Assembly: GCA_021199855.1 (NCBI GenBank)
Contig: JAJQHD010000030.1
Location: forward strand, 13,414-54,788
Reading direction: 5' to 3'
Length of the DNA stretch: 41,375 nucleotides
From: Oscillospiraceae bacterium
GTDB taxonomy: Bacteria > Bacillota > Clostridia > Oscillospirales > Ruminococcaceae
Each line of letters opens with the position of its first letter. Within the stretch, counting starts at the first letter, position 1. Of this stretch, positions 1-41,375 are shown piece by piece. Both the position numbers and the translations under genes were made by a program. A model generated the notes under the pieces. It ran no database searches and was not told where the DNA came from. It worked only from the letters and a program-made list of their open reading frames with translations.

Positions 1-115
1 CCCCACCCACCCCCCCCCCCCCCCCCCCCTCCCCCCCACCCCCCCCTCGCCCGCCGGGGGGCCGCCCCGCCCCCCCCCCCGCCCCCCCGGCCCCCCCCCC
101 CCCCCCCCCCCCCGC
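1..115. other. C-rich low-complexity end
   Basis: Almost every base is C, with scattered G, T and A. No coding or regulatory signal is visible. On the minus strand this is a poly-G run that begins directly after a hairpin at 116-136, which is the pattern expected when a two-colour sequencer loses signal after a strong hairpin, or of a bad contig end. It is unlikely to be genuine genome sequence. Confidence 0.8.
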
Positions 116-136
116 GTCGGCACCATTGGTGCCGAC
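116..136 (-). terminator. hairpin after the CotF-like gene
   Basis: GTCGGCACCA and TGGTGCCGAC are perfect inverted 10-mers separated by one base. The hairpin lies 13 bp past the stop codon of the minus-strand gene at 150-608, where a terminator would be expected. The U-tract that should follow cannot be seen because the sequence turns into poly-G (minus strand). Confidence 0.5.
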
Positions 137-149
137 AACTAGCCACTAC

Positions 150-608
150 TCATTGATACATCCCATTCGCCGACAAGAAACTATAAAGCTGTTCCCCGTG
201 CTGTTGCTCTTCCGCCTGAATGTGGTTGAGGAGGCGGCGAGCCTGGAGGTCTGAGAACTCGAAGACGGAGGTGTCATAGAGCGCAGAGACGTGCTTTTCC
301 ATCGCAAGCATATCCGAAGCAAGGAACTTGTCGATGTCGGCGGAGCGGGTGTCCTTGTAGCAGATCTTCTTGCACCAGCCATTGTTCTCGTTCTTGAGGA
401 TTCCCTCCGGGACAGTCGGGACGTTGCCGGAAAGCATACTGTTCACCGTGTCATAGTGGTTGTGCTCAACCTGTGAGATTGAGTCGAAGAGTTGACTGAG
501 TTCGCATGAACACGCTTCCGAAGAGTACTTCGAGTACTTCTCCCAGCAGAGCTTTTCCTGATCTTTCAAATCTTTGAGTAAACCGATTTCTTTCTGTGAT
601 AAAGTCAT
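150..608 (-). CDS. CotF-like ferritin-fold spore protein
   Basis: A 152-residue, mostly helical protein. It resembles the spore coat protein F/ferritin-like family of Clostridia, small four-helix-bundle proteins found in spores. Motifs QVEHNHY (around residue 49) and HIQAEEQQHGEQLY (near the C-terminus) fit the E-x2-H pattern of a ferritin-like bundle, although metal binding is not proven. The start at 608 has AAAGGAG about 8 bases upstream; a longer frame to 710 would run through the promoter and into the next gene. A forespore-type promoter lies just upstream. A DUF2383-like or plain ferritin-like label is the alternative. The role in the spore is inferred. Confidence 0.75.
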   Translation of the reverse strand: MTLSQKEIGLLKDLKDQEKLCWEKYSKYSSEACSCELSQLFDSISQVEHNHYDTVNSMLSGNVPTVPEGILKNENNGWCKKICYKDTRSADIDKFLASDMLAMEKHVSALYDTSVFEFSDLQARRLLNHIQAEEQQHGEQLYSFLSANGMYQ

Positions 609-638
609 GCCATAATCTCCTTTTAATAAAGATGGGAG

Positions 639-667
639 TATTATGGCATGTTTTTTCTGAAATATAC
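639..667 (-). promoter_or_regulatory. sigma-F/sigma-G type promoter for CotF-like gene
   Basis: Read on the minus strand: GTATA (663-667), 17 bases, CATAATA (639-645). Both elements match the known forespore consensus GHATR and CATNHTA exactly. The start codon is at 608, so the leader is about 25 bases. This supports forespore expression of the downstream gene. Confidence 0.65.
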
Positions 668-684
668 GTGGGCTTTCGGGAGAA

Positions 685-1416
685 CTACATCCATCCGAGA
701 ACCTCCTCAACCGTCATCTCCCACTGCTCTTCCTGTGAGATAGTCGCAACGCCGTCGCCTGCCTGCTCGCCGTAGCTTCCAAAGCCGGCGTGGTTGCCGC
801 CGTCGATGACGATTTCGGTGTAATCGGTGGAGTAATCCCGCCCTGCTTCGAGGCTGTCCATGTTGAGGACGCCGTCTTCACTGCCGTAGATTGAGAGGGT
901 GGGGAGGTCGCTCAAATCGCTCGTCGAGTAGGATGCGAATAGAATCAGACCGTCGAGCTCATCAAGATGATTCGACGCAAACGACGCCGCCATCGCTCCT
1001 CCCAAGGAGTGCCCGCCGATGTACCAATTCTCATAGGAAGCATACTCGGACATAATGCTCTCTGCCTTGTTCATCCCGAAAAACGCGAGGTTGAAGGGCA
1101 TTTCGACAAGGAAGCAGTCGACGCCGTTCTCTGCAAGGCTCATCATGATTGGCACATATGCCGTGTACTCGACCTTTGCGCCAGGGTAGAAGATAAGCGC
1201 CGTCTCGTTCCCGCCGCTGAACAGAATCCCATCGTCGACATGGATCACCTGAACGGTATCGGCGCTCGTGAGATACGGGTCGACGTCGACGGCGTGGTAA
1301 TAGTCGTTGACATACCAGACGAAAGCGATGGCTATCACGGCGATTAAGATTACGACAACGACGAGGACTATTTTGCCTGTGGATTTTTTGGATTTTTGGG
1401 TTGTAGTTTTTGGCAT
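685..1416 (-). CDS. membrane-anchored alpha/beta hydrolase
   Basis: A 243-residue protein with a basic N-terminus (KSKKSTGK) and one membrane segment at residues ~16-34, followed by an alpha/beta hydrolase domain. The nucleophile elbow GHSLGG places the catalytic Ser at residue 137. Later YGSEDGV (Asp) and GGNHAGFG (His) complete a plausible triad. It matches the hydrolase family often annotated alpha/beta hydrolase 5 in Clostridia. The catalytic domain should face the outside of the membrane. The substrate is unknown. ATG at 1416 is preceded by AGGTG. It is transcribed from its own sigma-A promoter and ends 77 bases before the CotF-like start. Confidence 0.8.
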   Translation of the reverse strand: MPKTTTQKSKKSTGKIVLVVVVILIAVIAIAFVWYVNDYYHAVDVDPYLTSADTVQVIHVDDGILFSGGNETALIFYPGAKVEYTAYVPIMMSLAENGVDCFLVEMPFNLAFFGMNKAESIMSEYASYENWYIGGHSLGGAMAASFASNHLDELDGLILFASYSTSDLSDLPTLSIYGSEDGVLNMDSLEAGRDYSTDYTEIVIDGGNHAGFGSYGEQAGDGVATISQEEQWEMTVEEVLGWM

Positions 1417-1443
1417 GGTGTCACCTGATTACTTTTTTATAGT

Positions 1444-1472
1444 ATTATATTGCATTGCGTGAAGAAAATCAA
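1444..1472 (-). promoter_or_regulatory. sigma-A promoter for the hydrolase
   Basis: Minus strand TTGATT (1467-1472), 17-base spacer, TATAAT (1444-1449), with the gene start at 1416. Confidence 0.7.
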
Positions 1473-1486
1473 GAGCAGTCCGACAG

Positions 1487-1519
1487 AAAAAGCCTCCTAT
1501 CCACGATAGGAAGCTTTTT
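1487..1519 (-). terminator. intrinsic terminator of spoVT
   Basis: On the minus strand AAAAAGCTTCCTATC, a short GTG loop and GATAGGAGGCTTTTT form a long stem ending in a U-run. It follows the spoVT stop at 1533. The flanking A and T runs would allow function in both directions. Confidence 0.85.
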
Positions 1520-1532
1520 GATTCTATAGCGT

Positions 1533-2072
1533 TTACGCTTCTAATTGTTTTCCCAAGAACATCGCCGCCGTTTGCGCAAGCGTGAGCTGTAGCTCGGAAC
1601 CCTTGGTCTGGTTTTCGGAATTAAGGAAGCAGACCGCGCCCGCGATGTCTCCCGACGCGATAATCGGGGAGACGGCGAGAGCACTCCTCCCGACCCCCTC
1701 GACCGGCAAGATAGCCTTGCCCTCGGTGTCGTAGACCCAGCTCTTGCGGGTCTCCAAAAGTTCTTCGAGACCCTGCGAAATCCGCCGCTCGGCGTACTCC
1801 TTCTTCTGGACGCCAGCCGTCGCAACGACGTGGTCTCTGTCGAAAATGACGACCGGCGCCGAGCCAAGCTTGTGGATAACGTCTGCCGCCGATTCGGCAC
1901 TGTCCTGCATCTCCCCGACCGGCGAGTATTTCTTAAAGATGACCTCGCCCTCGCCGCTTGTGTATATTTCAAGAGGATCGCCCTCGCGAATCCTCATAGT
2001 CCGACGAATTTCTTTCGGGATGACAACCCTTCCTAAGTCGTCAATCCTCCTCACAATTCCCGTCGCTTTCAT
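1533..2072 (-). CDS. spoVT: stage V sporulation regulator SpoVT
   Basis: A 179-residue protein, the usual SpoVT length (about 178). The N-terminal swapped-hairpin AbrB domain contains GIVRRIDDLGRVVIPKEIRR and the LEIYTSGEGEVIFKKY strand. The C-terminal half is GAF-like (VIFDRDHVVATAG, SALAVSPIIASGDIAGAVCF). The family is a DNA-binding regulator of late forespore (sigma-G) genes. The start was set at the ATG at 2072 because it begins the AbrB domain and has AAAGGA upstream; the open frame to 2291 is non-coding leader. It has its own sigma-G-like promoter and a terminator. Confidence 0.93.
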   Translation of the reverse strand: MKATGIVRRIDDLGRVVIPKEIRRTMRIREGDPLEIYTSGEGEVIFKKYSPVGEMQDSAESAADVIHKLGSAPVVIFDRDHVVATAGVQKKEYAERRISQGLEELLETRKSWVYDTEGKAILPVEGVGRSALAVSPIIASGDIAGAVCFLNSENQTKGSELQLTLAQTAAMFLGKQLEA

Positions 2073-2126
2073 GGAATCAGTCCTTTCGGTAGTTTTCTGA
2101 TTGTCACAGGATGTGGCAATTAGTGC

Positions 2127-2155
2127 TATTATTTGCCGAATCGGCGGGAATATGC
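2127..2155 (-). promoter_or_regulatory. sigma-G-like promoter of spoVT
   Basis: Minus strand GCATA (2151-2155), 17 bases, AATAATA (2127-2133). This fits GHATR/CATNHTA with one mismatch (first base of the -10). In Bacillus subtilis spoVT is known to depend on sigma-G, so the position and type agree with the gene. Confidence 0.5.
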
Positions 2156-2195
2156 GTACTCTAATTCCGACAACTATCGTATAAGTTCTTAAATA

Positions 2196-2228
2196 AAGAG
2201 CAGTCCCAGGTGCTATGAGACTGCTCTT
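2196..2228 (-). terminator. terminator after metY
   Basis: AAGAGCAGTC and GACTGCTCTT form a perfect 10-bp stem with a 13-base loop, 60 bases past the metY stop. The tail on the minus strand is TATTTAAG, so the U-tract is weak. Confidence 0.6.
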
Positions 2229-2287
2229 ATGCTCTCTGATAAATTTTATGTTAGGTGTACATATGTACATCGACCGTGATCGAGTCA

Positions 2288-3580
2288 TCAATCCCCAAAT
2301 GCCTGTGAAAGGTCGGCAATGATGTCATCGATATGCTCAGTACCGATAGACAGGCGGATTGTATTCGGCTTTATTCCCTGATCCAGAAGCTCCTCTTCCG
2401 AAAGCTGAGAATGTGTCGTGGTTGCCGGATGGATGACGAGGCTCTTTACATCGGCTACATTTGTCAGAAGTGAGAATACTTTGAGACTGTCTATAAACTC
2501 GTGAGCTTCTTTCTGACCGCCCTTAATCTCGAATGTGAATATTGAGCCGCCTCCGTTCGGGAAATACTTCTCATACAGAACGTGGTCAGGATGGTCAGGC
2601 AGTGCCGGATGATTTACTTTTTCGACCTTCGGATGATTTACAAGAAAGTCCAAAACTTTCTTTGTGTTTTCAACATGACGGTCAATTCTTAAGGAAAGAG
2701 TTTCGGTTCCCTGCAACAGAAGAAAAGCATTGAAAGGTGAAATTGTAGCTCCCGTATCTCTCAGAAGTATTGCTCTTATGTAGGTTACGAATGCCGCAGG
2801 ACCCACTGCGTCAGCAAAGGAAATTCCGTGGTAGCTCGGATTCGGTTCAGCTATCGGTGCATACTTACCGCTTGCCTTCCAATCGAACTTTCCTCCATCA
2901 ACAATAACTCCGCCTAAAGTTGTTCCGTGTCCGCCAATGAACTTGGTCGCAGAATGGATTACTATGTCCGCTCCATGTTCAATAGGTCTGAAAAGATAGG
3001 GGGTTGCAAATGTGTTGTCGATTGCAACGGGAATACCGTGTCTGTGTGCAATTTCAGAAATGGCATCAACATCGGGTATATCGCTGTTAGGATTGCCCAA
3101 GGTCTCAAGATAGATTGCCTTTGTATTATCCTGAATAGCGGCTTCAACTTCTTCCAGATTATGAGCGTCGACAAAGGTTGTTTCGATTCCGCTTAACTTA
3201 AGAGTATGAGCAAGAAGATTGTAGCTGCCGCCGTAGATGGTCTTCTGTGCGACAATATGGTCGCCTTTCTGAGCGAGTGCCTGAATTGTATATGTAACAG
3301 CCGCCGCTCCGGAAGCAAGCGCAAGTCCCGCAACTCCACCCTCTAAAGCAGCAATTCTTGACTCGAAAACGTCCTGTGTGGAATTGGTCAGTCTGCCGTA
3401 GATGTTGCCGGAATCACGGAGTCCAAAGCGGTCTGCGGCGTGAGCTGAGTTATGAAAAACATAAGAGGTTGTCTGGTAGATGGGGACAGCTCTTGAATCA
3501 GTTACGGGATCGGGATTCTCCTGACCTGCATGGAGCTGGATGGTCTCAAACTTAAAGTTGTTTTCGTAATTGTATTTCAT
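2288..3580 (-). CDS. metY: O-acetylhomoserine sulfhydrylase MetY
   Basis: A 430-residue PLP enzyme of the Cys/Met metabolism family, the usual length for MetY (420-440) and longer than cystathionine synthases or lyases (~380-400). It makes homocysteine from O-acetylhomoserine and sulfide in the cytoplasm. Visible landmarks are the N-terminal [10 protein letters not shown], the YGRLTNST substrate loop, [22 protein letters not shown], and the PLP lysine K213 in [15 protein letters not shown] at 3580 has AAGGAG upstream. The gene is read from a consensus promoter across a ~200-base leader that encodes a Cys-rich peptide, which points to control by cysteine supply. It is divergent from cysK. Confidence 0.92.
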
Positions 3581-3617
3581 TGTGTATACACTCCTTGGTA
3601 AAATAAAGTTGTTCTGT

Positions 3618-3663
3618 GCTTCTGGTAAAGAAGCGTTGTTATTGTATCTGTATCAACAGCAAC
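3618..3663 (-). promoter_or_regulatory. two adjacent leader hairpins before metY
   Basis: On the minus-strand RNA, GUUGCUGUUG (3654-3663) can pair with CAAUAACAAC (3635-3644), 9 of 10 positions with one wobble. The 5' arm is made of the terminal Cys codons and stop of the leader peptide. Directly after it GCUUCU (3629-3634) pairs with AGAAGC (3618-3623), and a UUUAUUUU stretch follows some 10 bases later. Ribosome position on the Cys codons would decide whether the first hairpin forms. Whether this controls termination or translation is not resolved. Confidence 0.5.
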
Positions 3664-3727
3664 AGTGTACACACATTCGACCGAATCTGAAGTTATGTCT
3701 TAATAGAACTGTGAAATTTGTAGGCAT
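3653..3727 (-). CDS. cysteine-rich leader peptide of metY
   Basis: A 24-codon frame between the metY promoter and metY. ATG at 3727 has AGGAAGGA upstream at good spacing. The peptide begins MPTNFTVLL, has a basic aromatic middle (RHNFRFGR) and ends MCVHCCC, so four of the last six codons are Cys (all TGT or TGC) directly before TGA. The stop lies 72 bases before metY. This is the layout of a ribosome-mediated attenuator that senses charged tRNA-Cys. Polycysteine leader peptides acting as cysteine-responsive attenuators are described in mycobacteria; this case is inferred by analogy. Confidence 0.72.
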   Translation of the reverse strand: MPTNFTVLLRHNFRFGRMCVHCCC

Positions 3728-3784
3728 AGTATCCTTCCTTTCAATCGAAATAAAACACATACTAAAACGATATGCATTATGGGG

Positions 3785-3813
3785 ATTATAACCGATATAT
3801 TTTCTTTTGTCAA
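3785..3813 (-). promoter_or_regulatory. consensus sigma-A promoter of metY leader
   Basis: Minus strand TTGACA (3808-3813), 17-base spacer, TATAAT (3785-3790), both perfect. Transcription would start near 3778, giving a leader of about 200 bases. Confidence 0.85.
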
Positions 3814-3852
3814 TACCTTTTCAAAAAATTTTTTCAGAATTCAAAAAACGCA

Positions 3853-3881
3853 TTGACAGCGAGACTGACTTATGATATAAT
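3853..3881 (+). promoter_or_regulatory. consensus sigma-A promoter of cysK operon
   Basis: TTGACA (3853-3858), 17 bases, TATAAT (3876-3881), both perfect. The start of cysK is at 3953 with AAGGAGG upstream. The leader of ~65 bases shows no strong fold. Confidence 0.87.
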
Positions 3882-3952
3882 CCCTACTATGTTGATGGGT
3901 TTTAATTCGGTAAAACTTACTCGATAACTAAACTCTCAAGGAGGAAAATATA

Positions 3953-4888
3953 ATGGCGGTATACAACAGCATAACTGATTTAGTAGGTGGAACTCCCCTA
4001 CTCAGACTCAATAACTTTTTAAAGGCGGATAAATACTACGCTGATATTCTTGCAAAGCTCGAATATCTGAACCCCGCAGGAAGCGTTAAGGACAGAATTG
4101 CAAAAGCAATGATTGATAATGCAGAAGCTACTGGCGATTTGAAAGAAGGTTCAGTCATCATCGAGCCAACCAGCGGTAACACCGGAATCGGTCTGGCGGC
4201 GATTGCGGCATCCAAAGGCTACAGAATCATTCTTACTATGCCCGAGACTATGAGTGTTGAGAGAAGAAATCTCTTGAAAGCTTACGGTGCAGAGCTTGTG
4301 TTGACAGAAGGCTCCAAGGGCATGAAAGGTGCTATTGCGAAGGCAAATGAGCTTGCTGAAACTATTCCAGACAGCTTTATTCCCGGTCAGTTTGTGAGTC
4401 CCGCCAACCCGAAGGCTCACTTTGAGACAACCGGTCCCGAAATATGGAATGATACTGACGGCAAGGTTGATATTTTCGTCGCCGGTGTTGGCACAGGCGG
4501 AACAATCAGCGGTGTAGGAAAGTATCTTAAGAGCAGGAATCCGGACGTTAAAATAGTCGCAGTTGAACCGGCTGGCTCTCCTGTTTTGTCAACAGGTGTT
4601 GCTGGCTCACACAAGCTTCAGGGAATCGGTGCAGGATTCGTTCCCGATACTCTTGATACAAGCATATACGACGAGATTATTACCATCAAGGATGAAGAAG
4701 CATTCGACACAGGCAGGAAGCTCGCAAAAGTAGAAGGACTTTTGGTCGGAATCACCTCGGGAGCCGCAGTTTATGCCGCTTCAATTCTTGCAAAGCGTCC
4801 CGAAAACGAAGGCAAGACAATAGTTGCACTTCTCCCCGACACAGGCGACAGGTATTTGTCAACACCGATGTTTGCAGAGCGGAATTAA
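3953..4888 (+). CDS. cysK: cysteine synthase CysK
   Basis: A 311-residue fold-type II PLP enzyme, normal length for CysK. It converts O-acetylserine and sulfide to cysteine. PLP lysine K46 lies in NPAGSVKDR. The substrate loop [10 protein letters not shown], the PLP phosphate-binding [10 protein letters not shown] and the C-terminal GITSGAA and [12 protein letters not shown] motifs are all intact. ATG at 3953 follows AAGGAGGAAAATATA. It is the first gene of the plus-strand sulfur operon and is divergent from metY; the next gene starts 33 bases after its stop. Cystathionine beta-synthase is unlikely because no extra domain is present and the motifs are CysK-like. Confidence 0.94.
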
Positions 4889-4921
4889 AACTTGAGAGGA
4901 TTCAATCCGGAGGTTTCAAAA

Positions 4922-6118
4922 GTGTCAAAGAAAGAAAACAAGTTTGAGGGATACGACATTTCTACGCAGGCGGTACATTCGGGAAATGACTATGACGAAG
5001 AAACCGGTGCGGTTCGCAGACCGCTACACATGGCGAACAGTTACAAATTGCCGGATGACCTCTCGCAGGTCAACTACTCATCAACAGATCTTCTGATGTA
5101 CTCCAGAAACGGAAATGCTAATCAGCACTGGTTAGAAGAAAAAGTTGCGGCTTTGTATCATGCAGATGATGCCATTGTCCTTGCCAGCGGCGTAGGTGCA
5201 CTTCATGCGTTGTTCTGGACACTTTTGAAATCGGGTGACAGAGTTGTTTATCCAAAAGTAAGCTATATGGCGGTTTACAGGTTGTTTCACGAGCTGTTCA
5301 ACAGAAAATTCGGTGTGGAGACAGTGATGGTGGACATGACCGACATCGAAGCTGTGAAAAAAGCAATCACTCCCGGCACAAAGCTTGTTCACATCGAAAC
5401 TCCCGACAATCCCACCGTAGGAGTAACAGACATAGCGGCTGTTGCAAAAATCGCTCACGAAAACGGCGCAGTTCTGTCGGTGGACAACACCTTTGCCTCT
5501 CCACTGAACCAGAGACCTCTGGAGCTTGGCGCAGATTTCGTGGTAGACTCGCTCACTAAGTTTATCAACGGTCACGGCGACGCCCAAGGCGGTGCAATCA
5601 TATCCAACGACCTGGAGACAATGGATCGCATCCGTTATGAAGCGCAGGTTAATGTCGGCGGGGTCATCAGTCCATTTAATGCGTGGCAGATTTTCCGAGG
5701 GTCTGTCACCTTCCCACTGCGTATGGAGAGAATTAATCAGTCTTCGCAAACGATTGCTGAGTGGCTGGAACAGAGGGAGAATGTTACGTTTGTCTCCTAT
5801 CCGGGGCTTCCGAGCAATCCGGGACACGAGCTGGCAAAACGGCAGATGGAAAACGGATTCGGAGGAGTTATCTCCTTCGGCGTTAGTGCAGATGATAAAA
5901 CGGTAGAATGGTTTTGTTCGAATCTGAAGGTTGTCACCTTTGCCGTCTCTTTAGGACATGATGAAAGCCTGATCTTCCTGCAACCAAGTTATGATGAGAG
6001 AATCAACCTGTACCCAGAAAAGTTCAGAAATGGCTTTATTCGTTTCAGCGTCGGGATTGAGTCGCCGGAAGACATCATCGGAGATCTGGATCAGGCGCTG
6101 AGGGCTGTCGGATTATAG
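4922..6118 (+). CDS. trans-sulfuration PLP enzyme (gamma-lyase/synthase family)
   Basis: A 398-residue member of the Cys/Met metabolism PLP family. The PLP lysine is K213 in DSLTKFINGHGD, with SVDNTFASPLNQRPLELGAD upstream and RFSVGIE near the end. The usual SRxGNP loop is SRNGNANQHWLE and the canonical YGCT-type segment is KVSYMAVYRLF, so this is not a textbook MetB or MetC. Cystathionine gamma-lyase, cystathionine beta-lyase or homocysteine gamma-lyase activity are all possible. Start chosen at GTG 4922, with GGAGG 8 bases upstream; the in-frame TTG at 4892 has no ribosome site. It is co-transcribed with cysK, which suggests cysteine/homocysteine exchange. Confidence 0.78.
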   Translation: MSKKENKFEGYDISTQAVHSGNDYDEETGAVRRPLHMANSYKLPDDLSQVNYSSTDLLMYSRNGNANQHWLEEKVAALYHADDAIVLASGVGALHALFWTLLKSGDRVVYPKVSYMAVYRLFHELFNRKFGVETVMVDMTDIEAVKKAITPGTKLVHIETPDNPTVGVTDIAAVAKIAHENGAVLSVDNTFASPLNQRPLELGADFVVDSLTKFINGHGDAQGGAIISNDLETMDRIRYEAQVNVGGVISPFNAWQIFRGSVTFPLRMERINQSSQTIAEWLEQRENVTFVSYPGLPSNPGHELAKRQMENGFGGVISFGVSADDKTVEWFCSNLKVVTFAVSLGHDESLIFLQPSYDERINLYPEKFRNGFIRFSVGIESPEDIIGDLDQALRAVGL

Positions 6119-6164
6119 CAAAAAGCTATAGATTGAGTCTATACCTGAACATTCAAAGATTGTA

Positions 6165-6195
6165 TTGGAAGGCAACGGGCAAAATATGCTATAAT
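6165..6195 (+). promoter_or_regulatory. possible promoter of metE-metF
   Basis: A perfect TATAAT (6190-6195) with TTGGAA (6165-6170) at a long 19-base spacing, in the 124-base gap before metE. The long spacer makes it weaker than the other promoters here. No riboswitch or T-box was recognised in the short leader. Confidence 0.45.
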
Positions 6196-6242
6196 TATGC
6201 TGATGAACGGTCACACGATTTGTACAAGGAGAGGATATATTA

Positions 6243-8516
6243 ATGCAGTCATCAATCATAGGCTATCCGAGAGTAGGAAGCCAGAGAGAACTCAAATTTG
6301 CGACAGAAAAGTATTTTCGTAATGAGATGGGGTCAAGTGAGCTTTATTCTGTCGCTTCCGGGATCAGAAAGTCACAGTGGGCTATAGAAAAAGAGTCCGG
6401 GCTTGATTATATCCCGTCAAACGATTTCTCATTCTACGATACTACACTCGACACGGCGGTTCTTCTGAACATTATTCCCGAAAGATATTCTGAGCTTGGG
6501 CTTTCGGAATTGGATACATATTTCGCAATGGCAAGAGGCTATCAGGGCGAAAAGGGCGACGTCAAGGCACTTGCTATGAAAAAGTGGTTCAACACCAATT
6601 ATCACTACATGGTTCCGGAGGCTGATGACAACACCGAGATCAAGCTCGTCGGAACAAAGCCTTTTGACGAATATCTTGAAGCAAAAGCTGAGGGAGTAGA
6701 GACAAAGCCGGTTATAGTTGGCGCATTCACTCTTTTGAAGCTCACGAAATTCACCGGCGAGAAGAAAACGGCGGATTTTGCAGACAGCGTAGCTGAGGCT
6801 TATTCGGAGATTTTAAAGAAGCTCTCATCTCTCGGAGCAATGTGGGTTCAGTTTGATGAGCCTTATCTTGTCCATGATCTGAGCGCAGATGACATAGAGC
6901 TTTTTGAAAGACTTTATAGCAAAATTCTTTCTGCAAAGGGCTCTGTAAAGGTTCTCCTTGAAACCTATTTCGGCGATATAAGGGATTGCTACAATGATGT
7001 CGCAAAGCTTGATTTTGACGGAATTGGACTCGACTTTGTTGAGGGCAGAGAGACACTTGCACTTGTCAATAAGAATGGTTTCCCGGATGATAAGCTCCTC
7101 TTTGCGGGTCTTGTCAACGGTAAAAATATCTGGAGAAACAATTACAGTCGCACTTTGGCTGTCCTTGATACTTTATCAGATGCAGGAATTAACGCCGTAA
7201 TCAGCACATCATGTTCGCTTTTGCACGTTCCGTATACTCTTGATAACGAAACAAAACTGTCAGAGGACTTCAAGAATCATTTTGCCTTTGCAGAGGAGAA
7301 GCTTTCGGAGCTTTCTGAAATCAAGGCATTATTCTCCGAAACCGACAGAGGCATTTCGGAAGCATACAAGAAAAACGAAGCTCTCTTTGAAAAGCGTGAG
7401 GGAGCGACAGATGAAAACGTAAGAAAACGTGTTTCGGAAATCAAGGAAGCTGACTTTGAAAGACTGCCTGTTTTCTCCGAAAGAGAAAAAATCCAAAAAA
7501 AAGAATTCAACCTCCCCAAGTTCCCGACAACAACTATCGGTTCTTTCCCTCAGACTCAGGATGTCAAAGCAAATCGTACTGCATTCAGAAAAGGAACCAT
7601 AACCGAGGAAGAGTATAAAGAGTTTAACCGCAGGAAAATTGCTGAATGTATCGAGCTTCAGGAAAATATCGGGCTTGACGTTCTGGTTCACGGCGAATAC
7701 GAAAGAAACGACATGGTCGAGTACTTCGGCGAACAGCTCAAGGGCTTCCTGTTCACGGAGAAGGCGTGGGTTCAGTCGTATGGCACCAGATGCGTAAAGC
7801 CGCCGATTATCTGGGGTGATGTTTCAAGAATCAAGCCGATTACGGTTGAATGGTCAACATATGCCCAGAGCCTGACCGACAAGCCGCTCAAGGGAATGCT
7901 CACAGGTCCGGTTACAATTCTCAACTGGTCGTTCCCTCGTGAGGACATATCCACCAAAGAGAGTACATATCAGATTGCTCTCGCAATAAGGGATGAGGTT
8001 CTGGATCTTGAAGCGAGCGGAATCAGAGTTATCCAGATTGACGAAGCCGCCCTGAGAGAAAAGCTTCCCTTGAGAAAGAGTGACTGGTACAGCGAATACC
8101 TCGACTGGGCAATTCCCGCTTTCCGTCTGGTTCACAGCGGGGTTAAACCGGAAACCCAGATCCACACTCATATGTGCTACAGCGAATTCACCGACATAAT
8201 CAAGGCAATCGACGACATGGATGCCGATGTTATCACCTTTGAGGCTTCCCGCTCCGACCTTCAGATCTTAGATTCCCTCAAAGAATCCGGCTTCAAGACC
8301 GAGGTTGGTCCCGGAGTTTATGACATTCACTCGCCAAGAGTTCCCTCTGTTGAGGAAATCAAAGCGGCACTTCACAAAATGCTTGGCAAGGTTCAGCCAG
8401 ACAAGCTTTGGGTGAATCCGGACTGTGGGCTTAAAACAAGAGGCACTGCCGAAACTGAGGCAAGCCTCCGGAACCTCGTTCAGGCGGCAAGAGAGCTTAG
8501 AAATGAAAATATCTGA
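6243..8516 (+). CDS. metE: cobalamin-independent methionine synthase MetE
   Basis: A 757-residue protein, full MetE length. It transfers the methyl group of 5-methyltetrahydropteroyltri-glutamate to homocysteine. The N-terminal half carries the degenerate barrel ([16 protein letters not shown]). The catalytic C-terminal barrel starts near [12 protein letters not shown] and holds the zinc ligands in [10 protein letters not shown] (His and Cys), the Glu in [11 protein letters not shown] and the Cys in [13 protein letters not shown] at 6243 follows AAGGAGAGG. It overlaps metF by 14 bases, so the pair is translationally coupled. Having B12-independent MetE next to MetF is a self-contained methionine branch. 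Confidence 0.95.
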
Positions 8517-9372
8517 AATATTCAAAACAAAGACGGTTTTCTCTTTTGAAGTCTTCCCGCCGAAAACCACATCGTCGGTAAACTCCGTATATGACACACT
8601 TGCAGAGCTTCGGGATCTCTCCCCCGACTTCATAAGTGTCATATACGGGGCGGCGGGAGGCAAAAACAACAAAGAGACCTTCAAAATCGCTTCTGCAATA
8701 AAAAACAACGGCATCGAAAGTGCCGCACACCTAACCTGTCTGGGGATGACAAAGGCTGATATTCTTGAAAAGCTTGATGAGCTGAAACGAATCGGTGTTG
8801 AGAATATCCTGGCTTTGCGCGGCGATATGCCTACGGATGGCAGTGAGGTTCCGAAAGGCGATTTTGAGTATGCGTCTGACCTGATTTCTTTCATCAAGCA
8901 AAACGGCGACTTTGATGTTTCGGGAGCTTGCTACCCCGAAGGTCACATTGAGGCATCAAGCAAGGCTGAGGACATACTTAATCTCAAGAAAAAAGTTGAT
9001 GCGGGTGCAGACCATCTTATATCCCAGCTTTTCTTCGACAATAATTGCTTCTATTCGTTTTTGGAAAGATGTCAGATTGCGGGAATAAATGTTCCGATTG
9101 AGGCTGGAATAATGCCAGTCACAAACCGTAAGCAAATTGAAAGGATGGTTTCTCTCTGTGGTGCAACGCTTCCGACAAAGTTCCTGAAGATTATGGAACG
9201 ATATGAGAACAATCCGATTGCCATGCGTGATGCCGGTATTGCCTATGCTGTTGACCAGATCGTAGACCTGATTACACAGGGCGTAGATGGAATCCATCTT
9301 TATGTGATGAATAACTCCTATGTCGGCAGGAGGATATATACTTCCGTAAATAGCCTCATGACTTGTAAGTGA
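8503..9372 (+). CDS. metF: methylenetetrahydrofolate reductase MetF
   Basis: A 289-residue flavoprotein barrel, about the length of E. coli MetF. It reduces 5,10-methylene-THF to 5-methyl-THF, the donor used by MetE. Motifs are SFEVFPPK at the N-terminus, [35 protein letters not shown] and ISQLFFDN, all family hallmarks. Start chosen at ATG 8503, inside the end of metE; an upstream in-frame start at 8425 would lie deep within metE and precede the conserved N-terminus by 26 residues. A strong terminator follows. Confidence 0.93.
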
Positions 9373-9414
9373 GCGTAAATCTGCCTATAACTATATCACT
9401 TAGGTAACGGGTAA

Positions 9415-9476
9415 GTGTGCACAACACAGCTGGGCTGAAGCTCAGCAAGCGTTGTGCACACTCTCTTTGTCTTTTA
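9415..9476 (+). terminator. terminator of the sulfur operon
   Basis: GTGTGCACAAC (9415-9425) and GTTGTGCACAC (9451-9461) form an 11-bp stem, with a nested GCTGGGC/GCTCAGC hairpin inside, followed by TCTCTTTGTCTTTT. It lies 43 bases after metF. Confidence 0.85.
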
Positions 9477-9477
9477 C

Positions 9478-10764
9478 TCATCCTTCAACGACTGTAATCG
9501 TATTTTTCAGCATTCCCATCCAACAGGAATAGATATATGTTCCTTCTTCAACAGGCGTAAACTCTATCACAACCTCACCTGTAGTAAGCTTTACTTGCTG
9601 ATTGAATGCCGACAGTACAATCTCATTATTACAGCCGTTCAAACTGCTCTCGTCAACTTCTATTGTCCACACCACAGGGATTCCTGCCGTGACCTGAATG
9701 TCATCATATCCGTTTGAATGAAGTGCGGTTGTGACATATTGAACATCGCCGTCAACTGTTGACACTATGACATCATCAGAGCCTGAAGTAGTAGAGCCGG
9801 TTGTTGTGAAGCCCGTAAGCACGAGGTTATTCTGGAGCATAAAGATTCCCATCACAATGAGAAGGACGGAGCCAACTTGCAGCATTCTGGTACGCCAATG
9901 TGCCTTAAGCATTCCCGCCGCCATTCCAAAAGCAAACACAAGCGGAATGGTTCCGAGGCAGAAAGAAAACATCGACAGCGCTCCTGCAATCATGCTTCCG
10001 CTTGCGATAGCGTATATCTGCATGGACTGGAGCGGTCCGCACGGCATGAATCCGTTTGCAAGCCCGACAGCAAAGGAGCTGTGTCTGCCAATACGCTGAA
10101 TCTTCTGAGAAATCTTTGCGGATAGCTTCGGAAAAAGACGGATGCGAAACTGAAATCCGCCGAGCATTCTTATCCCCGTTATGAGCATGAACACTCCCGC
10201 TATGAGTCCTATAATTCCCCGAACCTGCAATGTAATTGCGGCTTTCTCTCCGATAAATCCAAGAACGCCGCCAATTATCGTATAGCTTGTGAGTCTGCCC
10301 AAGTTATACAGAACGCTTCGCTTGAGAGGTTTTGTATTGCCCTCGGAGATGCTTTGGGCAAGGTTAAGCCCACCGCACATAGCGATGCAGTGAACGGAGG
10401 TGAGAAGCCCTATCAGAAATAGTGCGAAATAGCTCATCTGCTCTTCACCGATTATCGGTATGTTCTGGAAGATTTCGAGCCAGCCCATATGCCTTGCTAT
10501 TACATACAATGCAAGTATGATAACGAGAATTGCTACCGTATCGCCAAGCTTCTTACCTGTTTCGCTCACGCCGTAACCCGTTTCCTCTACTGCGGCTTTT
10601 ATTTTCGCTTCTGTACACGGAGATGAGTACTCGACGGTCAGTTGTCCCTTTCCGCAATCGGCGGTTGCGGATGATACTCCCTCGATAGCCGATACTGCGC
10701 CCTCGACCCTGCATTCACAATTCCGGCAGGTCATTCCCGTGACATGAATAATCGTTTTTTTCAT
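9478..10764 (-). CDS. HMA / TauE-SafE / cupredoxin fusion protein
   Basis: A 428-residue membrane protein with three parts. Residues 1-68 are a heavy-metal-associated domain with the metal site MTCRNC (C13, C16). Residues ~75-315 hold one isolated membrane segment and a six-helix sulfite exporter TauE/SafE (DsbD/UreH-like) core, with MSYFALFLIGLLTSVHCIAM and NGFMPCGPLQ. Residues ~345-428 look like a cupredoxin-fold domain ending in YSCWMGML, a possible copper site. Such fusions occur in Clostridia and are thought to move copper or reducing equivalents; the exact cargo is unknown. ATG at 10764 has GAGGTG upstream. Third gene of the tcdA operon. Confidence 0.8.
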   Translation of the reverse strand: MKKTIIHVTGMTCRNCECRVEGAVSAIEGVSSATADCGKGQLTVEYSSPCTEAKIKAAVEETGYGVSETGKKLGDTVAILVIILALYVIARHMGWLEIFQNIPIIGEEQMSYFALFLIGLLTSVHCIAMCGGLNLAQSISEGNTKPLKRSVLYNLGRLTSYTIIGGVLGFIGEKAAITLQVRGIIGLIAGVFMLITGIRMLGGFQFRIRLFPKLSAKISQKIQRIGRHSSFAVGLANGFMPCGPLQSMQIYAIASGSMIAGALSMFSFCLGTIPLVFAFGMAAGMLKAHWRTRMLQVGSVLLIVMGIFMLQNNLVLTGFTTTGSTTSGSDDVIVSTVDGDVQYVTTALHSNGYDDIQVTAGIPVVWTIEVDESSLNGCNNEIVLSAFNQQVKLTTGEVVIEFTPVEEGTYIYSCWMGMLKNTITVVEG

Positions 10765-10776
10765 ATATCAAGCACC

Positions 10777-11268
10777 TCAGAAGTTCTTCCAGTTTGCAAA
10801 GCGATAAGCGTTATCGCTCAGAAATTCTGATGAAATTGTAATTACACTTTCCTTTTCGGAATAATCATCAGAGGTTATCGGGACGGGATTGCATCCTCCG
10901 CTTACCACACCTATATTGTCTGTTGAGAATTTACTTCCGCAATTCTGACAGACGAAGTAGTCACCTTCCTGCACAAAGTAAGCGTATGGCGAACCGTTGC
11001 ACACCTGACAGGTATTCATTGCAAGTCGAACTGTTCCGTCAGAAGCGAGAACTGCGAAAATCTCAACATTAATTCCGTCAACTGTCGTATCGTAATAACT
11101 GGCGTTGGTGCTTATATCTTCTATGTGAATCTCGATTCCTGTCTCCGCTATGTCGGATGTACTTTCCTGTGTTTCCACAGACTCTGCTTCGGAAGAGCAA
11201 CCGACCATAACAATCACCATAACTGCTGCAACGGCTCCCTTGATGAACTTTGTTATTCTTTTTCTCAT
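10777..11268 (-). CDS. DUF2318 (FtrD-like) lipoprotein
   Basis: A 163-residue protein with an N-terminal membrane segment and a lipobox-like VMVGC (Cys24). The rest matches DUF2318: MNTCQVCNGSPYAYF, YFVCQNCGSKF and GGCNPVPI, five cysteines that suggest a metal or Fe-S site outside the membrane. DUF2318 proteins occur with FtrABCD-type iron or copper systems. Two starts are plausible: ATG 11268 (GAGG 8 bases upstream, chosen because MRKR begins a proper signal) and ATG 11289, which overlaps the tcdA stop as ATGA and has AAAGGA. Twelve bases separate it from the SafE fusion, so the two probably work together. Confidence 0.77.
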   Translation of the reverse strand: MRKRITKFIKGAVAAVMVIVMVGCSSEAESVETQESTSDIAETGIEIHIEDISTNASYYDTTVDGINVEIFAVLASDGTVRLAMNTCQVCNGSPYAYFVQEGDYFVCQNCGSKFSTDNIGVVSGGCNPVPITSDDYSEKESVITISSEFLSDNAYRFANWKNF

Positions 11269-11285
11269 GATTGATACCTCAACTT

Positions 11286-12038
11286 TCATTTCGTTAAATC
11301 CTTTACAACCTCTCCCGCAAGAATCAGACCGGCTACAGATGGGACGAATGCGACGCTTCCCGGAATGTCCCTTCGCACAGTACATTTGCGCTTTGTGTCA
11401 GGAGGACAGATGCAGTGCGTCCGGCAACTGATTTCCATGTCATCAAGCGGGCGGATGCATTCTTCCGTGGAATACACCACTTTTAAAGCTCGTATCCCAC
11501 GCTTTCTGCATTCATGTCTCATAACCCTTGCAAGAGGACATATTGTTGTTTCATAAATATCTGCAACCTGAAATTTTGTGGGGTCAAGCTTGTTTCCTGC
11601 TCCCATACAACTGATAACCGGTACGCCGCACCTTTGCGCTTGCTCAATAATTCCGAGCTTCGCTGTAACGGTATCTACAGCATCTATGACATAGGAATAC
11701 TGCGAAAAATCAAATTCGTCTGCATTTTCGGGAAGATAAAAGCACTTCCTGACTTCTACCTCTGCATTAGGATTGATTTCGAGTATCCGTTCTTTCATGG
11801 CATCCACTTTATACTGACCGACTGTTTTTCTGGTTGCAATAACCTGCCTGTTCAGATTGGTAAGACAAATCCTGTCATCATCAATTAGTACGAGGTGACC
11901 GACCCCGCTTCTGGCAAGTGCTTCTGTAGCATAACCACCGACTCCTCCAATGCCGAATACTGCTACACGGGACTCCGACAAACGCTCCATTCCGTCTTTT
12001 CCAAGCAGAAGCTCTGTCCTTGAAAACTGATTCAACAC
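11286..12038 (-). CDS. tcdA: tRNA threonylcarbamoyladenosine dehydratase TcdA
   Basis: A 250-residue E1/ThiF-fold ATPase. TcdA cyclises t6A37 of tRNA to ct6A using ATP. The nucleotide site GIGGVGGYATEALARSG, the LIDDDRICLTNLNRQ loop and YVIDAVDTVTAKLG are diagnostic of the TcdA/CsdL group rather than ThiF or MoeB. Start is GTG 12038, about 10 bases after AGGAGG. It heads a three-gene minus-strand operon read from a consensus promoter. Linkage to the DUF2318 and SafE genes is probably only by position. Confidence 0.88.
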   Translation of the reverse strand: MLNQFSRTELLLGKDGMERLSESRVAVFGIGGVGGYATEALARSGVGHLVLIDDDRICLTNLNRQVIATRKTVGQYKVDAMKERILEINPNAEVEVRKCFYLPENADEFDFSQYSYVIDAVDTVTAKLGIIEQAQRCGVPVISCMGAGNKLDPTKFQVADIYETTICPLARVMRHECRKRGIRALKVVYSTEECIRPLDDMEISCRTHCICPPDTKRKCTVRRDIPGSVAFVPSVAGLILAGEVVKDLTK

Positions 12039-12116
12039 TATTTATTGTCCTCCTGTCAGATGCACTTTGTTTCGATACCACGTTTCATCTATGATGCACC
12101 TTTCGTATATTCATTG

Positions 12117-12133
12117 CCTATCATTTAAGTAGG
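12117..12133. repeat. inverted repeat below the tcdA promoter
   Basis: CCTA-N9-TAGG lies just downstream of the minus-strand -10 box, between two divergent promoters. It could be an operator, but the arms are only 4 bp. Confidence 0.25.
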
Positions 12134-12144
12134 CGAACCACTTT

Positions 12145-12173
12145 ATTATAGCCTACAATGACGCCAATGTCAA
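12145..12173 (-). promoter_or_regulatory. consensus sigma-A promoter of tcdA operon
   Basis: Minus strand TTGACA (12168-12173), 17 bases, TATAAT (12145-12150). The leader to GTG 12038 is ~100 bases and shows no clear fold. Confidence 0.83.
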
Positions 12174-12235
12174 GCGGCAAAACCCGCAGATACTGTGCAG
12201 GAGTGAAAAAATTTTTGCAAAGCCTATTAAGTCTA

Positions 12236-12264
12236 TTGACATAGTAGGTTATTGATGATATAAT
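12236..12264 (+). promoter_or_regulatory. consensus sigma-A promoter of the decayed ATP-grasp gene
   Basis: TTGACA (12236-12241), 17 bases, TATAAT (12259-12264). The promoter is intact although every gene after it is broken, so decay may be recent. Confidence 0.8.
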
Positions 12265-12325
12265 AGTCCGCCTTAGTGTATTAAGAATTTGGGCTCAAGC
12301 AAGACAATATAAGGAGCTGAAACAC

Positions 12326-12910
12326 ATGAATGTAATTTTTATCTCGCCCAATTTTCCGTCGCATTTCTATAATTTCTGTGACCGCCTGAAAGTTCTCGGG
12401 GCAAATGTGTTCGGAATCGGCGATTGCCCATGGAACGACCTCAGCGACAACTGCCACAATTCTTTGACTGACTATTACTATCTGCCCAGTCTGGAAAGAT
12501 ATGATGATGTTTACCGTGCAGTAGCCTTTTACATATCCAAGTATGGTCGGATAGACTATATCGAAAGTCAGAATGAATATTGGTTGGAGCTTGAAGCCCG
12601 ACTGCGTGCTGATTTCAACGTCCGCTCCGGCTATCTGCCGGATGAACTCGAAAACGTCAAGCTAAAGTCACGGATGAAGGCGGGATATTCAAGAGCAGGT
12701 GTCAGAACAGCGAGATATGTTCCGGCAGATTGTGCAGATATATGCCGACAGTTCGTTTCTCAGGTGGGTTATCCTGTAATCGTCAAGCCGGACAATGGTG
12801 TGGGTGCGGCGAATACGTGGAAGCTCAGTTCCGATGATGAGCTTGAGAGGTTTATCTCCGGCAAGCCTGAACAGCCGTACATTCTCCAATCCATCGTATA
12901 TCCGAAATGA
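12326..12910 (+). pseudogene. truncated ATP-grasp ligase (N-terminal half)
   Basis: A 194-codon frame starting at ATG 12326 with AAGGAG upstream. Residues 1-188 look like the first half of a clostridial ATP-grasp (carbamoyl-phosphate-synthase-like) ligase: FISPNFPSHFYNFCDRL, IESQNEYWLELEARLR, KSRMKAGYSRAGVRTARY and VGYPVIVKPDNGVGA. The match ends near 12885, exactly where another gene's sequence begins in a different frame. The Mg-binding C-terminal half of an ATP-grasp fold is absent, so the product should be inactive. The family length is about 380-400 residues. Confidence 0.78.
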
Positions 12911-13646
12911 AGATGACATTCCGGTAGCACAATTTAGCGGAGTGGAATCTTCAAAAACCTCATATCGGGATTACCTGTCACACAGATACGGACGGTATAA
13001 GATGGCGTTTTCCGGCATACATGTGAATTACTCTTTTAACGAAGAGCTTCTGAGGGCGGATTTTCAGCGCAGTGGATTTGAAAGCTTTACAGAATATAAA
13101 AACGATCTTTATCTGATGTTAGCCCGTAGAGTTGTGGCATACGGTTGGATTTTAGTATCGATAACGGCGGCAAGCCCATTGCTCGATAGCTCATATGTGG
13201 AAAAGAACGTACTCGATGGCGACGTCTTTCAGGGGCTTGCTTCCGTTCGATGCAGTGAACTTGGGTACTGGAATGCTTTTGTGCCAATTTTCGATTATTC
13301 AAATATTACTTCCTATACAGAAAGCATCCGTAGATACGTCCGTGATGGCTGGCTGATGGCTCCGACAGAGCTGTACTATCCTGTACGCCTGAAACCGGTC
13401 GGGCTGAACCGACTTGAAACTCTTGAAGCAAACGGCGTAGATCACATTGAGCTTCGTATGTTTGACCTCAATCCTCTGGTTTATGCCGGTGTGGAGGAAA
13501 AGGATGTTGCATTTGCTGAACTACTGCTTGGCTGGCTTGCCGCCTCTCCTGATCAACCTGTATCCGAAAAGGATCAGATACAGGCGGTGCAGAATTTCAA
13601 AAACGCGGCGCACTACGATCTGAAAACTGCCATCCTTTTGTGCTGA
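12882..13646 (+). pseudogene. fragment of glutamate-cysteine ligase
   Basis: In a frame +1 to the ATP-grasp fragment, about 250 residues resemble the GshA/GCS fold: FSGIHVNYSF, the LYLMLARRVVAYGWILVSITAASPLLDSS core, TELYYPVRLKP and VDHIELRMFDLNPL. Both ends are missing: it begins abruptly at NPSYIRNEDDIPV and stops after NAAHYDLKT, where a third gene is joined. Full-length enzymes are over 400 residues and join glutamate to cysteine. No start codon with a ribosome site lies at its beginning. Confidence 0.75.
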
Positions 13647-14140
13647 GAGACTTAAGCTACCGTTGCTGGACATTTGCACACAACGGAGCCATGTTTGACT
13701 GCCCGATGCTGGACGGATATTATCATGTGCAGGAGGGTGGAACGGACTCGGAGCGGGTTCTTTATTGCTTTGTGGATAATATCAACAAGGCGATTACTGC
13801 CTCCGGGCAGGAGTTGACAGCAACGGAGAGGTTTTCTTTGATAGATAACCTTGTCTGCAGGATGACGCCGGGTAACAAAATGAATTTTCTTCTCAGCGAC
13901 AGCGAGTATATGTATGTCCACACAAATTACGCAAATTCGCTTTACTACTTGCATACACAGGGCGGTACGCTGTTTGCTACGGTGCCATTGAGTAAACACA
14001 ACTGGGAGCCGATGCCTTTCACCACGCTTTGTGTCTATCGGAACGGGAATTTGGTCTACACCGGCACTCGCCATGGCAACGAATATATTGATAATATTCA
14101 GGACACCCGCTATCTGTTTCTGGATTACTCTGCACTGTGA
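13631..14140 (+). pseudogene. C-terminal part of class II glutamine amidotransferase (Dug3/EgtC-like)
   Basis: About 170 residues starting HPFVLRDLSYRCWTFAHNGAMFD match the middle and C-terminus of the class II glutamine amidotransferase family (YafJ/Dug3/EgtC). WTFAHNG is the characteristic motif and the domain runs to RYLFLDYSAL. The N-terminus, with the catalytic Cys2, is absent. The fragment is joined in a new frame to the glutamate-cysteine ligase fragment near 13620-13631. A GTG at 13640 opens the frame but gives no functional enzyme. Dug3 and EgtC cleave gamma-glutamyl bonds, which would fit a thiol pathway with the preceding fragment. Confidence 0.72.
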
Positions 14141-14217
14141 TGAGTTGATTTTAATTTCAGACGGATTACCGCATTTCAGTCATCCTGGAAAGTTTTTCTT
14201 CCACTTGTTTCATCTCT

Positions 14218-14325
14218 GTATCATTATTTCCGAACTACATAAAAATCGGCTATGCGACCGACCTCGAGAAGCGGCTAAAGCAGTTGAATCGAACCGAGAG
14301 GGAGGAGCAGGGGAGTCATAAATAG
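14218..14325 (+). pseudogene. remnant of T5orf172/GIY-YIG-type domain
   Basis: One frame reads YIKIGYATDLEKRLKQLN (about 14236-14289), which is the conserved core of the T5orf172 (MUG113, GIY-YIG-like) domain. The match is only ~25 residues long, has no start codon and ends at TAG 14323. It is the fourth broken gene in a row. Confidence 0.55.
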
Positions 14326-14343
14326 GATTTGCTTGTTATAATA

Positions 14344-15678
14344 TCATCGTTGCCTCAAAGCAACCCCAATCAATCTGTCTGTCTGGTCTGCCATAAACAG
14401 CGGAATGTTCAGCACATCGCCGTCCAGTTTTAAATTGTCCAAAGAAAATCTGATGCGGAGTTTTACTTTGTCTGGGAAAAGTTCCTTGAACTTTCTGAGG
14501 CTCTTGCTGGTGGTATTGGCTTCGGACTTGACTTCAACAGGGAAAATATCATTCTCCCGCTGAATCAGGAAATCGACCTCATAGGGAGGATTGTTTTGCG
14601 ACCAGTATCGGGGAGCAACCTCAAACTGTGTCACCAGAGTCTGAAGCACAAAATTCTCCGTCAATGCGCCCTTGAATTCGGTAAACAAGCGGTTGCCTTC
14701 GCCAAAAGCGGTCGGGGCAAGCTGTGCCAGGCGGCGGAGCAGACCTACATCCACAAGATATATCTTGAAAGCAGATAAGTCGTCGTAGGCAGCAATAGGG
14801 AGACCGGGAGCTGTGTTGCGATAAACCTTGTGCACCAGTCTGGCATCCACAAGCCATTGCAGAGCATCCTCATATTCACGGGCCCTTGCTCCTTCTTTGA
14901 CAACCTTGTAAAGGAATTTCTTGTTTTCTCTCGCTAACTGAGAGGGTATTGACTTCCATATCATCGAAATCTTCGGGAACTCGCTGACATTGGGATGTTT
15001 GGCGAAGTCCCGTTCATAAGCACCGATAATCCCTGACAGAGCCTCCTGCATGGCAGAAACATCACGTGCCTCCGTCCACATCTTCACCGATTCGGGCATA
15101 CCGCCGGTCACATAGTACATCTTGAGCTTTTCGTACAGAGGGTTAAAGAAGGCATCGGGGATTGGCTCAATGGTGTCAACCGTTTCCAGATACTTTGCCA
15201 GACTTTCATCGCCGTTTGCCAGCAGGAACTCCGTAAATGTCATTGGGTCAATCTGCATGAAGTTGACCTTGCCAACAGGGAATGAAGATGGCTTTGCCAA
15301 GGCAATCCCCAAAAGAGAGCCTGCACAGGCGATGTGATACTCTGGCGCATTCTCGCAGAAGTATTTCATGGAGTTGATGACCTTGGGACAATCCTGCACC
15401 TCATCGAAAATGATGAGCGTCTTTTCCGGCTCGATTTTCTGTCCACTGGCAAGCATCAGGTTCTGTAAAATGCGACCAACATCCTTGGTTGTCTCGAAGA
15501 ACTGCTTATATTCCTCGTTTTCATCGAAGTTAAAATAAGCAGTATTTTCATAGTATCGCCTGCCAAATTCCTTCAGAACCCAGGTCTTACCAACCTGTCG
15601 GACACCTTTCAGAATCAAAGGTTTGCGATAAGGTGAATTCTTCCATTCTGATAATTTCTTTAAAATAAGTCTCTCCAT
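14344..15678 (-). CDS. AAA ATPase with DUF4143 domain
   Basis: A 444-residue protein of the common AAA_14-DUF4143 family. Walker A is GVRQVGKT (residues 25-32), Walker B is LIIFDEVQD, and the sensor region is ACAGSLLGI. The C-terminal DUF4143 part carries a restriction-endonuclease-like core, VDFLIQRENDIFPVEVKSE (D-ExK type). The cellular role of this widespread family is not established. ATG at 15678 follows GAGGAAG. It has its own promoter and converges on the pseudogene block. Confidence 0.85.
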   Translation of the reverse strand: MERLILKKLSEWKNSPYRKPLILKGVRQVGKTWVLKEFGRRYYENTAYFNFDENEEYKQFFETTKDVGRILQNLMLASGQKIEPEKTLIIFDEVQDCPKVINSMKYFCENAPEYHIACAGSLLGIALAKPSSFPVGKVNFMQIDPMTFTEFLLANGDESLAKYLETVDTIEPIPDAFFNPLYEKLKMYYVTGGMPESVKMWTEARDVSAMQEALSGIIGAYERDFAKHPNVSEFPKISMIWKSIPSQLARENKKFLYKVVKEGARAREYEDALQWLVDARLVHKVYRNTAPGLPIAAYDDLSAFKIYLVDVGLLRRLAQLAPTAFGEGNRLFTEFKGALTENFVLQTLVTQFEVAPRYWSQNNPPYEVDFLIQRENDIFPVEVKSEANTTSKSLRKFKELFPDKVKLRIRFSLDNLKLDGDVLNIPLFMADQTDRLIGVALRQR

Positions 15679-15733
15679 AGAAACACTTCCTCACATTATT
15701 ATTGATATTTTGGCGCCTCAAAATCACATTTTT

Positions 15734-15762
15734 ATTATATATCATGCGTGAGAAAAATGCAA
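15734..15762 (-). promoter_or_regulatory. sigma-A promoter of the DUF4143 ATPase
   Basis: Minus strand TTGCAT (15757-15762), 17 bases, TATAAT (15734-15739). Confidence 0.72.
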
Positions 15763-15835
15763 TCCCTTTTCACATAATTATGCAGATTATGTTGTAGATC
15801 TACATCTATACATTTGCATTCTGAGTCATCAATCA

Positions 15836-15864
15836 TTGACAACCTGCCCGACTTCGTGTATAAT
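15836..15864 (+). promoter_or_regulatory. consensus sigma-A promoter of AAA_28-CYTH gene
   Basis: TTGACA (15836-15841), 17 bases, TATAAT (15859-15864). A 12-bp palindrome TGTAGATCTACA at 15793-15804 lies 31 bases upstream of the -35 and could be an operator, though it may be chance. Confidence 0.83.
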
Positions 15865-15918
15865 CACTTGTAGGACTTTCTTTTATTGAAAGATGACTAC
15901 TGATGTGGAGGAAAACCA

Positions 15919-17007
15919 ATGCCTGAGATTATCAAAATCGTCATCACGGGAGGACCGTGTGCGGGGAAGTCGACAGCTATGAGCTGGGTGCAGAATGCAT
16001 TCACAAAGCTCGGCTACACCGTCCTGTTCGTTCCGGAAACGGCAACCGAGCTCATAACGGGTGGAGTTGCGCCCTGGACATGCGGCACTAACGCCGGGTA
16101 CCAGAAGTGCCAGATGATGCTTCAGATTGAAAAGGAAAGGATTTTCCGCGATGCGGCGTCAACGATGCCGGGCGACAAGATTCTTATAGTCTGCGACCGC
16201 GGAACCCTTGACAACAGAGCGTATATGAACGATGCCGAGTTCGCATCCGTTCTCAAGGAAATCGGGACGAACGAGGTAGAGCTTCGGGACAATTACGATG
16301 CGGTTTTCCATCTTGTGACAGCCGCGAACGGCGCGGAAGCTTTTTACACGACCGCCAACAATTCAGCCAGAACCGAGACTCCCGAGCAGGCGATAGCTCT
16401 TGATAACAAGCTTATTTCGGCGTGGACGGGGCACCCTCATTTCTGTGTTATCGACAATTCGACCAACTTTGAAGAGAAGATGCGCCGCCTGATTGCGGAG
16501 ATTTCCTCCTTCTTAGGGGAGCCGGAGCCGTTAGAAATCGAGCGCAAATACCTCATCGAATACCCCGACATCACCTGGCTTGAAAGCAACCCCAACTGCC
16601 AGCGGGTCGAGATTATCCAGACCTATCTTAAGTGCGACCCGGGTGAAGAGGTGAGAGTCCGCCAGAGAGGAATCGGCGGCAACTACATCTACTTCAAAAC
16701 GACCAAGAGAAACATCTCGGACATAAAGAGAGTTGAGGTTGAGAAGCGCCTTTCGCAGTCGGAGTACTTAAAGCTCCTTATGGAAGCCGACACAACAAGG
16801 CGGCAGATAAGGAAGATGAGATACTGCCTGACATATGAGGGACAGTACTTCGAGATTGACGTATATCCGTTCTGGGACGACAAAGCCATCGTTGAGATTG
16901 AACTGAGCGACGAGAACGCCGAAATCAATTTCCCGGAGCAGTTAAAGGTGATAAAAGAAGTAACCGGCGACGAATCCTACAAAAACTCGTCCCTGGCTAA
17001 AATCTGA
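15919..17007 (+). CDS. AAA_28 NTPase fused to CYTH domain
   Basis: A 362-residue two-domain protein. Residues 1-195 form a P-loop kinase-like domain with ITGGPCAGKST (10-19) and a DRG motif (VCDRGTLD). From about residue 205 there is a CYTH (triphosphate tunnel) domain beginning EIERKYLI, with VRVRQRG, FKTTKR and EVEKRL. CYTH proteins hydrolyse or bind triphosphates with divalent metal. The fusion is known in bacteria but its substrate is not. ATG at 15919 has GTGGAGG upstream. Single-gene unit with its own promoter and terminator. Confidence 0.84.
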   Translation: MPEIIKIVITGGPCAGKSTAMSWVQNAFTKLGYTVLFVPETATELITGGVAPWTCGTNAGYQKCQMMLQIEKERIFRDAASTMPGDKILIVCDRGTLDNRAYMNDAEFASVLKEIGTNEVELRDNYDAVFHLVTAANGAEAFYTTANNSARTETPEQAIALDNKLISAWTGHPHFCVIDNSTNFEEKMRRLIAEISSFLGEPEPLEIERKYLIEYPDITWLESNPNCQRVEIIQTYLKCDPGEEVRVRQRGIGGNYIYFKTTKRNISDIKRVEVEKRLSQSEYLKLLMEADTTRRQIRKMRYCLTYEGQYFEIDVYPFWDDKAIVEIELSDENAEINFPEQLKVIKEVTGDESYKNSSLAKI

Positions 17008-17021
17008 CTAAAGTATAAGGA

Positions 17022-17058
17022 AAGCTCACAGTCTGGGGTCAGGCTGTGAGCTTCTTTG
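17022..17058 (+). terminator. terminator of AAA_28-CYTH gene
   Basis: AAGCTCACAG (17022-17031) pairs with CTGTGAGCTT (17044-17053), followed by CTTTGAT. It lies 15 bases past the stop codon. Confidence 0.78.
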
Positions 17059-17097
17059 ATAATTTCGGATAGTGTCTGTCAACAGTTTTATTCCGAT

Positions 17098-17158
17098 GGT
17101 TCCTCCCTTTTCGGAAGGAGCCACCGGAAGTGAAGATAAAACCCTTCCACATCTTCAC
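17098..17158. other. two consecutive hairpins in the intergenic region
   Basis: GGTTCCTCCC (17098-17107) pairs with GGAAGGAGCC (17113-17122) at 9 of 10 positions including one wobble; GTGAAGAT (17130-17137) pairs perfectly with ATCTTCAC (17151-17158). No open frame is present. They lie upstream of the next promoter, so they are not part of its leader. A small RNA or DNA-level element is possible but unproven. The rest of 17059-17228 shows nothing else. Confidence 0.35.
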
Positions 17159-17228
17159 GTCTTATAAGTAGCAAGCCTCAGACTTTTCCCGACAGAATCA
17201 AAAAATTTTTTCAGCTTCCGGGAAACAG

Positions 17229-17258
17229 TTGACTTTTTTAAGCTGGGTATGTTACACT
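17229..17258 (+). promoter_or_regulatory. probable promoter of the CHAT operon
   Basis: TTGACT (17229-17234), 18-base spacer, TACACT (17253-17258). The match is weaker than for the other promoters here. A promoter for a special sigma factor cannot be excluded. Confidence 0.5.
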
Positions 17259-17282
17259 CTTTTTAGTAGTAAATAATCCAGC

Positions 17283-17307
17283 CGCCGGGAATCAACTTTC
17301 CCGGGCG
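17283..17307 (+). promoter_or_regulatory. hairpin in the CHAT gene leader
   Basis: CGCCGGGAA (17283-17291) pairs with TTCCCGGGCG (17298-17307) with one bulged base, ending ~30 bases before the start codon. It is GC-rich and stable, with no U-tract, so it may affect translation or RNA stability. Confidence 0.4.
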
Positions 17308-17337
17308 AATTATAGATATGGAAAAGTGGGGAAGAGC

Positions 17338-20300
17338 ATGAACGCATTGGAGCTATATAATCAGTACCGCGAGATTTCCGGGCGGATTCAGAATGGTGAC
17401 GACCCATTCACCGTGATTTCGGATGCGGCGAATTACTATGCCGACAGATACGGTATGGAGGAAGCGGTATCCTTCCTTGAAAAGCTCTGCGAAATGAGCA
17501 GGAAAAGAAGCACGCCCGGCGTTCACCAGAAGATAGTTGCAATATCCCTGAACCTGCTTGCCGATGTTGACCCCGACGTCACGGCTTCAATTGCAGAGGA
17601 GAATGAGAGATATTTTACAGATAGCGATGATGAACTCGCCGGAGACTTCTATTGGGCTTATGCGAATGTCATGCAGGTGCGGGAAGACTATGACGCGGCT
17701 GTTGAGCTTTATAAAAGGTGCTACGAAATCAGAAAAGAGCTCTATGGCGAATACAACTGGTATACACTCCTCCCGAAAAGGGATGTGTCTGCACTCTCAT
17801 ATCTGTTCACTCATAATGAAGAGGATTATGAATTCCTTGTCACCTTTGTCAACTCCATCGAAAACGACGTATATGATTTCTCCGAAGATTATTTTGACAC
17901 CGCAAAGGTGATTGAGGGAAAGACACTTTATGTACTCCTGTCGAATCTTAACCAGATTGACGACCTGGATGAATACAGGTATCTTCTCACACTGTATGGT
18001 GATATAACAGAACAGTACGAGCAGGCAGGCGAGCCTCTGATAACAACCCGCCTTTACAAGAACTACCTGGGCACATTCTACTTCACAACGGGAGACTATA
18101 TCCGTGCTGAAACCGCATATAACGAAGCTCTTGAAGCAAAGTCAGACCCTGAAGTGCCGGAGATACTTTCCGACGCGATGATAAGGACGAATTTATTACT
18201 CATCTATTACGCACAGAATGACCTTGAAATGGCAGGACCGCTTCTAGGGAAGATTTCCAAGGATATCGACAATGGCGAGCTGTCACTCAAGGACACATAC
18301 CGTGTCCTGTCGCTGGAGGTGAGCCTTTATTCCCAGTCGCTTGTCGGTCTCAGTGATGAAAGCAAGAAAAGGCTGAAGGAATACGCAATGGACGTCTGTC
18401 GGGACATAATATATGGAAATCCCGAAATGGATGATTGCATATGTGAAGTGGCAGGATATGTAGGCAGTTGCCTGAACAAGATTGTTTCAAGCGGACTTAT
18501 CACGAAAGACGACCTCAGGACCTGCTACAGAGCGATGGAGATAGCCTACAACAAAGCACTCCCCCAGATGAATGTAACCCAGCGTATCAGCCTCGGCGAA
18601 TTTCTTGCAATACTGTCGCAGTCTCTCGGCGAAAAGAAATCAGGTTCCTATTTCGGCGACGCCATCCGGCTTATTGAGGGAGAAAATCTTCCCCTGACAA
18701 TCCGGCTTGAGGTTTTAAGAACAGCCGGCGCATACTATTGTAGCTGTGGCTACTATGCAACCGGAATCCAGTACACTATGCAGGCTCTCAACGAGATTGA
18801 CAGCATATGGAAATCGTACATCAGATACCTGAACGACGACAGGCTTCTCAATATCTTAAGCCCGATTCAGCTGAACTTTACTAACTGCTACTCGACTTTA
18901 CGTCGGTTCCAGGATGTCAGCGCGGCTTATGAAAGCGTGCTTCGGTTCAAGGCGCTTGCTTCCCTTGCCGGAAGGGAGCGCAACCGGCTTATGCACCAGA
19001 GCGGCGTGAGACAGGATCTGATGGCAGAGATAAGAACTCTTCAGGACAGGCTTTCGGCACTCGAAAATGCCGGAACATTCAGCGACACAGAAGCTGAAAC
19101 AAATTCTGTCAAGGCGGAGCTGAGGTCTTTGGAGGCGGAATTTGCCGGGCAGTTCGGGCTTATAAAAGATGTCACCGATGTCACATGGGAGAAAGTCCGC
19201 AGAGCCATCCCCGACAACTGCGTTGTTCTCGAATTCATCTATTGCACACTGACATATAATCAGACACAGTTCGACCTGCTGGGAAAAGACCCGGAAGCAG
19301 GAGTGGACATATACATAATAAGAAAGCGCTCGGGCGATTGCCGGCTGGATAAAGTAACAGTCAAAGACGGAATGAACCTACTAGGCGATGCCGAGGAGTT
19401 CGTAGAGATAATCCAGGATGTTTCTGAAAATCCGGAGAAGGAGTCCCGGCTTGAGGAATTAAGAAAAAGCCTCTATGACCGCCTTGTGAAGCCGGTGCTC
19501 AGTTATGTTGAGGGCTTTGACAGAATCTATATCGCCCCGGACAGCTTCATTGTGAATCTTCCGATTGAGATTTTGTACGGCGATGAGCAGATACGGCTTG
19601 ATGACGGGCACAGCGTTGTGAGAATCGAGTGCGCAAGGGACTTTCTTTATGGTGTTGATAGCGAAGATTCCTCTTCCGGCGACCTGATTATAGGAAATCC
19701 GGCATATGATGTCCGTTCGCAGGATAAGGATACTAAGGACAGGAGCGAATCCGACTTCCACCGTTCGGTTTCTCTTGGCGTGACATCCGTCAGTCAGCTC
19801 CCATTTGCTTCGATAGAAGCTGAGAGAATAAGCCGGATAAGCGGCTCGCCATCCTACACCGGGCTTCTTGCCGGAAAGAATCTGCTTCTTTCCGACAGAA
19901 AGTACCGCAACATCCACATTGCAACGCACGGAATGTTCGATTTAAGCCAGAACACCAACTCAATGTTCTCGTCCTATCTTCTCTTTGCAGGCGCTGATAA
20001 CTGGTTCGAGACGGGGAAGATTGACGAGATATACGGAAACGGAATCGTCACCGCCGACGAAGTCAGCCGATTAGACCTTCATTCAACCGAGCTTGTTGTC
20101 CTTTCATCCTGCCTCAGCGGAATGAGCGACGTCAGCATCAGCAGAAGCTTCCACGGAATGATAAGCGCATTCTCGGCGGCAGGCGTTCACTATGTCATAA
20201 CTCATCTGTGGGAGGCAACCGATTTCAGCACGGCAGTACTGATGGACGAGTTCTACCGGCAGTATCTCGGGAATAAAAAATCTCCTCCGGAAGCATTGAG

Positions 20301-20496
20301 ACTTGCGAAGGAGTACTTAAGAACCGTCACAATTGGAGAGCTGAGAAGAAATAACTGGTTTGAAGACATAAGGCGGGAGAAGATGGATCCAGCAATGAGG
20401 GAGATAATGTCGCAGTATGAGCGGCTGGATGACAGAAGAAGACCGTTCAGAAGCGAAGCCTACTGGGGCGGATTCTCCTGCTATCAGTGCTATTAA
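17338..20496 (+). CDS. TPR-CHAT protease-like protein
   Basis: A 1052-residue protein. The first ~560 residues are helical repeats of TPR type (DFYWAYANVMQVREDYDAAVELYKRCYEI-like units), then a coiled stretch (~560-620), then a CHAT (caspase HetF-associated) domain to the end. The catalytic dyad is visible: His864 in IATHGMFD and Cys925 in LSSCLSGM, followed by SAFSAAGVHYVITHLWEATD. CHAT domains are cysteine peptidases of the separase/caspase clan. ATG at 17338 was chosen; an in-frame GTG at 17326 has no better ribosome site. The sigma-like gene follows 15 bases downstream with AAGGAGG, so the two are one operon. No membrane segment, probably cytoplasmic. Target unknown. Confidence 0.86.
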   Translation: MNALELYNQYREISGRIQNGDDPFTVISDAANYYADRYGMEEAVSFLEKLCEMSRKRSTPGVHQKIVAISLNLLADVDPDVTASIAEENERYFTDSDDELAGDFYWAYANVMQVREDYDAAVELYKRCYEIRKELYGEYNWYTLLPKRDVSALSYLFTHNEEDYEFLVTFVNSIENDVYDFSEDYFDTAKVIEGKTLYVLLSNLNQIDDLDEYRYLLTLYGDITEQYEQAGEPLITTRLYKNYLGTFYFTTGDYIRAETAYNEALEAKSDPEVPEILSDAMIRTNLLLIYYAQNDLEMAGPLLGKISKDIDNGELSLKDTYRVLSLEVSLYSQSLVGLSDESKKRLKEYAMDVCRDIIYGNPEMDDCICEVAGYVGSCLNKIVSSGLITKDDLRTCYRAMEIAYNKALPQMNVTQRISLGEFLAILSQSLGEKKSGSYFGDAIRLIEGENLPLTIRLEVLRTAGAYYCSCGYYATGIQYTMQALNEIDSIWKSYIRYLNDDRLLNILSPIQLNFTNCYSTLRRFQDVSAAYESVLRFKALASLAGRERNRLMHQSGVRQDLMAEIRTLQDRLSALENAGTFSDTEAETNSVKAELRSLEAEFAGQFGLIKDVTDVTWEKVRRAIPDNCVVLEFIYCTLTYNQTQFDLLGKDPEAGVDIYIIRKRSGDCRLDKVTVKDGMNLLGDAEEFVEIIQDVSENPEKESRLEELRKSLYDRLVKPVLSYVEGFDRIYIAPDSFIVNLPIEILYGDEQIRLDDGHSVVRIECARDFLYGVDSEDSSSGDLIIGNPAYDVRSQDKDTKDRSESDFHRSVSLGVTSVSQLPFASIEAERISRISGSPSYTGLLAGKNLLLSDRKYRNIHIATHGMFDLSQNTNSMFSSYLLFAGADNWFETGKIDEIYGNGIVTADEVSRLDLHSTELVVLSSCLSGMSDVSISRSFHGMISAFSAAGVHYVITHLWEATDFSTAVLMDEFYRQYLGNKKSPPEALRLAKEYLRTVTIGELRRNNWFEDIRREKMDPAMREIMSQYERLDDRRRPFRSEAYWGGFSCYQCY

Positions 20497-20511
20497 AAAG
20501 GAGGACATTGT

Positions 20512-21492
20512 ATGGAAGCGAAGAAAAGCCGGGAGCAGGCGGCGAACATAGAAGCTCTTCTCAAGGATTCTGACGAAAAGAACAGTAAATCGTCCATAAT
20601 TCAGGAAGCATACTTAAAGTACTGCGAAACAATGTCGGAAAGCGACTTAAGCGAGCTTTTCAGACTTCTCGACAGCTATTCTCAGGGCTATGTCCGCAGA
20701 CAGCTTCACGAAAAGGGACTGTATTCGCAAGACACTGAATACGATGTCATGACAGACGCAAAGCTTGAAGTATGGAATCACATAAGAAAGAACCGCAGCG
20801 AGAAGAAGGAGAATTTCGCAAACTACGCATTCGGAATTTATCGCAATAAGGTAAACGACCTAATCCGCAAAGCCTCCCGCTCAAGAAAACGGATGCCGAC
20901 GTCCTCACTGACAGGCGAGGATGGCGAGGACATTGACGTCGGAGTTGTCGAGGAGCAGAGATTCAGTGACAACAACGACCGAATCAGTGCCATGGAAAAG
21001 CTAGTCAGGATTTACTGCGAAACCTTCCTGAATCTCGCCTCTGCAACCCGCCCTGCATCAGCTCTTCTCGCGCTCTGTTATGCAAGAGCACTCCCCCACA
21101 TGCTTGAAGAGATTCCCGACAACAAGGCGACCTCAGCAAAATGGGCATACGAAAGAATGGGAGATAAAAGCGTATACAGTCTCAGAAGTGAGTCGGAAGG
21201 AATTCTTACAGAATGGTTCTGCGACAGGACAATGGTCTGGGGCGAAAGCTTCTTAAGCCAGCTGTCAGAACCGATTCCGGGCTCTGAAAAGAGCGCTCCA
21301 CTCGGTGAAGAGATGTACACTGAACGCTACAGCAAGGAAAGAATTGAGGACTGGGCGGATTCAATGCACAAAGCCACAATGAGAGAGGCTGTCAAGGTAG
21401 TTTCCTCAAATAAAGAGCTGATGGAAACTATCCGTGAGGGCTATTCAAGCCGGGATGTCCTCCAGAAATTCCGGAAAGGAGAGACAAGATGA
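20512..21492 (+). CDS. sigma-factor-like protein (sigma-70 region 2)
   Basis: A 326-residue protein. Residues ~45-125 resemble sigma-70 region 2 of ECF factors: SELFRLLDSYSQGYVRRQL, DVMTDAKLEVWNHI and FANYAFGIYRNKVNDLIRKASRSRKR. The rest does not show a clear region 4 helix-turn-helix, so it may be a divergent ECF factor or an adaptor that only binds core polymerase. ATG at 20512 has AAGGAGG. Its stop overlaps the next start (ATGA at 21489-21492), the arrangement of sigma/anti-sigma pairs. Sequence recognition and function are inferred from fold resemblance only. Confidence 0.6.
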   Translation: MEAKKSREQAANIEALLKDSDEKNSKSSIIQEAYLKYCETMSESDLSELFRLLDSYSQGYVRRQLHEKGLYSQDTEYDVMTDAKLEVWNHIRKNRSEKKENFANYAFGIYRNKVNDLIRKASRSRKRMPTSSLTGEDGEDIDVGVVEEQRFSDNNDRISAMEKLVRIYCETFLNLASATRPASALLALCYARALPHMLEEIPDNKATSAKWAYERMGDKSVYSLRSESEGILTEWFCDRTMVWGESFLSQLSEPIPGSEKSAPLGEEMYTERYSKERIEDWADSMHKATMREAVKVVSSNKELMETIREGYSSRDVLQKFRKGETR

Positions 21493-22118
21493 CACACTTA
21501 GGCGATGATGAGATTTTAGAGCTCGCGTCCAAAACATCCGACGGTCTGCCATATTCAGACGACGAAAGAGCGAAGATGGAGCATCTGAAAGAATGCGAAG
21601 AGTGCTATGACCAGTTCTATGCCGCACTCGCGCTATCGGACGCGGTTGGAAATATCGGGTTATTGTCTGCTGCGAAAAATGAAGCTACAGAAAAGGCTGG
21701 TGCCAGTAGTAAAATTTTAGCAACAATAGGTGTAATAGTCGGCAAGGTCTCTTCAGAAATAGGCGCCGCATTGCAACAGCTGGATGGGGCGACAGCCGCA
21801 TTTACCTTTATGCCCGCAATGAGCCTTGCAACAAGAGGAGCAGGCGACCATCAGAATAGCCAATCAAAGCTCGAAGACATAAATGACGAAAAGACCTTCG
21901 TCTCTTTCGACCCCAAAACCGGCAGACTCTATGTCCAGATTAATCTCAAAGACCTCCCGGAGAAGAACATAACGGTAACCGTCAAAGCTTCAGACGGAAC
22001 CGTAACAGAAATCCCGATGCAAAAAACCGGCGCCATCCTCTCAGGAAGCATAGATAGCCCCAAGGATGGGGAGCTTAAGGTTGTGGTGGCGGGAGATAAC
22101 TCCGCCGGCGGAGACTGA
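21489..22118 (+). CDS. zinc-binding anti-sigma-like protein
   Basis: A 209-residue protein. Its N-terminus has H32-x3-C36-x2-C39 (MEHLKECEECYDQF), the zf-HC2 signature of zinc anti-sigma (ZAS) factors that bind ECF sigma region 2. No true transmembrane segment is visible (only a short hydrophobic stretch near ILATIGVIVGKV), so it is probably soluble. The C-terminal ~80 residues (FVSFDPKTGRLYVQINLKDLPEKNITVTVKASDGTV region) look like a beta-sandwich. Start overlaps the sigma-like stop by 4 bases. If the sigma pairing is right, it would sequester that protein; it is also the most obvious candidate substrate for the CHAT protease. Confidence 0.6.
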   Translation: MTHLGDDEILELASKTSDGLPYSDDERAKMEHLKECEECYDQFYAALALSDAVGNIGLLSAAKNEATEKAGASSKILATIGVIVGKVSSEIGAALQQLDGATAAFTFMPAMSLATRGAGDHQNSQSKLEDINDEKTFVSFDPKTGRLYVQINLKDLPEKNITVTVKASDGTVTEIPMQKTGAILSGSIDSPKDGELKVVVAGDNSAGGD

Positions 22119-22130
22119 GATCAGAAGATG

Positions 22131-22158
22131 AGATTTGGCAGACGCGTGTGCCAAATCT
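22131..22158 (+). other. intercistronic hairpin
   Basis: AGATTTGGCA and TGCCAAATCT form a perfect 10-bp stem with an 8-base loop, 12 bases after the anti-sigma-like stop. No U-run follows, so it may be an RNA processing or stability element or a weak attenuator rather than a terminator. Confidence 0.5.
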
Positions 22159-22217
22159 GACGAAGTACAGAAATCTATATTTTTACAAAAACAAAAAGAA
22201 GAGGAGGTTTGGGGAGA

Positions 22218-22349
22218 GTGACAGCTTGGGATAAGGCAAACAAGGAATGCCAGAAGTATCTGGTCCAGAATCTCTCGCCTGTCGAGGAAGCTTATCTTGA
22301 AACGATAAGGAAAGTAGAAAAAACGGCAAGGAAGAATGCTGAGCAATAG
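22218..22349 (+). CDS. 43-residue charged helical small protein
   Basis: Starts at GTG 22218 after GGAGG and GGGGAGA, ends at TAG 22347. The sequence MTAWDKANKECQKYL followed by VQNLSPVEEAYLETIRKVEKT is strongly charged and probably helical. No family recognised. Its place between two operon genes, 26 bases before the next ATG, and its good ribosome site argue that it is real. Confidence 0.5.
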   Translation: MTAWDKANKECQKYLVQNLSPVEEAYLETIRKVEKTARKNAEQ

Positions 22350-22375
22350 AGTGAATCACGAAAGGACAACTCAAA

Positions 22376-22777
22376 ATGAAATTCAAAACAATCGACTCGA
22401 TAGAGCACTTCAAGGGCAAGTCTATTCAGGATGTGTTTTCTGAAATCGAGGAGGTTGAGTACACCGACGAGGAAACTGCTGTCATTCTCGAAGAGGCGGG
22501 GAAGTACAGGGTTCACACCTGGTGTATTCTCAAAAACGTCACCGGCTATACCACCCACAAGGACGGCGACGTAATCGGCGACTATGTCAGCCCGTTCAAG
22601 GACCATCAGATTGTCGTCTGCGACAAGCATTTCTGCGGAGTCACCGGTTCAAGCGGAGCAGTTGTCTCGATGAGCGAGCTCCTCCTTCTGGCGGACGGAG
22701 TCAAGGTGGTAAAAAAATACTCCGCCGGCAACGACGACTGGGACGCTGACGGAACAGAGTATGCGAAGTTGGTGTAG
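22376..22777 (+). CDS. hypothetical protein, CHAT operon
   Basis: A 133-residue soluble protein, start ATG 22376 with AAAGGA about 7 bases upstream. It has an acidic N-terminal half and a compact C-terminal half (VVCDKHFCGVTGSSGAVVSMSELLLLADGVKVVKKY). Three cysteines are scattered and do not make an obvious metal site. No signal peptide or membrane segment. Family not recognised. It lies between the anti-sigma-like gene and the secreted lipase-fold gene and reads in the same direction with short gaps, so it probably belongs to the same transcript. Confidence 0.65.
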   Translation: MKFKTIDSIEHFKGKSIQDVFSEIEEVEYTDEETAVILEEAGKYRVHTWCILKNVTGYTTHKDGDVIGDYVSPFKDHQIVVCDKHFCGVTGSSGAVVSMSELLLLADGVKVVKKYSAGNDDWDADGTEYAKLV

Positions 22778-22802
22778 CCCCACCCTACAAGGGAGAAAAA
22801 CT

Positions 22803-24980
22803 ATGAGGATTAAACCTAGAACAATAAAAATAATTTCACTTATGCTGGCGTTGGTGATGATGCTGGAGGGTTTGCCGGTGGCGGCGATGGCTGGCGAGGT
22901 GGAGGCTTTGGCTCTTTCGAGCGATACATCCTGCGCTCCATTTGAGACGTCGGGGACGTTTTACTACCAGTCGACAGTCACGAATCAGAAGGAAAGCTAC
23001 AGCTTTTACTACACCGACGAGTGGTTTAGTAGCAGTCCCTACACTACATATCAGCATGAGCTCACACAGATGTCGATAAGGGTCGCGATGGCGGCATTCG
23101 CTCCGGACAGTAACCCTACAAAATCATCAAACGCGATCAGCCTTATGCTCAAAATGGGCTTTTCGGAGATTGTCACCTCCTATCCCGAGCCGGAATATGA
23201 CACTATAGGATACTCGATAGGAAGCAAGACGATAACCTATTCAAATGGCGAGACCAGCACTCTTATAGTTGTTGCAGTCAGAGGCGGAGGATATGGAGAA
23301 GAGTGGGGAGGGAACTTCCGCGTTCTTCCTGATGAAACATCCCTTTTCACAAGTGACGCCGACCATGAGGGCTTCGCTATCGCGGCGAACCAGGTTCTGT
23401 CCAGAATCAGTGAATACGCTTCATCCCATACACTTGAACCGGACGTGAAGATATGGATCTGCGGCTTCAGCAGAGCCGCGGCAACATCAAACCTTGTCGG
23501 TGCTGAGCTTATAGACAGCGTCACCGGAAACTCCGATGAAAGCTATGTCGACGGTCTCACGACGGACGGAATTTACACATTCTGCTTCGAGTGCCCGCAG
23601 GACACCCTTGACAGCGAAGCAGGCGACCCAAGATATTCGAGCATAATAAACGTCGTCAACCCGGTTGACATTGTCACAAAGGTGATGCCGAGTGAACTTG
23701 GCTACACAAGATACGGAACAACCATCTTCACCCCGTCAATCGCAACCACTTCGGATTATCAGACATACAGTGAGAGTATGATTGAGAGCTATCGCTCGAT
23801 TCTGTCGGGGACGAATGCAAATGCGGATATCAGTCTTCTCACAAGCCAGGCTAGCAGTCAGTCCGCTATTCTCGACGACATAATCAGCTCCATTTCTGAT
23901 TCGCTCAATGTCGGAAATTCAAGCGCTGACTGGAGAGAAAACTACCTTGAAATCCAGGATGAGATTATAGCATATGCCGCTGAGACTATAGAAGGAGAAG
24001 TGGGAGACGCCGCCTCTGTTGCGGAAATTCTTCTTTCGCTCAACTCCGCCTTCCCGTCGCTGGCAGGCAATGTGATAAGCCTTTATGCAAGTGGAGGAAA
24101 CTTAGATTCAGTCGGATATGCCCATTATCCCGAGCTTTGCCTTGCATGGCTCGACTCGGATGCCTGCGAAAGCTACTTCGCTTCCCAGACCGGTAAAACT
24201 TCGGAAACCACAGTGACCGCTTCCCTGGCTTCCACCTACAGAAAGTTGTATATAAACGGCTCTGTTGATGTTTCGGTTTATGACTCGGATGGAAATCTCG
24301 TCGCGGAGATTATTTCAGGCAGTGTTAAGGATGTTGAAAACAGAGTTGGAGCATATATCGATGCCGACGGGCAGAAGGTTCTTATTCTACCGACGGACAT
24401 GGAGTACACTCTCAATCTCACTGCGACTGCTGACGGCAATTTTACCTACACAGTTACAGAATATAACTTCGATTCCGGTGAAACGGAAAAGGTCGTCAGC
24501 TACCGCGAGGTTGAGGCCGAAGTCGGCGATTCACTTGTCGGAACGGTCGAAAATCTTAAGATTGTCGCGGACGCCGCATATTCTCTTTCGACACCAGATT
24601 CGGAAGAGCTGACCACGGCGGTGAGCCTTTCCGGCTCTGAAGTGACAAATTACACTGTTGAGGTAGTTGCAGGAGATGGAGGAACCGCTTCCGGAGGCGG
24701 AATCTATGTGAGCGGAGAGTTCGCGAGAGTTACTGCAATTCCGGAACTCGGGTATCTCTTCTCAGGATGGTATGTCGCTGGCGAGCTTGTTTCAACGGAA
24801 TTTGAGTACAGCTTCCTTGTTGACTCGGACATCACCGTCATCGCCGTTTTCAAGGGAATAAAAAGCAGTCTCACCAGTATGATATCGGGTTGGTTCACGA
24901 GCCTTGCCGACTATCTGTCGTTAAACGACCTCATCGCCAGAGCAGAGGGTGCGCTGGGAGAGTTCATGGGAGAATTGTAA
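22803..24980 (+). CDS. secreted lipase-fold protein with InlB-type repeat
   Basis: A 725-residue exported protein. Residues 1-31 are a signal peptide (basic MRIKPRTIKI, hydrophobic core, AMAGEVEA cleavage region). Then an alpha/beta hydrolase of the lipase class 3 type: nucleophile elbow ICGFSRAAATSN with Ser223, and CPQDTLDSEAGD and VNPVDIVTKV further on. Residues ~620-695 look like a divergent InlB B-repeat (YTVEVVAGDGGTA, GYLFSGWYVAGELV, ITVIAVFKG), common on clostridial surface proteins. Start ATG 22803 has AAGGGAG upstream; the longer frame from 22761 overlaps the previous gene and would spoil the signal peptide. Substrate unknown. No sorting signal seen. Confidence 0.75.
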   Translation: MRIKPRTIKIISLMLALVMMLEGLPVAAMAGEVEALALSSDTSCAPFETSGTFYYQSTVTNQKESYSFYYTDEWFSSSPYTTYQHELTQMSIRVAMAAFAPDSNPTKSSNAISLMLKMGFSEIVTSYPEPEYDTIGYSIGSKTITYSNGETSTLIVVAVRGGGYGEEWGGNFRVLPDETSLFTSDADHEGFAIAANQVLSRISEYASSHTLEPDVKIWICGFSRAAATSNLVGAELIDSVTGNSDESYVDGLTTDGIYTFCFECPQDTLDSEAGDPRYSSIINVVNPVDIVTKVMPSELGYTRYGTTIFTPSIATTSDYQTYSESMIESYRSILSGTNANADISLLTSQASSQSAILDDIISSISDSLNVGNSSADWRENYLEIQDEIIAYAAETIEGEVGDAASVAEILLSLNSAFPSLAGNVISLYASGGNLDSVGYAHYPELCLAWLDSDACESYFASQTGKTSETTVTASLASTYRKLYINGSVDVSVYDSDGNLVAEIISGSVKDVENRVGAYIDADGQKVLILPTDMEYTLNLTATADGNFTYTVTEYNFDSGETEKVVSYREVEAEVGDSLVGTVENLKIVADAAYSLSTPDSEELTTAVSLSGSEVTNYTVEVVAGDGGTASGGGIYVSGEFARVTAIPELGYLFSGWYVAGELVSTEFEYSFLVDSDITVIAVFKGIKSSLTSMISGWFTSLADYLSLNDLIARAEGALGEFMGEL

Positions 24981-24990
24981 TTTAAATTGT

Positions 24991-25005
24991 ACAGAAAATT
25001 TCTGT
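24991..25005. repeat. palindrome upstream of the toxin-antitoxin promoter
   Basis: ACAGAAA-A-TTTCTGT is a 7-bp inverted repeat ending 8 bases before the -35 box. It is a candidate operator for autoregulation by the antitoxin, as is usual for Phd/YefM proteins. Confidence 0.35.
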
Positions 25006-25013
25006 GAAAATGC

Positions 25014-25042
25014 TTGCAATATTGCCGCCGGAAGTGTATAAT
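25014..25042 (+). promoter_or_regulatory. sigma-A promoter of the toxin-antitoxin pair
   Basis: TTGCAA (25014-25019), 17 bases, TATAAT (25037-25042). The antitoxin ATG is at 25069, preceded by AGAAGGTG. Confidence 0.78.
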
Positions 25043-25068
25043 AGAATCAGACGAAAGAAGGTGTTATT

Positions 25069-25392
25069 ATGCCATCGGCAACAAATATTGCTAAGAGCCT
25101 TGTCCCAATTTCCCAGTTCAGCAAGGGTCAGGCTTCAAGAATTTTCGACCGGCTTCACAACGAATCTCAGCTTATCGTCCTCAAAAACAATCAGCCAACC
25201 GCTATCATCCTTTCGCCGGATGAGTACGACCGACTGACAGAGATTGAGGAGGATTACGAACTCATGCTGGAGGCATATGAGCGGCTTGAAAAGCACGAAA
25301 ATGAGCCCGGAATCCCGATGTCCGAAGTCATGGAGCACCTGGGAATAACCGAAGAGGATCTGGACGAAGCGGGAGATATGGTGATTGAATGA
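25069..25392 (+). CDS. Phd/YefM-type antitoxin
   Basis: A 107-residue protein. The N-terminal half has the Phd/YefM DNA-binding fold pattern (LVPISQFSKGQASRIFDRL, LIVLKNNQPTAIILSPDEYDRL). The acidic C-terminal half (EEDYELMLEAYERLEKHENE, EEDLDEAGD) would wrap the toxin. It is longer than most Phd proteins (~80-90) because of this tail. It overlaps the toxin by 4 bases (ATGA). Confidence 0.85.
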   Translation: MPSATNIAKSLVPISQFSKGQASRIFDRLHNESQLIVLKNNQPTAIILSPDEYDRLTEIEEDYELMLEAYERLEKHENEPGIPMSEVMEHLGITEEDLDEAGDMVIE

Positions 25393-25718
25393 ATTGGCAG
25401 GTAGAATTTCTCCCCGAAGCCGAGCAAGATATCGGCGAGCTTGACGGCTCCGTCAAAGCACAGGTCTTCAAAGGCATTGTGAAAGTCAGCCAGAATCCGC
25501 TTCCCCAGAGCGAGGGTGGATACGGCAAGCCACTCGGAAACAAAGGCAACCTGAATCTTGCCAATCTTTTGAAGATAAAGTTCAGGGATATCGGAATTCG
25601 GGTTGTCTACAAGGTTATACGGGAAGACACCATCATGAAAATTCTTGTAGTCTCCGCCCGCACGGATGAGAAGGTCTACAAGGAAGCCGCCAAAAGGCGG
25701 AGGAAGTATGATTTGTGA
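25389..25718 (+). CDS. RelE/ParE-family toxin
   Basis: A 109-residue basic protein of the RelE/ParE superfamily. It shows WQVEFLPEAEQDIGELD at the N-terminus, a KPLGNKGNLNLANLLKIKFRDIGIRVVYKV core, and a C-terminal VVSARTDEKVYKEAAKRR. Members either cleave mRNA on the ribosome (RelE) or poison gyrase (ParE); the sequence alone does not decide. It starts at ATG 25389, coupled to the antitoxin. Confidence 0.83.
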   Translation: MNWQVEFLPEAEQDIGELDGSVKAQVFKGIVKVSQNPLPQSEGGYGKPLGNKGNLNLANLLKIKFRDIGIRVVYKVIREDTIMKILVVSARTDEKVYKEAAKRRRKYDL

Positions 25719-25727
25719 TACAGTCAT

Positions 25728-25964
25728 ATGGAAAGAAATGCAGCCAGGGTGCTGAAGGAATGTGCAAATATTGCGATAGATATTGATTCTAACGAGGAGG
25801 TAATTGATGTGTGCAAGGCGTGGAAAGAATAAGCAATTATAACGACAATCGAAACCTTGAGAGAAGTAAATATTTCAGACACGGTAATAAAAGAAAAAAT
25901 AATGACAAAGTACAACCTCACCGAAAGAGAAGCGAGGAGTTACCTTCTTGAAAAGAGCGCATAG
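25728..25964 (+). pseudogene. degenerate copy of the small gene at 31539-31811
   Basis: A frame starting ATG 25728 reads ECANIAIDIDSNEEVIDVCKAW, clearly homologous to ECANIMIDIDSDEEVVDMCKAW of the gene at 31539. It then hits an in-frame TAA at 25830. After the stop the same frame continues with homology (KYNLTEREARSYLLEKSA against QFDLTEKEAREYLLKESA) to TAG 25962. About a dozen codons are missing in the middle. Read-through is possible in principle, but decay is simpler. It is followed by GGAGG and ATG at 25985, a diverged partial copy of the same motif. Confidence 0.75.
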
Positions 25965-26033
25965 CCTTTTCGGAGGAAACAGATATGCGCCATGCGTACC
26001 CCAAACCCTATCCCGACTTTTTTCGTTATATTG

Positions 26034-26062
26034 TTGACAAAGCCGACAATATTGTGTATAAT
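26034..26062 (+). promoter_or_regulatory. promoter P1 of the Ycf46-like operon
   Basis: TTGACA (26034-26039), 17 bases, TATAAT (26057-26062), both perfect. The -10 is inside a long palindrome. Confidence 0.83.
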
Positions 26063-26081
26063 TATACACAATGTTTGTCGG
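26043..26081. promoter_or_regulatory. long palindromic operator over the P1 -10 box
   Basis: The inner 20 bases (26052-26071) are a perfect palindrome, TTGTGTATAA/TTATACACAA. The outer arms CCGACA (26043-26048) and TGTCGG (26076-26081) extend the symmetry with a few mismatched bases between. A dimeric repressor here would block P1. As RNA it could also fold, but the start point lies inside it, so DNA-level action is more likely. Confidence 0.65.
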
Positions 26082-26111
26082 ATTTGTTTTTGATTGGCTG
26101 GTAAATTTGAT

Positions 26112-26147
26112 TTTACAGTTATCGCGGCGGGCAGGGTATAATTATAC
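26112..26147 (+). promoter_or_regulatory. second promoter-like site P2 with the same palindrome
   Basis: GTATAATTATAC (26136-26147) repeats the 12-base core of the P1 palindrome. It also contains TATAAT (26137-26142), with TTTACA (26112-26117) at 19 bases. Repeating the same core over two -10 boxes 80 bases apart suggests one regulator acts at both. Confidence 0.5.
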
Positions 26148-26175
26148 AAAATAAAAATGATGGAGGGAAAACCAT

Positions 26176-27924
26176 ATGGCAGATTATGCAATCAGTTCAG
26201 CGGACTTGAGTGGCATTGAAAGAAGCTTGCGAAACCTTAATAACAATTTGGGTACGCTGAATGACAATGTCCTGGCGACAGATAACGATGTAAACCGGGT
26301 TAACTCGAATGTACAGCAGGTTTACACGGAGATCAGTGCGTTGGCAAATGAATTCCACGAGTTCGTCCTTGTTGAGAAGAGAGCTCACGAAAAATCTCAT
26401 TCACAGGCGGAGCTCATCCGACTCAATCAGGAGCTGGAAAAGAAGTTCGGGCATCACGACATCGTCAGAAGAACCACAACCGGTATTCTTCAGGCGGACG
26501 ACCTTGGAATCGTCAAGAGAGACACAATCAGCAACGCAACCGAGGAGCTTATGATTTCCACTCCCGGATATTGGCTTGCTCCCTGCCTTGTTGCACTTGC
26601 GGCTTGGATAAATGACCAGCCGGAGCTCGCAGAAAAGGCATTGAGAGAGGCTATAAGAAGAAACGACGAAAAGACATCACTCTTCTGGGCGCTCGTCTGC
26701 CGCCGTGCAGACCGTAAGCCTGCCGCACTCAAGTGGACCCAGCGCTACCTTGCAAACCAGGATGAGGAAAACCTTGACAGAAAGACTGTCATAATCCTTG
26801 ATGCATTCGCAAGCGGACTCTTGGGCTCTGATTCTGAAGGAATCGTTTCCAAGCAGATGGGCGAATGGCTTGAGCACCTCACCGAAAAGCCCGGTTTCAT
26901 CGAACAGCAGAAGCAGCAGTGGTCGGACGCTATCAAATTAAAGAAGGTTCCTCTTCAGGGCAATACATATCCTTATCTTCAGAAATACAGCAAGACCTGG
27001 CCTGTTCTCAAGGAGGTTCTTGAGGGAGCAATGCTCCATGCCCAGATTTTCGACTACTTCTACGCTATTTTCGAGCAGGAGGCGTCAACTGATTCCCTCA
27101 AAGAACAGCTTGACGAGATTCTCACAAGCCTTGTAACCGATTTTGATGAGGAAGAGCTTCCTCTGAGGAAGGAATACAGATATCATGAGCTGGTTGTCCA
27201 GTTTGACGGAGACTCCGACCTTGCCCGTCAGCATATGACAGTCGAGCAGTCGGCATTCGACGAGCACAAGGACTTCACTCAGCTTCTTACCGACGCCGCT
27301 ATGAAGCCGGAAAGCTCACACGCAAGCGTCTCAACCCAGAAGTTCGCAATCGCACTTTCAAAGGACTGGATCTCCGAAGCATATAACGACATCACCGCTC
27401 AGAACAGAGCAATGATTCCGAACAGCATCGATATCACAATCGACAACTTCAACGACAGAACAGCTGACGGTCAGAACGAGCAGGAAATGGTCGCCCGATT
27501 CAACTCCCAGGTGGACAAAGAAGAGGCAAATGCCCTTGCGCAGTGCCATCTCACAGGCTTCGAGCAGTTCTGCCTCGGCGGAGGAATTGCAATTGCTATT
27601 ATCGGCGTTATAATGTTGGCGTTCAGTCATCCATTATTAGGGCTCATCGCGATAATCGCCGGAATCGGTATGATTATCAACTACGTTTCAAAGAAGAACA
27701 CAGTCGAAGCAAACAAGCAGAACATCACCGCTCAGTTTGACAAGAAGCGCAAGAACGGCGCACTCATCATCCGTGCAACTTTGGCAGAGGTTGTCGACTT
27801 CAGAGCTGAATTTGCCCAAAGAGACGCCGAAAGCCAGAAGGTTCTCGACTTCCTTGAGCAGATAACCCCTGAACAGTATGTCAAGAAGCTGGCCGATTCC
27901 AATCGCAGAATCAATGTTCAATAA
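26176..27924 (+). CDS. coiled-coil membrane protein, first gene of Ycf46-like operon
   Basis: A 582-residue protein, family not recognised. Residues ~10-90 are Asn-rich and coiled-coil-like (LRNLNNNLGTLNDNV, VNRVNSNVQQVYTEI). A large helical middle domain follows. Residues ~466-507 form two adjacent membrane segments (GGGIAIAIIGVIMLAF, PLLGLIAIIAGIGMIINYV) with a very short turn, and the C-terminal ~75 residues are helical and charged. It probably sits in the membrane with both large parts in the cytoplasm. ATG at 26176 has GGAGGG. Two Cys lie just before the hairpin. It may be the membrane anchor for the AAA protein encoded downstream. Confidence 0.72.
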   Translation: MADYAISSADLSGIERSLRNLNNNLGTLNDNVLATDNDVNRVNSNVQQVYTEISALANEFHEFVLVEKRAHEKSHSQAELIRLNQELEKKFGHHDIVRRTTTGILQADDLGIVKRDTISNATEELMISTPGYWLAPCLVALAAWINDQPELAEKALREAIRRNDEKTSLFWALVCRRADRKPAALKWTQRYLANQDEENLDRKTVIILDAFASGLLGSDSEGIVSKQMGEWLEHLTEKPGFIEQQKQQWSDAIKLKKVPLQGNTYPYLQKYSKTWPVLKEVLEGAMLHAQIFDYFYAIFEQEASTDSLKEQLDEILTSLVTDFDEEELPLRKEYRYHELVVQFDGDSDLARQHMTVEQSAFDEHKDFTQLLTDAAMKPESSHASVSTQKFAIALSKDWISEAYNDITAQNRAMIPNSIDITIDNFNDRTADGQNEQEMVARFNSQVDKEEANALAQCHLTGFEQFCLGGGIAIAIIGVIMLAFSHPLLGLIAIIAGIGMIINYVSKKNTVEANKQNITAQFDKKRKNGALIIRATLAEVVDFRAEFAQRDAESQKVLDFLEQITPEQYVKKLADSNRRINVQ

Positions 27925-27938
27925 GGGAGGAAAAGATT

Positions 27939-28292
27939 ATGGATGCTAAAACCAGAGCTAATTTCATAAATTCAGTCGCCAGCGGAAACGTGATTCCCTG
28001 CCCGAACTGCGGTGCGGCAAATAAGTCGGACAGCAAGTTCTGCATTCAGTGCGGTACAAAGCTAGGAGCACCTGCTCCGGCTCAGACCGATTCCCCGAAG
28101 CCAGCTGCCGCTCCGGCATTTGCTCCAGTGGCGGAAGCGAGTGTTCCCCAGAATGTAGCTCCTGCTGCAAGTGTTGACATTCCTGCCCAGAATGCGCAGG
28201 TAAGATATGTTGAGGAGAAGTCGGTGTTCGCTGAAGGTCTTCCCGAGTGGGACATCGTTCCTCCACAGGTTGTTGTAAGGAGACATGCATAA
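27939..28292 (+). CDS. N-terminal zinc-ribbon protein
   Basis: A 117-residue protein. C21, C24, C35 and C38 (CPNCG...CIQCG) form a zinc ribbon. An Ala/Pro-rich linker (residues ~43-85) leads to a conserved-looking tail, FAEGLPEWDIVPPQVVVRR, which looks like a short docking motif. No membrane segment. ATG at 27939 follows GGGAGG, 14 bases after the previous gene. Probably an adaptor in the complex formed by this operon; that role is inferred. Confidence 0.75.
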   Translation: MDAKTRANFINSVASGNVIPCPNCGAANKSDSKFCIQCGTKLGAPAPAQTDSPKPAAAPAFAPVAEASVPQNVAPAASVDIPAQNAQVRYVEEKSVFAEGLPEWDIVPPQVVVRRHA

Positions 28293-28294
28293 TC

Positions 28295-28741
28295 ATGACA
28301 GCTCCTCACACGTATGCCGAATGGTCGGCGATTCTCGACAAGTTCAAGGACAGGATTGACGACGATGAGACGGTTGAAGCAATGCAGAAAGGGACCATCG
28401 AATGGCAGACAGGAGTTGCCGAGAGATTCACAAAAAAGCTCGCCGACACTGTCAACTACCGCATGAACAGCGCAACCGACAGGTTCCAGAGAGATATTTC
28501 CCGTTCGCACGGTCAGGAGGGCGCAATTGTTCAGGCTCTTCTTTCGATAAGAAAGGAGCTGAGGCTTCTTCTGAATGCTGTCAGTCTGCCAGCCATTCCG
28601 GAAGATTACCGCAAAAGATATCGTCAGCTGATAATAGATCACGCCAACGAAATCCAGAGCAATCTTGAGAATTCCGCGAGAAGCGATCGCACAGGCAAGC
28701 TCTCAAGCGTAATCCGCAACAACAGGGTAAACGCATTGTAA
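28295..28741 (+). CDS. small helical protein of Ycf46-like operon
   Basis: A 148-residue, nearly all-helical, charged protein with no recognised family. Start chosen at ATG 28295, two bases after the previous stop; AAGGAG lies ~12 bases upstream. The open frame extends to 28247, but that start would overlap the zinc-ribbon gene. Segments such as YAEWSAILDKFKDRIDDDETVEAMQKG suggest a helical bundle. It is very likely part of the same complex, since it is in the middle of a tightly packed operon. Confidence 0.7.
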   Translation: MTAPHTYAEWSAILDKFKDRIDDDETVEAMQKGTIEWQTGVAERFTKKLADTVNYRMNSATDRFQRDISRSHGQEGAIVQALLSIRKELRLLLNAVSLPAIPEDYRKRYRQLIIDHANEIQSNLENSARSDRTGKLSSVIRNNRVNAL

Positions 28742-28802
28742 AGCACTCTCTGAGTCGCCTTAAGCCGCTCATTGAGATAAAGAAACAGGAGCATAAAGCA
28801 TT

Positions 28803-30377
28803 ATGAGTGATATAGCAAAAACAAAAGAGCTCTTGAAGAGATACTCGATTGCACGTATACCTTTTATCGCGATAAACACTATAGAACGTCCCAGAACTCT
28901 CGAAGTCTTAAAGGAGATTTCAGCCGAGCTGAGTCTGCCGTTCTATGTCCACACGCTTTCCAAGGGCACATACGACATCACAACCGAAAAGGTCATCAAC
29001 GATGACAAATCGGTCTATAGCGCAATCGACTATATGAGCGAGCAGATGAAGCGCAGGCAGTGCCTGACAATAATTCTCACCGACGTTCCCGATCTCAGCA
29101 GTGACAACAGCGATTGCAGGATGATTTTGGACCTTGTAACGCTTGCGAACGAAATGGGCGGAGTCGTCATGGTTCTCACGAACAATTCCATCTGGAATCA
29201 GCTCCAGCGCCAGGGAATGGTCATAAAGGTCGATCTCCCGAGCGAGGACGAGATGTATTCCATAATCAAGAACTACATCGATGACTACCGTATGGAGATT
29301 CCAATTGAGTGGGACAACAACGACATCCGCGAAGCCGCCGCAATGCTTACGGGAGTAACCCGGATTGAAGCGGAAAACGTGATGGCGGCGCTTATTGCCA
29401 ACAAGTGTATAAGAAAATCAGATATGGACGAAGTCAGGCACGCAAAGGATCGCCTTTTCTCGGATATTTCCGGCCTTGAAAAGATAGAAGTCGACGACAG
29501 CGTCAAGGACGTGGGAGGACTTTCCGGACTCAGGCAGTGGCTTGACGAAAAGAAGGAGCTTCTGACTCCTGAAAAGCGAGATGAGCTCAAAGCGAAGGGT
29601 CTTCAGCCTCCGAGAGGAATTCTTCTTGTCGGAGTTCCCGGATGCGGAAAGTCACTTTCGGCAAAGTCGATATCAGCAAGCTGGAAGCTTCCTCTTTACA
29701 GACTCGACTTCGCAACAGTTCAGGGAAGTTTTGTCGGACAGTCGGAGCAACAGCTCAGAGACGCTCTCGCCACTGCTGAGAATGTCGCACCATGCATACT
29801 CTGGATCGACGAGATTGAAAAGGGGCTTTCGGGAGCAGGCTCTTCAAATGATGGAGGAGTTTCGACAAGAATGGTCGGACAGTTCCTCTTCTGGCTTCAG
29901 GAGTGCAAGAAGCAGGTATTTGTCGTTGCAACCGCCAACGATGTCTCGATGCTTCCGTTGGAGCTTTTAAGACGCGGAAGATTTGACGAGCTCTTCTTTG
30001 TAGACCTTCCCACACCGGATGAGAGAAGAGAAATTCTCGCCCTCTACATGAGAAAGTACCTCAAGCTCGATTTTTCGGGACCTTTTGCCGACACCATCGT
30101 CGAGATTACCGACGGCTTCACCGGTGCAGACCTTGAGTCAACTGTAAGAGACCTGGCATACAGAACGATAGCAAACCCGAACTTTGTCATGAGCGAGGAG
30201 AACATCGTAACGGCATTCAACAATGTCGTTCCGCTTTCTCAGACAAGCCCCGAGAAGATTGAAGCTATCCGCGACTGGGGCAGGGAAAGAGCCGTTCCCG
30301 CCTCCGGCAAGCCAATCGGCGCTCAGGAGCTTTCGCAGAAGAAGCAGGGACCAAAGACGAGAAAGGTTCTCGTATAA
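28803..30377 (+). CDS. Ycf46-like AAA+ ATPase
   Basis: A 524-residue protein with the architecture of Ycf46: residues 1-~235 form a P-loop-like domain without a Walker A (ARIPFIAINTIERPRTLEVL, CLTIILTDVPDLS), and residues ~245-480 a classical AAA+ module. Walker A is GVPGCGKS (~277-284), Walker B CILWIDEIEK (~330-340), and the second region of homology ends LRRGRFDELFF with the arginine finger (~385-400). The lid includes TDGFTGADLESTVRDLAYR. It resembles Cdc48/FtsH-type AAA proteins but has no protease domain or membrane segment. Ycf46 is conserved in cyanobacteria and plastids; its role is unclear. Here it is the likely motor of the operon. ATG at 28803 follows AGGAG. Confidence 0.85.
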   Translation: MSDIAKTKELLKRYSIARIPFIAINTIERPRTLEVLKEISAELSLPFYVHTLSKGTYDITTEKVINDDKSVYSAIDYMSEQMKRRQCLTIILTDVPDLSSDNSDCRMILDLVTLANEMGGVVMVLTNNSIWNQLQRQGMVIKVDLPSEDEMYSIIKNYIDDYRMEIPIEWDNNDIREAAAMLTGVTRIEAENVMAALIANKCIRKSDMDEVRHAKDRLFSDISGLEKIEVDDSVKDVGGLSGLRQWLDEKKELLTPEKRDELKAKGLQPPRGILLVGVPGCGKSLSAKSISASWKLPLYRLDFATVQGSFVGQSEQQLRDALATAENVAPCILWIDEIEKGLSGAGSSNDGGVSTRMVGQFLFWLQECKKQVFVVATANDVSMLPLELLRRGRFDELFFVDLPTPDERREILALYMRKYLKLDFSGPFADTIVEITDGFTGADLESTVRDLAYRTIANPNFVMSEENIVTAFNNVVPLSQTSPEKIEAIRDWGRERAVPASGKPIGAQELSQKKQGPKTRKVLV

Positions 30378-30387
30378 TCAAAAAAGA

Positions 30388-30424
30388 ACGGAAGCGGCTT
30401 CAGAACTGTCGCTTCCGTGTTTTC
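30388..30424 (+). terminator. internal terminator or attenuator inside the operon
   Basis: ACGGAAGCG (30388-30396) pairs with CGCTTCCGT (30410-30418), followed by GTTTTC. It lies 10 bases after the AAA gene and 20 bases before the next start. It would reduce expression of the last genes, setting stoichiometry, unless an antiterminator acts. Confidence 0.72.
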
Positions 30425-30443
30425 ATATGGGAGTGTGAATCAG

Positions 30444-30995
30444 GTGGCAAGTAGCAACAAGACCAGAAAATATATAGAGTCGCTCACCGACGAGGAGATA
30501 ATGGATCAGCTCGCCGACATGTTTGAATGGATGAACACCTACAAAGGACTTCTGATAGAAGAAATGCGGAAGAGACGTGGCGTCACACCGCAGAGTCAGT
30601 GGAGCTATCAGCCGAGCCCGGTTCAGAGCTACTATTCATCCGATGACGAGGACGACGAGGATGACAGCTATGAAGAGGATGACGGCGTTCTCGAAATAGA
30701 TTCGGACGATGAAGACGGCATTGAAATCGACTTCCAGGTTGCGCAGTCGGTTCACCAGAAGGTTGCCGGGATGTCCGAATATGAGACCAAAGAGAATCTT
30801 GAGAAGCTCCGCCACATTTCAAAATCAGGGCTTACGCCGGAGGAAATCGCCCTTCTCCACTATGAAATCGAGCAGTGCGAGCTCCATCTTTATGAGCTGG
30901 AAGGCAGGTTTGACGAAAAGGAATTGTGCCCGAATTGCGGGAACGAGGTTGAGCCAGGTGCGAAATTCTGCCGCGAATGCGGATATCATCTTTAA
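30444..30995 (+). CDS. acidic protein with C-terminal zinc ribbon
   Basis: A 183-residue protein. A helical N-terminus (YIESLTDEEIMDQLADMFEWM) is followed by a Pro/Ser/Gln linker and a very acidic stretch (about residues 63-93). Another helical part leads to a C-terminal zinc ribbon, LCPNCGNEVEPGAKFCRECG. Start chosen at GTG 30444 with GGGAG 10 bases upstream. GTG 30434 is a possible alternative, while GTG 30417 lies inside the terminator stem and is unlikely. It is the mirror image of the earlier zinc-ribbon protein, with the ribbon at the other end. Confidence 0.7.
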   Translation: MASSNKTRKYIESLTDEEIMDQLADMFEWMNTYKGLLIEEMRKRRGVTPQSQWSYQPSPVQSYYSSDDEDDEDDSYEEDDGVLEIDSDDEDGIEIDFQVAQSVHQKVAGMSEYETKENLEKLRHISKSGLTPEEIALLHYEIEQCELHLYELEGRFDEKELCPNCGNEVEPGAKFCRECGYHL

Positions 30996-31012
30996 ATCAG
31001 GAGGAATTATAA

Positions 31013-31522
31013 ATGCCAAGACCGTTATTGAAGCCGTTGCAGAACCAGTCACAGCCGGAGACAAAGTCGGGTGGAATACTGAGTGCTAAAGAGTGGCAGG
31101 AGCAGAAGAAGCAGTCGAACACGAAGATGGACAAGATGGTTCTCGACCGGTTGCTCAGGAAAAAGCGTTCGCAGAAGTATATGGACGCAATCCACAAGCT
31201 TGACGCCGGCGGACATGTCCACAATCAGAACATTGTGGATGGAATCATCGATGACATCCGCGAGGAATTCCCTGAGGTTTCGATAGAGGGAATCATGCTT
31301 GGAATCGTCTCAAAGTGCTATATAGGACCGGAGTATGAGGTTCATGCTTTAGGAATAACCGGAGAGATTCTCGAGCACTATAAGATAGGGCAGAAGATGC
31401 CCGGCGGTCTCGAAAGAGCCCGCAGTCTCGCCATGCGCGGTGGCTACGACTTCATCGAAGTCTATGTTGATTGCTTAAGATGCGTCAGCTCAAACGGGAC
31501 GGTTTCGGTGGTGAATATGTGA
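31013..31522 (+). CDS. hypothetical protein, last gene of Ycf46-like operon
   Basis: A 169-residue soluble, basic protein. The first ~40 residues are Gln/Lys-rich and probably disordered (LKPLQNQSQPETKSGG). The rest is compact with conserved-looking turns (HVHNQNIVDGIIDDIREEFP, ALGITGEILEHYKIGQKMPGGLERARSLA). No known family, no membrane segment. ATG at 31013 has AGGAGG 8 bases upstream, 17 bases after the previous gene. Confidence 0.72.
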   Translation: MPRPLLKPLQNQSQPETKSGGILSAKEWQEQKKQSNTKMDKMVLDRLLRKKRSQKYMDAIHKLDAGGHVHNQNIVDGIIDDIREEFPEVSIEGIMLGIVSKCYIGPEYEVHALGITGEILEHYKIGQKMPGGLERARSLAMRGGYDFIEVYVDCLRCVSSNGTVSVVNM

Positions 31523-31538
31523 GGATTCCTATAAGAGC

Positions 31539-31811
31539 ATGGACAGAAAAGCAGTCAGAGCGATCAAAGAATGTGCAAATATAATGATAGACATTGATTC
31601 TGATGAGGAGGTAGTAGATATGTGCAAGGCATGGAGTGATGCGCAAGAGGACGCAGCGAGGAGAGCTGCGAGAACTGCGTCAATTTTGGCTACGGTTAAA
31701 ACTGCCAGAAAGTATGGAGCTACGGACGAAGCAATTTTTTCGGACATCATTGCACAGTTTGACCTTACCGAAAAAGAGGCAAGGGAATATTTGCTTAAAG
31801 AAAGTGCCTAA
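31539..31811 (+). CDS. 90-residue small helical protein (paralogue of 25728-25964)
   Basis: A 90-residue charged protein with no metal site or membrane segment. It starts at ATG 31539 with a weak GAGG upstream. The N-terminal half reads ECANIMIDIDSDEEVVDMCKAW and the C-terminal half DLTEKEAREYLLKESA; the latter pattern resembles the C-terminal tails of Rpn/PD-(D/E)XK transposase-like proteins in Clostridia, so it may be a relic of one. A damaged copy lies on the other side of the Ycf46-like operon and a third partial copy directly downstream. Function unknown. Confidence 0.65.
   Translation: MDRKAVRAIKECANIMIDIDSDEEVVDMCKAWSDAQEDAARRAARTASILATVKTARKYGATDEAIFSDIIAQFDLTEKEAREYLLKESA
31607..31633 (+). 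repeat. 27-bp direct repeat, copy 1
   Basis: The 27 bases from GGAGGTAGTAGATATG through TGCAAGGCATG are identical to 31819-31845. This copy is inside the small gene and encodes VVDMCKA. Confidence 0.88.
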
Positions 31812-31818
31812 CGTCTTC

Positions 31819-31864
31819 GGAGGTAGTAGATATGTGCAAGGCATGTGCGGCAGTTACATCATAA
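31819..31864 (+). repeat. 27-bp direct repeat, copy 2, in a truncated gene copy
   Basis: Bases 31819-31845 repeat 31607-31633 exactly. In the equivalent frame it reads VVDMCKAC and stops at TAA 31862. It is best explained as the stump of another tandem copy of the small gene, and the equivalent stump after the left copy lies at about 25973-25998 (more diverged). Confidence 0.75.
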
Positions 31865-31873
31865 TCACGAACA

Positions 31874-31902
31874 AAAACTGCGGCAAGCCGCAATTTTAGT
31901 TT
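31874..31902 (+). terminator. terminator of the small gene / Ycf46-like operon
   Basis: TGCGG-CAAG-CCGCA (31879-31892) is flanked by AAAAAC and ATTTTAGTTT, a short but typical intrinsic terminator. Confidence 0.65.
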
Positions 31903-31940
31903 GACTGAGCCGCAGTGAAATCGAATATCTCTGATTAAAT

Positions 31941-31972
31941 CCCCAGCACCAGTTCAAACCCTGATGCCGGGG
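31941..31972 (-). terminator. terminator of the nag/ssu-like operon
   Basis: CCCCAGCACCAG (31941-31952) and CTGATGCCGGGG (31961-31972) pair along 12 positions with two wobbles and an 8-base loop. On the minus strand ATTTAAT follows. It lies 22 bases after the DUF362 gene and may also act on the plus strand (ATTCTTGCTTTT). Confidence 0.6.
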
Positions 31973-31994
31973 ATTCTTGCTTTTATGTATGCCT

Positions 31995-33146
31995 TTACCG
32001 GCGCCCGACCTCAATCGCTTTTTGCGGGCAGAGTTCCTGGCAGCAGAAGCAACCGATGCACTTTGAGTAATCGTACACTGGCGGCTTGTTTCTGCCGTCT
32101 GCGAAGGTTACCGCTTTTCCGGGGACGGGGCAGTGGTCGACGCAGACGCCGCAGAGGACGCACTTCTTCTTGTTTATGACAGGGCGGGAGGATAGCTTAT
32201 CCAAAATCTTGAGACCCTTGAACTCCGGATGCACTTTTGTGCAGAGTGTGTTGAAGTCGGGGACGGAGAATTTTCGACAGAATTCGACAAAATCTTCGTC
32301 GTGGGTCCCCGATTCGTCTGTTAAGATGATGTCAATCTTATCCTTGTCCATAGTCCCGATTCCCATGGCATCGCCCTGGAAATTGGTCGGAACGTCGGCG
32401 GGGTCAACTCCGATAAGATGGCAGAATATCGTATCAATGGCGACCGGATCAGCAGAGAAGAGAAGTAGATTCATCGGTCTTGGGCTTCCTGCTCCGGGAC
32501 CGTTGCCCTCCATCGCGACGATTCCGTCCATTATATGTAATCTCAGCGGAACACACCGGTGAATGTCGACGAGCATCCGGGCAAAGAGAGAAGCGTTCGG
32601 ATACTTCACATGCTGCAATGCTTTACGATGCCCGCAGATGAGACCGAACGGGTTCTTGACAGCTCCCGTGATGAGCATAAGTGCATGAGTCTTCATCTTG
32701 CAGACGTTGATGATTGCGTCCGCCTTCGTTACTTCCTCCGCAAAATAGAACTCTTTTTCTGTAATTCCGTCCGGGAAGTCGGTTCTGACTTCTTTTGTCA
32801 TCGGGACGAACTCCGCCCCGTATATCGGCTCGCTTCTGTCTATTTCCAGCTTGTCGGCGACCTTCGCGCCGGTTCCGTTTCCGGGACTGTCCCCATAGAC
32901 CGTATTTCTGCAACCGTATTCCCAGAGAAGCCTGAGAACTGCTTTCAAAACCGCCGGATGGGTGGCAACTGCGCTGTCGACATCGGCTGTCTTAAGAAAG
33001 TTCGGATTTACAAGTATACTTTCGTCCTTATCTATGAATTTTCCGATGCCGCCTAATGCGTTCACTCCCTTGCAAATGGCATCGTAAACCGCCTCCTCGT
33101 CGTATGTGTCACACACGACAACGGAGACCTTTGAATGCTCTTCCAT
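31995..33146 (-). CDS. DUF362 protein with two 4Fe-4S ferredoxin motifs
   Basis: A 383-residue protein. The first ~310 residues are a DUF362 domain (VNPNFLKTADVDSAVATHPAVLKAV, NVCKMKTHALMLITGAVKN, FSADPVAIDTIF). The C-terminus holds two 4Fe-4S cluster motifs: CVLCGVCVDHCP and CIGCFCCQELCP. It is probably a cytoplasmic electron-transfer protein. The reaction of the family is unknown. ATG at 33146 has only a distant GAGG. It is the last gene of the long minus-strand operon, 26 bases after nagA; how a redox protein serves that operon is not clear. Confidence 0.83.
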   Translation of the reverse strand: MEEHSKVSVVVCDTYDEEAVYDAICKGVNALGGIGKFIDKDESILVNPNFLKTADVDSAVATHPAVLKAVLRLLWEYGCRNTVYGDSPGNGTGAKVADKLEIDRSEPIYGAEFVPMTKEVRTDFPDGITEKEFYFAEEVTKADAIINVCKMKTHALMLITGAVKNPFGLICGHRKALQHVKYPNASLFARMLVDIHRCVPLRLHIMDGIVAMEGNGPGAGSPRPMNLLLFSADPVAIDTIFCHLIGVDPADVPTNFQGDAMGIGTMDKDKIDIILTDESGTHDEDFVEFCRKFSVPDFNTLCTKVHPEFKGLKILDKLSSRPVINKKKCVLCGVCVDHCPVPGKAVTFADGRNKPPVYDYSKCIGCFCCQELCPQKAIEVGRR

Positions 33147-33172
33147 ATTCTTTCACTGCCTCATAATGAATT

Positions 33173-34300
33173 TTACTTTTTATAAACTACCCGTCCTCCT
33201 GCGACGGTGTAAATAATATTAAGATTTTTGTCGAGGATTGCAAGGTCTGCGCAGGCGCCCGATTTAATCCTGCCTATGTCCTTGCGACCCATCATGTCCG
33301 CCGGGTTCTTTGAAAGCCATTTCGCGGCTTTTTCAATCGGAAGCCCGGTGAATTTTATTATGTTTTTAAGAGCCTGCGCCATTGTTAAAGTGCTTCCAGC
33401 ACGGGTTCCGTCAATAAGCTTCGCATCACCATTTTCGACGATGACGTCGTTGACACCCAATTTATAATTACCGTCAGTCAATCCTGCCGCCATTATACTA
33501 TCTGTAATCGCTATCATACGGCAATCGCCCTTTGTTTTGTGGAAAAGGCGGACGGACGCCGGGCTTAAGTGCCTGCCGTCGCAGATTGCTTCGCAGTATG
33601 CATCGCTTTCGAGAATAGCTCCGAAAATGCCCGGTTCATGCTGGTGGAAAAGCCGCATTGCGTTTCCGACATGGGTTCCCGAAACTGCTCCTGCATTGAT
33701 GCACCTCATCGTCTCGTCATATGTAGCTCCGCTGTGCCCGAGTGAAACCCTGATTCCCTGGGATGTAAGCCAGGATGTAAGTTCGTCGGCACCCTCTATC
33801 TCCGGAGCAAGAGTCACATAGGTTATGTGCCCTTTCCCAGCTTCTATGTATCTTTCAAAAAGCCCGATATCCGCTTTTTTCATGAGAAGCTGTTCCGGCA
33901 TAGCGCCCTTGTATTCATATGACAGGCAGGGTCCCTCAAGGTGGATTCCTATGAGTCTTGCACCCTCCGGTTCGCCTTCGATGACTTTTACTGCTTCCGA
34001 AATGGTATTAAGAGTAGTTTCGACGGTGTCAGTTAAGATTGAGCATTGCCAGCTTGTCACTCCCTGGGTGGCGAAAAATGTCGAAATTTTATGAAGACCA
34101 TCGGCATCCGCACCGTTTACATCTACTCCGACCGCACCGTGAGTGTGCAGGTCAATAAAGCCGGGGAGAACATAGAGTCCCCCGGCATTTATAACTTCGC
34201 CCGAGCTTTCGGTTTCTGAAAACAGACCATTTTCGATGAAGATGTCTTCTCTCGACCATCCGCCGTTAGGCTTCAGCGAAAGACCGCCGCTGATTTTCAT
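33173..34300 (-). CDS. nagA: N-acetylglucosamine-6-phosphate deacetylase-like (NagA family)
   Basis: A 375-residue amidohydrolase, normal NagA length. Metal and substrate motifs: PGFIDLHTHGAVGVDV, IHLEGPCLS, LGHSGATYDE, GTHVGNAMRLFHQHEPG, CDGRHLSP and the catalytic Asp in AITDSIMAAG. The usual THxFNAM segment is THVGNAM, a Phe/Tyr to Gly change near the substrate pocket. The family removes the acetyl group from GlcNAc-6-phosphate. ATG at 34300 overlaps the nagB stop (ATGA). Its partners in this operon carry unusual active-site changes, so the true substrate could be a relative of GlcNAc-6-P. Confidence 0.82.
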   Translation of the reverse strand: MKISGGLSLKPNGGWSREDIFIENGLFSETESSGEVINAGGLYVLPGFIDLHTHGAVGVDVNGADADGLHKISTFFATQGVTSWQCSILTDTVETTLNTISEAVKVIEGEPEGARLIGIHLEGPCLSYEYKGAMPEQLLMKKADIGLFERYIEAGKGHITYVTLAPEIEGADELTSWLTSQGIRVSLGHSGATYDETMRCINAGAVSGTHVGNAMRLFHQHEPGIFGAILESDAYCEAICDGRHLSPASVRLFHKTKGDCRMIAITDSIMAAGLTDGNYKLGVNDVIVENGDAKLIDGTRAGSTLTMAQALKNIIKFTGLPIEKAAKWLSKNPADMMGRKDIGRIKSGACADLAILDKNLNIIYTVAGGRVVYKK

Positions 34301-35148
34301 ACCGTCCCGTCCTCATACGGCAGTTCAGCCGCAAAGTCGGTCGAGTAGATGATGGAGTCCGGGTGGTTCTGCAAAAGTGTTACCGGGAAGGATGTGCTCA
34401 CTTCTCCGAATGCCGCATGTCTCAGAACTGCCTTGTGCCAGTCGCGGAAGACTCCCAGGCGGATTTTCTTTGAAGCGAGAATGCTCTTCATCCCGAGGGT
34501 AATAGCTTTTTTCGGCATCATGTCAACAGCTCCGTTGAGTTTTGGAATGCCGTTCGCAATTTTTGTCTCGGGAGACAGCTCGACGATTCTTGTCGTAAGA
34601 GCCATGTATTTCTTTGGATTGAGCTTCGGCATTGGTTCGTTGAAGGCAATGTGCCCGTTGAGACCGATACCGCCGATGCAGATGTCCGCTCCGCCGAGTT
34701 CCTTAAGAAGGAGGTCAACCCTCTCCGGATTCGCCGGGTCGGGGAAGATTCTCTGCTCCTCAGGCATCAAAAGCCACGGCTTGATTTTCGAGTAGACTTC
34801 TCTTTCCATGAAGCCTCTGAACGAAAGTGGAGAGTTAATGTCGATATAGGTGTTGTTGTCGTTAAGATACTCGTCCATGTTTATGAACCAGCAGTTTTTG
34901 AGCGAGATGTTATCCTCGTTAACTTCATCCACGAAGTACTTGTACTGCCCGACAGGACCGACCGGGAGGATGATGACAGTCGGCTTGTCCAGATCTTCGT
35001 TGTCGTCAATCGTATCTATCATATCTATCGCGAGAGCACGATAGACGCCGTCATCACCCGACTCAGGATTCATTTTCTGTATCTGGATTTTCGCATTTTT
35101 CTCTATGTTTTCTTTGGTAATTCCGTAGTATTCATTTGGTGTCATCAT
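34297..35148 (-). CDS. NagB-like glucosamine-6-phosphate isomerase/deaminase homologue
   Basis: A 283-residue protein of the NagB family, ~20 residues longer at the N-terminus than E. coli NagB (266). The MDEY motif (Asp92, matching catalytic D72) and the His and Glu in GHIAFNEP (H166, E171, matching H143 and E148) are present. The position matching D141, part of the ring-opening relay, is Asn164 (GGIGLNGHIAFNEP instead of the usual DGH). The family converts glucosamine-6-P to fructose-6-P and ammonia; with this change the rate or substrate could differ. ATG at 35148 overlaps the ssuA-like stop by 4 bases, so the sugar genes and importer are co-translated. Confidence 0.8.
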   Translation of the reverse strand: MMTPNEYYGITKENIEKNAKIQIQKMNPESGDDGVYRALAIDMIDTIDDNEDLDKPTVIILPVGPVGQYKYFVDEVNEDNISLKNCWFINMDEYLNDNNTYIDINSPLSFRGFMEREVYSKIKPWLLMPEEQRIFPDPANPERVDLLLKELGGADICIGGIGLNGHIAFNEPMPKLNPKKYMALTTRIVELSPETKIANGIPKLNGAVDMMPKKAITLGMKSILASKKIRLGVFRDWHKAVLRHAAFGEVSTSFPVTLLQNHPDSIIYSTDFAAELPYEDGTV

Positions 35149-36206
35149 GAAAGAGCTCCATTCATAATATTATATGCGACATAAGTTGAAACGTCGCAGA
35201 CGTCGCTCTCTTCAATAGAGCCGGCTGTCAGGAAGTTGTCCTGCTGAAGCTGATAGTATGCTTCCATTGAGCCGTCAGAAATAGCTTCAGAAATCATGTC
35301 GGCTGTGTACCATTCGCCATCGCCGCGCTGTTCGTAAGCTGTCTCATAGTCGACAGCGCACTGGGTTGCAACCAGTTCAGCTACATACTCATAGTTTGCT
35401 TCGTCAGAGGCATATGTCATGCCCTTAAGGAGCGCTCTTACGAACTTGACTGCAACCTCTTCGTTCTCTTCAAGGTATTCAGGAGTTGCAATCCAGGAAG
35501 CTATCGAGATAGAAGTGTCGGAAAATGTCGAATTGTCGCAGAGAAGAGTGCAGGTCTCGTCCTCTTCAAGAATAGTCAGTGTTGCGGGAGACCATACTGC
35601 ACATGCATCAACCGAGCCGGAAAGCATAGCGGTTACCATAGATGAGGAATCCATGTCCATAGCGGTGATGTCGTCCATAGTGAGTCCTATGCTCTGAAGA
35701 GCAAGGAGGAGAATAGTTTCAGACGAAGTTCCGCTTGAATATGCAACCGTCTTTCCTGCAAGGTCTTCTAAGCTTGTTACGCTCGAAGTGCCGATAACGG
35801 CATCAGCGTTTCCGATGTGGGACATGCAGATGATGGTTGCGTTGCCTTGGACGCAGAGCTTGTGCGCTCCCTGACCGATGTAGCCGAAGTCGATTGAGCC
35901 GCCTTCCATAGCCGCAATGATTGTGGGCCCGTCGGCAAATTCGACTAAGTTGACCTCAAGCCCTTCTTCCTCGAAGTAGCCTTGATCAATCGCTGTCAGA
36001 ACGCTCCAGAGGGAAGCATAGTTCGGCATGTAGGCGACATTGAGCTCTATAAGCTCCTCTTCTTCCTCGTCGGTGTTTGTGCCGACTACGGAATCGTCAT
36101 CAGTTGTTGAATCGTCGTCAACAGCCGTGTCGCCGCACGCTGTGAATAAAGTCGCCAGCATGAGTACTGCCAATATGAGGCTCAGCAGTTTGTTTATTCT
36201 TTTCAT
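35145..36206 (-). CDS. SsuA/TauA-type ABC substrate-binding lipoprotein
   Basis: A 353-residue protein. The signal peptide ends in a lipobox, TLFTAC (Cys about residue 24), then an Asp/Thr-rich linker and a periplasmic-binding-protein II fold of the NMT1/SsuA/TauA group: LNVAYMPNYASLWSVLTAIDQGYF, ADGPTIIAAMEGGSIDFGYIG, SLEDLAGKTVAYSSGTSSE and AVWSP. Such proteins bind sulfonates, taurine, nitrate or thiamine precursors; the ligand cannot be read from the sequence. Start ATG 36206 follows AAGGAG; the longer frame to 36290 overlaps the ATPase gene. It precedes nagB with 4-base overlap. Confidence 0.83.
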   Translation of the reverse strand: MKRINKLLSLILAVLMLATLFTACGDTAVDDDSTTDDDSVVGTNTDEEEEELIELNVAYMPNYASLWSVLTAIDQGYFEEEGLEVNLVEFADGPTIIAAMEGGSIDFGYIGQGAHKLCVQGNATIICMSHIGNADAVIGTSSVTSLEDLAGKTVAYSSGTSSETILLLALQSIGLTMDDITAMDMDSSSMVTAMLSGSVDACAVWSPATLTILEEDETCTLLCDNSTFSDTSISIASWIATPEYLEENEEVAVKFVRALLKGMTYASDEANYEYVAELVATQCAVDYETAYEQRGDGEWYTADMISEAISDGSMEAYYQLQQDNFLTAGSIEESDVCDVSTYVAYNIMNGALS

Positions 36207-36255
36207 AAGTGTGTGCTCCTTAAAATATATTTTCAGCCAATAGGCGGCTGATAAA

Positions 36256-37035
36256 CTAGAGTATGTCTGAATAGACCTGTGTCCAGACATTCTTTCTTAT
36301 CTCGTTGAACTCAGGGCTCATCTTTAAATCCTGGGTTCTGGGGTAGGGAAGATTCACATCGATAATGTCGGAAATTCTTCCCGGATGAGTGCTCATGACA
36401 ACTATTCTCTGAGACAGGAACACCGCTTCCTCGACATCGTGTGTGATGAAAAAGCAGGTTTTTCTGTCCTTCGTCCAGGTTTCAAGAAGGTCGCTTTGCA
36501 GAACCATCCTTGTCTGCGCGTCAAGCGCTCCGAAGGGCTCGTCCATAAGTAAGACTTCCGGCTCGGCGGCATATGCGCGGGCAATTGCAACCCTCTGCTT
36601 CATTCCGCCGGACAGTTCCTTCGGGTAGTGATTTGCATAATCGGAAAGGTGGACGCCCTCAAGGTACTCCATTGCAAGCTCTTCAGCCTCTTTGCCTTTA
36701 ATCCCTCTCATTTCGAGGGCGAACATGACGTTCTTTTTGACAGTAAGCCAAGGGAAAAGAGCATATTGCTGGAAAACAACTCCGCGCTCTGTTCCGGTTC
36801 CATCAATGGGGACGCCGTTGCAGTAGGCAGTGCCGGAGGATGCGTCTGTAAGCCCTGCAAGGATATTTAAGAGTGTCGACTTTCCGCATCCTGACGGACC
36901 GACAACGCACAAAAACTCGTTGTCGTAGATGTCTAAGTTTATGTTATCCAGAACCAGGCTTTCGCCATCGCGGTTTTTGAATGTCTTGCATATGTTTTCA
37001 AGCCTGAGTTTTACTGTTCTCTCTTGTCCTGCCAC
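36256..37035 (-). CDS. SsuB/TauB-type ABC transporter ATPase
   Basis: A 259-residue ABC ATPase with Walker A GPSGCGKST, Q-loop VVFQQYALFPW, signature LSGGMKQR, Walker B LLMDEPFGALD and switch His FFITHDVEEAVFL. The closest groups are SsuB, TauB and NrtD (sulfonate/taurine/nitrate). GTG start at 37035 has AAAGGAGG 8 bases upstream. The gene overlaps the permease gene by 25 bases. It powers the importer. Confidence 0.88.
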   Translation of the reverse strand: MAGQERTVKLRLENICKTFKNRDGESLVLDNINLDIYDNEFLCVVGPSGCGKSTLLNILAGLTDASSGTAYCNGVPIDGTGTERGVVFQQYALFPWLTVKKNVMFALEMRGIKGKEAEELAMEYLEGVHLSDYANHYPKELSGGMKQRVAIARAYAAEPEVLLMDEPFGALDAQTRMVLQSDLLETWTKDRKTCFFITHDVEEAVFLSQRIVVMSTHPGRISDIIDVNLPYPRTQDLKMSPEFNEIRKNVWTQVYSDIL

Positions 37036-37823
37036 CTGGTCAGCCTCCTTTCCAGATGTCTGATTCCGGTTTCAATCAGCATTCCTATAATGCCGATTAT
37101 GATTATGTAAAGAAGCATGGGAGCGGGCTCAAAGCTGTTGCTTAAAGACCGTATTCTCATTCCGAGTCCTGCCACGGCTCCCGTCGATTCAGCGGCAATA
37201 AGTGTTGTAAGTGCGACCGACGCTCCAAGCCGGACTGCTGTCATGATAAACGGCAATGTTGCAGGGGTGATTACCCTTATAAAGATATCTCTGTCGCTTG
37301 CACCTAGTACCCTTGCGGCTTTTATCAAGGTTTCGTCGACATTCATGACGCCCTGATAGATGGTGACGCACATTGTCAAAAAGCAGGCGAGTGTGATGAC
37401 TATAACCTGGGGTCTTCTTCCTACTCCTGCGCATATTACAACAAGTGGAACATAGGCAAGAGGCGGAATGTTACGGACAAACTGAATCCAGGGGTTCAGA
37501 ATCTTTCTTACCGGCAGGTACCACGCCATAAGAATAGCAACCGGAAGTGCCAGCAAAAACGCGAACAGGAATCCGAGCCCGACGGAGATAAGACTGCTCG
37601 CAAGGTCCTTGAAGAAGACGCCACGCTCAATCATAGTCTTAAGGCTTGAAATCGTTGTGACAACATTCGGAAATGCACGTGATGTTGCTGGAATGATGGA
37701 TAAAAGATACCAGAAAATCATCGCGAGTATGAAGGATATCAGAAGCCAGACTCTCCCGGGGATTCTGAGTAGAAAGTTATGTAACCGCTTGTCCTTCTTT
37801 TTTGTTTTTTCTTTTTTTGCCAT
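37011..37823 (-). CDS. SsuC/TauC-type ABC transporter permease
   Basis: A 270-residue inner-membrane permease with a basic Lys-rich N-terminus and about six membrane helices. The EAA loop (IKAARVLGASDRDIFIRVITPATLPFIMTAVRLG) that docks on the ATPase is clear. FVRNIPPLAYVPLVVI is typical of the SsuC/TauC/NrtB group. ATG at 37823 has GAGG upstream. It follows the isomerase-like gene by 14 bases. Confidence 0.87.
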   Translation of the reverse strand: MAKKEKTKKKDKRLHNFLLRIPGRVWLLISFILAMIFWYLLSIIPATSRAFPNVVTTISSLKTMIERGVFFKDLASSLISVGLGFLFAFLLALPVAILMAWYLPVRKILNPWIQFVRNIPPLAYVPLVVICAGVGRRPQVIVITLACFLTMCVTIYQGVMNVDETLIKAARVLGASDRDIFIRVITPATLPFIMTAVRLGASVALTTLIAAESTGAVAGLGMRIRSLSNSFEPAPMLLYIIIIGIIGMLIETGIRHLERRLTRWQDKREQ

Positions 37824-37837
37824 GAAATGTACCTCGG

Positions 37838-39055
37838 TTATATGTTTGCCTTGAGACTGGCAATTGTCTTTTCCTTGTAACCTTCAACTCCCGGCTGATC
37901 GAACGGGTTTACTCCTAATATCTTCGCTGACAGGCAGCATGTGAACATGAAGAAGTAGAAGAGCTCCCCGAACACGTATTCATCAAGAGACACAACATCA
38001 ATCCTGAAGCAGGGGAATCTCTCCGAATGTGTCGCAAGGGTTGCCTTGAATGCCGCCTTGTTGACATCATTAAAGCTCTTGCCATCTAAGTACTCAAATC
38101 CGTCCGGAATGTCGGTTAAATCAATCTGCCTGTCCTCGGGGTTCAGGACGTTTAAGAATATCTCGTAGAGAATCGGCTCTCCCTGCTGGATGTACTGACC
38201 GATTGAGTGGAGATCTTCCGTAAATGAACCGACAACCGGGAAGAGACCCAAGCCGCACTTGCCTTCAGATTCCGCAAACATCTGAACCCACCATTTCGAG
38301 AAGTGTTCAAGTGACGGATCAAAGAAAGAGAGCATTTCAAGCTTGTAGCCATTCTCATAGAGATAGTTTCTTGCCGATGCAAGCATGAGTGCTGGGTTGT
38401 TGCCTGGTTTCTGCAAGACCATGCGCATAACCTTTGCGCCGTCTATCATCTCGCGGATATTAAAGCCGGCAACTGCAAGCGGGAAGAGTGCAACAGGCGT
38501 GAAAGTCGAATATCTCCCGCAGACATCGGCGGGAAATTCCAGGAAATAGTAGTCGTTATCCTCTGAGAGCTTCTGCAAATCACTGCCCGGGGTGCCGGTG
38601 CAGATGATATGGGAGTAATATTCCTCGCCATACTCTTCTCTGAGCCAGTTCCGGAGGGTTCTGAACCATAGCCCCGGCTCAAGGGTTTTGAAGTTCTTTG
38701 CGATTACGTTGACATAAACTTCTTTGTACTTCAGCCGCTCCAGAAGTGCATTCATTTCTTTTGCTGAATAGTTGAGACCTACCCATTCTATCTGAACTCT
38801 GGATTTTCTTCCCAGGCATTCGTAAACTGCCCTTGCGGCTCTGTTTGAACCGCCTACACCGATTACGACCAGAACATCGGCATTCTGCCTGACAATAGTG
38901 CCAAGCCATTCGCAGTCTTCAATCATTTCACTGTCTTCGGGCAGCAGCCAGTCAAGGGCATTTCCAAAGTCAAGATACTCAAGATTTTTCCTGCAGAGAT
39001 CGTCAAGCTTTTCTTCTCCCAAAAGCCCGGAATTGTCGTGAAGTGTAAGCGTCAT
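37838..39055 (-). CDS. phosphoglucose isomerase homologue with altered phosphate loop
   Basis: A 405-residue SIS-fold protein aligned by eye with Bacillus-type glucose-6-phosphate isomerase (~450). Shared motifs are VVIGVGGSNRAARA, GRYSTFTPVALFPLAVAG, ESEGKCGLGLFPVVGSFTEDLHSIGQYIQQG (Glu and His) and DQPGVEGYKEK (the catalytic Lys). The usual phosphate-binding loop ISKSGTTTEPA is VIAKNFKTLEPG, losing several hydroxyl residues. The N-terminal ~40 residues of the family are also short. Start at ATG 39055 with AAAGGGG upstream; a longer frame overlaps the acyltransferase gene. It may act on a different sugar or phosphate than glucose-6-P. Confidence 0.75.
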   Translation of the reverse strand: MTLTLHDNSGLLGEEKLDDLCRKNLEYLDFGNALDWLLPEDSEMIEDCEWLGTIVRQNADVLVVIGVGGSNRAARAVYECLGRKSRVQIEWVGLNYSAKEMNALLERLKYKEVYVNVIAKNFKTLEPGLWFRTLRNWLREEYGEEYYSHIICTGTPGSDLQKLSEDNDYYFLEFPADVCGRYSTFTPVALFPLAVAGFNIREMIDGAKVMRMVLQKPGNNPALMLASARNYLYENGYKLEMLSFFDPSLEHFSKWWVQMFAESEGKCGLGLFPVVGSFTEDLHSIGQYIQQGEPILYEIFLNVLNPEDRQIDLTDIPDGFEYLDGKSFNDVNKAAFKATLATHSERFPCFRIDVVSLDEYVFGELFYFFMFTCCLSAKILGVNPFDQPGVEGYKEKTIASLKANI

Positions 39056-39059
39056 TATT

Positions 39060-40226
39060 TTATGTTTCCCCTTTCGCCTTTTTCCAGAGAAGCTGATACT
39101 TGAGCATACATACCCCGTCGCCATACAGCTGCCAGTAGTTTCCCGGAGTTTCGGTGTATAAAGTGTTCCCTCTGTCCATAAATGCGGTGGAAGGCATGTC
39201 CGAATAGAGTAGCCGGTGTCCGCCGATTGTGAGACCTTCTTTGTCTCCGACAAGCGTCCCCGATTCAATTTCTGTTCTTACATGATCGGGAGTGATTTTA
39301 TATAGCTTTACGTTTTCGTCTGTGAATGAGATGTCGCTAGAGTCGTATCTTCGGTCGAACTCTGCTTCCTGCCAGCGTGTCCAGTCACGGACATTGTCAA
39401 ACGGGAGCTGATACGATTCATCCGTGCTGTGAAGCCAGGCGTATTCGTCATAGATGCCGCTCATCCCGCAGTCGCACCAGAATCTGTTATCTTTGGTGTG
39501 AAGAGTTGAGACCTTGCCGCATTTCGGGCATAGGAATAAGTGGTTTTCAAGACCTTCAGCAAGGCGTTCGCCGGTGTACTTTTCGGGATTGGCTCTCTGA
39601 CGCTCATATGCGTCTTCGTAAATATCCCGGTCAACCAGCTTCGCAACTTCTTCGCTGGTCATGCTCTTCAGCTCATCAGCCGAATAAGTCCCGACAACTC
39701 CGGCTGTTATCCTGCCTTTTCTGACGGTTTTCGCCCATCTCGGCTCGGCAAAGTAGCCGCCGGTTATCTTCATTGTAATGAGAGTACATTTGCTCTGCTT
39801 TATAAGCTTTCCTAAAGCCGGAGTAGTCGGCATTGTGACGCCGTCGGCGCTTCTGTGACCCTCCGGAAACAATAAAAGGCTGCTCCCGTTTCTCACACGG
39901 CGAAGCATTTCCTTGACGGAGCCGATGTCCGTCATGCCTTTCGCCCGGAAAACGGGATTGAGCAGCTTGAGTTCGATCTGTTTGAAGAAATTGCCGCGGG
40001 TAAGATGCTCGCTCGCAACGATGTACATGTGCTTGTGCACGACGTTGTAGGCAATGAAAAGGTCTGTCTCTGTCAGGTGGTTGGAAACCAGGATGAACGG
40101 TTCATCTGGCTTGAGCGGCTTGGTGGTGATGCTACACTTTTTCTTTCCAATCATATGCAGAACAGGCGAAGCAATTGTAAAGACCACCTTGTTCCACTTT
40201 GGAGTATTACTGTCAGAGCTACTCAT
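39060..40226 (-). CDS. PlsC-type acyltransferase with C-terminal zinc ribbon
   Basis: A 388-residue protein. Residues 1-~205 are a 1-acylglycerol-3-phosphate acyltransferase domain: the H-x4-D box SNHLTETD (catalytic His), LFPEGHRS and an LITMKITGGYF segment. Then CPKCGKVSTLHTKDNRFWCDCG is a zinc ribbon, followed by a beta-rich tail. Such proteins are usual in Clostridia and act at the membrane. Start ATG 40226 follows AAGGAAAG; GTG 40247 has no ribosome site. First gene of the operon, 4 bases before the isomerase-like gene. Its link with sugar genes is unclear. Confidence 0.82.
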   Translation of the reverse strand: MSSSDSNTPKWNKVVFTIASPVLHMIGKKKCSITTKPLKPDEPFILVSNHLTETDLFIAYNVVHKHMYIVASEHLTRGNFFKQIELKLLNPVFRAKGMTDIGSVKEMLRRVRNGSSLLLFPEGHRSADGVTMPTTPALGKLIKQSKCTLITMKITGGYFAEPRWAKTVRKGRITAGVVGTYSADELKSMTSEEVAKLVDRDIYEDAYERQRANPEKYTGERLAEGLENHLFLCPKCGKVSTLHTKDNRFWCDCGMSGIYDEYAWLHSTDESYQLPFDNVRDWTRWQEAEFDRRYDSSDISFTDENVKLYKITPDHVRTEIESGTLVGDKEGLTIGGHRLLYSDMPSTAFMDRGNTLYTETPGNYWQLYGDGVCMLKYQLLWKKAKGET

Positions 40227-40309
40227 GATGTCTTTCCTTCCACGCACTAGTAATCAATATCCCGGAAGCCTACCCCACAAGAAAACAGGGTATGAATCCA
40301 TACTATACT

Positions 40310-40338
40310 ATATTAAATCTAATAGCAGTTTTTGTCAA
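40310..40338 (-). promoter_or_regulatory. sigma-A promoter of the long minus-strand operon
   Basis: Minus strand TTGACA (40333-40338), 17 bases, TAATAT (40310-40315), leader ~80 bases. No equally good promoter was seen further down, so the eight genes to 31995 may be one transcript. CCCCACAA at 40274-40281 and TTGTGGGG at 40357-40364 flank it as distant inverted repeats. Confidence 0.72.
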
Positions 40339-40369
40339 GTAGGGATGGGGGAATTTTGTGGGGCTGACT

Positions 40370-41308
40370 CTATAATCTCTCCCAACAATTCTCCCTGAGA
40401 AAGTCGGCAATTACGGTTTCATCTTCTCCTTCATAGTACCTGACTAAAAGCCTCTTGAACTCCGGGACTGCCTGTTCGGGAATCACGAGGAAGCCGCCGC
40501 CATGGGCGATGAGGTAGTGGTTCGCAAATATCACCGAAGCGCGCTTGTTTCCGTCAAGGAAAATCTGGGTCTTCATGCAGTAGAGGCAGAGCCTGATTGC
40601 AGTGTTGATGGCTTCGTTATTCTCTTCGACGATTTCACGGATTTTTTCTTTTACATCAAGTTCGATTGGCAGGGGAGGAATATAAGAACTGCCGCCGATT
40701 GTTACAGGAACGCCACGAATCCGTCCGCCATCCGCAAAGAAGCCTTCATTGACGAGCCGGGCAATGTGGCTGAGCATATAGTAGTCGGTTCTGCTCGCGA
40801 TAACGTCCCGGCCAAGAATGAACTCCCATGCATGTTTGAGGTTCAGAATCTTCTGGACGTCGGTTGCGGTCATCCCGGAAACGATGCCGCCCTCGATGAT
40901 TTCCTCCGTCTGCGGAAAGGAGGTCGCAACTCCCTCAAGAACAGCCTGGTCGTAGATATTTCGCTTCATGTTCGCCCGCGCGAAGTCGATATTTTTAAGA
41001 ACTTCTGTGGAAAGCTCATCCTCGGAATAGCCGGCTTCGGCGAGCTGTTTTTCGATTTTTCGGAGCTCCCGGCGGATTTCCCGGGCTTCCCTCGAATTGC
41101 GGAGAAGAAGGTTATAGAGCTCATCTGTGTACGAGCCGACATAGGTCGATGTGAGCTTTCCTGCAACACGCTTGCGGACATAAAGATACTTCCCACCGTC
41201 ATGCTCCTTGACTTCCGGCGTGCCGTCATAGGGCAAAAGACTGAGTCTTGCATTAAGGTCAGCCCGGGTTCTCAGAAGCTCCTGAATCTCACTGTATTGC
41301 GGCGCCAT
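40370..41308 (-). CDS. Fic-fold protein with degenerate active site
   Basis: A 312-residue protein with an N-terminal coiled/helical region (RAREIRRELRKIEKQLAE-like) and a Fic domain. The Fic loop, normally HPFxDGNxRxxR, reads TQIFLDGNKRASV: the catalytic His is Gln248 and the last Arg is lost, while Phe, Asp, Gly and Asn remain. FPQTEEIIEGG near residue 130 sits where the inhibitory-helix motif of Fic proteins usually is. It therefore probably lacks ordinary AMPylation and may bind nucleotides or act as a regulator. ATG at 41308 has GGAGG. Convergence or operon with neighbours is not evident; own promoter. Confidence 0.8.
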   Translation of the reverse strand: MAPQYSEIQELLRTRADLNARLSLLPYDGTPEVKEHDGGKYLYVRKRVAGKLTSTYVGSYTDELYNLLLRNSREAREIRRELRKIEKQLAEAGYSEDELSTEVLKNIDFARANMKRNIYDQAVLEGVATSFPQTEEIIEGGIVSGMTATDVQKILNLKHAWEFILGRDVIASRTDYYMLSHIARLVNEGFFADGGRIRGVPVTIGGSSYIPPLPIELDVKEKIREIVEENNEAINTAIRLCLYCMKTQIFLDGNKRASVIFANHYLIAHGGGFLVIPEQAVPEFKRLLVRYYEGEDETVIADFLRENCWERL

Positions 41309-41331
41309 CGTCTTTCCTCCATACTATTCAA

Positions 41332-41360
41332 AGTATATCAGAAAGTTCCCCAAAAGTCAA
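41332..41360 (-). promoter_or_regulatory. sigma-A promoter of the Fic-fold gene
   Basis: Minus strand TTGACT (41355-41360), 17 bases, TATACT (41332-41337), with a start codon at 41308. Confidence 0.72.
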
Positions 41361-41375
41361 GACATTTTGATATTG

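Follow-up and report, generated by a model that had tools for sequence, protein, structure and literature searches.

Can a caspase-like protease control bacterial transcription outside a CRISPR system? This question is raised by three adjacent genes on the plus strand of a 41,375-nucleotide stretch of DNA from an Oscillospiraceae bacterium, here called the window. A preceding sequence-only reading had described an operon of three open reading frames with a 15-base gap and a 4-base overlap, and all of this was found: a gene for a CHAT protease (17338–20496) is followed after 15 bases by sig (20512–21492), which overlaps zn (21489–22118) by four bases. A scan of the window identified a housekeeping-type promoter with an extended -10 element (TTGACT-18-TACACT, 17229–17258, plus strand), and a similar promoter also precedes the CHAT gene of the related loci L013, L014 and L061 in an alignment read by eye. 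The three genes are one operon downstream of a housekeeping-type promoter. A repeat scan of the window revealed no CRISPR-like direct repeats; the proposed absence of CRISPR was thus borne out for these 41 kb.

The first gene encodes a TPR-CHAT protease of 1052 amino acids, numbered from the ATG at 17338, with TPR matches within residues 106–300 and the CHAT domain at residues 709–1047. Comparison with Pfam gave E-values of 2e-36 for CHAT and 7.2e-12 for TPR_12. The protein belongs to the CHAT peptidases PF12770 with 126.4 bits (cut-off 24), and its catalytic His-Cys dyad, H864 and C925, was invariant in an alignment of three members of the genus. The intact dyad described from the sequence was therefore confirmed.

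The second gene encodes SIG, a sigma-like protein of 326 amino acids. SIG passed the cut-off for Sigma70_r2 (24) with 24.8 bits (E-value 1.9e-5) and residues 25–125 (20584–20886, plus strand) adopt a sigma region 2 fold in structural comparison: by their titles, all 50 entries among the matches listed for the N-terminal half are sigma factors or complexes holding one, so that SIG passed the fold check which the sequence-only reading had set. Region 4 was not detected with the Pfam model Sigma70_r4, and the score against the superfamily model TIGR02937 was 18.4 bits, below its cut-off of 42.9. CHAT proteases can act as effectors. The trio might accordingly be a defence or death module, in which activated CHAT is a toxic effector, SIG and ZN serve as its inhibitor or regulator, and transcription is not the main role of SIG. 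The undetectable region 4 would suit such a module, as would a weak match of the L036 CHAT protein to the PADLOC model BovA (22.2 bits), the candidate defence gene PDC-S01 at 14344–15678, and the TraG-type genes and, judged by eye, site-specific recombinases near some relatives. However, PADLOC at E 1 returned no match for CHAT, SIG, ZN or a 133-aa protein, the region 2 fold speaks for a sigma factor, and the sigma factors of L033, L035 and L036 hold both regions 2 and 4, that of L034 being a near copy. We consider a defence or death module quite unlikely.

The distribution of the trio was analyzed in samples of 398 genomes of the phylum and 391 genomes of the class. A CHAT match was obtained in 10 of these genomes, and in nine of them, distant ones included, sigma-like and ZAS-like genes adjoin the CHAT gene; the tenth retains a CHAT remnant of 92 amino acids. 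The trio was also present in two further genomes of the genus, and within the sampled phylum a ZAS-like gene lies beside every intact CHAT gene found. The co-occurrence that had been put forward as a check was thus observed, and because the trio was found again in distant genomes, it is more than a chance arrangement. Several weak matches were discarded. Matches to SIG in the family (G014, G032, G058 and G152) were not accepted as relatives: all four ranked with the weakest matches of the SIG profile (7e-4 to 2e-3), and by eye the reading frames in G014 and G032 look like ordinary sigma factors. Two weak matches to the CHAT profile were also dropped, G392 because its stretch (L038) holds no CHAT gene by eye and G516 because the match was confined to the TPR range.

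Furthermore, an association with sigma and ZAS genes is apparently not general to CHAT proteins. None of 12 other CHAT neighbourhoods, namely one Lacinutrix locus and 11 matches picked from a plasmid collection (from two lists, with 80 matches listed of 204 and 153 records), combined a sigma-like with a ZAS-like gene; at L053 and L017 a sigma match lies within some kb. Here sigma factors were searched with a small five-sequence profile and ZAS proteins by a motif scan of reading frames of at least 80 amino acids, and misses are therefore possible in these neighbourhoods.

The third gene encodes ZN, a predicted soluble anti-sigma factor of 209 amino acids with three parts on the plus strand: a ZAS-like helical domain (residues 1–56, 21489–21656), a predicted disordered linker (residues 106–134, 21804–21890) and a beta domain (residues 136–202, 21894–22094), whose place is occupied in L033, L035 and L036 by a CarboxypepD_reg domain scoring over its cut-off. 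The zinc finger of the H-x3-C-x2-C type recognized earlier is present as H32-x3-C36-x2-C39. ZN itself scored above the cut-off for no family in Pfam and NCBIfam, including zf-HC2 and the anti-sigma models, and among nine relatives only L036 passed the zf-HC2 cut-off (4.4e-5). The best PDB match of a three-row ZN profile was the anti-sigma factor RsiW (E-value 0.022, residues 7–46). All ten aligned ZN-like proteins share the His and the two Cys residues without exception, with a His-Cys spacing one residue longer in L033 and L035. Additionally, each of 11 out of 11 ZN-like proteins carries a single [AG][ATV]R[GSA] motif in its linker. In ZN this motif reads A-T-R-G, and its arginine R116 (codon 21834–21836, plus strand) is the predicted P1 residue of a putative CHAT cleavage site.

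Comparison of two close relatives revealed a joint divergence of SIG (40% identity) and the N-terminal part of ZN (57%), whereas CHAT and the rest of ZN were retained (93% and 91%). Such a pattern would be expected of a ZN protein whose one end pairs with SIG and whose other end pairs with CHAT. Together with the conserved linker arginine it fits the proposed cleavage, and it suggests that the sigma and anti-sigma halves may be exchangeable within a fixed frame of protease and substrate.

The invariant His and Cys residues would also suit a ZAS anti-sigma factor of the ChrR, RshA or RsrA type that responds to redox state or zinc, the zinc site of which senses the signal while CHAT is only a co-transcribed effector. 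Oxidative stress is the normal trigger of soluble ZAS anti-sigma factors (PMC8999054), and the ChrR and RsrA models weakly match the ZAS domain of L036. Sensing by the zinc site leaves unexplained, however, why CHAT is accompanied by both partner genes in nine of ten CHAT-bearing genomes, why the linker arginine is conserved, and why, within ZN, the C-terminal part is conserved alongside CHAT and the N-terminal part diverges together with SIG. We regard it as unlikely.

The best reading is that the trio works like the CASP system of type III-E CRISPR (Craspase: Csx29, Csx30, CASP-sigma and Cas7-11) without being a member of it. CASP likewise combines a TPR-CHAT protease, an ECF-like sigma factor and a two-part inhibitor, the N-terminal part of which binds the sigma factor and the C-terminal part of which meets the protease (PMC10028731). 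A resemblance is also seen in the best NCBIfam model of SIG, CAS_III-E_sigma (NF041236), with 27.1 bits, far under the cut-off of 100, and in the CHAT proteins of L036 (55.3 bits) and L033 (48.4 bits), the best of 12 scanned with the Csx29 model NF041237 (cut-off 300). The window CHAT protein, on the other hand, gave no match to this model at E 1, no CRISPR-like repeats of the kind that form a CRISPR array occur in the window, and the presumed inhibitor is a ZAS-like protein of 209 amino acids here as compared to 565 amino acids for Csx30.

The operon may well encode a transcription switch that stands poised for proteolysis. All three proteins would be made together from the housekeeping-type promoter; the ZAS-like domain of ZN would bind SIG and keep it inactive, and the linker and beta domain would present ZN to CHAT. 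A signal sensed by the N-terminal TPR region of CHAT would activate H864 and C925, which would cut ZN within its disordered stretch, most likely on the C-terminal side of R116. SIG would then be freed and guide RNA polymerase to its targets, genes that lie outside the operon.

Proteolytic release of a sigma factor has precedents. In the RsiW-SigW and RseA-RpoE systems, proteases destroy the anti-sigma factor and the ECF sigma factor is freed. RsiW is a membrane protein cut by membrane proteases. The same applies to RseA (PMC8103513, PMC10028731), whereas ZN looks soluble and its presumed protease is caspase-like. In the EACC2-caspase systems, a caspase-like protease is encoded near an ECF sigma factor and a transcriptional output was proposed, but the caspase is not a TPR-CHAT protein, the TPR protein carries DUF1822, and a ZAS protein is not mentioned in the available text (PMC8195603). 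The PDB entries 8rot and 8rw5, deposited as a 'CHAT domain-containing protein' of 991 amino acids, contain at residues 11–55 the sequence printed for 'Antisigma factor DdvA' in 8rlz. DdvA belongs to the DdvS/DdvA pair of Myxococcus xanthus. Its anti-sigma part weakly matches the ZAS domain of L036 (E-values 0.18 and 0.083); in DdvA, anti-sigma and CHAT parts (the latter by deposited name) form one chain, whereas they are encoded by separate genes at all ten loci tabulated here.

For ECF54, CHAT-domain proteins occur in the conserved neighbourhood and proteolytic control was proposed (PMC8999054). Applied to the present locus, this would mean that CHAT acts on SIG rather than on ZN. ECF54 is, however, described as lacking an anti-sigma factor (PMC8999054), a description which sets it apart from the intact CHAT genes found here in the phylum with their ZAS-like neighbour; furthermore, the motif, which was followed in ZN only, sits in ZN. 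Direct action of CHAT on SIG is thus very improbable. Since CASP, ECF54 and DdvA are precedents, the proposed switch by cleavage of ZN is a variant on a known principle. The sequence-only reading had proposed that such a switch would be new in Clostridia; this holds insofar as no CRISPR-free operon of CHAT, sigma and ZAS genes was described among the matches listed (titles and abstract openings, covering little of the subscription literature) or in the available text of PMC10028731, PMC8999054, PMC8103513 and PMC8195603, but it does not extend to the pairing itself, as CHAT beside ECF54 is in print and DdvA is in the PDB.

If the switch operates as proposed, bacterial transcription would be under the control of a caspase-like protease outside CRISPR, by a simple device directly testable via the site R116, the protease mutant C925A and the release of SIG. 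It would also point to a source of the unusual protease arm of type III-E CRISPR. Exchangeable sigma and anti-sigma halves in a fixed frame would be useful for building orthogonal switches. Tentatively, free-standing sigma/ZAS/CHAT operons could represent an older and widespread class of switches triggered by caspase-like proteases, in which the cut falls at an arginine of the anti-sigma linker and the sigma and anti-sigma halves are interchangeable. The protease arm of type III-E (Csx29, Csx30 and CASP-sigma) might then derive from such an operon, Cas7-11 having replaced the original sensor input. We consider this possibility less likely than not.

The genes for the TPR-CHAT protease (CHAT; 17338-20496, + strand, with an in-frame GTG also at 17326), the sigma-like protein (SIG; 20512-21492, +) and the predicted anti-sigma factor with an H-x3-C-x2-C motif (ZN; 21489-22118, +) are open reading frames on one strand, spaced by a 15-base gap and then a 4-base overlap, as the sequence-only reading had described. 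A promoter scan located TTGACT-18-TACACT, with TG ahead of the -10 element, at 17229-17258 (one found, 0.4 expected from shuffles); no sigma-70-type promoter match was found within 20400-22400 by the scan of the window. A similar promoter, judged by eye from an alignment, precedes the CHAT gene in the relatives' loci L013, L014 and L061, L013 and L014 being near copies of each other in that region.

Elsewhere the window contains an ATPase-like gene at 14344-15678 (-), with a match of 1e-184 to PDC-S01, a candidate defence model, and two small open reading frames at 25069-25718 resembling, by eye, an antitoxin and a RelE/ParE-type toxin. A cluster at 26176-31811 encodes a 582-aa protein with no family above cut-off and two proteins of the zinc-ribbon kind, together with an AAA ATPase hit by the IetA defence model (4e-32). 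Positions 1-130 form an extremely C-rich low-complexity stretch within the contig, possibly an assembly artefact. A TraG-type coupling-protein gene lies near the operon in L013 and L014 (tblastn) and in L061 and L062 (Pfam), each with a companion gene of 246-276 aa; kinship between companions was seen for the L013/L014 pair. Neither the window nor its flanking sequence showed such a TraG-type gene. Divergently upstream of CHAT, L013 (11857-14262) and L014 (11470-13877) carry genes whose products resemble, by eye, a membrane protease of the M50 type and a protein like ThiF/E1. In L037, positions 837-5637 hold genes that by eye resemble type I-E cas genes, with G669's sigma/ZAS/CHAT operon several kb away.

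ZN was present in 3 of the 31 genomes of the genus. Among 99 relatives, CHAT was found in the same three genomes (the own genome G000, G197 and G204), all of which carry the whole operon; the two congeners are named in another collection as one Ruminococcus sp. and one Oscillospiraceae bacterium. A profile of CHAT itself detected 1 of 297 genomes in the family sample, the own genome alone. At an E-value of 1e-10, Pfam CHAT matched in 8 of 398 phylum genomes and 3 of 391 class genomes, both samples including the own genome, which gives ten CHAT-bearing genomes. No further ones were gained from samples of the orders of G474 (1/12 matching) and G533 (1/20) or of the classes of G669 (1/72) and G448 (4/17). 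The co-occurrence expected from the sequence alone was upheld: sigma-like and ZAS-like genes adjoin CHAT in nine of the ten genomes (G000, G448, G474, G533, G540, G669, G741, G1077 and G1141). The tenth, G483 (locus L047), retains a CHAT remnant of 92 aa, around which no sigma or ZAS matches were found, whereas three genomes of its genus contain the full operon. Gene order was CHAT-SIG-ZN in four and SIG-ZN-CHAT in six of ten tabulated loci, L034 being left out.

The trio is clear throughout in G474, where sigma regions 2 and 4, zf-HC2 and CarboxypepD_reg all exceed the cut-off. The G669 sigma showed no Pfam match and scored 42.1 bits against TIGR02937 (cut-off 42.9). SIG of G1077 had no library match; a profile built without G1077 recovered it at 3.1e-22, with ordinary sigma factors ranking lower (7e-4 and weaker). 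The clostridial SIG and ZN profiles did not match the G533 proteins, which were called from Sigma70_r2 (3.3e-8) and from the ZAS motif. Taken as a whole, CHAT, SIG and ZN very probably form a real, recurrent unit.

L013 and L014 were compared along the operon. CHAT is 92.5% identical between them at the protein level and SIG 39.7%. DNA identity is 96-99% until the CHAT gene ends, save one stretch of 84%, falls to 47-63% over most of SIG (one stretch 76%), and in ZN amounts to 63-77% in the 5' half, then 88-93%, and 76% at the 3' end. For the ZN protein, identity is 57.0% up to column 84 and 90.8% beyond. The linker Arg belongs to the part conserved alongside CHAT, whereas the sigma-facing half of ZN has changed, or has been replaced, together with SIG; in this one comparison, the pattern is that expected if a sigma/anti-sigma pair is coupled to a pair of protease and substrate. 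In L014, a frame discontinuity occurs at the start of the sigma-like gene (7515-7748, -), and residues matching the L013 SIG start lie in an overlapping upstream open reading frame.

Before G1141 and G1077 were examined, same-strand sigma-like and H-x3-C-x2-C neighbours of CHAT had been forecast, the latter with the linker motif [AG]-[TV]-R-[GSA]. Both genomes contain these neighbours and one the strict motif; G1077 has G-A-R-G instead. When A is allowed besides T or V at the second position, each of 11 ZN-like proteins has exactly one match over its full length, in every case within the segment that separates the ZAS domain from the beta domain. ZN identity between lineages is 21-36%. Shuffling of the linkers, with domain borders set by eye for each, yielded p-values of 0.015-0.087 (window, L061, L062, L032), 0.025 (L013), 0.035 (L014) and 0.17-0.43 (L033-L037). 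Their product over seven lineages, 8.5e-9, carries no formal significance because the motif was chosen with five of the seven already seen. Several clan CD proteases, e.g. separase, clostripain and gingipain R, cleave after Arg, which fits the linker Arg as cut site. Against it counts that, among the alanine changes reported for Csx30, no residue proved essential for cleavage by Csx29.

In the type III-E CRISPR protease arm (CASP), Csx29 is described as cleaving Csx30, until then an inhibitor of CASP-sigma (Strecker and others, PMC10028731). The operon works alike on paper, but reached neither of the two model cut-offs tested. When 12 CHATs were scanned with the Csx29 model, the top two, L036 (55.3 bits) and L033 (48.4), were both sigma/ZAS CHATs; those of L037, L048, L052, L055 and L057 scored 18-29 bits, and those of the window, L061, L032, L051 and L053 gave no match within the listing limits of 1, 0.05 and 0.01. 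Kinship of the window CHAT with Csx29 therefore gains no support; for the CHATs of the L033-L036 group it does gain some. Among PDB chains, L036 CHAT also matched 7y9x, a Csx29 chain (2.7e-4), and 8d9f, a CHAT chain (3e-5).

Published work reports CHAT proteins encoded near ECF54 sigma factors (PMC8999054) and an ECF sigma gene adjoining caspase systems (PMC8195603). Furthermore, PDB entries 8rot and 8rw5, deposited as CHAT domain-containing protein, contain the sequence of the anti-sigma factor DdvA at residues 11-55 and, going by the deposited name, would represent a natural fusion of anti-sigma and CHAT functions. DdvA is a protein of Myxococcus xanthus, in which a CRISPR operon is under its control. 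The fusion strengthens the proposed link between CHAT and anti-sigma factors and at the same time lessens the novelty claimed for it. The best reading, to which we give even odds, is a switch in which CHAT would cut ZN and so free SIG; a cut after R116 of ZN is predicted with a likelihood somewhat short of even.
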